DNA from: Akkermansiaceae bacterium
GTDB lineage: Bacteria > Verrucomicrobiota > Verrucomicrobiia > Verrucomicrobiales > Akkermansiaceae
Length of the DNA stretch: 40,546 nucleotides
Reading direction: 5' to 3'
Assembly (NCBI GenBank): GCA_903826205.1
Contig: CAIKDP010000156.1
Coordinates: 1 to 40,546, forward strand
This document shows, one piece after another, positions 1 through 40,546 of this stretch; position 1 is the stretch's first letter; the number at the start of each line of letters is the position of its first letter. A program made the translations under genes and the position numbers. Below the pieces are notes generated by a model. It ran no database searches. It was not told where the DNA came from and worked only from the letters and a program-made list of their open reading frames with translations.

Positions 1-283
1 CGCAATCCTCATTGCCATACCGCTTGTTGGCCATCCGGCGCACAATCTCGCGCCGATCTTCCTGCACTTCGGCAATCGCCACAAACTGCACGTCGGGTTG
101 CTTGAGAAACGCGCCCAAGTCATCCCTCCCGCGCGGACCTATGCCGATGGCTCCCACAACGATCCGGTTGCTGGGGGCCACCGCACCGTCTTTTCCCAAG
201 GCGGAGGCGGGAATGATCGTGGGCATTCCCATGGCCAGGGCTGCGGTTTTCAGAAAGTGGCGGCGCGTGGGATGTGGGGTCAT
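1..283 (-). CDS. Gfo/Idh/MocA-family oxidoreductase, N-terminal part (cut by window start)
   Basis: Read on the minus strand from an ATG at 283, this frame stays open for 94 codons to the window edge, so only the N-terminus is seen. It begins with a Tat-type signal (TRRHFLKTAA, then a small hydrophobic stretch and PTIIPASALG). A Rossmann beta-alpha-beta start follows (NRIVVGAIGIGPRGRDDL), then FVAIAEVQ, where the family binds NAD(P). Family members oxidise or reduce sugars and sugar derivatives; secreted Tat members are common in Verrucomicrobiota and Planctomycetota. The esterase gene upstream ends 65 bp before this start on the same strand, so the two may be co-transcribed. The substrate cannot be inferred. 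The opening closely resembles that of the oxidoreductase at 2381-3691, so they are paralogues. Confidence 0.88.
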   Translation of the reverse strand, partial: MTPHPTRRHFLKTAALAMGMPTIIPASALGKDGAVAPSNRIVVGAIGIGPRGRDDLGAFLKQPDVQFVAIAEVQEDRREIVRRMANKRYGNEDC

Positions 284-348
284 GGGATGGATGGCTGTAC
301 CTGTGAGCAGGGCGGCTTGTTTGCTACGAAGCGGCGCGCGCGGATGTT

Positions 349-2199
349 TCAGTGGGTTACCCACTGGAAGCCGGTGAAGACGATTTTTTTGTCTTTCCAA
401 GGACCGGTGAGCTCGAGCGCCTGGCAACGGGCGAAGGTGGTTGGGGTTGGACCCGTGGTGTCCTTGGCTTGCTGTTCATGGAAATCTGCAGGGAATAATG
501 TTACCGTCTGCCACCCCTCTTGCCCCTTGAGTGAAACCTTGGCGGCGTAGGTCCGCTGGCCAGGCCATGCATAATCTTCGTAAACATTCACGCTGAACGA
601 TTCGCCTCGGGTCGTCGCCACCTGGAAAGTCAGTCCGGCATTCTCCGGCGCGCGCCATTTGGGATCGCCCGGTTGATAGGTCAACGGCTCCAGATAGTAA
701 TCGACCGTGAACCCCGCCTTCCCTTCGGGCCCAAGCACCGGACGGACTGGCACGGGGATGCGTTCCGGTGGCACGGGGTCGACGCAGGGCGAGTTGGTGG
801 CCCACATCCCGCTGCCGGTGGACCCGTCGTAGAGAATGTTAGACACCGTATCCGTGGCACGGGCGGCGCCCAGAGTGGCTGGAACAAGGGCCTCCTCATT
901 GCTGGATAGATTCACACCGCTCTTGTAGCACACATTGGCATAGGCGAAGAGGTATGCTCCCGTGTCGAGGACCGGCAGCTTGGCACGCCAACCGTCCTCC
1001 GCGCGTTCGGCAATGGCGTTGCGCCAGTTGCGGCTCATCGGACGGGGATTGGTGACGGCGTAATAGATGGCGACCTTATCGACATCGGACGGTCGATCGG
1101 CCGTGAGCGTGGCCAAGGGATCTCCGTTAGAATCGAGCCCGACCTTTACCACGGGGCTCATTGGCCACGGTGAAGCGCCTTTGAGGCAGGTATCCATCCA
1201 GAGGAACACATTCCGGCCCGAATCCGCGCCGACGTGGTGACAGAACCGTGGGGTGAATGCCTCGCGGTGCTCGACGGCAGCGGGCAACCGCGCGACTGTT
1301 TGATAGGCGCGATCCATGTTGCCATGGGTGTCGTTGCTGCCGCTCAAGAAGAGCATGGGGCATTTGACATACGGCGCGCAGCCCTCCGGTGCCATACCGG
1401 TCAACCACACCCGGTCATCGTCGGTCATTTCCGTCAACGCAGCGGATGGATCGTAGCGCGGACTATACCGGTAATAGCGATTCCAGCCGCAACCGTAGAT
1501 CGCACAGGCGGCTTTAAGCCGCGGATCCATCGCAAATGACCAAATTGTGGTGCCGCCCATCGAGATCCCGAAGGCCCCGATCCGCTCGACATCCACTTCC
1601 GGTTGCTGGCGCAAATACGTGAGCGAACGGCGCGCGACCGCCGACCAGATATACCACGACGACGCGCGGACGCTCGGCACGGTGGCCATTTCCTTGCCCG
1701 CTATGGACTTATGATTTCCCAGCCTCAATGCTTCTGGATAGATCGTGAAACGATCGCGGTCCTCCCACACACCGTGGTAGTTGCATGTCAGCGCGGCATA
1801 ACCACGGGCCGCCCAGGCCTCTAACCATGTCTCGTCGACCGTCTGGCCTCCGCCATGCAGATGCATCACCGCCGGCACTCTGGGGTTGGAGGATTCGGAT
1901 TGATCCCCCATCTGGTTAGTCATCAAGGGCGCGGCATAAATCCCGTACACGCGCACCGTCTGTCCATCGATGGTTGCGGAGAAATAGACTTCCTTGTAGG
2001 CGGCTGCCTTCGTAGTCCAACGCTTCAAGACCTGCTCGTCGAGCGGTCCGGCATCCGGGTCGTAGGTGCTCCATACTTCCGGCGGCGTGAGAATCTGCGC
2101 CTCCCCTGGCTTTGCGACTTGCGCATTGCCATCTGCCAAACCCGCCACCAGAATGGAGAGAAGGATTTCGCGGTAGTTGCAACGGGGCAGATTCATCAT
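349..2199 (-). CDS. Secreted alpha/beta-hydrolase, acetyl-xylan-esterase / dienelactone-hydrolase-like carbohydrate esterase
   Basis: The frame is open further upstream to 2325, but the tandem ATGs at 2199/2196 begin a good signal peptide (MMNLPRCNYREILLSILVAG) and the upstream part looks like repeat DNA, so 2199 is preferred (616 aa). The hydrolase core shows an oxyanion strand (MHLHGGG, about residue 113), the nucleophile elbow GISMGG with Ser about 213, a probable acid Asp about 290 (SGSNDTHG) and a probable His about 321 (FCHHVG). The last 230 or so residues form beta-rich domains ending in LTGPWKDKKIVFTGFQWV, reminiscent of a carbohydrate-binding beta-sandwich. The likely role is removal of acyl groups from polysaccharide outside the cytoplasm; the exact ester is unknown. 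The second Gfo/Idh/MocA gene follows 65 bp downstream. Confidence 0.8.
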   Translation of the reverse strand: MMNLPRCNYREILLSILVAGLADGNAQVAKPGEAQILTPPEVWSTYDPDAGPLDEQVLKRWTTKAAAYKEVYFSATIDGQTVRVYGIYAAPLMTNQMGDQSESSNPRVPAVMHLHGGGQTVDETWLEAWAARGYAALTCNYHGVWEDRDRFTIYPEALRLGNHKSIAGKEMATVPSVRASSWYIWSAVARRSLTYLRQQPEVDVERIGAFGISMGGTTIWSFAMDPRLKAACAIYGCGWNRYYRYSPRYDPSAALTEMTDDDRVWLTGMAPEGCAPYVKCPMLFLSGSNDTHGNMDRAYQTVARLPAAVEHREAFTPRFCHHVGADSGRNVFLWMDTCLKGASPWPMSPVVKVGLDSNGDPLATLTADRPSDVDKVAIYYAVTNPRPMSRNWRNAIAERAEDGWRAKLPVLDTGAYLFAYANVCYKSGVNLSSNEEALVPATLGAARATDTVSNILYDGSTGSGMWATNSPCVDPVPPERIPVPVRPVLGPEGKAGFTVDYYLEPLTYQPGDPKWRAPENAGLTFQVATTRGESFSVNVYEDYAWPGQRTYAAKVSLKGQEGWQTVTLFPADFHEQQAKDTTGPTPTTFARCQALELTGPWKDKKIVFTGFQWVTH

Positions 2200-2252
2200 G
2201 GCTTGAATCTCAGTGTAGATTCCCCCTCCCCAAGCACCAGAAAAATGTTCCC

Positions 2253-2361
2253 TATTTCCTGCGCGTCCTAAGGAGCGGGGACATTCCTGTCCTCGTCTTC
2301 TCCCCATGTCACAAAGACACGACACGAATGTCGTGACTCCTTATTTCCTGCGCGTCCTAAG
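2253..2361. repeat. Intergenic direct repeat with two hairpins
   Basis: The 181-bp gap between the oxidoreductase stop (2381) and the esterase start (2199) contains a 20-bp sequence at 2253-2272 repeated at 2342-2361, 89 bp apart. Between the copies are two perfect stem-loops: GGACA-ttcc-TGTCC at 2279-2292 and CACGACA-cgaa-TGTCGTG at 2318-2335. Neither is followed by a T-run, so they do not look like classic intrinsic terminators. They are probably part of dispersed palindromic repeats in this genome. Confidence 0.7.
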
Positions 2362-2380
2362 CACCGGGGCACTCAGGGCC

Positions 2381-3691
2381 TCACAGAATCGGCAACTGCC
2401 ATGGATCGCGCCGCGGCCGATCCAGCATCTTGTTCGCCTCGTCATCGCCGCTGAATTGTTCCGCGGCGGGGTCCCACTTGAGTTTGCGGCCAAGTCTGAT
2501 AGAGAGATTGGCGAGGTGGCACACCGTGCTCACGCGGTGGCCGATATCGACCGGGAAATACGGGTCCTTGCGGCTCTTGACGCATTGCAGGAAATCATCG
2601 TGCTCGCCAAGTGGATTGGTGTAGAGATGCAGCTCATCGGGCCCGATGACGGATGTTAGGATTTGCGGGGAACTGGCCTGCACGGGAGCGCGCCACCCGG
2701 AGTTGCCGACCCAGCCATCGCTGCCGATGAACTTGATGCTTGGCTCACCCGGCTTGCAGGTCATGACCACGCCATTGGCATAGCGGAACGTCACATCATA
2801 GTCCTTGACTGTGTTGTAGAGGCCTCCCTGCCAATGGGTGCCGGTGCCTTCAATCTCAACCGGGCCGCTGTGTTCCGTGTCGTTAGCCCACTGCGCGGTA
2901 TCGAACAAATGGGCACCCCAATCGCAAATGATCCCGCCGGAATAGTCCCAGATCCAACGGAAGTTGCCATGCACCCGGTCCTTGGTATAGGGTGCGTCAG
3001 GTGCCGGGCCCAGCCACATTTCGTAATTGAGTTCCGCTGGCACCGGTTGCGGGGTGGCATTGCCAGGTCCGTTAGGTTGTTTGGGCAGGATGACCTCGAT
3101 GCGCTGGAGTTTGCCGATCCGGCCGTTGCGGACCAACTCGGCCATGCGGTGGTATTCCGGCACCGCGCGGTCTTCGGTGCTCGTCTGGAAGACTTTGTTG
3201 TGCTTGCGCACGGCTTTGACCAGCACCTTCCCCTCGTGGATGGTTAGAGTGGGCTTCTCGCATTGCACATCCTTGCCGGCCTGGATGGCTAACAGGCTGA
3301 TGAGCGTGTGCCAATGATCCGGGGTGGAGATCATGACCGTGTCAATGTCCTTGCGGGCGAGGATCTCGCGGAAATCCATGGTCGCAAAACAATCCGTGTT
3401 CTGATAGTGGCGGTTCACCATCCCCTTGGAGCGCAACAGATGGTGGTTGTCCACGTCGCAGACGGCGACCACTTGGGCGCTGTTGTGCTTGAGATAGGGT
3501 GGGAGGTTCCAGTCCACCCCATGGTTCCCGGTGCCGATGAAGCCCACGGTGATGCGGTTGCTCGGGGCCGTGTGGCCATCCGCACCCCGCGCCGAGGATG
3601 GAATGATCGTGGGCCCGGCGACGACAGCGGCTGCTGCCGCGGCCGATTGACGGAGAAAGGTGCGGCGGGAATGCATGGTGGGTGGGGTCAT
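2381..3691 (-). CDS. Tat-secreted Gfo/Idh/MocA-family oxidoreductase
   Basis: A 436-residue protein with a Tat signal (SRRTFLRQSAAAAAAVVAGP), a dinucleotide-binding loop FIGTGNHG at residues 51-58, ISTPDHWH about 121-128 and the family's catalytic CEKP at 144-147. A later GAHLFDTAQW motif also fits. Members use tightly bound NAD(P) to oxidise or reduce sugars or to perform redox-assisted glycoside cleavage. The ATG at 3691 overlaps the TGA of the upstream GH2 gene as ATGA, which indicates translational coupling; an internal ATG (MHSRRTF) is an alternative start. Pairing with a GH2 enzyme suggests the product acts on a sugar released by, or on the same glycan as, that glycosidase. The substrate is unknown. 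Confidence 0.9.
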   Translation of the reverse strand: MTPPTMHSRRTFLRQSAAAAAAVVAGPTIIPSSARGADGHTAPSNRITVGFIGTGNHGVDWNLPPYLKHNSAQVVAVCDVDNHHLLRSKGMVNRHYQNTDCFATMDFREILARKDIDTVMISTPDHWHTLISLLAIQAGKDVQCEKPTLTIHEGKVLVKAVRKHNKVFQTSTEDRAVPEYHRMAELVRNGRIGKLQRIEVILPKQPNGPGNATPQPVPAELNYEMWLGPAPDAPYTKDRVHGNFRWIWDYSGGIICDWGAHLFDTAQWANDTEHSGPVEIEGTGTHWQGGLYNTVKDYDVTFRYANGVVMTCKPGEPSIKFIGSDGWVGNSGWRAPVQASSPQILTSVIGPDELHLYTNPLGEHDDFLQCVKSRKDPYFPVDIGHRVSTVCHLANLSIRLGRKLKWDPAAEQFSGDDEANKMLDRPRRDPWQLPIL

Positions 3692-6054
3692 AAGTTGGAT
3701 TTCAGTTTGAGGACGGCAGGTGTCAGGCCATCGGCCGTGGCGGTCAGCACCATTGGGCCCGGTCTATCAAGCGCACCCACCAGCACCATGCACTTGCCAT
3801 TGAAGGCGCGGCGGTTAAGCGCCTTGTCGGGATCGTGATCCCCCGGGTTGCCATTGCCGACACCGGCAATGCGTCCCGCGCCTTCAATGCTGAATGCCAC
3901 GCGGTTGCCGGCCGTGGGAATGATCCGGCCCTCCACATCAACCACGTCCACTTCGATCACAGTCAGATCCTCGCCGTCGGCGGCTAACACGAGCCGCTCG
4001 GTTTTCAGGCGCAACGCGGCGGGCGCGCCGGTTGTCTCGACTTTATCGGCGGCGGCCAACTCGCCCTTGTTGATCCCCTTTGCCTCCAGCACGCCGGGGG
4101 CATATCTGACGCTCCATTCCAGATGCCCGTTGCGGCGCATCGGTTTGGTTCCCAGGCTTTGCCCGTTGAGGAGCAATTCCACCATCTCGCAATTGCTGAA
4201 GGCAATGACCTTGATTTCCTTGCCTGCGTGTTCCGGCCAGTTCCAATGCGGCATGACATGCACGATGGGTTCGGATTTCCACCACGCCTGGTAATAGTAA
4301 TAATTGTCCTTGGGAAATCCGCAGGTGTCCATGATGCCGAAATTGCTGCTGATGCACGGCCACTTGTAGGGGGTCGGCTCGCCTTTGTAATCGAAACCGG
4401 TCCAGACAAAGCTGCCCGCGACAAACGCCCGATCCGCGACAGGTATCCATGTGCGATCGGTCATGTTATAGGACGAAACCACGGTGCGCTCCTTGTCGTC
4501 GGCGTATTCGCCCCGCGTGGTGACCGTGCTGGCCGTTTCGCTGGCATACAGCGGCTTGGTGGGATGGGCCTTGTGGAGTTGGTCGTACTCGTCGTCGCAG
4601 TAATTGCCGCCGACCATGTCCCCGACCTTGGCCAGGCTGATAGGATCATACATGCCGCCGTTCATGGCGGCGCTGACCGGGCGCGTGGGGTCGTGCTTGA
4701 GGACAATCTCCCGGAGCGTGGTGAACTGTTTGGCGGCTTCCGGCGTGCCTTGCTTGGGTTCTTCGTTGCACATTGACCAGAGGATGATGCTCGGGTGGTT
4801 GCGGTCGCGCAAAACCATGTCGGCCACCTGTGCTTGGATTTCAGCGGAATCCCCGAGCTTGCGGTTTTCGTTCATCACCAGCATTCCGAGTTGATCGCAG
4901 GCATCCAGCAACTCGGGATTGGGTGGGTTATGCGCCATGCGCCAGGCATTGGCACCCATCTCCTGCAAGCGCCTGACCCGCCACGTCTGGAGTGTGTCGG
5001 GCAATGCCACGCCCAGTCCGGCGAAATCCTGGTGATTGCATGTCCCCTGGATCTTGACGTGCTCGCCGTTGAGGAAAAATCCCTTTTGAAGGTCGAAGCG
5101 GATCGTGCGAATCCCGAATGGCGTTCGGGTCACATCCAACACCCGTCCACCCTGCTTCACCGTGGTGACCAGGTCGTAGAGATACGGCGTTTTGATAGAC
5201 CACAACCGCGGCTGCTTCACCACGGTATTTTGCACCAAGGTCCCGCTCTTGCCGGGAGGTATCTTTTGGGAGGACTCCACGCTGGCAACAGTCTTGGCGT
5301 CACGATCAACCACCTCAGAGACGACTGTGACCGGCACTTCCTCAGCACCGGCGTTGGTGATGACGGTCTCAATAGTTAGATCGGCCGACGTTGCCGGGGC
5401 CCGCGGCGACGACTCGGGCAACTGCGCAGTGACATAGGTACCCCAAGGTGCGGCATGCACGCGGTCGGCGATGTTGAGCCAGACGTGGCGATAGATTCCC
5501 CCACCCTCATACCACCAGCCCTCGAAATGGGTCGGGTCGACGTGGACGGTAAGAATGTTGTCACCGGCGAAGTCAGCCACCTCGCTGACATCATAACGAA
5601 ACCCCGTGTATCCGCTGGCGTGTCGGCCCAGGCATTTGCCATTCAGCCAGACAATGCTGTCGCGATAAACCCCGTCAAAATCGATCCAGAGACTTTTGCC
5701 CTTGCTACCCTCGGGCAGCTTGAAGACCTTGCGATACCAACCGGTTGTCGGAATGATCGAACCATGGCCCGTGTCCCCCTTCGGATCAAACGGTCCCTCA
5801 ATCACGTAGTCGTGTGGCAGATGCACCGCACTCCAGGCGCTGTCGTCGTAGCGCAGCGCGGCCGTTGTGGGCGGTTTGACTGACGGATCCGTTGCCGATC
5901 CATCAGCTGCAACCCCGTCAATCTCTCCGCGATGGAACCGCCAACCGGCATCCATCAAGATCCGCTGACGCGGAGAAGCGCCGAAGGCGCTGGTCGATAA
6001 TGAGACCCATGTGAGACTCAAAATGAGTAGTGCATTTTGAAGCGTGGTTTTCAT
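3688..6054 (-). CDS. Secreted glycoside hydrolase family 2 enzyme (beta-galactosidase / beta-glucuronidase-like)
   Basis: 788 residues with a signal peptide (MKTTLQNALLILSLTWVSLS then TSAFGA). The order is typical GH2: sugar-binding jelly roll (about 35-205, including HLPHDYVIEGPF and GWYRKVF), Ig-like domain (about 225-320), TIM barrel from about 325, then C-terminal Ig-like domains (DUF4982-type, with ALRLKTERLVLAADGEDLTV). Visible catalytic features are HNPPNPELLDACD, the acid/base in WSMCNEE (Glu about 431) and the nucleophile in YASETAS (Glu about 506). GH2 members retain stereochemistry and cleave beta-galactosides, beta-glucuronides, beta-mannosides or alpha-L-arabinopyranosides; the substrate here cannot be fixed. 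The toxin stop is only 6 bp upstream, so this gene may be read from the toxin-antitoxin promoter. The Gfo/Idh/MocA gene overlaps its stop. Confidence 0.93.
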   Translation of the reverse strand: MKTTLQNALLILSLTWVSLSTSAFGASPRQRILMDAGWRFHRGEIDGVAADGSATDPSVKPPTTAALRYDDSAWSAVHLPHDYVIEGPFDPKGDTGHGSIIPTTGWYRKVFKLPEGSKGKSLWIDFDGVYRDSIVWLNGKCLGRHASGYTGFRYDVSEVADFAGDNILTVHVDPTHFEGWWYEGGGIYRHVWLNIADRVHAAPWGTYVTAQLPESSPRAPATSADLTIETVITNAGAEEVPVTVVSEVVDRDAKTVASVESSQKIPPGKSGTLVQNTVVKQPRLWSIKTPYLYDLVTTVKQGGRVLDVTRTPFGIRTIRFDLQKGFFLNGEHVKIQGTCNHQDFAGLGVALPDTLQTWRVRRLQEMGANAWRMAHNPPNPELLDACDQLGMLVMNENRKLGDSAEIQAQVADMVLRDRNHPSIILWSMCNEEPKQGTPEAAKQFTTLREIVLKHDPTRPVSAAMNGGMYDPISLAKVGDMVGGNYCDDEYDQLHKAHPTKPLYASETASTVTTRGEYADDKERTVVSSYNMTDRTWIPVADRAFVAGSFVWTGFDYKGEPTPYKWPCISSNFGIMDTCGFPKDNYYYYQAWWKSEPIVHVMPHWNWPEHAGKEIKVIAFSNCEMVELLLNGQSLGTKPMRRNGHLEWSVRYAPGVLEAKGINKGELAAADKVETTGAPAALRLKTERLVLAADGEDLTVIEVDVVDVEGRIIPTAGNRVAFSIEGAGRIAGVGNGNPGDHDPDKALNRRAFNGKCMVLVGALDRPGPMVLTATADGLTPAVLKLKSNL

Positions 6055-6060
6055 ATTGAT

Positions 6061-6384
6061 CTATAAATCCAACAAATCCATGAGAGCGGCTTTGACTTTT
6101 GACATTTGAGCGGGTGACAGCTCACCCATGCGGTGGCTGAGTTTGCGATGATCCAAGCTGGCGAGACCTTGCACATTCACGGCGGAATGTTTGGATAGCC
6201 AGCGGGGTTTGCCTAGATCCACTTCACCCCTTAGCCCACGGATTTGTGAGGTCAGCGGTGCCACCACCGTCAGTGCGCGGGCATCTTCCTCGCCGGGAGC
6301 AGCCAAGACCAAAACGGGACGGTTTTTTGCCGCCATGCCGAGGTCAGCGAACCAAACTTCGCCAGCTTTCGGTTCAGTAGGCAC
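6061..6384 (-). CDS. MazF/PemK-family type II toxin (endoribonuclease)
   Basis: 107 residues beginning at GTG 6384. The start is supported by an AGGAGG Shine-Dalgarno (6391-6396 on the complementary strand) 6 nt upstream, inside the antitoxin's last codons; the two frames overlap by 11 nt. The protein has the MazF/PemK SH3-like barrel pattern: GEVWFADLG near the N-terminus, NRPVLVLAAP, LTVVAPLTSQI, then a Ser/Asn-rich turn (KHSAVNVQGLASLDHRKL) and a C-terminal helix. MazF-family toxins cut mRNA at short sites and are held inactive by the antitoxin. The partner here looks RelB/DinJ-like rather than MazE-like. The GH2 start lies 6 bp downstream. Confidence 0.87.
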   Translation of the reverse strand: MPTEPKAGEVWFADLGMAAKNRPVLVLAAPGEEDARALTVVAPLTSQIRGLRGEVDLGKPRWLSKHSAVNVQGLASLDHRKLSHRMGELSPAQMSKVKAALMDLLDL

Positions 6385-6607
6385 CGTAGGCCTCCTGCCA
6401 CTCGGCGGCTTGTTGTTCTGCCGTGAGGATCACGGACGGGCGCGTGGTCACCTCGAAGGGCAGGCCTTGGCGGAGTTCAATTTGCGCCAGAAGCATGTTG
6501 AACGCATCACCCGGCTTCATACCGAGACGACTGAGGATTTTCTCCGCCTTGCGCAGACGCGCGGCGGGAACGCGGGCACGGAAAAGTGAGGTTGTCTCGG
6601 CAGGCAT
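6374..6607 (-). CDS. RelB/DinJ-family antitoxin
   Basis: 77 residues from ATG 6607; a TTG two codons upstream at 6613 is a possible but less likely start. The N-terminal half (FRARVPAARLRKAEKILSRL then GMKPGDAFNMLLAQIELRQG) matches the ribbon-helix-helix DNA-binding domain of RelB/DinJ, including the GMKPGDAFNMLL helix. The C-terminal tail (LTAEQQAAEWQEAYGAY) would wrap the toxin. It would bind the toxin and repress its own promoter, which carries three phased repeats (6608-6632). The antitoxin gene precedes and overlaps the toxin gene by 11 nt, the usual order for type II modules. Confidence 0.85.
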   Translation of the reverse strand: MPAETTSLFRARVPAARLRKAEKILSRLGMKPGDAFNMLLAQIELRQGLPFEVTTRPSVILTAEQQAAEWQEAYGAY

Positions 6608-6641
6608 GCTCAAATGTGCTCAATACGGCTCATTTTGTCAA
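6608..6641 (-). promoter_or_regulatory. Toxin-antitoxin promoter with three 10-bp-phased operator-like repeats
   Basis: On the minus strand a perfect -35 hexamer TTGACA (6641-6636) lies just upstream of the antitoxin ATG. It is followed by TGAGC repeated three times at exactly 10-bp spacing (GCTCA on the plus strand at 6608-6612, 6618-6622 and 6628-6632), one helical turn apart. A weak -10 (CACATT) at 17-bp spacing would place the transcript start at or next to the ATG, so the message could be nearly leaderless. Repeats inside the promoter are what an autoregulating ribbon-helix-helix antitoxin would bind. Assignment as operator is inference. Confidence 0.55.
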
Positions 6642-6672
6642 GGGGTGATTGGAAACCAAAATGGGTCCTCTA

Positions 6673-6776
6673 CGGAGAAGATTGTTTGCCTGACCAACGC
6701 CCATCGGATCGTTCCCAAAGCCATTTCCCATCGAGCAGTCCATAGGCTGAGTTTTCAGCATCGGCAGCGGGACCTC
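6673..6776 (-). pseudogene. Internally deleted fossil fragment of a six-hairpin protein gene (paralogue of 9455-11659)
   Basis: On the minus strand this short stretch reads RGPAADAENSAYGLLD, then GKWLWERSDGRWSGKQSSP and a TAG stop at 6672-6670. The first part matches GPAADPTNSAYGLLDW of the protein at 9455-11659; the second matches HDWKWFWKQSDGRWSGNKYSP, which in that protein lies about 68 residues further on. The intervening protein segment is missing and the frame is kept. In the intact gene both break points carry TTCCAATCG (near 10288 and 10494), so deletion between short direct repeats is a simple explanation. No more of the gene is recognisable on either side. Confidence 0.8.
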
Positions 6777-6877
6777 GTTTGAACAAAATATTGTGCTATG
6801 GATAAGGGACTTGACGAGGTTCGGGAATCACGGCAGCCTATCTTTCCTCTGACGCGATATTTTTTCCGTCATTGGTC

Positions 6878-6944
6878 CCGATACCGGCAGATGGTATCGG
6901 CACCTTGAAAGAACCGAACCCAGTCTCAAGCGGCTTCGGTTCTT
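6878..6944 (+). promoter_or_regulatory. Two strong stem-loops in the leader of the GH9-like gene
   Basis: Upstream of the GH9-like start lie two perfect stems in series: CCGATACC (6878-6885) with GGTATCGG (6893-6900), loop 7 nt, and AAGAACCGAA (6909-6918) with TTCGGTTCTT (6935-6944), loop 16 nt. They are 8 nt apart and about 165 nt ahead of the start codon. They could be a terminator or attenuator pair, a protein-binding RNA leader, or palindromic repeats; no known riboswitch class is recognised. The rest of 6777-7107 shows no gene. Confidence 0.45.
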
Positions 6945-7107
6945 ATGCCTGCAATTCAGAACATGAACCCAAGCGCTCCCTCTAACGCCCGGTCCATCCA
7001 TACCCGGCCAACCCGAAAAGCCAGTGCCTATCAGCAATAAAGCAACCTCCCATCACCCTGATTGGATGATTCAGGGCGATGGAAGCGATAAGCCGGCAAA
7101 AGGTCTC

Positions 7108-8894
7108 ATGGCTTCGCGCGGTTCGTTCGCTCAGACAATCCTATCTGTGGGAGCAATGGTTCTTCTTGCGCTGGGAGGTTCCGTGATGGCTGAAGAGCGT
7201 CTGGCGACCGACCCGAACGATCCGATGAATCTGCACCGAGTGCTGATCAATCACGTCGGATTCACTCCATCTGCCGGCAAACACGTCGTGGTGATCGACC
7301 CGCCGGAGCCGAAGTTCAGCGTCTATCAGCAGTGGAATGGGGAGAAATTCAGCGGGCCCCTGATCAAGGTCGATCAGGATCTGGGCCCGGGCTGGGTCGG
7401 AGACTTCACGGCGCTGCGCGACGAAGGGGTCTATTTCATCCGCTGCGGCGGACTCAACAGCCATCCCTTCACCATCAGCAAGACCGCCTACGAAATGCCG
7501 TTGCGGACGACGCTGATCTATTTCAACTGGCAGCGCTGCGGCGATAGCCGATCCGGATGGAACACTCCGTGCCACACGAACGATGGAATCCTGGCCGACA
7601 CCGGCGCGCACGTCGATCTGGCCGGCGGATGGCACCAGTCCGGCGACTTGCGAAAGTGGACCTGGGGAACCAGCTTTGGCTTGCTGGGTCTGGGCATGAC
7701 CGATCTGAAGCGTTCGCCGCGCTGGGATTCGGGACAGATCGCCGAGGAATTCCGCTGGGGCAACCAGTATTTCCAGAAGATGGTCCGCCCCGATGGCTGC
7801 TTGATGGACACGGTCAACATGCCACTCGGCTGGGGACCGCGGAAGTTCTATCGCCAGGACGGAACCTTGATGTCGCACTACGTGGTCATGGCCGGGCAGG
7901 CGATCGGCGCGAGGATGTTCGCCAAGAAAGATCCCGCCTACTCGCGCAAATGTCTCGATCTGGCAAAGCAGATGTGGACGTACAGCGCTGGATTGGGGGC
8001 CGATTTCAAGCTCTACAGGCTGCCGGAGATCCCAGCGTGCCATGAATTTCTGGCCACAGCCTTCGACGCCTATTATCCCGGCTCCTGTTTTGATCAGGCC
8101 CTGAAGACCTATGCGGCCATGCGCCTAGCGGAAGCGGAGCCGGGCGGTCCCTGGCTGGATCAGGCCGTTCAGGCGGCGACGGCGCTGGCCAAGCTCCAGT
8201 TCGACGGCGATCCTACCCTCGATCCGGCGACAGCTTGTTTCCGCGAAGCGCCCGGGAAAAACTCGCTGAACGGATTCAACAGCAGTATTGCACTGGGGCT
8301 CATCGGCATGTGCGATCTCATCGAAAGAAACCCCGGCCATCCTGCCCTAGCCGCCTGGCGGCACACCGTGAGCAAGGTGGCTCGCCAGATGCGGATCATG
8401 TCAGAGCGCAACCCGTGGGGCCTGGTTCCCTGCATCTGGTATTCGAAAGACCCGGGGGGCGGCCGCAAAGGCGGCTCTGGATTCTATCGCTGCTTGCCTG
8501 CCCTGGCCTGAATGGCCAAGGCCCGAATACCGACATCCTGGCTGCGGCGTTGTTCCTGCGCCGCGCCGCCGCGGTCTTGAAGGAACCGGCGTATGACGCG
8601 GTTGCCTGGAGACAGATCGACTGGATTCTGGGCTGCAATCCGCTCGCGGCCAGCAACGTCGAAGGGATCGGATACAATCAGATTTGGCGTTACGTGCCGA
8701 ACGAATTTTTCCCGCCCACGCCCCAGATTCCCGGCGCGGTGATGGTTGGCATCGAAGGAGACGACAAGGACTTGCCCGTGCACGATCGGCCTCACTTTCC
8801 CATGGTGGGACGTTCGGAATACGATATGCCGGTGACCGCGGAGTTCCTGTGGCTGCTGGCCGAGATCACCGCCGAGGGCGCGAATGGGAAATGA
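7108..8894 (+). pseudogene. GH9-like glycoside hydrolase, disrupted by a frameshift near 8490
   Basis: The ATG at 7108 has AAAAGG 5 nt upstream and starts a signal peptide (MASRGSFAQTILSVGAMVLL...); the upstream ATG at 7024 gives an implausible extension. An N-terminal Ig-like domain of GH9 type (HRVLINHVGFTPSAGKHVVV) is followed by the (alpha/alpha)6 start with GGWHQSGDLRKW (about 173-184). Frame 1 stops at 8511 just after KGGSGFYRC. A second frame continues with LACPGLNGQGPNTDIL, DWILGCNPLAASNVEGIGYN and the GH9-like end SEYDMPVTAEFLWLLAE, stopping at 8894. Restoring one base near 8490-8492 joins the two. In the GGWxDAGD motif of cellulases the first Asp is Gln here and the second Asp is kept, so activity differs from a classic endoglucanase or is lost. 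A sequencing error is possible. Confidence 0.8.
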
Positions 8895-8912
8895 CCCGGG
8901 ATTCATACCTGC

Positions 8913-9302
8913 GATGGAATGGGACGGGTCTTTTCTCCCGCAGGCGCATTCGTTAGAATGCGGGGGCAATTCCGCTTCCACGCATACCCCGCATGACCCC
9001 CACGCGTTGTCACCAACGCGCCTACGATGGAATGGGACGCGCCTTTCTCCCGCAGGCGCATTCGTTAGAATGCGGGGGCAATCCCGCTTCCACGCATACC
9101 CCGCATGACCCCCACGCGTTGTCACCAACGCGCCTACGATGGAATGGGCCGCGCCTTTCTCCTGTAGGCGAATTCGTTAGAATGCGGGGGCAATTCCGCT
9201 TCCACGCATACCCCGCATGACCCCCACGCGTTGTCACCAACGCGCCTACGATGGAATGGGCCGGGTCTTTTCTCCCGTAGGCGCATTCGTTAGAATGCGG
9301 TT
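8913..9302. repeat. 112-bp tandem repeat array, about 3.5 copies, rich in hairpins
   Basis: Copies begin at about 8913, 9026, 9138 and 9250 (last one partial), with a period of 112 bp and only a few differences between units. Each full unit carries several perfect stems; in the second unit: CGCATTC-gtta-GAATGCG (9057-9074), ATGCGGGG (9070-9077) with CCCCGCAT (9099-9106), and CGCGTTG-tcac-CAACGCG (9115-9132). A further CGCCTAC/GTAGGCG pairing is exact in the unit from 9131. The first two stems overlap and would be alternatives. Long open frames across the array arise from its period and are not considered genes. It starts 19 bp after the GH9-like stop. Confidence 0.9.
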
Positions 9303-9408
9303 GCAAACCGCCGCCACGGTCAACGTGGCTGTCGCGTCCCGCGGCAGACCGTGAGTGCGGCGTCCCGCCGCAATGCGGCGGACACGGAGCGGGACTTGGC
9401 AAGTCCCG
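9297..9408. repeat. Cluster of three short palindromes
   Basis: Directly after the tandem array are GCGGTT-gca-AACCGC (9297-9311), GCCACG-gtcaa-CGTGGC (9313-9329) and CGGGACTT-ggc-AAGTCCCG (9390-9408). The last one, with the following GTTCC, recurs at 38715-38733. No T-run follows, so these look like dispersed palindromic elements more than terminators, although they lie between convergent genes (8894 plus, 9455 minus) and could act as a bidirectional transcription end. Confidence 0.65.
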
Positions 9409-9454
9409 TTCCCTGGCCATCGCTCTGCGTCCTCTTCCCATGTTGATGGATTGT

Positions 9455-11659
9455 CTACGGTGAAGGCTTTGTTTCAAGCATTTCACCTGACAGCATTTCA
9501 TCCGGCAGCATGGTTTCGCGGATGGCTGCGAAGTGTTTCGCGATGCCATGCTTGCGGGTCAGATCCCAATAGGACGTTTGCATTTGACGCAGTGCCAGCA
9601 CGGATGTGATCCAGCCTTGGGTCCAACCGCTTTCCGTGGCCCAAATCCCCCATCCGACGTCGGCATTGGATCCCCAATAGTCCCAGCGCCTGAAATCAAA
9701 ACCGCGGAACCATGCGCCATCGAGCATGGCGTATTTGTCGCTGCGGATTTGAATGCGGATCAGGAAATCCGCGATGCGCTCCGCCGCGCATTTCAATCTC
9801 ATATCGCCAGTGGCTGCCGCCGCTTCATGCAAGCCGAGAAATGCGAAGTTGGTGGTATAGAGCAAATCGGTTGCGGGATCACCCGATTCATAAACCAACG
9901 GACACTCATCAGTTCCATAGGACGCATTGCCACCTCCGGGATGGTCTATTAATTGCCGGATGGCGCCGCATTCGTCTTGTGCAGCGAGCACATAGTTGGC
10001 GACTTGATCGAGCCATGCGCGGTGAAGCGGCGTGTCCTCGATGCGAATCAGCCATGCGAGCGGCAACAGCATGCGCGCCCGTTCGGAGTCCTGCCGATTC
10101 GCCTCGCAATCCCAACCAGCGGGAAATCGCCGCATCATTTCGCCGATGGCGGATTTCGTCCGGCTGAGAATCGGCTCGAAGCGGGTCTTGTCATAAAGCC
10201 ACAAATTGACGGCCCATTGATATGCCTGATAGTGCGGGCTGTATTTATTCCCGGACCAACGTCCATCGGATTGTTTCCAAAACCATTTCCAATCGTGCAC
10301 GTTGAATTCGGGAGAATCAATGCGTGGATTGCGGAAACCGTCGGGTCCCGTGGTGCGGAAGTTGCCTAACATGCAACGAATGAGGGCCGGATCCCAGGTG
10401 TCGTCATTGAGTACTGTGGTCGCCATGAGCAGGCCCAAAGTTGCACGCGCATTGTCATCTCCATAATACACCTGCGGACCACTGTCGCGCGCATTCCAAT
10501 CGAGCAGTCCATAGGCGGAGTTTGTGGGATCGGCGGCGGGGCCTTGCTGGATGGAGGAGTTTTTCAAAACGAAAGCCGCGAGATTGGCGGCGATTTGGCG
10601 ATCTTTGGCATCATCATTGGCCACCCCGTTCAATGCCATGGCCATGGCGCCTTCGCTGTTGCAATCCGCGCGCAGCCACCACCGCATGGGTTGTGTTCCC
10701 GAATCACTGATGCGCGAACTGTATCCTTCTAACAAACCATACGTGCCATCGCCCGGAGGCAGATCAGGGGTTGGTCCCTGGCCCGTGCGGTCGTTGAAAT
10801 TGGCGGCATCCTGCATCAGATTTTGCCAATCGTGATGAATGAGCAAGCGTCCTTTGCCATACCACTGGGCACCACGGCGGACCGCCTGTGCCAAGGCAGC
10901 GTGCGGAAGTGGCTCTACTTTGCCATACATCGGTCGCACCAGCGGTGTCCACTCCAATGGCGGAACAGTGGCATCGGGACACAACCATTTGAAGACCATG
11001 GGCCAGAGCGTCCGCCAGGCGTCGGTTGGGGCATGGCGCGCTGCAATGAATTGGCTGAGGCGGGTTGTAGCAACGAGAATGTTGCCTTGTGGATGCTCAA
11101 AGAGAACAGGCCAGACCTTGGTGGCGGGGAGCCCCAGTTTTGCCACGTCATATCCAACCACACGCGCCAGGACCAAGTGTGGGGCGCTTGCCGCCATCGG
11201 CAGATACGTGCAATCCTGGATCATCAAAATCCGCATCCTTGCCAGCGCCGGGCCGAATGCGTCGGATGCCACCACCGCCCGCTCCCATTCCGTTTTGCGG
11301 GGTGCGGCAATTTCCATGTTGGGCAATGCGGCGGGATATTCCACATAAAGCCGGACATGCTTGGCGGCCGCACTTGCATAAACGTCGTCCGGAACGGACG
11401 TTTGTTTTGCCGGATAATCATTGGCAAGAAGCAGCACGCCATCCCCCGCTTTGGCCAGCGCTAGGGCAGCGGCGGGCGTGTCCGCGCGTTGCGTGGCGAG
11501 TCCCGATGACTTGGCGGTTTGATAGAGGTCGTTGCTCTCGTTGGCGGCGAATATCCAATCCGCCCGCGCGGTGGTGGCGGCAAGCATCAGAGCCACGCCC
11601 ATGAGACCGGCCGCGGTTTTTTGGGCTCTCACGATTGAGGGATTCCGGATGGTTGGCAT
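9455..11659 (-). CDS. Secreted six-hairpin (alpha/alpha)6 protein with N-terminal amidotransferase-like domain, function unknown
   Basis: 734 residues with a clear signal peptide (KTAAGLMGVALMLAATTARA). The first 230 or so residues after it alternate strands and helices (GDGVLLLANDYP, PHLVLARVVGYDVAKLGLP, GNILVATTRLSQFI) and resemble a class I glutamine-amidotransferase/ThuA-like domain without an obvious catalytic Cys. From about residue 250 the protein is aromatic and helical (YGLLEGYSSRI, WWLRADCNSEGAMAMAL, YGLLDWNARDSG, WKWFWKQSDGRWSGNKYSPHYQ, WDYWGSNADVGWGIWATESGW), the pattern of six-hairpin glycosidases and lyases. No named CAZy family is recognised with confidence. A deleted copy of part of this gene lies at 6673-6776. 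Given its neighbours, carbohydrate hydrolysis is the likely role. Confidence 0.75.
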   Translation of the reverse strand: MPTIRNPSIVRAQKTAAGLMGVALMLAATTARADWIFAANESNDLYQTAKSSGLATQRADTPAAALALAKAGDGVLLLANDYPAKQTSVPDDVYASAAAKHVRLYVEYPAALPNMEIAAPRKTEWERAVVASDAFGPALARMRILMIQDCTYLPMAASAPHLVLARVVGYDVAKLGLPATKVWPVLFEHPQGNILVATTRLSQFIAARHAPTDAWRTLWPMVFKWLCPDATVPPLEWTPLVRPMYGKVEPLPHAALAQAVRRGAQWYGKGRLLIHHDWQNLMQDAANFNDRTGQGPTPDLPPGDGTYGLLEGYSSRISDSGTQPMRWWLRADCNSEGAMAMALNGVANDDAKDRQIAANLAAFVLKNSSIQQGPAADPTNSAYGLLDWNARDSGPQVYYGDDNARATLGLLMATTVLNDDTWDPALIRCMLGNFRTTGPDGFRNPRIDSPEFNVHDWKWFWKQSDGRWSGNKYSPHYQAYQWAVNLWLYDKTRFEPILSRTKSAIGEMMRRFPAGWDCEANRQDSERARMLLPLAWLIRIEDTPLHRAWLDQVANYVLAAQDECGAIRQLIDHPGGGNASYGTDECPLVYESGDPATDLLYTTNFAFLGLHEAAAATGDMRLKCAAERIADFLIRIQIRSDKYAMLDGAWFRGFDFRRWDYWGSNADVGWGIWATESGWTQGWITSVLALRQMQTSYWDLTRKHGIAKHFAAIRETMLPDEMLSGEMLETKPSP

Positions 11660-11844
11660 TGGCTCCGCGCTTTATCTCCGGCGTGCGCTCACTCCACAAG
11701 TACCAAAGTCACGCCCGGCTATCATGAATAACCGCAATTACATGCGCTTGGGCCAAGGGGTGGACATAGCGTGAAAAATGTTGGGTCAGGCGCCATTCGC
11801 ATCAACCTAAGGACAAGGTCGGTGATTATGACGACCTATTCTTG

Positions 11845-11981
11845 ACCACTGAAGGCACTGAGATTCACTGAAACCACTGATTTGAAGATGAAAACACCGA
11901 AAATATCATCCCCCATCATTTTCAAGACCTCAAATGCATTTCTTTATCAGTGCTCTCAGTGGTATCAGTTCTTTCAGTGGT
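11845..11981. repeat. Imperfect long inverted repeat of ACCACTGA units
   Basis: In the 400-bp gap between the GH95-like stop (12060) and the six-hairpin gene start (11659), a 37-bp stretch at 11845-11881 built from ACCACTGA/CACTGA words is repeated in inverted orientation at 11946-11981. The copies are imperfect and separated by 64 bp, giving a potential large stem-loop. A smaller AGGTCG/CGACCT hairpin lies just upstream. The ACCACTGA-type repeat is common in intergenic DNA of several bacterial phyla. No gene is seen in the gap. Confidence 0.65.
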
Positions 11982-12059
11982 TTATGATGCCCGATTCACA
12001 TTCTGAATCCGCGTTTCCCGGCAATTTCCGTGTTGGGTTGATGCCAATGCGGCAGGTGC

Positions 12060-14441
12060 CTAACGCACGACGGTCACGGGTTGGGCGACATTGGCCGGTG
12101 CTGCGGGGGGCTGGTCCGGGCGTTCCAGGGTGGCTTCCAATGCCTCACCCATTCTGAGTTCCGCCACGAAGTCTTGCCCGGCTTTCCCAACGCCCTGGGC
12201 CGACCACTTCACCGCGCGCCCGCCGAAGTTGTCGCGCACGCGCACGAGCCCGTTTTTGCCAGCCACGATTTTGAGCCAGGTGGTGGCGTTGTTCTCGCGC
12301 CTGGCCGACACCCGGTGACCGCCTTCGGCACGCAGGTCGCTGAACGAGGCGTCATGCCAGCGCCACGGGGTGGCGGGGAACACGCGGATGACTTCACTGT
12401 CATGTTTGCCAGGCGTGGGGCTCCAACTTTGCAACAGCATTTCCTGGGCCGCCTGCATGGCGGCGAAGTTGCCCTCGAGCGTGAACGGCCGGTCGGTCGA
12501 ACCGGAGAAGCCACGGCCCGATTGGTCGCCGTTGACATGAAAGCCGTTGCGGGAAACAAACGCCCGGGTGAACACCTCCAGATGACGCATGGCCGCCTCG
12601 CCATCGCCCACCCGCGCCCGCAGGCAGCCCATCCACGCCCATGAGTATCCGCACCAGCCGCGGGTTCCCAGCTTGTCCCAAGCGGCGAGCGAGGCCTTGA
12701 TGCGTTGTTGGTCCGTGGCACCGCCCTCGATGGAAATCAGGTTGAATGGATAGATGCCGATCAAATTGGACAAATGGCGGTGACTCTCACGCAGAGGCGT
12801 CACAGAATCTAACAATAGCTCGCCATCCGGCGCGGCGTGGAAATCGCCCAACCTGGCAGCCAGCCCGGCCCACTTTGCCGCCGCGGCGGGTTGGTCCAAA
12901 GCCGCCGCCATTTCCTCTAACGAGAGAAACAGCATCTTCAGGCACATCAGGTCGTAATTGCTGTTAGGCAAAAGCCAGGCGTGTGGGCCGTTATTGAAGA
13001 TTTCCGGCGAGGAGGATTTCGGGAGCACCAACAGGCCCTGCGCGTTGGGCTTGAGCAAATCCGCCATGCACTGGCCGACCTCGCCGCACCACGGGTAGGC
13101 GCGGTTTTTGAGGAAGGCATTGTCGCCGGTGTAGCGCCAGTGCAGATAGAAGAGATGGGCATTCCAGGCGCTCATGGTGGGTGACATCGCGTATTGGCCC
13201 CAGCCGCCGAGGGGTTGTCCGGCCAGCGACATCACGCCGGGTGAGGCGAGGCCGCCGGTGCCGTAAAAATCCCTGGCAAATTGGCGGAACGCCGGCGTCA
13301 GTTGCCACAGGAAGTCCAAATAACAATTGCCCGCATCAAAGTGCCCCGCCTCTTGATAGGCTATATATGTCATCTGGGTGTTGAGGTCATTGTGATAGTC
13401 ACCCTTCCACGGCGGCAGACCACCGTTGTCGGCGGTCCACACTCCCTGCAAGGGAATCGGCGGCGCACCCATGCGCGATCCGGCACCGTAGAGGTAACGG
13501 GCGAATTGGTAGTAGCGCTGGATCGGCGCCTCGGGCAGTTGAATGGAGGATTGTGCCCAGAAGTCCCGCCACCATGCGGTATGGCCGGCGAGTGCGCCCG
13601 CATAACCATTTGCCAACGCCTTGCCGCAACGCGCCTTGGCAATTTCCAACAAATCCTCGCCGGCCTTGCAGTCGTTGGTGGATGTGACAGCGATCGCCAC
13701 CAAGGTGACATCAGCCACCCGTTGCGTGGCGACGCAGGCGCAATACTTGAAGCCTTCCGCGGCATCCTGCACATACCACACCATGCCGTCCGCCTCCCCG
13801 CGCCGGGCCGGCGGATAGCCTAGAGTGGATACCGCGCCAGTGCTTGCGTTGGCTTTGAAGTTACCGTCCTGAGTGCCCTCGCCGGCGGGAATCAACGCCA
13901 CCGCTTGCACCGGTTTGCCGGGAATGCGCAGCAAGGCGACCGGTTCGGTTGCGCTGAAGAACGCGCGGGCCTCGCTGCCATCGTGGAAATGAGCCACGCC
14001 CTCGGCAGTGGCCAGATTCAATTCGAACGCATCGAGCGATTGTGAGGGATCCAACGTCAACTCCACGCGGCCAGCCGGCAACTTGGTGGGGGTGGTTCCG
14101 TTGTAGTAATCATTCCAGGGATCGCTGCGGTCGTTGAGGCTTTGCCAGGGGTGCTTCTTCCACCATTCCTTTTCACCGGTGGTGCGTTCGTCCCACAAAT
14201 CGCCGCGGTCTAGCGAGAGGCGCAGGGTATGGTTCTCGCCCCATAACAAGCCGCCCATCAGGCCGTTGCCCAGCGGAATGGCGTCGTCCCAAACCTTGAT
14301 CGGCGCGGCAATGCACAAATTTTCAGCAGGCGGCGGCGGCGGATTGGTGGCAGCAACCGATGGTGCCAGCAGGCAGGCCATGGCAGCAAGCTGGGCGAGG
14401 ATCATGGGCATGTGGAGACGACTGGCAGGGTGGAGGGTCAT
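12060..14441 (-). CDS. Secreted GH95-like glycosidase (alpha-L-fucosidase / alpha-L-galactosidase family), atypical active site
   Basis: 793 residues from ATG 14441, whose product starts with a signal peptide (MTLHPASRLHMPMILAQLAA...). Family landmarks: N-terminal WDDAIPLGNGLMGGLLWGE (about 51-69); LQGVWTADNGGLPPWKGDYH followed by NDLNTQM (331-357); RESHRHLSNLIGIYP (551-565); TRGWCGYSWAWMGCLRARVG (593-612); and RPFTLEGNFAAMQAAQEMLL (651-670). Typical GH95 enzymes have N-I-N in the second motif and IDGN in the last. Here these read D352-L-N354 and LEGN (Glu656), while the acid Glu552 is kept. GH95 inverts stereochemistry on alpha-L-fucosides or alpha-L-galactosides. The gene follows the SUMF1-like genes on the same strand with a gap of about 130 bp. 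Confidence 0.83.
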   Translation of the reverse strand: MTLHPASRLHMPMILAQLAAMACLLAPSVAATNPPPPPAENLCIAAPIKVWDDAIPLGNGLMGGLLWGENHTLRLSLDRGDLWDERTTGEKEWWKKHPWQSLNDRSDPWNDYYNGTTPTKLPAGRVELTLDPSQSLDAFELNLATAEGVAHFHDGSEARAFFSATEPVALLRIPGKPVQAVALIPAGEGTQDGNFKANASTGAVSTLGYPPARRGEADGMVWYVQDAAEGFKYCACVATQRVADVTLVAIAVTSTNDCKAGEDLLEIAKARCGKALANGYAGALAGHTAWWRDFWAQSSIQLPEAPIQRYYQFARYLYGAGSRMGAPPIPLQGVWTADNGGLPPWKGDYHNDLNTQMTYIAYQEAGHFDAGNCYLDFLWQLTPAFRQFARDFYGTGGLASPGVMSLAGQPLGGWGQYAMSPTMSAWNAHLFYLHWRYTGDNAFLKNRAYPWCGEVGQCMADLLKPNAQGLLVLPKSSSPEIFNNGPHAWLLPNSNYDLMCLKMLFLSLEEMAAALDQPAAAAKWAGLAARLGDFHAAPDGELLLDSVTPLRESHRHLSNLIGIYPFNLISIEGGATDQQRIKASLAAWDKLGTRGWCGYSWAWMGCLRARVGDGEAAMRHLEVFTRAFVSRNGFHVNGDQSGRGFSGSTDRPFTLEGNFAAMQAAQEMLLQSWSPTPGKHDSEVIRVFPATPWRWHDASFSDLRAEGGHRVSARRENNATTWLKIVAGKNGLVRVRDNFGGRAVKWSAQGVGKAGQDFVAELRMGEALEATLERPDQPPAAPANVAQPVTVVR

Positions 14442-14569
14442 GGGAAAAATGATTTGAGCATCAAGGCTGGCAAGCTGCAAGCGTGCGTTCAGTCAGTGTC
14501 GCTCAGTCAGACGGGATGGCGGCAAGGATGGACCAGGGCCGGGGGAGGCGTATCATGAGTGGCGCTTCC

Positions 14570-16582
14570 TCACGGGGTGCCCTGCAGGCGACCGAAGAGC
14601 TTGCCATCGCTTGACGCGGCGGAGAGCGGGATTCCGGCGGTGATCGTCTGAAAGTCCGAAGCGGTGATCGGCGCGACGGTGAAGACGACGCCACCGACCG
14701 TCAATGTGACATCAGGGACGGCCGCGGTGTGCCAGGTATCAAGCACACCGAGGTCGTTGCTGTATTGGACATTGAGGACCGCCGTGCCGCGCGCGCTTGC
14801 CTTCAGGCATTGGAAGATCAGGACCAGCTTGCCGCCGGCTACGGTGGTGGCGACCGGCAGGCACGTGCGACTGTCGCCCATGGCCGAGCCATTCAAGAGC
14901 CAGGCAAGGCCGTTGGCGACGCCGTCCTGGTTGGGGTCGTCGGCAAAACCGGTTAGAGGCGCGCCGGCGATCCATGCATCGAACGGGCTATGGGTCGTGA
15001 GGCTAACACTGGAATCACTCATCACCCGGAAACCTGTGTCCTCATACACCTGAATAAAAGAAGACTCATCAAAAGACTTGTTGGCACACCAGTTTTCCAC
15101 GGCGTCCAGATATCCGCCAGTGCCAGCCGCGTCCTGGATCCACTCGTAGATGCAAGGACCGAAGGCGTAGCTCATCGAGGCCAAGGCCCCGTTCCATTCC
15201 GCCACCGTCGGGAGGAAGAACTTGGCTCCCGGCGTGCGGTTCCAATTGAGCAGCGCGGTGTGGTCGGCGTTGAACGTGTAGGCCGCGGGCAAGCCCGAAC
15301 TGGTGTTCAACCAGTTGATGAAATCCACAACTTCGATCCCACTGACATTGCAGGCCGCATCGGTGAGCGGAAGGCCGGCGTTCCTGGCGCAGGCGACACC
15401 CTTGGTTGTTAGATAGAACTTGTTGAACGCGTCGTTGGGGATCTCGGTGTCGCCCACCCGATACGCGGAAGTGACCGGATTGAACGTCAATGCGAACTGG
15501 TTGGCGCCTGTACCGAAGGTCACTGTTTCCGCCTGGAGCGGCATTATCACGGTGATCGCCGGGCTGGTGCCCGTCTTGCCCCCGCCGCTCGCCGTAAGGG
15601 TCGCGCTTTCCACCACGTTGTCCTTGGACATGATCGTGAACATGCCGCTGGTGAGCGTCTTCGTGTTGTCGCCGAAGGTGCCATTGCCGTCGCCGTCAAA
15701 CTGCGCATTGCCAGTACTGCTCGTCATCGTCACCACCGTTGTGCTGTCGCTGGCGATCGTCTTGCCGTCAATGTCCTTGGCCGTCACCGTCACGCTGAAC
15801 GTTGAGCCCGCTTGCTGTGGTGAGCTTGCCATCACCTCGAAGTGGTCCAGCGGAAGACTTGGATGTTCTATCAACTGGTATCCGTTGATCGAGTTCCTGC
15901 CTGTAAATCCGCACGCTAAAGCAATTTTTCCGGTAGCGTCCGAGGAGAGTCCGTTCAATCGAGCGTAATTAAAATCGCCATAGGTGTCCGCAGGGTTCGT
16001 GTCTTGTCGCCAAGCGAGATTTAAGCAGTGCGCGGGGTCACGGTTAATGTTAAACCTGCCGGTCAGACCCGATCCGGCGGTCAACTCAACTCCGATGGCG
16101 GCCGCCGGATCATCCCACCTCGCATTATTATAAAAGTTGCTCGCAATAATTACCAAATCATACGTGGAGGCAGGATTGAGGCCGCTGAAAGTCGCGCTGA
16201 AGTCATGGTCCCCATAAATATAGGAGTCGTAGAAACTGGGTGAGGGGTAGCCAGCCGCACTGCCTCCAGATGCATAGTTTGCATTTGGATCAGAAGCGAA
16301 CTTCACCGTCGAGACCACACCCGTGGAGGTGTATAGGTTGCGGGCACCTGGCGCGTTGTCGCTGAAGCCATTCCATACGGTGCCGGTCGTTTCTGCAACT
16401 GGCCCGACAAAACCCATCGCCGGAGTGATCGCTGCAATCCCGCCCGGCTCGCGGTTCTGGCCGGTGAGGACATTATACACCGCAGTGTCCGCTGATGCGG
16501 CGGTCGCCGGTGCCAGCGCCGCCACCACCGCGACTGCGATTGATTTGCATTCGCCCGCCAGCTGCCAGATCCTAAGTTGCAT
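14570..16582 (-). CDS. Secreted multidomain protein: beta-sandwich, Ig-like, SUMF1/C-type-lectin-like domain and verrucomicrobial C-terminal tail
   Basis: 670 residues with a signal peptide ending ATAASA. Order: a unique beta-rich N-terminal domain of about 210 residues (GDHDFSATFSGLNPASTYDL, ligand-binding-like); a bacterial Ig-like domain (LDHFEVMASSPQQAGSTFSV onward); a formylglycine-generating-enzyme/SUMF1-type fold (VDFINWLNTSSGLPAAYTFN, KFFLPTVAEWNGALA, YEWIQD, DTGFRV); and a tail with DPNQDGVANGLAWLL, ending DGKLFGRLQ. The tail resembles the C-terminal region of many verrucomicrobial secreted proteins. Catalytic cysteines of true formylglycine-generating enzymes are not evident, so a binding or scaffold role is likelier. 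From the Ig domain onward it is about 91% identical to its upstream neighbour. Confidence 0.75.
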   Translation of the reverse strand: MQLRIWQLAGECKSIAVAVVAALAPATAASADTAVYNVLTGQNREPGGIAAITPAMGFVGPVAETTGTVWNGFSDNAPGARNLYTSTGVVSTVKFASDPNANYASGGSAAGYPSPSFYDSYIYGDHDFSATFSGLNPASTYDLVIIASNFYNNARWDDPAAAIGVELTAGSGLTGRFNINRDPAHCLNLAWRQDTNPADTYGDFNYARLNGLSSDATGKIALACGFTGRNSINGYQLIEHPSLPLDHFEVMASSPQQAGSTFSVTVTAKDIDGKTIASDSTTVVTMTSSTGNAQFDGDGNGTFGDNTKTLTSGMFTIMSKDNVVESATLTASGGGKTGTSPAITVIMPLQAETVTFGTGANQFALTFNPVTSAYRVGDTEIPNDAFNKFYLTTKGVACARNAGLPLTDAACNVSGIEVVDFINWLNTSSGLPAAYTFNADHTALLNWNRTPGAKFFLPTVAEWNGALASMSYAFGPCIYEWIQDAAGTGGYLDAVENWCANKSFDESSFIQVYEDTGFRVMSDSSVSLTTHSPFDAWIAGAPLTGFADDPNQDGVANGLAWLLNGSAMGDSRTCLPVATTVAGGKLVLIFQCLKASARGTAVLNVQYSNDLGVLDTWHTAAVPDVTLTVGGVVFTVAPITASDFQTITAGIPLSAASSDGKLFGRLQGTP
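14577..15853 (-). repeat. Direct duplication, copy 1 (about 1.27 kb)
   Basis: This segment, covering the Ig-like domain, SUMF1-like domain and C-terminal tail, is repeated at about 16641-17913 in the same orientation. The encoded proteins differ at roughly 37 of 430 positions, spread along the length, with one codon of length difference. Homology ends sharply at LDHFEVMASS; the upstream domains of the two proteins are unrelated. Confidence 0.88.
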
Positions 16583-16633
16583 ATGTTCTATTCTTTGGAG
16601 TTTTCCAAGCGCATTGCTCCGACACGGACATCC

Positions 16634-18538
16634 TTATTGAGTGCCCTGCAGGCGGCCGAAGAGTTTGCCGTCGCCTGACGCGGCGGAGAGCGGGATTTCA
16701 GCGGTGATCGTCTGATAGTCCGAAGCGGTGATCGGCGTGACGGTGAAGGCGATGCCACCGACCGTCAATGTGACATCAGGGACAGCGGTGGCATGCCAGG
16801 CATCTAACACCCCAAGGTCATTGCTGTATTGGACATTGAGGGCTGCCGTGCCGCGCGCGCTTGCCTTCAGGCATCGGAAGGTCAGGACCAGCCTGCCGGC
16901 TGCGGTGGTGCCCACTGGCAGGCACGTGCGACTGTTGCCCATGGCCGAGCCGTCCAAGAGCCAGGCGAGGCCGTTGGCGACGCCGTCCTGGTTGGGGTCG
17001 TCGGTAAAACCGGTTAGAGGCGCACCGGCGATCCATGCGTCAAACGGGTTTTGAATCGTGAGGCTAACACTGGAATCACTCATCACCCGGAAACCTGTGT
17101 CCTCATATACCTGAATGAAAGAAGACTCATCGAAAGACTTGTTGGAACGCCAGTTTTCCACAGCGTCCAAGTATCCGCCAGTGCCAGCTGCGTCCTGGAT
17201 CCACTCGTAGATACAAGGACCGAAGGCGTAGCTTATCGAGGCCAAGGCCCCGTTCCATTCCGCCACCGTCGGGAGAAAGAACTTGGCTCCCGGTGTGCGG
17301 TTCCAATTGACCAAAGCGGTGTGGTCGGCGTTGAACGTGTAGGCTGCGGGCAAGCCCGAACTGGTGTTCAGCCAGTTGATGAAATCCACAACTTCGATCC
17401 CACTGACATTGCAGGCCGCGTCGGTCAGCGGCAGGCCGGCGTTCCCGGCGCAGGCGACACCCTTGGTTGTTAGATAGAACTTGTTGAACGCGTCGTTGGG
17501 GATCTCGGTATTGCCCACCCGATAGGCGGAAGTGACCGGATTGAACGTCAATGCGAACTGGTTGGCGCCCGTGCCGAAGGTCACGGTTTCCGCTTGGAGC
17601 GGCATTATCACGGTGATCGCCGGGCTGGTGCCCGTCTTGCCCCCGCCGCTCGCCGTAAGGGTCGCGCTTTCCACCACGTTGTCCCTTGCTGCGATCGTGA
17701 ACGTGCCGCTGCTGAGCGTCTTCGTGTTGTCGCCGAAGGTGCCATTGCCGTCGCCGTCAAACTGCACATTGCCAGTGCTGCCCGTCATCGTCACCAGCGT
17801 GGTGCTGTCGCTGTCGATCGTCTTGCCGTCAATGTCCTTGGCCGTCACCGTCACGCTGAACGTCGAACCTGCTTGCTGTGGTGAGCTTGCCATCACCTCG
17901 AAGTGGTCGAGCGGGCCCGGCGGGGGAGGCACCTGCACGACCCGGAAACCGGTGTCATTCCATTGTGAACCCATGCCGTCATCCCAAGTCTTGCCTGCTT
18001 TCCCGTCGTCCACGCCATCCAAATTGCCACCTCCACCATCCGTGTCCTGAATCCACTCGTAGGCGCAAGGACCCGGGGCGTAGTGGTTCAGGGCTAGCGC
18101 CGCGTTCCATTCAGCCTCCGTCGGCAGGAAGAACTTCGCCCTCGGATTGCGGGTCCAATTGACCAGACCGTTGTGGGCGCCGTTGAACGTGTAGGCAGCA
18201 GGCAAGCCCGAACTGGTGTTTAACCAATTGATCATATCCACTGCTTGCACCCCGTTGATACGACACTGGGTCTCGGAGGCCGTCCTACCTACGTTGTCGG
18301 CATAGACGGCACCCGATTGTGTCAGGGCGTAATACTTGGTATAATCGCTTCTGAGAATCTCGGTGTCCCCCATTTTGAGAGAGTCATTGGCCGCATTGAA
18401 CGTGATTGAGAACTGGTTGGTACCCGCGCCGAACGTCACAGTCTCCGCCGGTGCGCCGGGCGCCAGCGCCAGCAGTGCCGCCAGCGTGACCGCAAAACAT
18501 TTCAATTCGCCCACCATCTGATCGACCTGGATTTGCAT
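16634..18538 (-). CDS. Secreted protein with two SUMF1-like domains flanking an Ig-like domain and a verrucomicrobial C-terminal tail
   Basis: 634 residues with a signal peptide (CFAVTLAALLALAPGAPA). It carries a first SUMF1-like domain (about 33-205: VDMINWLNTSSGLPAAYTFN, KFFLPTEAEWNAALAL, YEWIQDTDGGGG, DTGFRV), a proline linker, an Ig-like domain (LDHFEVMASSPQQAGSTFSV), a second SUMF1-like domain and the DPNQDGVANGLAWLL tail ending DGKLFGRLQ. The first domain is a divergent paralogue of the second. It lies 17 bp after the giant DUF6288-type gene and 51 bp before the related gene, so the three are probably one transcript. Carbohydrate or surface binding is likely; catalytic function is not supported. 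Confidence 0.75.
   Translation of the reverse strand: MQIQVDQMVGELKCFAVTLAALLALAPGAPAETVTFGAGTNQFSITFNAANDSLKMGDTEILRSDYTKYYALTQSGAVYADNVGRTASETQCRINGVQAVDMINWLNTSSGLPAAYTFNGAHNGLVNWTRNPRAKFFLPTEAEWNAALALNHYAPGPCAYEWIQDTDGGGGNLDGVDDGKAGKTWDDGMGSQWNDTGFRVVQVPPPPGPLDHFEVMASSPQQAGSTFSVTVTAKDIDGKTIDSDSTTLVTMTGSTGNVQFDGDGNGTFGDNTKTLSSGTFTIAARDNVVESATLTASGGGKTGTSPAITVIMPLQAETVTFGTGANQFALTFNPVTSAYRVGNTEIPNDAFNKFYLTTKGVACAGNAGLPLTDAACNVSGIEVVDFINWLNTSSGLPAAYTFNADHTALVNWNRTPGAKFFLPTVAEWNGALASISYAFGPCIYEWIQDAAGTGGYLDAVENWRSNKSFDESSFIQVYEDTGFRVMSDSSVSLTIQNPFDAWIAGAPLTGFTDDPNQDGVANGLAWLLDGSAMGNSRTCLPVGTTAAGRLVLTFRCLKASARGTAALNVQYSNDLGVLDAWHATAVPDVTLTVGGIAFTVTPITASDYQTITAEIPLSAASGDGKLFGRLQGTQ
16641..17913 (-). 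repeat. Direct duplication, copy 2 (about 1.27 kb)
   Basis: Partner of 14577-15853. The upstream domain here (another SUMF1-like domain) differs from the beta-sandwich found upstream of copy 1, so the unit looks like a shuffled C-terminal cassette of Ig + SUMF1 + tail. Confidence 0.88.
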
Positions 18539-18555
18539 GGGATTATTTCACCGGT

Positions 18556-21500
18556 TCATTGGGCCAGGACGCGGACGAAGAGTTTGCCGTTGTCTGGAAC
18601 GGTGCTGACATGCACCGTCACCGTCTGGATGTCGCCGTTGGTGGTGACGTTTTCCTCGGTGGCCCCCGCGTCCAACGCCCAAGCTCCCAGATCGGTGGAA
18701 GTGCGCACCTGATAGGCGAGGCCGGACCCGACGCGCCGGGTGTATTGGAACCGGCCCGTGACCGGATCGAGCGGCTGGGTGATCGGGTTGCACGAGGATG
18801 GGTCGGTCGGCTTGAGGCCGAAGGCGAATTCCTGTTGGTTGGTCATGCCGTCATGGTCGGGGTCGTCATTGGCGCCATCGTTGAAGCCGGGGGTGAACCC
18901 TTGCGCGGGGTCACCCGCCCAACTGGCGTAGGGCGTGAGTGAAGATTCAATAACCGACACGGTGAAATATTTGAAGGAACCATTCTGGGCGGTTATGGTG
19001 TAGGTCTGCGACGCGGAAAAATTCCTGCCGATCCCGGGAGCCGGAGAGCCCGAAGCGAAAGGCGAAACCGTGTAGGCGGGCGCCAGGTTAGTTAGATCGG
19101 TGCCATACGGCACGGTCCAGAGCACGGTGCCGGCACCGGTGTCAATGACGGCACTGCTTCTTGGGATATTGGTGCCGAAGGTCAAGATGTCCTTGGCCGT
19201 GGAAATCGTCGTGAAACTCAGCGGGGTGGCCGGCCATACCGTGTGCGTTGCGTTGGTGGCCCGGAAGGTGAAGTAGCAAGTCGTGCCGGGAGCCAGATTG
19301 GTGATCGCGCGGGTGAGGTCGATGGAAGCCTCATTGGTCCACGAGCCGACGGTTGCCGAGTTGGCCCAGTTGGCGGGGTTCATGCCGCCGTTGACGGGGC
19401 CCCAGTAGGCGACCACGTCGTAGGAGTTGCCGTTGCACATCAAGGTGGCGTTGAGCGTCGCGGTGGTGGTGGTGACCGCAGTAGCGGCACGGTTGGCTAG
19501 GCTGCCGGTCGCCGGATAAGCCGTGGCGAGCCCGTATTTGGCTGCGAGGTAGCCGCCGACCAACGCTTCATCACTCGCTGACAGCGCGGTGGAGTAGCCG
19601 ATGATCTCGGCCACGTCGAACATCATCGAGCCGAGGGTTTCGTTCTTGCCTATCTGATAGTACGGATACTGGGCCAGATTCGCCGCACTTGCGCTGCCAT
19701 CAACGGTGATCTTGAGCAGCATGAATTCGGTGATAGGTGCGAGATGGAAGCCGACACCACTCACGTCATTCTGCGCCAACGGTGTGCCATTCCTGGAAAC
19801 TGCCGCCGGGAAGTGGTCTTGCCAGAACCCGTCGGTGCCACTGGCCAGATTGTAGCTGGAGGCCCGCACGGTAAGAAAATCATCGGATTTGCGGCCGAGG
19901 AACGAGCCGGGGCCGCTCCAAGTGCTGCCCGGTGAGCGCACCACGACGTACTGCTCTTTGGCGAAGAATTTTCCGGCCACGTTGAACCAGGTGGAGTTGT
20001 CCCGGAAGCGGACCACCGGTTGGGTCATGAGTTGGTTCGGGACCAGTACCGGCGAGCCGCTGGCCAAAGCCGCGTGATGTGCATTGCCGGAGCGGTCATT
20101 CCAGCTTTGCACCACCCCGTAGGCATCGGTGGTGGCGCCTACGGCCGCATCAAAGTGGCAGGCGAGGCCCGCTGTGACGGGAACCGTGTAGCCGTCCACC
20201 GTGATCACCGCAACGGTTGACGTGCTGATCTGTCCCGTGCTGGTCGTGGCCTTTGCCGTTAGACGATACTCCCCCGCCGCCACATTTCCCCAAACCACAG
20301 AATACGGCGCGGTGGCATCGGTCCCGATCAGCGTATCGCCGTTATAGAAGGCCACACCGGTTACCGTGCCGGCCACGTCCGAGGCATCGGCCGTCAGCGT
20401 GATTGTTGCCGTCTGGCCGGCCACCAGACCGAAGCGGGCGCCGCTGAGCGGTGAGGTCAGGCTCACGCCCGCCACTGGAAACAACAACTCCTGCGGGATG
20501 ATCATGGCGGCCTGGCGGGACGGGATATACCAATACAATCTAACAGTAGATGGATTTACATTGTCATAGTATTCCATTTTGAGGTTGTATTTTTGCCCTG
20601 CCGTCAGGGTGATGGGCCCGCTGTCGTTCCAGATGTTGGTGGACTGGTTGTTCCAATCGTTGATCACCTGCACGCCGTTGACCCACAAGCGGACCCCGTC
20701 GCTGGTGCGCGCGGAAAACCGGTAGGTCCCGCTCTCCGGCGCCAGCACCTGCCCGGTCCAGCGCACGCTGTAGGTGCCCGCCGCCAGCGGGCTGGGCGGC
20801 ACCGTGCCCCAGTCAAAGTTGACGAACGCGTCGGTCCGCGTCGCCTTGAGCGAGGTCAAATCCACGTTGTCGTAATAGAGTCCGGTCAAGCCGCTGCCTC
20901 CGCCGCCCACCACGATGTCCACGATCGCGGGCGTCGAATCGGTTAGACTGTCGGTGACCTTGAACGTGAACTGGTCCAAGTCCTGATAGCCTGGAGCCGG
21001 GGTGTAAGTCAGGTTGGGCGGCGTGCCGGTGAGGGTGCCGTGCGCCGGTTGGGTCACGACCGTGCAGGTCACCGGGTTTGACCGGCAGGAGAAGCCGGTC
21101 AGGGTGATGGCCACGGGGGTGTTGACCGGGGTGACCAGGATTTTCGGATCGGCCGTTGGCAGCACATAGTTGAGTGCCGGTGTGCTGGTGGCGGCTTCCA
21201 GTTTGGCAATGGTGCTTACCAGTGAGTTATAGTTTTCGCCGTGCGCCCAACTGGCAAGGTCGGCATACAAATCCGGCAGCGTCCAGCGGGCCGCCTCGCC
21301 ATAATCCCCCAATCTCGATAGGGCGGTGCTGCCGATATTTCCCCAGTAATCCACATTATCGGCGCACACCTCGATCGCTTCCTGAACGCGGTATTTCGCC
21401 AACGCATTGATTGCCGCCGAGGTCGCGAAAAGGGTGAACATCCGGTCGCACGGCCCCTGGGTGCGCGCATCCTTCAACAGATCCTGGGCCAGCACCTGCA

Positions 21501-23700
21501 CATCCGTCAGGGACAGGTTGTTCTGCACGAAGTCGCTCAGTTGATTGCGCCACATGCCGGCCGGTTGTTTGATCCCGGCCCGGACTGCCGGATAGAGCAG
21601 GGCCTTGTCGGCATTCATGGTGTAGCCTCCCATCCGACTGAACAACGTCTCCGCCAGATAGCCGTTGGCAATCTGCAAGGGATCGTCCCAATTGAAACCG
21701 GCCTCGAACGGATAGGTGGGTGCCACGTTGGCGACCATCGCCCCTAACATGTCTGGCAGCGCCGGGGCCACATCCGCCGCATTGATCTGGCCGAGCGCCT
21801 TGGCGGCTTTGGCGCGCACCCAGATGTCGGTGTCCTTGAGGCATCGGGTCAGGGCGGGCACCGCGCTGGCAGCCCCCAGGCAGCCGAGGGTGGTGCAGGC
21901 CGCCTCGCGCTGATTGGCGCTGGCGGGATTTTCCGCCATGACGATCAGGGCGTCCACGTCCGCGGGGGCCAGCGTGCGGGTGGCCAGTTCGGTGGCGGCA
22001 TTGAAGCGCACAATCGGATCCCACTCGCCAAGGGCGGCAACCAGTTGCTCCTTGGAATAGCCGCCGCAATTCGCGGTGAAGTCTGCGGCCCAGGTGGCGT
22101 TGTTCACCTTCTCGGCACTCAGCGTGTTGGCCGGGTCCGCATTCTTGCCGGTGATATAAAGTTTTTTCAAGGGGATGCAGGCGTGCAGGAGATAATAGGC
22201 GGTTGGGTTGCCCCAATAGGTATAACTACTGTCATAGTAGTCGGCAGCCTTGCCGGGCCCCCATTGCTCGTCGCCTTCATACACGAAAGAGCCGTCACAG
22301 CGGCGTTTCATGTCGCGGTCCCAGCGCAGGGTTTTCTGGTATTCAGCCACCGCGGTTGGGCCGCCGACATTGGCACCCAGCGCCGTCCACAGGTAGCTGA
22401 ACCCTTGGCCGGTGTGACCGTAGGCCTCGCCCCGGAATCCCGCCACCGACATCCGCGAAAAATACTCGGTCTGCACCGGCTTGTTGCCCATGCAGGCGAA
22501 CATGACCGCGGAGAGCCCGTCCTTGCCGTTGCTGCAGTGGTCATAATACGTCCGGCTCTGGCCTGGAAGTGAGTGATCGCCGGGATATGGCTGGTGTTCG
22601 CCATAGGGAATGGACCCCCGGTTGACATAGTAACCGAAAAACTTGGCTGCCCGCTCGATGGCCGGATCGATTTCGGGATTCACCACGCCGGCCTTTTTCC
22701 CTAACGCAATCGAGAGTTGGGCGGCCAGTCCGGCCTGATTCACCGGGCCATACCAACTGATCGAGCCATGGGTCCCGGCGGCCTCCAGGCCGGGTTCGGG
22801 AAGGTTCGAAAACCCGTGGCCGGCCGTGCCGAACATGCTCGAATGCTTGGCCGCGTAGATGACATACTCGCTCAACCCGTGAAGCACCTGCGCGTCGGGA
22901 GTGCCGAGATCCACGGTGCGCATGTAATACTCAGCCAGAAAAATGGCGTTGTAGCATTTCCAAGCGTCTATCCCTCCGGTGCGCTCCAAGTCAAGATCCT
23001 GGGGCGCAAGCGCGCGGGCATAAGTCTGCAACATGGACATGTAGGTATGATTGCCGGTGGCCAGCAGGGCCAAGGCGCTGATGGCCCCCCGCCCATCGTT
23101 AGCACCCCAACCGTTCGCTGATATGGAATTATACAGACTCGTGGCGGCGGCGTTCCTGATCCGTTGGGTCTTGAGACAATTGTAGGGTGCCGTGTCGGAG
23201 TAGGCGCCCATGACGGTCAGGGTGATGGACACATCCGCAGTGGCGACCCCCGAGCGCCAGCGTTTGAGTCTGAGTACGCCATTGTCGGCCTCGGCGGCGC
23301 CGATCGCCCAGCCCAGGCTCTTGCGGGCGTCGCTGGTGAAGAGCGGTACATCGCCAATACCCCCCGCCTGGGCCCCGAGAATCACATCGTCGACGGCCAG
23401 CTTGCCCGAGGCCGGCGTGCCGGAGGCCACGGTGGTCACCAGGATTTGATAGGGGGCAAATGCCGTATAGCCATCCTGTGCCGGGGTCTCGGGCCAGCCG
23501 TTGTCAATCCAGCCGCGCATGCCGGTGGACCCCAGGTTGTAGGTCCAGGTGCGGTCCACCGAGAGCCGGTTGTTGCCGACGGTGAGGTCAATCTTTTTGG
23601 CAGTGCCCGCCTGCACCACGGTGGGCAAAGCGAACAGCAACGCCAGAACGATCACCTTGGGCAAGGCATGCAGAAGGCGTGGGGTGGTGGTAAGATTCAT
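18556..23700 (-). CDS. Giant secreted DUF6288-type protein with HEAT, cadherin-like, PA14, LamG-like and Fn3-like domains
   Basis: 1714 residues from ATG 23700, where a good signal peptide begins (KVIVLALLFALPTVVQAG); an ATG at 23730 would add 10 charged residues. Apparent order: PDZ-like segment (GKLAVDDVILGAQ) and an (alpha/alpha) toroid typical of DUF6288 proteins (about 50-530); HEAT-like repeats (about 540-680); cadherin/Big-like domain (about 865-935, VVTQPAHGTLTG); PA14 domain (about 935-1075, TSDGVRLWVNGVQVINDW); Ig-like (about 1080-1180); concanavalin-like laminin-G-type region (about 1185-1390); Fn3-like domain (about 1400-1490); then DPDHDGMTNQQEFAFGLKP and a tail ending NGKLFVRVLAQ. 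PA14 and LamG-like parts suggest glycan binding at the cell surface. Catalytic activity is unknown. It heads the minus-strand run leading to the GH95-like gene. Confidence 0.78.
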   Translation of the reverse strand: MNLTTTPRLLHALPKVIVLALLFALPTVVQAGTAKKIDLTVGNNRLSVDRTWTYNLGSTGMRGWIDNGWPETPAQDGYTAFAPYQILVTTVASGTPASGKLAVDDVILGAQAGGIGDVPLFTSDARKSLGWAIGAAEADNGVLRLKRWRSGVATADVSITLTVMGAYSDTAPYNCLKTQRIRNAAATSLYNSISANGWGANDGRGAISALALLATGNHTYMSMLQTYARALAPQDLDLERTGGIDAWKCYNAIFLAEYYMRTVDLGTPDAQVLHGLSEYVIYAAKHSSMFGTAGHGFSNLPEPGLEAAGTHGSISWYGPVNQAGLAAQLSIALGKKAGVVNPEIDPAIERAAKFFGYYVNRGSIPYGEHQPYPGDHSLPGQSRTYYDHCSNGKDGLSAVMFACMGNKPVQTEYFSRMSVAGFRGEAYGHTGQGFSYLWTALGANVGGPTAVAEYQKTLRWDRDMKRRCDGSFVYEGDEQWGPGKAADYYDSSYTYWGNPTAYYLLHACIPLKKLYITGKNADPANTLSAEKVNNATWAADFTANCGGYSKEQLVAALGEWDPIVRFNAATELATRTLAPADVDALIVMAENPASANQREAACTTLGCLGAASAVPALTRCLKDTDIWVRAKAAKALGQINAADVAPALPDMLGAMVANVAPTYPFEAGFNWDDPLQIANGYLAETLFSRMGGYTMNADKALLYPAVRAGIKQPAGMWRNQLSDFVQNNLSLTDVQVLAQDLLKDARTQGPCDRMFTLFATSAAINALAKYRVQEAIEVCADNVDYWGNIGSTALSRLGDYGEAARWTLPDLYADLASWAHGENYNSLVSTIAKLEAATSTPALNYVLPTADPKILVTPVNTPVAITLTGFSCRSNPVTCTVVTQPAHGTLTGTPPNLTYTPAPGYQDLDQFTFKVTDSLTDSTPAIVDIVVGGGGSGLTGLYYDNVDLTSLKATRTDAFVNFDWGTVPPSPLAAGTYSVRWTGQVLAPESGTYRFSARTSDGVRLWVNGVQVINDWNNQSTNIWNDSGPITLTAGQKYNLKMEYYDNVNPSTVRLYWYIPSRQAAMIIPQELLFPVAGVSLTSPLSGARFGLVAGQTATITLTADASDVAGTVTGVAFYNGDTLIGTDATAPYSVVWGNVAAGEYRLTAKATTSTGQISTSTVAVITVDGYTVPVTAGLACHFDAAVGATTDAYGVVQSWNDRSGNAHHAALASGSPVLVPNQLMTQPVVRFRDNSTWFNVAGKFFAKEQYVVVRSPGSTWSGPGSFLGRKSDDFLTVRASSYNLASGTDGFWQDHFPAAVSRNGTPLAQNDVSGVGFHLAPITEFMLLKITVDGSASAANLAQYPYYQIGKNETLGSMMFDVAEIIGYSTALSASDEALVGGYLAAKYGLATAYPATGSLANRAATAVTTTTATLNATLMCNGNSYDVVAYWGPVNGGMNPANWANSATVGSWTNEASIDLTRAITNLAPGTTCYFTFRATNATHTVWPATPLSFTTISTAKDILTFGTNIPRSSAVIDTGAGTVLWTVPYGTDLTNLAPAYTVSPFASGSPAPGIGRNFSASQTYTITAQNGSFKYFTVSVIESSLTPYASWAGDPAQGFTPGFNDGANDDPDHDGMTNQQEFAFGLKPTDPSSCNPITQPLDPVTGRFQYTRRVGSGLAYQVRTSTDLGAWALDAGATEENVTTNGDIQTVTVHVSTVPDNGKLFVRVLAQ

Positions 23701-23765
23701 AGGGCAGTTCGCGTGTTTTTCCTTCCGCACGCGGAGAGACGATACCGTGGTTGCCGCAACCTGCC

Positions 23766-23787
23766 ATGTCCCTTAAGTAAGGGACAT
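23766..23787. repeat. 22-bp palindrome, copy 1
   Basis: Left arm ATGTCCCTTA and right arm TAAGGGACAT separated by AG. An identical 22-mer occurs at 26049-26070, and similarity extends some 30 bp further (GTGAAA, then GCAGCCGC). It lies between divergent genes (start 23700 minus, 23979 plus), so both promoters should be in this 278-bp gap; none is clear. Confidence 0.85.
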
Positions 23788-23978
23788 CAGTGAAAATCGC
23801 TACGGCAGCCGCCGCTATATCCTGCGGATGGACGCCGGATCTCTAAATCATGCGACGCGGGGAAACAAGGGGTAATTTATGGGCACACACCGCCATTACG
23901 CCGCTCGCGCGGGTGTTTGGCAGGAGGATGGATGAACCATGGGAAAGAAGCACGCCGGGAGACGAGTAAGATGCCGGG

Positions 23979-25928
23979 ATGACTTTGCCTATTCCCATAA
24001 CCCCCTGTTCCCCACCCTCTGGTCCGGATGCCGGCTCTTGCAACGGCCTTCACACCAAGCAATTTTCCAATTGTCAATTGCTGCTAATGGTGGTTCTGGG
24101 TCTAGCGCAGGCTCTCGGCGCTGCCGAGTATCCGGTGACGCCCGTGCCGTTCACGGAGGTGACGCTTACGGATTCGTTCTGGGCCCCGCGGCAGGCCACC
24201 AATCGTGCGGTCACCGTGGAACACAATCTCAGGGAGATGGGGAAACAAGGTTCGCTCGGCGGGTTCAAGGTTCTTGCCGGTGCCAGCGCCGAAAAATATC
24301 ACGGCTACATGTGGGGCGACTCGGACGTGTACAAGACCCTTGAGGGCGCAGGCTATCTCCTGAAAACCAAAGCCAACCCGGATCTCGCCGCACGCATCGA
24401 TGGAATCATTGCACAAATCGGGCACGCGCAAGCGCCGGATGGTTATATCTTTCCGCATCTCCAGATCACCGAGCCAAACTACGAGAAGTTTTCCAGGGAG
24501 ACCAGCGGGACCTGCGAATCCTACAGCATGGGCCACCTGATAGAGTCGGCGGTGGAATATTCCAGGATGACCGGACGGACGGACTTTCTCGCTGTTGCCA
24601 GGCGTGCCGCTGACTTGATGGTGAAAGTAAACAAGGAAGGCAAGCTCTTGCAGGTATCAGGCCACCCCGAGGTTGAGATTGCGCTGGTGAAACTCTACCG
24701 GGTCACGGGACAACCGGAGTATCTCGATCTGGCGCAGAGGTTGGTCGATGGATACAAGACCCACCTGAGTCTTTGGTCCGGAGGCAAACCCGTGATGGGG
24801 CACGATGATGTTCTTGGCCATGCAGTGGCAGTCATGTACCTGTATGCCGGCGCGACTGATGTCGCAGTCCTCAAGGGTGACACTTCGTTGATAGATCGAC
24901 TGGCAAGGAAATGGGAGCGGATGGTCGGCCGGAAAATGTACCTAACCGGAGGAGTCGGGCACAGTCAGCACCAGGAAGGGTTTTCCGATGACTACGACCT
25001 GCCGGCGGAGAAGGATGTCTACAGTGAAACATGTTCCGCGATTGCGGATGTCTTCTGGTCAAGCCGCATGTTCCAGGCCACCGGCGAGTCGAAATATTAC
25101 GACGTGATAGAGCGGGTTCTATACAACAACCTGGCGGCCGGCGCGGGGTTGAGCGGTGACCGGTTCTTCTACACCAATCCGCTGGCGTCCGGGGGGAAGG
25201 ATTCCCGCTGGGCATGGCATGACTGCCCGTGCTGCCCGGTGAATCTGGTGCGCTTCTGGCCGCGGTTGTCCGAATACATTTTTGCAACCGGGCCGGCGGA
25301 TCTATACGTCAATCTGTTTGCGGCCTGCGAAGGCAAGGCGACGGTGGCCGGGACTGAAGTAAGGATTTGTCAGAAGACGGATTATCCATGGGATGGCAAA
25401 GTGACGCTGGAGATCTTTCCTGAGAAGCCGGTGGAGTTTGTGTTGCGCGTGCGCATCCCCGGCTGGGCGGAAGGCAGACCTTTGCCGTCGGATCTCTATC
25501 AATATGTGTCGCCCGGAACGGAACAGGTTGAGCTGAAGGTCAACGGCGGGGAAACGGATAGAGTCAGGGACAAGGGCTACGCGATGATCCGGCGGCAGTG
25601 GCAGGCCGGCGACCGGGTTGAATTGATATTGCCGATGCCGGTGCGCAAGGTGGTTGCGAATGCCAAGGTGGCGGCGCTCAAGGGCATGGTTGCAGTGGAG
25701 CGTGGGCCGCTGGTTTACTGTGCCGAGGGTGTGGACAATGCCGGCAAACTTTCAGGGCTGGAGGTGCCGCCATCCGCCGGGTGGCGGGTCGAGAAACAAG
25801 CCGGATTGCTCAATGGTCTTTGCACTATAAAGGGGGGGCTGACGCTCATTCCGTATTATGCCTGGAGTCATCGGGGAACCGGTGCAATGACAGTGTGGTT
25901 CGCGGATTCCGTTCGGAACGAGCCTTGA
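23979..25928 (+). CDS. Secreted GH127-family glycosidase (beta-L-arabinofuranosidase family)
   Basis: 649 residues. The diagnostic GH127 metal and cysteine pattern is complete: YSETCSAIADVFW supplies Glu350 and Cys352, and CPCCPVNLVRFWPRL supplies Cys418 and Cys419; in characterised members one of the last two cysteines is the nucleophile and the set binds zinc. KMYLTGGVGHSQ and GTCESYSMGHLIESAVEYSR are further family motifs. Members release beta-L-arabinofuranose from plant glycans, and some B. thetaiotaomicron members act on RG-II aceric acid. The N-terminus is uncertain: the first 25 or so codons resemble the intergenic stretch at about 25970-26010, and ATG at residue 37 (MVVLGLAQALGAA) is only a short signal core. 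The fusion gene follows after a 170-200 bp gap. Confidence 0.92.
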   Translation: MTLPIPITPCSPPSGPDAGSCNGLHTKQFSNCQLLLMVVLGLAQALGAAEYPVTPVPFTEVTLTDSFWAPRQATNRAVTVEHNLREMGKQGSLGGFKVLAGASAEKYHGYMWGDSDVYKTLEGAGYLLKTKANPDLAARIDGIIAQIGHAQAPDGYIFPHLQITEPNYEKFSRETSGTCESYSMGHLIESAVEYSRMTGRTDFLAVARRAADLMVKVNKEGKLLQVSGHPEVEIALVKLYRVTGQPEYLDLAQRLVDGYKTHLSLWSGGKPVMGHDDVLGHAVAVMYLYAGATDVAVLKGDTSLIDRLARKWERMVGRKMYLTGGVGHSQHQEGFSDDYDLPAEKDVYSETCSAIADVFWSSRMFQATGESKYYDVIERVLYNNLAAGAGLSGDRFFYTNPLASGGKDSRWAWHDCPCCPVNLVRFWPRLSEYIFATGPADLYVNLFAACEGKATVAGTEVRICQKTDYPWDGKVTLEIFPEKPVEFVLRVRIPGWAEGRPLPSDLYQYVSPGTEQVELKVNGGETDRVRDKGYAMIRRQWQAGDRVELILPMPVRKVVANAKVAALKGMVAVERGPLVYCAEGVDNAGKLSGLEVPPSAGWRVEKQAGLLNGLCTIKGGLTLIPYYAWSHRGTGAMTVWFADSVRNEP

Positions 25929-26048
25929 AGTTCTCAACCGGATGAGTCAATGACACCTCCATCCTTTTCCCCCGCCCGCAGATCCGGCCACCGACGCTTG
26001 CAACGGCTGTGTGACGCTCGGAATGAGCCGAAGTCCCGGGACCCTGTC

Positions 26049-26070
26049 ATGTCCCTTAAGTAAGGGACAT
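26049..26070. repeat. 22-bp palindrome, copy 2
   Basis: Identical to 23766-23787, and lying between the GH127 stop (25928) and the GH140-like/GH106 fusion start. The two copies bracket the GH127 gene in the same orientation. No T-run follows. Apart from this element the 200-bp gap shows no gene. Confidence 0.85.
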
Positions 26071-26128
26071 CGGGTGAAATTGACTTTGTCGCAGCCGCAT
26101 GAGACGGTGCGCTGACGCCAACCTAACC

Positions 26129-29100
26129 ATGCAGCCATTTCTAACACGTAATTTCCCGCGCCGGGCCTTTGTAAAAACCTGCGGGAAGATCGATTCCCCA
26201 CGCTGCTTCCTTGCCTGTTGCATCACGCTCTTCGGCACGCTTGCCGGTTTGCCTCTAGCAGCTGCAGGAGGGGAACCTCTCAGGACGCAGGCAAACTGCG
26301 TCGCCGAAGTCACGCTGACGTCCGGGAGTGCCTATCCGAACCCATTCGTGGACGTGACGCTGGACGCGCTGGTCACCGCGCCGGATGGAGGCCAGTTCAA
26401 GGTGCCGGCCTTTTGGGCGGGCGGCAATGCATGGCGCTTCCGCTATGCCTCGGCGCTTGCCGGCACGCACACTTTCCGCACCGAGTGTTCCGATGCCGCG
26501 AATCCGCAGCTGCACGGCGTCGCGGGGACAATTGAAATTTCCGCCTACCGCGGTGAGAACCTGCTCTATCGTCACGGTGCGCTTCGCGTCGCCAAAGACC
26601 AGCGGCACTTCGAGCAAGCCGACGGCACGCCTTTCTTCTGGTTAGGCGACACGTGGTGGAAAGGACTCTGCAAGCGGCTGACCCTGGAAGGGTTTCAAGA
26701 GTTGACGGCCGACCGCAAGGCCAAGGGCTTCAGCGTGATCCAGATAGTCTGCGGACCTTATCCAGATGAAGGGTTCCTCAAGCCCAGCTGGGAAAACGAA
26801 GGCGGTCAGCCCTACCTGGCGAAGGATTTGAGCGTGCTCAATCCAATGTATTTTGCTTATGCGGACAAGCGGCTCCAACACCTTGTGGACTCAGGACTGG
26901 TGCCGGCGATTGTCGGCGCCTGGGGGCGGGGCGACTGTGACGCCATGCAGGCATTCGGCGCCGCGGCACTCAAACGCCACTGGCGGAATCTCGTGGCGCG
27001 CTATGGTGCCTATCCGGTGATGTGGATTGTGGCGGGTGAAATCGCCGATGAAACCAAATGGGGCCAGGGGCCGTGGGCTGAAGTGGCGGCGTATGTGAGA
27101 AGCATCGACCCCTATCACCGCCCGCTCACCTGTCATACCGCTCCCGGCAACGGACGGCGCGGCGCGAGTGGCGACGCTTGTCTGATAGATTTCGACATGG
27201 TCGGGGGCAATCACGACGCCCCCACCGCCATGTCGGCCAAGACGCTGGCCATTCTAACATCAGCGCGCGCGACGTCGCCGCCCATGCCGGTGCTGGTCGG
27301 CGAGACCTGCTACGAAGGGCACATGCAGCAAGGGTTCCACGATGTGCAGCGGCATTTGTTCTGGATGTATCTGCTCGCCGGGGCGGCGGGCCACACCTAT
27401 GGCGCGGCCGGGGTCATGCCGGCGGGCGTGGCTGGCGAGCATGGGAATTGGGGCGCCTGGAGCGGCCAACCCTATGACTGGACCACCTGGCAGGAAGGCA
27501 TGAACTACGCCGGCTCAACCCAGCTCGGGCTCGGCAAGAAATTGCTGGAAAAGTATCCATGGTGGCGGTTTGAGCCGCATCCCGAGTGGGTGGACGCAGG
27601 TGGCCATGCCGCGGGGATACCCGGTGAAGTGCGCTTCATCTATCTGCCCCGCCGCAACATCTACAACTGGGACGGCCCGACCGTGAAAAATCTTGAGCCG
27701 GGCGTCGATTGGCACGCCTACTACTTTGATCCGGCGACCGGCCGCATCTTTGATCAGGGCGTGCTCAAGGCCCGGGCACAAACCGGTGACACGACGGCGC
27801 CGCCTGTTGAGTTCAAAAAGAACGTGCCATCACCACAGGATTGGGTGCTGGTGCTGGAACGGGTGAAACCAGCGAACGTGGCGCCGTCCCAGACAGATCT
27901 TGGATTTGCGGATCCAGCAAACACCCCGCCGCCACCGGCCGGCGCGATCGGGCAGTCCAACCGCGCCCCGGACTTCGATGTCCTGCCAGGTTTCCAACAG
28001 GTTCCAGCGGGCTTTGGCAATGTGGCGTTCTACTGGTGGCTCGGCGACAAACTCACCAAGGAGCGCCTGACCTGGCAACTCGACCAGTTGAAGGATCACA
28101 GCACCTCGGGGCTTCAGATCAACTACGCCCATAGCGACAAGGGCGGGCAATCCTGGGGCTACACCTTGCCGAGCGATCCGCCACTGTTCAGCGAGGACTG
28201 GTGGCGCTTGACCCAGTGGTTCGTCCAGGAGGCGAAACAACGCGGCATGGCCGTCAGTCTCAGCGACTACACCTTGGGCTGGGCCGGTCAGGGGTGGTTC
28301 GTCGACGAGGCCCGGAAAAAGTACCCGGAGCTGCCTGGCGCCAGCCTCAGTTCAAGCTCGATACCGGTGGCAGGCAAAACCGTCACGACCAAGGTGCCAC
28401 CTGCGGTGCTGTCCCTATCAGCGTACAACAAGCAGACAAGGCAATGGGTTGATCTGCGTGGCGCAGTGAAAGATGGGTCGCTGGAATGGCACGTGCCTGC
28501 AGGCGAATGGGTGCTGACCCAGGTTGAGGCGAAACACAACCCGGTGTCCATCGATCCCATGAACCCGGCGTCCGGGCGCGGCATCATCGAGTGTTTCTAC
28601 CAGAAGTTCGAGGACAAGAACCCCGGTGAGAGCGGCAAGGGCATCAATTTCTTTTTCTCCGATGAGCTCAGTTTCGGGATCCAAGGCTGGCTCTGGAACC
28701 CGCATTTCAGCGAGGAGTTCAAGCTGCGCAAAGGCTACGACGTGACGCCGGAACTGGCTGGATTGTTCACCGACATCGGCCCGCGCACCGCGAAGATCCG
28801 CCTCGACTACTCCGATGTCATGGTGGCCCTTTCCGAGGCGAACTATTTCAAGCCGATCTTCGACTGGCACCAACAACGGGGAATGACCATGGGCTGCGAT
28901 CATGGTGGACGCGGCCAGGACCCGCTGGAATTCGGCGACTATTTCCGGACCCAGCGCTGGAACCAGGGCCCTGGCGCCGACCAGCCGCACCTAACCAAAA
29001 ACCTGTTCAAGGCCAAAGTCGCCTCGTCGATGGCCCACCTGTACCTGCGTCCACGCGTCTGGCTGGAAGGCTTCTATGGCAGCGGCTGGGACACCACCAG

Positions 29101-31399
29101 CGGGATGGTGGGCGATGCCATCTTATCCAACTTCGCCCATGGCTACAACCTGCTGTCATTCCATGGACTCTACTATTCGACCCATGGCGGCTGGTGGGAA
29201 TGGGCGCCGCCATGCAACCATTTCCACATGCCGTACTGGCCGCACATGAAGCCGATGATGCGCGGCGTCGAGCGCCTCTCCTATCTGATGAGCCAGGGCC
29301 ACCACCGCTGCGATGTGGCGGTGATCTATCCGGTCGAGGCGGTGGAAGCCGACCGCAAGGGCGGGATGGAGGCGTTCAGGCTATCTAACAGGATTGGCGA
29401 CAAGTTATACGAAACGGGGATCGACTTCGACTACATGGATTTTCAGTCGTTGGCGCGGGCCAAGGTGGTGGACAAGAAACTCGAGGTCAGCGGCGAGACC
29501 TACGCCGTGTTGGTCCTGCCATCAATGAAGGCGATGCGCTGGATCACCTTGCAAAAGGCCCTCGAATTTCAGCGGGCGGGTGGGCTTGTCGTCGTTGTCG
29601 GCGAGCTGCCCGAGGCGAGTGACCGGATGGGGAGCGACGACCCCGAACTGACCCGGCTTGCCGCAGAGTTCAAGACCCGCATTGCCACGGCGGAGGAACT
29701 GATTGGTGTGGTTGGCAAGGCGTTGCCGCGCGACTACCGCGGCGAAGGCGAGATCAATCACCGCCGGATCGGCGGGCGCGATGTCTACATGATCTATGGG
29801 GCGTCGAAGGGCAGCCTTGCCGGGTTCCGGGCGTCGGGCAAGGTCGAACTCTGGAACCCATGGGATGGCACGGTCGAACCGCTCGCCGTCGAAAACCAAT
29901 CCGCCACCGCCACTGAGCTCAGGCTGCCGCTGGACAAGCAGGAAGTTCAGCTCATTGTGTTCTCGCCGGGTAAGGCGCTTGTCCATGACGGCCAACCGCT
30001 GGCGGCGGTGACAACCTATCCAGTGGACTCCAACGGTTGGGGATTTGAGTTGGTGCCGACTTTGGACAACCGCTTCGGCGACTACCATTGGCCGCCGACC
30101 CGCGCGTTGATCGGGGCGGAAGCGAGGATTTTCAACTACACCGGGCCCGGGGCGCAGACGCCGGTCGAAACCACCGCCGGTTTCGGGCCGAAGCTCTGGA
30201 TGCTCGGACCGGTCCCCGCCACCTTCGATGACACGGCCTTGCAGAAGTTGACCTCGATCGCTCCCGCTCAGGCAGTGGCGTCCGTCGGCGGCAACGTCCG
30301 CTGGACCCCGTACGAATTCTCGTGGCGCTGGGGCAAGCAGAACGACCCCGGCCACCAAGGATACCATGGACTCAAGGCGGATGTCAGCGACGAGTTCCTC
30401 TGCCTCGGCAAGCCCCAACAAGGAGCCAACGAAACAAACTATATATCGGAGGCTGGCGGGACGAGTTATTATATATGGACCAGCGTTCCCATCGCCAATG
30501 AGACAACGGCCTATCCAGTCGCCGCCGGCACGGCACTGCCGGATGCGGTCTGGGTCAACGGGAAAATTGTCCAACTCGGCGTGGCGGTGCAACTGAACCC
30601 CGGCGCCAACAGCTTGCTGGCGCGTTATCCAAAGGCTGGCCGCGGATATTTGGTGATGGCGACCAAAATCCCGGCGCCGCTGCCACCCACTCCAACAGAC
30701 GGGATGGGACGTCCCCTGTTTGAGGAAAAGCCGTTGGCCATGCGCTGGTGGCACAACCCTGACATTCTTGCGTTTGACTCCCACCCGCAGATCAAGCAAC
30801 CGGTCGGCACCTATCAGTTCATGTCGCCACCGGGCTTGAAGGAATTGGTGGTGGAGGACGCGCAGGGCGGATTGGAGGTCATGGTTGCCGGAGCCAGGTT
30901 GAAACAAGACGGCAACCGTTTCATCGTCGGGACGGTGTCGCCCGGCCCGGCACCGGTCACGATCACGGTGACCCAACAACGCGGGGCCTACGCCGGGGCG
31001 GCCTTGCCCGAATACATCCGTATGGTCTGCGGCGAAGGCTTGTTCGACTTGGGGGACTGGTCGTTGAACGATGGCTTGAGATGCTACTCAGGAGGCGCCA
31101 GGTACCGCAAGGTCATCGAGATTCCCCGCTGCAAGCGGGTGGTCTTGAACCTTGGCGAAGTGTGCGCCTCGGCGGAGGTTTTTGTGGATGGGAAATCCGC
31201 GGGGATTCGTGCCATGCCGCCATGGACCTTCGACCTAACCGGTTTGCTGAATGCCGGCACCCAACACAAACTCGAGGTCCTGGTCTATAGCGCGCTGGAC
31301 AACCACTACCGGACGATACCCACTCATTACACGGCATGCAGAAAGTCAGGCCTGATCGGTCCGGTCAGCCTCGAAGTGATCAACCCCGAAAATCAATGA
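26129..31399 (+). CDS. Fused secreted enzyme: GH140-like (DUF5060-DUF4038) module plus GH106-like alpha-L-rhamnosidase module
   Basis: 1756 residues from ATG 26129; an ATG at 26099 lies in repeat-like DNA. A hydrophobic signal segment (CFLACCITLFGTLAGLPLAA) precedes a DUF5060 beta-sandwich (about 50-145), a DUF4038/apiosidase-like TIM barrel (about 150-465; FFWLGDTWWKGL, IQIVCGPYPDEG, WIVAGE with Glu304, PVLVGETCYEG with Glu392) and a C-terminal beta domain (EKYPWWRFEPHPEW). A proline-rich linker (NTPPPPAGAI) near 600 leads to a GH106-like module (YWWLGDKLTKERLTWQLDQL, WWRLTQWFVQEAKQRGM, NFFFSDELSFG) that runs to a galactose-binding-like end (AEVFVDGKSAG). GH140 includes RG-II apiosidase; GH106 includes RG-II-active alpha-L-rhamnosidase. 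A single polypeptide could remove adjacent sugars. The stop overlaps the next gene as ATGA. Confidence 0.85.
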   Translation: MQPFLTRNFPRRAFVKTCGKIDSPRCFLACCITLFGTLAGLPLAAAGGEPLRTQANCVAEVTLTSGSAYPNPFVDVTLDALVTAPDGGQFKVPAFWAGGNAWRFRYASALAGTHTFRTECSDAANPQLHGVAGTIEISAYRGENLLYRHGALRVAKDQRHFEQADGTPFFWLGDTWWKGLCKRLTLEGFQELTADRKAKGFSVIQIVCGPYPDEGFLKPSWENEGGQPYLAKDLSVLNPMYFAYADKRLQHLVDSGLVPAIVGAWGRGDCDAMQAFGAAALKRHWRNLVARYGAYPVMWIVAGEIADETKWGQGPWAEVAAYVRSIDPYHRPLTCHTAPGNGRRGASGDACLIDFDMVGGNHDAPTAMSAKTLAILTSARATSPPMPVLVGETCYEGHMQQGFHDVQRHLFWMYLLAGAAGHTYGAAGVMPAGVAGEHGNWGAWSGQPYDWTTWQEGMNYAGSTQLGLGKKLLEKYPWWRFEPHPEWVDAGGHAAGIPGEVRFIYLPRRNIYNWDGPTVKNLEPGVDWHAYYFDPATGRIFDQGVLKARAQTGDTTAPPVEFKKNVPSPQDWVLVLERVKPANVAPSQTDLGFADPANTPPPPAGAIGQSNRAPDFDVLPGFQQVPAGFGNVAFYWWLGDKLTKERLTWQLDQLKDHSTSGLQINYAHSDKGGQSWGYTLPSDPPLFSEDWWRLTQWFVQEAKQRGMAVSLSDYTLGWAGQGWFVDEARKKYPELPGASLSSSSIPVAGKTVTTKVPPAVLSLSAYNKQTRQWVDLRGAVKDGSLEWHVPAGEWVLTQVEAKHNPVSIDPMNPASGRGIIECFYQKFEDKNPGESGKGINFFFSDELSFGIQGWLWNPHFSEEFKLRKGYDVTPELAGLFTDIGPRTAKIRLDYSDVMVALSEANYFKPIFDWHQQRGMTMGCDHGGRGQDPLEFGDYFRTQRWNQGPGADQPHLTKNLFKAKVASSMAHLYLRPRVWLEGFYGSGWDTTSGMVGDAILSNFAHGYNLLSFHGLYYSTHGGWWEWAPPCNHFHMPYWPHMKPMMRGVERLSYLMSQGHHRCDVAVIYPVEAVEADRKGGMEAFRLSNRIGDKLYETGIDFDYMDFQSLARAKVVDKKLEVSGETYAVLVLPSMKAMRWITLQKALEFQRAGGLVVVVGELPEASDRMGSDDPELTRLAAEFKTRIATAEELIGVVGKALPRDYRGEGEINHRRIGGRDVYMIYGASKGSLAGFRASGKVELWNPWDGTVEPLAVENQSATATELRLPLDKQEVQLIVFSPGKALVHDGQPLAAVTTYPVDSNGWGFELVPTLDNRFGDYHWPPTRALIGAEARIFNYTGPGAQTPVETTAGFGPKLWMLGPVPATFDDTALQKLTSIAPAQAVASVGGNVRWTPYEFSWRWGKQNDPGHQGYHGLKADVSDEFLCLGKPQQGANETNYISEAGGTSYYIWTSVPIANETTAYPVAAGTALPDAVWVNGKIVQLGVAVQLNPGANSLLARYPKAGRGYLVMATKIPAPLPPTPTDGMGRPLFEEKPLAMRWWHNPDILAFDSHPQIKQPVGTYQFMSPPGLKELVVEDAQGGLEVMVAGARLKQDGNRFIVGTVSPGPAPVTITVTQQRGAYAGAALPEYIRMVCGEGLFDLGDWSLNDGLRCYSGGARYRKVIEIPRCKRVVLNLGEVCASAEVFVDGKSAGIRAMPPWTFDLTGLLNAGTQHKLEVLVYSALDNHYRTIPTHYTACRKSGLIGPVSLEVINPENQ

Positions 31400-33057
31400 A
31401 TACACCTCCCCTGCTGATTGCCATGTTGATTACCGCAGTTGCCCTGCCTGGCCCGACTCCAGCTACAGCCGCTGATGCGGGACAAGCCCTCACCGCACAA
31501 GCGAACTGTGTCGCCGAAGTTACTCTAACATCCTCGGTGTCCTATCCGAACGCTTTTCTGGAGGTGACGCTCGATGCGCTGGTGACCGCGCCGGATGGCC
31601 GGCAGTTCAAGGTCCCGGCATTTTGGGCGGGCGGCAATCTATGGCGATTCCGCTATGCCTCGGGGGCGGTCGGCACGCACGCCTATCGCACCGAGTGCTC
31701 CGATACCGGGAATGCGACACTGCACGGCGTCAATGGCAAGATTGAAATCGTTCCCTACCACGGCGACAACCCGCTCTATGGCCACGGCCCGATTCGCGTC
31801 GCCAAAGACCAGCGGCACTTCGAGCATGCCGACGGCACACCGTTCTTCTGGTTAGGCGACACCTGGTGGAAAAACCTGTGCCAGCGGATGACATGGGAAG
31901 GCTTCCAGCAGCTGGCGGCCGACCGCAAGGCCAAGGGCTTCAGCGTCATTCAGATCGTGTGCGGGCCATATCCCGATGAGGGGGCGTTCGACACACGCTG
32001 GGAGAACGAAGGCGGGATGCCTTACGCAACCAAGGATTTCAGCGTGATCAATCCTGGCTACTTCACTTTCGCTGATCGGCGCATTCAACACCTCGTGGAA
32101 GCAGGCATGGTCCCGGCAATCGTCGGCGGATGGCATTCGTATAAGGAGGCCGTGAAGGACTTCGACGGGACCGGATGGCCCAATCAAAATTTCGAGTATA
32201 TGCACTTGATCGGCGAAGCGGGTTTCAAGCGGCATTGGCGTAACCTCATTGCGCGGTATGGTGCCTATCCTGTGGTCTGGATGATCGGCGGCGAGGCTGC
32301 CGGCCCGCAATGGACCGAATTGGCAAGGTATGTCCGCGATACCGACCCATATCACCATCCCGCGACGATGCACCCTCCCGGTGGCAAGACCGGCCGGCAG
32401 GCAGTCACCGACCCAAGCGTGCTCAGCTTCGACATGCTGCAAACTCCACATGGCGATGGCACCGCGGGCGCAGCCGTTGCAAAATTGAGGGGCACCTGTT
32501 CGAGCACCCCGGGCATGCCCGTTCTGATAGGCGAGTGCAGCTATGAAGGCCAAACCGCCGTCGGGGATGCTCAGCGTTACCTGTTTTGGGGATGCATGCT
32601 CAACGGCGCGGCGGGCCACACCTACGGCGCGTCGGGCGTCTGGAACGCGGGCACAGCGACCGATCCCGGAACATTCCCTGTCTGGGACTGGACAACGTGG
32701 GCGGAGGGGATGAACTTCTTGGGTTCGACGCAACAGGGACTGGGCAAGAAACTGCTTGAGAAGTATCCATGGTGGCGATTTGAGCCGCATCCGGAATGGG
32801 CCGAAGCGGGTTCCTTTGCGGCAGGCATCCCCGGCGAAGTGCGGTTCATCTACCAGCCCAAACGCGATATATACGATTGGAATAGCCCGCAAGTGAAGGG
32901 TCTCGAGCCCAACGTGCCCTATCACGCCTTCTACTTCAATCCATGCAACGGCATGCGACACGCCATAGGCGCAGTTGCCAGTGGCGGCACATACAAGGCG
33001 CCGGCACTGCCTTCGCCTCAGGACTGGGTGCTGGTGCTTGAACGCGGGAAACCGTAA
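31396..33057 (+). CDS. Secreted GH140-like (DUF5060-DUF4038) glycoside hydrolase, paralogue of the fusion's first module
   Basis: 553 residues. The ATG at 31396 overlaps the upstream TGA (ATGA) and begins a signal peptide (PPLLIAMLITAVALPGPTPA). The protein matches the first 580 or so residues of the upstream fusion closely: NCVAEVTLTS, FKVPAFWAGGN, RVAKDQRHFE, FFWLGDTWWKNL, IQIVCGPYPDEG, VVWMIGGE (Glu300), PVLIGECSYEG (Glu380) and EKYPWWRFEPHPEW. It stops with PSPQDWVLVLERGKP, just where the fusion crosses into its linker. In GH140 apiosidase an Asp and a Glu are catalytic; here the first candidate position is Glu. A tandem duplication followed by fusion, or fission, is likely. The next gene starts 8 bp downstream. 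Confidence 0.88.
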   Translation: MNTPPLLIAMLITAVALPGPTPATAADAGQALTAQANCVAEVTLTSSVSYPNAFLEVTLDALVTAPDGRQFKVPAFWAGGNLWRFRYASGAVGTHAYRTECSDTGNATLHGVNGKIEIVPYHGDNPLYGHGPIRVAKDQRHFEHADGTPFFWLGDTWWKNLCQRMTWEGFQQLAADRKAKGFSVIQIVCGPYPDEGAFDTRWENEGGMPYATKDFSVINPGYFTFADRRIQHLVEAGMVPAIVGGWHSYKEAVKDFDGTGWPNQNFEYMHLIGEAGFKRHWRNLIARYGAYPVVWMIGGEAAGPQWTELARYVRDTDPYHHPATMHPPGGKTGRQAVTDPSVLSFDMLQTPHGDGTAGAAVAKLRGTCSSTPGMPVLIGECSYEGQTAVGDAQRYLFWGCMLNGAAGHTYGASGVWNAGTATDPGTFPVWDWTTWAEGMNFLGSTQQGLGKKLLEKYPWWRFEPHPEWAEAGSFAAGIPGEVRFIYQPKRDIYDWNSPQVKGLEPNVPYHAFYFNPCNGMRHAIGAVASGGTYKAPALPSPQDWVLVLERGKP

Positions 33058-33064
33058 TGGATCG

Positions 33065-35182
33065 ATGACAACATCACCCCATTTTTGGAGTAATACAAAA
33101 TCCGCCATGTCCCACCCCTCCCCATCCATCCACGTCACCTCATCAGCCTCAGGAATGCGCCCGGTGGAATTCCCAGCGCATTCCCGGAGAAAAATTCCCA
33201 CCGCCCACTCATCGGTTCGCCACGCGCCGTTCCTAACGATAGCAGCCCTTTGCGCCCTGGCTTCATCGGCGGTGCATGCCGATGACGACCCATTACGGGT
33301 CATCTCCCCCAGCCTTGATGTGCGGATGTCACCGAATCATCCGGGGCTCGAAGCATTGGATCTCGATGGTCTGGGGCTCGGCAAGCGCGGCCCCAATGTC
33401 ATCGGCAAGCCCGACCCGGCCGCCTTCGGGGATCCGGCCGCCGGCTCCCGCAACATGCCGGACGCGGGTAATCTGTTAGATAACTTCACCACCTCGGCCA
33501 CCCCCATCTCCGGGGGCGTGAGCGTCGCCTACCATCACCGCGGCGAGCCTGCTGGCACGCCTCCGTCATGGACCATTGAGTCGGACGGACGCGGGCTGCG
33601 GTTGATCTCCCAATGGAGTGCCGCGAGCGCTCCCGAACCGCTGCCACTGATCATTGACGCCCGCATCTGCCATGCGTCCTTGCTCGGCCTGTTCAACGCG
33701 GATGGCCGGATCGCACTGCCTGCAGTCCTGCATTTCCCCGGACGCGGATCCCTGCGCATCACCACACCGGCAGCCAAGGATGCCACCCTCGAATACCTCA
33801 CCGGCAGCAAGAATTTCATCCGGATCACCTTTCCGTCCGCCACCCAAGCCACTCCCAGGATCGCCTTCGATCTAACCGTCACCGCGATCCATCCCGAGCT
33901 GCCGGAGATCGGGGCCGACCGCAGGTTTGACGCGTTCCGTCGCAACTGGCTCAACATCCTGCAACTCAATCCCGAGCTTCGCGTGCTGGCTAACAACGTC
34001 GCCAGCACGCCCTGTGGGCTTTGCTATTACAAGTACGCCGATATTGCCACCCACACCCCGCCGCTGGCGGATGGCCTCACCGCCCTCGACCTCATGCGTC
34101 AGACCATGGACGCCATGCTCGCCGGGAAGAAAACCTACGGCATGCCCGGAAGCGGAAGCGAATCCGGCAGCGCCTATCCGGTGGAATCAGCCGACACCTT
34201 TCCATCGCTGGTGATCGCGGCGGGTATCTGCGCGGCAGGCGACACGAATGCCGCCTGGCTGCGCGCTCATTATGCCGGCATCAAGGCCTGGGCTGAGCGG
34301 ATGTTGGCAACTGACATCAACGGCAACGGCCTGATCGAATACAGCCCGGCCACCGGCAATTCCGGTTCCTGGAACGAAGGCGAACCCAAGGTGCGGCCAT
34401 CTAACTGGTGGGACGCCATCGGCTTCGGCCATGAGGACGCCTACGCCAATGCGCTCGCCTACCGGGCCTTGCACAGCATGGCGCGGATGGCCGCAAGCCT
34501 CGATGACAACGCCGGCGCCGCACGTTACCGTGCCGCCGCCGACAAGCTCAAAGCCGCCTATTTTCCCGCCTTCTATAACCCGGACACCGGCATCCTCGGC
34601 GGTTGGAGAAGTGCCGATGGCCAGCTTCACGACTACTGGTTCCTCTTCGTGAATGGCATCGCCATCGATTATGGCTTGGTGGCGCCCGAGCGTGCCGCCG
34701 CCATTGCCGATCGGCTCTTGAACAAGATCAAAGAGGTCGGCTACACCCGGTTCGATATGGGCCTGCCTGGCAATCTGGTCTCCATCGCCCGCAAGGACTA
34801 TGCCCACAAGGTTCGGCGCTGGGGCGGCGGTCGGCGCGAAGACAATGCCGATGGCTTCCAGATCTACGAAAACGGTGGTGCCACCGCCTGCTTCGCCTAT
34901 TTCACGCTGGCCGCCTTGTACGATCTCGGCCGGCGCGAAGCGGCGGATCAGATCCTGCTGCCGATGCTTGGGGGATTCGACCAGTGCGGATTTGAAGGCC
35001 AAGGCGCCAATGGCATGACCAACGATTGGCGGAAGTGGGATGGAACGCCGATGGGTTATGAAGGCTTCCTGGTCGACAACTATTATGCCCTGTTAGCCGT
35101 CGTCGCCCGCGCGCGGGGCGGTCATCTCTTCAGCGAGAAGGAACCGCCTGCGGCCGGAGCGGGCACCCACCCTGCACCATGA
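33065..35182 (+). CDS. Secreted six-hairpin glycosidase-like protein
   Basis: About 705 residues if ATG 33065 is used (8 bp after the previous stop); ATGs at 33107 and 33155 are alternatives, and the signal core APFLTIAALCALASSAVHA sits far downstream, so a later start is possible. After a beta-rich N-terminal region the protein is an (alpha/alpha)6 toroid of the GH37/63/78 superfamily type: NSGSWNEGEPKVRPSNWWDA, GFGHEDAYANALAYRALHSM, WFLFVNGIAIDYGLV, GGRREDNADGFQIYENGG, YEGFLVDNYYALLAV. The acidic residues in SWNEGEP and EGFLVDNYYA suit an inverting glycosidase. No family number can be assigned. Its first 45 bp resemble those of the gene at 35925. Its stop overlaps the next ATG (ATGA). Confidence 0.72.
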   Translation: MTTSPHFWSNTKSAMSHPSPSIHVTSSASGMRPVEFPAHSRRKIPTAHSSVRHAPFLTIAALCALASSAVHADDDPLRVISPSLDVRMSPNHPGLEALDLDGLGLGKRGPNVIGKPDPAAFGDPAAGSRNMPDAGNLLDNFTTSATPISGGVSVAYHHRGEPAGTPPSWTIESDGRGLRLISQWSAASAPEPLPLIIDARICHASLLGLFNADGRIALPAVLHFPGRGSLRITTPAAKDATLEYLTGSKNFIRITFPSATQATPRIAFDLTVTAIHPELPEIGADRRFDAFRRNWLNILQLNPELRVLANNVASTPCGLCYYKYADIATHTPPLADGLTALDLMRQTMDAMLAGKKTYGMPGSGSESGSAYPVESADTFPSLVIAAGICAAGDTNAAWLRAHYAGIKAWAERMLATDINGNGLIEYSPATGNSGSWNEGEPKVRPSNWWDAIGFGHEDAYANALAYRALHSMARMAASLDDNAGAARYRAAADKLKAAYFPAFYNPDTGILGGWRSADGQLHDYWFLFVNGIAIDYGLVAPERAAAIADRLLNKIKEVGYTRFDMGLPGNLVSIARKDYAHKVRRWGGGRREDNADGFQIYENGGATACFAYFTLAALYDLGRREAADQILLPMLGGFDQCGFEGQGANGMTNDWRKWDGTPMGYEGFLVDNYYALLAVVARARGGHLFSEKEPPAAGAGTHPAP

Positions 35183-35889
35183 GGTCCATGAAACCTGATA
35201 GATACCCCATGAGTCATCCCAATTTGTCCCTGACACCGGGCCTGATGCGCCTGTTTTCAATCGCCATCCCGTGTGCGGCAATGCTGGCCGGAGTCGCCGC
35301 CGCGCAGCAGGATGTTGAGATCCAGTGGCACAACGTGCGGCGGGTCAACCGCAGTAACGCCTCGCTGCAGGCGGTCGTCACGCCGCTGATGTCGCGCAGT
35401 TCGCCGCTGCACGACAAAGTCTGGCAGGCACTCAAAGACCTCCATGCGCAGCACGTGCGCTATGTGCCCTGGCTGCCCTATCCCAAGCTGGCCGTGGCGG
35501 AACTCGAGCCGCCGGAGAACGGCAAAACTTCCTGGGATTTTTCGTTGATCGACCCATTCACCATCGACTTCCTGGAGGCAACCAAGGGGCATTCTGTCAT
35601 GCTCAACTTCAGCACCATTCCGCAGTGGATGTTCAAGACACCGCAACCGGTGAGCTACCCGGCCGACCCCAACCACGCCGTGTGGGACTACACACAAGGC
35701 ACCGAGTTGCGGGATCCGTCCGATAACACCCACAACCAACCGGCCGCCATAAGCATTGCCGGCTCCGCCGGGGGAATGCAGGAGACGGTCGATCAGACCA
35801 CCGGCTTCAATCCGCCGGCAGCGCGGCAGCTGGACTCTGACAAAAGTGAGCTGGCAGGATTGGCGGTCCAGGTGATCACGCTGCCCTAG
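35179..35889 (+). CDS. GH39-like glycosidase with the catalytic middle deleted in frame
   Basis: 236 residues. A signal peptide (LMRLFSIAIPCAAMLAGVAA) is followed by the start of a GH39-like TIM barrel (LKDLHAQHVRYVPWLPYPKL, TSWDFSLIDPFTIDFLEATK, GHSVMLNFSTIPQWMF, YTQGTELRDPS). At about residue 181 it jumps directly to what looks like the family's C-terminal beta-sandwich (NQPAAISIAGSAGGMQETVD, LAGLAVQVITLP). Relatives of this type normally have a few hundred residues between, carrying both catalytic glutamates, which are absent. The frame is intact, but the product should be inactive as a glycosidase. ATGA overlap with the upstream gene and close spacing downstream show that it still sits in the operon. 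Junction is near 35719-35730. Confidence 0.72.
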   Translation: MRSMKPDRYPMSHPNLSLTPGLMRLFSIAIPCAAMLAGVAAAQQDVEIQWHNVRRVNRSNASLQAVVTPLMSRSSPLHDKVWQALKDLHAQHVRYVPWLPYPKLAVAELEPPENGKTSWDFSLIDPFTIDFLEATKGHSVMLNFSTIPQWMFKTPQPVSYPADPNHAVWDYTQGTELRDPSDNTHNQPAAISIAGSAGGMQETVDQTTGFNPPAARQLDSDKSELAGLAVQVITLP

Positions 35890-35924
35890 TGAATCAGACC
35901 GACCTCAGAGGTCCCCAAATTGGA

Positions 35925-37241
35925 ATGAACACCATGATCCCACATCTTTGGAGTAAAAGAAAAACCGCCTTGACCGCCATCGTATTGGCAGCCTCCATTC
36001 CACTACTCGCCGAAGAGAAGGGCTGGACTCCGCTCAAGGACGCGACGCGCGACGGCAAGCCGCTCGAGGACCTGACGATCAACGGCCGGACCTATGAGGT
36101 TTTTCAGCACGGAGTGAAACCGGAATGGGGATACCAGGCGCCGCAGCAGGATACGTTCGTTCTGGTCCATCCCAAACAGGATCGCAAGAATGCGCCGCTC
36201 TATGTGGTTTTGCACTCGGCGGGCCATGATGTCATCGAGTGTGTGAAATGCACCCGCGACGTCGGCAACCATGACATCTACCGGTCACCGGATGATTTCT
36301 ACGCGCTTTATCTCGACTGCCGCCGCAACCACAACGATTGGTGGTGGGGCGGCATGCACCTGAATAATGCCAATCTAACCAAGAAGAATTCCGGCGGCGA
36401 CCCGATGCCCGTGGAACGGCGCGTGATGGACACCGTCAAGTGGGTGATCCAGCAATACGGGATCGATGCGAACCGCGTGTATCTAACGGGAATTTCGATG
36501 GGTGGCAGTGGCACGCTCGGCATCGGAATGCGCAATGGCGATGTGTTCGCCGCGATCAAAGCCAGCATTCCCGCTGGAATCGAACACGTATCCAACCGGA
36601 TGTATTTTCCACCCCAAGAGCTGCCGGCAGCCGCCAGGATTCCCGATCCGCCTATTGTCATCGACGAGTCGGCACAAAATGACGACTGGTCCAGCGGCCA
36701 CGAGCGGTTTGTGAAAGCCATGAATGACCGGCGATATGCGCTTTTCCTCAATTGGGGGCCGTTCGGCCATGCCCACAACCACCTGCTGATAGAAACGTCC
36801 AATGATCTGGTCAATTCATTCGACTGGCTGAATGTCAGAAAGAACGAGGCCTATCCGGTATTCAGCCATGCCACCAGCAACGACAACCTGCCGTGGCCCG
36901 ACGACTTGAAGAGCACCGCCGCGGGACAGGTCAACGCGTTCTTTCGTTGGAAATGCCTCAGTGATACCAACGACCGGCTTGCCATGTCGCTGTTCCTGGC
37001 GAGTCCGGCCGGTTTGCAAACGACCTTCAAAATCCCCGGGGAATCCACTGCGGATGTGTCCCTGCGCCGGATCCAAAACGGGCCGCTCACGCCCGGTGCC
37101 AGCTTCCACTGGACCTATGGCACTTCCACTGGCGAAGGCAAGGCCGATGCCACGGGGCTCATCACCATCCCCGGATTGAAGATCACGAGCGAGCCGACCA
37201 CCTTGAGCGTCAGCAAGAGTCGCCCGCGTTTCGCGAATTAA
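35925..37241 (+). CDS. Secreted CE1-like alpha/beta-hydrolase (carbohydrate esterase)
   Basis: 438 residues from ATG 35925; ATG 35934, with TTGGA about 10 nt upstream, is equally possible, and the GTG at 35889 overlapping the previous stop is less likely. A signal peptide (RKTALTAIVLAASIPLLA) precedes a feruloyl/acetyl-esterase-like fold: APLYVVLHSAGHD, FYALYLDCRRNHNDWWWGG, VYLTGISMGGSGTLGIGMR (nucleophile Ser about 191), PPIVIDESAQNDDW and a His-rich GPFGHAHNHLL, which probably supplies the catalytic His. A beta domain of about 110 residues closes the protein. It probably deacylates the glycan so that glycosidases of the operon gain access. The SGNH esterase starts 3 bp after its stop. Confidence 0.82.
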   Translation: MNTMIPHLWSKRKTALTAIVLAASIPLLAEEKGWTPLKDATRDGKPLEDLTINGRTYEVFQHGVKPEWGYQAPQQDTFVLVHPKQDRKNAPLYVVLHSAGHDVIECVKCTRDVGNHDIYRSPDDFYALYLDCRRNHNDWWWGGMHLNNANLTKKNSGGDPMPVERRVMDTVKWVIQQYGIDANRVYLTGISMGGSGTLGIGMRNGDVFAAIKASIPAGIEHVSNRMYFPPQELPAAARIPDPPIVIDESAQNDDWSSGHERFVKAMNDRRYALFLNWGPFGHAHNHLLIETSNDLVNSFDWLNVRKNEAYPVFSHATSNDNLPWPDDLKSTAAGQVNAFFRWKCLSDTNDRLAMSLFLASPAGLQTTFKIPGESTADVSLRRIQNGPLTPGASFHWTYGTSTGEGKADATGLITIPGLKITSEPTTLSVSKSRPRFAN

Positions 37242-37244
37242 TCC

Positions 37245-38024
37245 ATGAAGACCACCCTCACACTCATTCTATCACTCGTGGCGCTGGCCGCCGCCGAACC
37301 ACAACCGGGCGATGCCGACTTTCCCACCCGCAACGGCAACCCGCGCCATGAGCAAAAGGTGGCCGCCATCAAGAATGGCAACTTCGACCTCGTCCTCATC
37401 GGCGACTCGATCACCCATGAAATCGGCGAACTCGACGGCAAGTACAAGCCGAACCGGGCCGTCTGGGACCGCCACTTTGCGCCGCGCCATGCGCTCAATC
37501 TCGGCATGAATGGCCAGCGCACCGAGGAGATCTTGTGGAACCTCCAGAACGGCGAGCTCGAGTTCGCCCAATCCCCTAAAGTCGTCATGTTGCTCATCGG
37601 CACCAACAACGCCGACGACCGGCATTTCAAAACCGTCCATACACCGGAGCAGATCTTCGCCGGCACCAAGGCAATCGTCGCCGAGATCCGCAAGCGTCAT
37701 CCCACCACCAAAATCCTGGTGCTACGGATTTTCCCGCGCGGCGGCGACGCGGAAAAAGCGGTTAGCCCGCCGGCCTTCAATTCTTCCGCCACCTGCATCG
37801 AGACATGCCGTCGCGCCGGCGAACTCACGGCACAACTGGCCGACGGCAAGCACGTGTTCTGGCTCGATGTCAATCACGTCTTCCTGCGTCCTGACGGCCG
37901 CATCAACACCGACGTCATGTGGGACTTGCTGCACCCCAGCCCGTTAGGCACCGAGGCCTGGGTGCAGGCCGCCGAACCCCTGCTGGCGCAACTCATGGGC
38001 GACCAGCCGATCAGATCGGACTAA
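37245..38024 (+). CDS. Secreted SGNH/GDSL-family hydrolase (esterase)
   Basis: 259 residues with a short signal peptide (MKTTLTLILSLVALAAA). All four SGNH blocks are visible: LVLIGDSITHE (Ser55), NLGMNGQRTEE (Gly87, Asn89), LLIGTNNADD (Asn block about 119-122), and VMWDLLHPSPLG (Asp227, His230). Such enzymes remove acetyl groups from sugars, or act as PAF-acetylhydrolase-like esterases. The gene starts 3 bp after the CE1-like stop, so the two esterases are co-translated. Homology to GH29 begins within a few bases after its stop codon, which suggests that a deletion ended here. Confidence 0.92.
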   Translation: MKTTLTLILSLVALAAAEPQPGDADFPTRNGNPRHEQKVAAIKNGNFDLVLIGDSITHEIGELDGKYKPNRAVWDRHFAPRHALNLGMNGQRTEEILWNLQNGELEFAQSPKVVMLLIGTNNADDRHFKTVHTPEQIFAGTKAIVAEIRKRHPTTKILVLRIFPRGGDAEKAVSPPAFNSSATCIETCRRAGELTAQLADGKHVFWLDVNHVFLRPDGRINTDVMWDLLHPSPLGTEAWVQAAEPLLAQLMGDQPIRSD

Positions 38025-38025
38025 C

Positions 38026-38550
38026 ACCTGGAAGATTGTCAGGGAACTGCAGCCGGATGCCTGCATCTTCAGCGATGCCGGCCCGGACCTGCGCTGGGTG
38101 GGCAATGAGGATGGTGCCGCCGGCGATCCGTGGTGGGCCACGCTCGACCATTCCAAAGCCACCGCCAGCAACGTGCGCGGCAACCACGACGACTATGCCG
38201 CCGCCAATGCCAGCAACGGCACACAATCCAACAAATACTGGGCGACCGATGATGCCATCACCACGCCGGACCTCACCCTGGACTTCGGCAAACCGACCAC
38301 CTTCAATGTCATCAGCCTGCGCGAGGCCATTCAGTTAGGGCAGCGGGTGGACGACTGGGCGCTCGACGCATGGCAGGGCGGCGCGTGGCAGGAGTTTGCC
38401 AGGGGCAGCGGCATCGGCGCCCGCCGCCTGTGGCGCGGCCAACCGCTCACCAGCGACAAAATCCGCTTGCGCATCACCCGCGCCGCAGCCTGTCCGGCAC
38501 TTGCCGGGATCGCGGTCTATCTGGAGCCCGAGGCGGGACGCGGGCACTGA
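38026..38550 (+). pseudogene. GH29 alpha-L-fucosidase remnant: N-terminus lost and middle deleted in frame
   Basis: The frame reads TWKIVRELQPDACIFSDAGP then DLRWVGNEDGAAGDPWWATL, which is the centre of the GH29 barrel (the DAGP segment precedes the catalytic region). It then passes directly to ATASNVRGN, YWATDDAITTPDLTLDFGKP, FNVISLREAIQLGQRVDDWA, SIGARRLWRGQPLTSDKIRL and CPALAGIAVYLEP, the end of the barrel and the C-terminal beta-sandwich. The N-terminal part and the segment between (normally about 200 residues) are missing, but the frame stays open to a TGA at 38548. There is no proper start; GTG 38098 is the first candidate. The junction is near 38143-38160. It cannot be an active fucosidase. 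Confidence 0.78.
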
Positions 38551-39003
38551 GGGCGCACAAATCAACCTGAAATCTGCAGTTGAAATGGCCATGCAGGCGT
38601 CTTTCATACCACGGATTGGAAATAGGTTCCATTTCACAGTTCCTGATCTCGGCGAAAAAGGATTTGGTACATTTTCGCGGTGGCCGGCTTGGATATCCGG
38701 GCCAACGGCTCAGACGGGACTTGGCAAGTCCCGTTCCTTGGGTGCTGGCTCTTCTCCTGCGGCTGGAAGCCGCAGCTACTGTGGTGCCGGCGAAATGGAT
38801 GGAAAGAAGCTCGCTGCCTGTAGAGTAGAATGTCGGGGGTGACACTATGGCATAGGAATGTTTCTTCCGCACAACGACAAAACAGAAGGCAGATGAACCA
38901 CAAAGAACGCAGAGAGCTCAAAGAAATGCGTCATCCTGGTGCAAACAGGAACGCCTGACCCTGAGTGAAAAGACCTTTTGCCAACACAACACACACAAAG
39001 ACC
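38551..39003. repeat. Gene-free gap with dispersed palindromes
   Basis: No gene is seen in these 453 bp. The gap holds CGGGACTT-ggc-AAGTCCCG (38715-38733), shared with 9390-9408, and CTGCGGCT-gga-AGCCGCAG (38757-38775). Near 38890 there is an AACCACAAAGAACGCAGAG stretch of the type often seen as intergenic repeats in these phyla. The promoter of the following GH20 gene is presumably here, but no convincing -35/-10 pair was found. Confidence 0.6.
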
Positions 39004-40546
39004 ATGACACCACCCAACCACGGACCGTTTGATAGACCCGCACCCGGGGCACACCGCACCCATCGATACGCATGGCTCCCCGCCGCCATGGCCATGCTGC
39101 TGGTGGCGGCCACCGGCGATGCCGCCGCGCCATCCTCCATCCAGGTCATTCCCCTGCCCCGCGTGATCCGCCCGGCCGCAGGCACGTTCACCCTGACGCC
39201 GGATACGGAGATTTTCGTCAGCTCACCCGAATTGACGGATGTGGGCCGCTATCTATCAGACATGCTGGCGCCGGCCACGGGCATGAAGCTGGCCGTTCGC
39301 CCGTCTCCGGCCACGGCCTTGCGCGGCATCGTGTTGGCACTGGACAAGACCCGCAGCGACCTCGGACAGGAGGGTTACTCGCTCATCTGCACGCCGGTGG
39401 CGCTGACCCTAACGGCCGCCAGACCGGCCGGCGTGTTCTATGGCGTACAGACCCTGCGGCAGTTGCTCCCCATCCAAATCGAGAGCGGACAGCCGGTCGC
39501 CAACATCACTTGGACGGTGCCCTGTGTCGCCATCGAGGATCAGCCGCGCTTCCAGTGGCGCGGCTATCTGCTCGATCCAGCCCGCCACTTCCGGACCAAG
39601 GAGGAAATCAAGGACATGATCGACCTGCTGGCCATGCAGAAACTCAACGTGATGCAACTCCACCTGACAGACGACCAGGGCTGGCGGGTTGAAATCAAAA
39701 AGTATCCCAAGCTAACGGAAATCGGCGCGCGGCTGGCAAATTGCAGCGGCAAGAAAGGCGACAACTGGTTTTACCGGCAGGATGACATTAGGGAACTCGT
39801 GGCCTACGCGGCAAGCCGCTATGTGACTTTGGTCCCGGAGATTGAGATGCCCGGTCACAGCGGAGCAGCCACCACCGCGTATCCCGAGTTGGCGTGCGGT
39901 GGCACGCCATCCTCCTCGCTCTGTGTTGCGCAAGAACATACCTTTGAGTTCGCCTGCGCCGTGCTCGACGAGGTGCTGGCGCTTTTCCCATCGCCCTATA
40001 TTCATATCGGCGCCGACGAGGTGACCCCGGCCCGCTGGCGTGCCTGCCCGCAATGCAAGCCGCTGATGGACAAGCTGGCCCAGACCGCGCTGCCTGCTGA
40101 CGTGACACCCTTCCGGCTGCCGCCAAATGCCGCGACCGGCGTGCCGTTTCAAGCGGACATCGCCCGCTTGCAGGGGGAGTTCGTCCGGCGCATCGACCAT
40201 TATCTAACATCCAAGGGGCGGCGCATGATCGGTTGGGATGAAATCATGGAAGGCGGCTTGCAGGCCGACAGCCGCGCGCTGGCCATGGCATGGCGGGGCG
40301 CGCGGGCGGTCCTCGGTGCCGCCGGACAGAATCACGACGTGATCGTCGCCCTGCATCCGGATCTCTATCTGGACAACGCCACCCGCCTCGAGCAGACCTA
40401 TGCCTTCGAACCGGTGCCAGCCGACATGCCGCCCGGGCAGGAGGCGCATGTGCTCGGCCTCCAAGGCAACATGTGGGGGGAGAACACGCCGTCGATCCAG
40501 CGTGTGGTGCAACAATCGTTCCCGCGCCTCTGCGCCATCGCGGAGA
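39004..40546 (+). CDS. Secreted GH20 beta-N-acetylhexosaminidase (C-terminus beyond window)
   Basis: The frame from ATG 39004 stays open to the window end (514 codons). A positively charged leader and hydrophobic core (AWLPAAMAMLLVAATGDAAA) form a signal peptide. An N-terminal GH20b-like domain (IQVIPLPRVIRPAAGTFTLT, GVFYGVQTLRQLLP) precedes the TIM barrel: FQWRGYLLDPARHF, IDLLAMQKLNVMQLHLTDDQ, GWRVEIKKYPKL, VPEIEMPGHSGAA, then the catalytic Asp338-Glu339 pair in HIGADEV, RRMIGWDEIMEGG, AMAWRG and GLQGNMWGE. GH20 enzymes use substrate-assisted catalysis to remove terminal GlcNAc or GalNAc. Separated from the operon by 450 bp, it may be a separate unit. The end of the protein is not in view. 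Confidence 0.93.
   Translation, partial: MTPPNHGPFDRPAPGAHRTHRYAWLPAAMAMLLVAATGDAAAPSSIQVIPLPRVIRPAAGTFTLTPDTEIFVSSPELTDVGRYLSDMLAPATGMKLAVRPSPATALRGIVLALDKTRSDLGQEGYSLICTPVALTLTAARPAGVFYGVQTLRQLLPIQIESGQPVANITWTVPCVAIEDQPRFQWRGYLLDPARHFRTKEEIKDMIDLLAMQKLNVMQLHLTDDQGWRVEIKKYPKLTEIGARLANCSGKKGDNWFYRQDDIRELVAYAASRYVTLVPEIEMPGHSGAATTAYPELACGGTPSSSLCVAQEHTFEFACAVLDEVLALFPSPYIHIGADEVTPARWRACPQCKPLMDKLAQTALPADVTPFRLPPNAATGVPFQADIARLQGEFVRRIDHYLTSKGRRMIGWDEIMEGGLQADSRALAMAWRGARAVLGAAGQNHDVIVALHPDLYLDNATRLEQTYAFEPVPADMPPGQEAHVLGLQGNMWGENTPSIQRVVQQSFPRLCAIAE

Follow-up and report, generated by a model that had tools for sequence, protein, structure and literature searches.

A window of 40,546 nucleotides (the whole stretch of DNA that was analyzed, from an Akkermansiaceae bacterium) encodes a polypeptide in which a DUF5060/apiosidase-like enzyme runs on into a GH106-like module, and we regard it as very probable that two secreted glycosidases, as a rule the products of separate genes, have here been fused in frame naturally. 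The open frame, the modules, the module-to-module join and the catalytic-site conservation in each half can be read directly from the data. The architecture itself, which is built from known families, is most likely genuine. Taken as a whole, the observations are best explained by a natural secreted enzyme with two glycosidase modules that targets a glycan bearing rhamnose, a reading that we favor by a modest degree. It should be noted that fused catalytic partners hint at which bonds adjoin in a glycan; the main interest of this case lies in the repeated fusion of the GH106-like module with differing partners.

The fusion gene and its junction

A stop-free frame extends across the ORF 26099-31399 (+) and encodes 1766 aa; this frame (P0001) provides the residue numbering throughout. 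By inspection, the ATG at 26129 would be a better fit to the signal peptide than the ATG at 26099. The gene and its parts are as follows:

26129..31399 (+): fusion gene, 1756 aa; the alternative ATG at 26099 gives 1766 aa
26129..26266 (+): putative signal peptide, residues 11-56, from the translation inspected by eye
26303..26488 (+): DUF5060, residues 69-130 (Pfam PF16586, 49.1 bits, cut-off 27.2)
26594..27565 (+): apiosidase-like catalytic barrel, residues 166-489 (Pfam PF13204, 220.2 bits, cut-off 26.5)
27869..27895 (+): junction, 9 residues (PANVAPSQT) between ..LERVK and DLGFADPAN..
27896..31396 (+): GH106-like module, residues 600-1766, with the proline run as part of its native N-terminus
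28433..29884 (+): match to Pfam Glyco_hydro_106 (PF17132), residues 779-1262 (96.9 bits, cut-off 29)
31067..31303 (+): C-terminal GH2-type jelly-roll, residues 1657-1735 (matches to NCBIfam NF045579 and PDB profiles)

The original prediction described a GH140-like/GH106 fusion of about 1750 residues in a single secreted chain, and its outline was borne out: the frame is single and open, its N-terminus is signal-like (by inspection), and, in the Pfam search for DUF5060, DUF4038 and GH106 that had been proposed as a check, the module assignment held, with DUF5060, PF13204 and PF17132 each over the gathering score. A RRAFVK stretch inside the putative signal peptide resembles a Tat motif. Two NCBIfam models scored below their thresholds in the second half, i.e., the rhamnoside jelly-roll NF045579 (41.4 bits, cut-off 50) and the BT4145 rhamnosidase model, which was weak (98 bits against a cut-off of 1300; residues 643-931 on profile positions 16-307).

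In the relatives examined, each half has a gene to itself. Free-standing enzymes of the apiosidase-like kind run to about 550-610 aa, or more when extra parts are attached, and several of them end in ..VPSPQDWVLVLERVK (..QDWVLVLERVK) or a near variant. Their GH106-like counterparts mostly have about 1100-1300 aa and, once past a signal-like stretch, start as L135 does with AGDLAFSDPANTPPPPAGAIGFADRS, following the pattern (A/G)DL.FSDPAN..PPPA..G. The fusion reads ..LERVK-PANVAPSQT-DLGFADPANTPPPPAGAIG.., i.e., the final residues of the free-standing apiosidase-like form meet the mature N-terminus of the free-standing GH106-like form, and a stop, a spacer and a second signal peptide are all absent. 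The GC content is flat over the join (0.624 and 0.614, with 0.606 in the next gene). A stop codon lost near 27900 through a sequencing error, which the original prediction had named as grounds for abandoning the fusion, is rejected, because one sequencing error cannot also delete the spacer and the signal peptide of the second module.

The "proline linker" that had been proposed between the modules does not stand: the proline run is part of the N-terminus that GH106-like enzymes natively have, and it is modeled as ordered. At the start of the GH106-like half, the AlphaFold model has a mean pLDDT of 55 over PSQTDLGFAD and of 89 over the following PANTPPPPAG; judging from this model, the flexible part at the junction looks very short.

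Active-site positions and known relatives

The positions that were compared with characterized enzymes are listed below; BT1012 residue numbers were obtained from 3kzs chain positions with an inferred offset of 20.

27038..27040 (+): Glu314, aligned with Asp187 of BT1012 (3kzs chain position 167)
27302..27304 (+): Glu402, aligned with Glu284 of BT1012 (3kzs chain position 264)
28661..28666 (+): Asp855-Glu856 (FFFSDEL), a DE motif as in Ram106B-type GH106, in 119/119 rows
29066..29068 (+): Glu990, aligned with Glu593 of BT_0986 and 6q2f chain position 644, in 118/119 rows

The residue numbers of BT1012 and BT_0986 (Ndeh et al. 2017) were taken by way of excerpts of PMC4032388 and PMC6828813. 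The alignment rows used for conservation (42 for the first half and 119 for the second) were picked by similarity to the fusion halves, and they include overlapping copies or duplicates as well as the window itself.

The best PDB profile matches of the N-half family are the GH140 beta-apiosidase BT1012 (3kzs/5msy; E 2.6e-33) and 8t9w (E 6.5e-37), with which the PF13204 barrel is shared. The catalytic pair of GH140, Asp187/Glu284, is not matched as a pair: the Glu284 position is kept (Glu402), while the Asp187 position is occupied by Glu314, and both are Glu in 42/42 rows of the fusion's own family alignment. We call the module apiosidase-like, and not GH140, because Asp187 of BT1012 is replaced by Glu314. 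Glu at this position is a known minority form of PF13204, the published proportions being 82% Asp and 17.3% Glu (PMC4032388, excerpt). Compared with BT1012, the fusion also has an N-terminal DUF5060 and a second enzyme attached, and PF12904, the C-terminal domain of BT1012, found no match in either apiosidase-like protein of the window at E 0.01; it is present in L127 and L128. Two further structures resemble the first half and do not carry a GH106 fusion: 4n0r, which matches the N-half family over DUF5060 and the barrel (E 2.2e-23, profile 39-411), and 9gmj, named a DUF5060 domain-containing protein (E 9.1e-14). Neither 4n0r nor 9gmj is known to have an assigned function, and a literature search by code for 9gmj and related PDB codes gave nothing relevant among the papers listed. 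AlphaFold, run on two sequences, gave a pLDDT of 31 for the apiosidase-like half, and this model was set aside.

The second half is modeled with the GH106 fold. The AlphaFold model (43 sequences, from the window and the named loci only) has a mean pLDDT of 89.7 and a pTM of 0.90, and its top matches in a PDB structure search come from two enzymes, both GH106: 6q2f (Z 27.6, rmsd 4.7, 771 aligned), 5mqm (Z 26.2, rmsd 4.3, 725 aligned) and 5mwk (Z 25.5, rmsd 4.5, 732 aligned). The first match to a structure outside GH106 follows at Z 18.2 (rmsd 4.6, 514 aligned). With the GH106 alpha-L-rhamnosidases BT_0986 (5mqm) and RHA-P (6q2f) the module shares the fold, the Glu593 and Asp458 positions and the C-terminal jelly-roll; it differs from them in having no Glu at the Glu461 column and Glu in place of Ser459 of BT_0986, at 13-23% identity according to the structural aligners. 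In the profile alignment, Asp855 aligns with Asp458 of BT_0986 and Glu856 falls at its Ser459 position, both in 119/119 rows; the Glu461 column is variable, with Ser858 in the fusion and no Glu aligned; Glu538 corresponds to Asp934, with His935 next to it in 81/119 rows, and Glu561 to Gln952, whereas Asp947 is invariant. Under another alignment, the invariant Glu856, two residues upstream of Ser858, could be the equivalent of Glu461.

In BT_0986, Glu593 is described as the base and Glu461 as the acid (PMC6828813, excerpt). The same excerpt describes Ram106B rhamnosidases as active and metal-dependent, with DE in place of Asp458-Ser459, loss of Glu461, His at the Glu538 position and Asp at that of Glu561. 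Glu461 does not define the whole GH106 family, because Ram106B enzymes lack it and yet are active. The fusion resembles Ram106B-type enzymes (Tm_, Tn_, Cb_ and Ts_Ram106B and the Niabella enzyme) in the DE motif, the retained Glu593 and the lost Glu461, a likeness drawn from the published motif description (PMC6828813, excerpt); unlike Ram106B, it is joined to an apiosidase-like module. The four Ram106B enzymes are active on pNP-rhamnoside; according to that excerpt, the one assayed with naringin still awaits identification of its natural substrate.

From the conserved positions, it is likely that both modules are catalytically active. As far as the alignments indicate, the specificity of BT1012 and BT_0986 cannot be transferred to the fusion, because no Glu is found at the Glu461 column and Glu occupies the Asp187 position. 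As a side observation, some stand-alone GH106-like enzymes (L052:4809-8927, L110:1837-6381 and others) contain an insertion-like segment, very roughly 150-200 residues long, ahead of the C-terminal part; the fusion has no such segment.

Fusion partners, gene neighborhood and candidate substrates

The same GH106-like module occurs in single chains with other partners, order and lineage. It is preceded by a GH29 alpha-L-fucosidase in a Planctomycetota protein (L168:4405-9678, 1757 aa) and by a DLH-type esterase in a protein from the window's genus (L050:4642-10197, G035, 1851 aa), and in L138:5875-11775, a single frame of 1966 aa, it stands ahead of heparinase II/III N and C domains; L239 (G705) has a frame equal in size to that of L138. 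The GH29, heparinase II/III-like and DLH fusions fall on separate tree branches (119 rows, FastTree, SH-like support). Fusions of the other module were also detected: an esterase-like N-terminus precedes the DUF5060/apiosidase-like module in L059:4297-7416 (Pfam) and, by sequence similarity, in L112:8804-11944 and L065:6426-8819.

The genes adjacent to the fusion are the following:

23979..25928 (+): GH127 gene, about 200 bases upstream of the fusion (Pfam PF07944 and others; aceric-acid-hydrolase model 376 bits, cut-off 950)
31396..33057 (+): DUF5060 with an apiosidase-like module alone, 62% identical to the N-half of the fusion; its ATG overlaps the TGA of the fusion (ATGA)
32975..35182 (+): GH78-like (six-hairpin) ORF with an uncertain start (Pfam PF17389, 35.5 bits)

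A PDB profile search with 33059-35179, from the GH78-like ORF, produced no match. The same-strand run consists of the GH127 gene, the fusion, the second apiosidase-like gene, the GH78-like gene and esterase-like genes, and a GH95 gene lies about 12 kb from the fusion on the opposite strand. Two PF13204 matches were found in the draft genome, both at the fusion locus. The N-half of the fusion forms a group with free-standing proteins from G400 and G445 (SH-aLRT 93), and its downstream neighbor groups with an enzyme of G018 (SH-aLRT 100); a recent tandem duplication of the N-half is rejected, since the two window copies fall in separate supported groups, and on this tree they appear to be old paralogues.

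Elsewhere in the window, the protein encoded at 18556-23730 (-), 1724 aa in length, contains DUF6288, PA14 and bacterial Ig domains together with HEAT repeats, and a GH2 enzyme at 3688-6054 (-) scores 971.2 bits with the NCBIfam model for beta-galactosidase GalA (cut-off 900). Three proteins around the GH95 gene (9455-11659, 14570-16582 and 16634-18538, all on the minus strand; 734, 670 and 634 aa) had no Pfam or NCBIfam match at E 0.001 and are possibly unclassified glycan enzymes.

If the bifunctional reading is right, the chain would be exported once, with fixed 1:1 secretion of both enzymes, and the approximately nine residues between the modules would hold the two sites close. The Glu/Glu apiosidase-like module and the metal-dependent Ram106B-type GH106 module might then take different sugars off one and the same side chain bearing rhamnose; the simplest mechanism would be that the two trim such a rhamnosylated chain jointly. 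Whether both modules act on one glycan seems to us evenly balanced. A proximity effect between them is plausible; the processive removal of sugars that had also been proposed found nothing in its support.

The fusion may alternatively be real and yet lack catalytic coupling, i.e., the modules may cut different bonds or substrates, or one may be weak, so that the benefit would be co-secretion only. Such a reading would agree with the presence of at least three other fusion partners of the GH106-like module and with the finding that an apiosidase-like gene lies near it in 0/80 named GH106-like loci (flanks of at most 6 kb, shorter where the contig was short). The apiosidase-like neighbor search recovered the control loci L001 and L060; as none of the 80 loci has such a gene, GH106-like and apiosidase-like genes are not habitual neighbors. 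The close same-strand neighbors of the GH106-like gene included GH29 (5), GH78-type (4), GH95 (3), GH92 (3) and GH127 (2), counted among the listed 25 of 68 families (80 named loci, 52 proteins). However, the catalytic positions are conserved in both halves and glycan-degrading genes surround the fusion in a same-strand run, and we consider the absence of coupling a possibility well short of even chances.

It is improbable that the fusion is a dedicated RG-II side-chain enzyme removing rhamnose and apiose, as the original prediction had it, and we rate RG-II as the glycan shared by the two modules equally low. In favor of this idea, Rha-alpha1,3-Api-beta1,2-GalA occurs in RG-II, and in B. thetaiotaomicron BT1012 frees Rha-alpha1,3-Api from GalA, after which BT1001 splits Rha-Api (PMC7939467, excerpt); moreover, BT_1012 co-localises with an alpha-rhamnosidase that is perhaps its partner (PMC4032388, excerpt). 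On the other side, the suggested substrate of BT_0986 is the chain-B heptasaccharide (PMC6828813, excerpt). With BT1001 cutting Rha-Api and BT_0986 tied to chain B, the known GH106 enzyme of RG-II does not act beside apiose; the original argument from this enzyme is not supported, and the module in the fusion is Ram106B-type rather than BT_0986-type, next to a module with Glu for Asp187 and no PF12904 match.

The RG-II marker models NF049879 and NF049877 were also far below their cut-offs in the genome, which is 97.66% complete: the best scores were 414 bits for the aceric-acid-hydrolase model (cut-off 950) and 154 bits for the BT0996 model (175 in the protein scan; cut-off 1800), while each model exceeded its cut-off in 1/14 control genomes. 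Other families specific to RG-II include GH137-GH139 and GH141-GH143. On the two marker models, RG-II is unsupported as the substrate rather than excluded.

Marine algal polysaccharides containing fucose or rhamnose, to which Verrucomicrobiota including Akkermansiaceae have been linked (PMC8857213, excerpt), are another possible source of substrate. In the literature consulted, neither the Glu-type DUF5060/PF13204 enzymes nor this branch of GH106-like proteins had an established natural substrate.

For the bifunctional glycosidase that we prefer, a broader interpretation is tentative: the Ram106B-type GH106 module may be a mix-and-match part that was joined independently to at least four partners, each fusion marking the bond beside rhamnose. 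Here, the marked structure would be an undescribed motif with a rhamnosyl residue beside the target of a Glu-type DUF5060/PF13204 enzyme, which is not necessarily apiosyl. The fusion, together with its sister fusions to other partners, could be turned into a short list of test oligosaccharides, and uncultured Akkermansiaceae emerge as possible degraders of rhamnose-rich glycans.

Survey of genomes and long reading frames

The fusion is known from one draft assembly of 469 contigs. Whole-protein searches covered overlapping sets of 59 genomes of relatives, 384 from the class and 73 from the genus (the best candidates per genome, at most 8, 2 and 6, respectively); among the matches listed, none from another genome spanned both halves. 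The GH106-like half was used in a profile search of 387 genomes of the phylum (best 2 candidates per genome). These genome searches were kept within the window's phylum, with family controls only outside it. Among ORFs of at least 300 aa in the collected loci, both halves were matched at E 1e-40 only by the window gene, counted twice in overlapping loci. A scan of 84,980 species genomes with the GH106-like half gave 300 relatives (near-identical records were perhaps omitted), and none of the best 80 of these, which were used, had a match to the N-half. Among the open-licence PMC papers listed in searches on the subject, no title or abstract opening describes an apiosidase-like/GH106 fusion, in accord with the original prediction, to which no characterized enzyme of this architecture was known.

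An artefact, i.e., an assembly chimera of unrelated genes or an error hiding a stop, would be consistent with confinement to one draft genome and with the lack of a second copy in these searches, but a lost stop leaves the missing spacer and signal peptide unaccounted for, a blunt misjoin would need both to preserve the frame and to hit the two module ends within a few residues, the GC content stays level and the fusion stop is overlapped by the next gene downstream, which makes this explanation very improbable.

Co-occurrence of the two halves within the genus is weak: by lower-bound counts at E 1e-60, both halves are present in at least 5 of the 73 genomes, the N-half in at least 11 and the C-half in at least 15 (Fisher p 0.04).

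Suspiciously long frames from the genome searches were retrieved and checked. Several of them were not counted as new catalytic fusions: L109 has an N-terminal extension with no Pfam match; L240:3866-9316 (1816 aa) has about 747 N-terminal residues with no Pfam match, followed by the GH106-like module; L241 has F5/8-type C and rhamnosidase-N domains; L242 and L243 have C-terminal extensions; and the long frame of L201 was likewise left aside. Frames with shorter extensions were seen in L110/L177, L184 and L208, and L127:3496-7317 encodes 1274 aa in one frame, in which an apiosidase-like stretch occurs twice, alongside PKD and PF12904.
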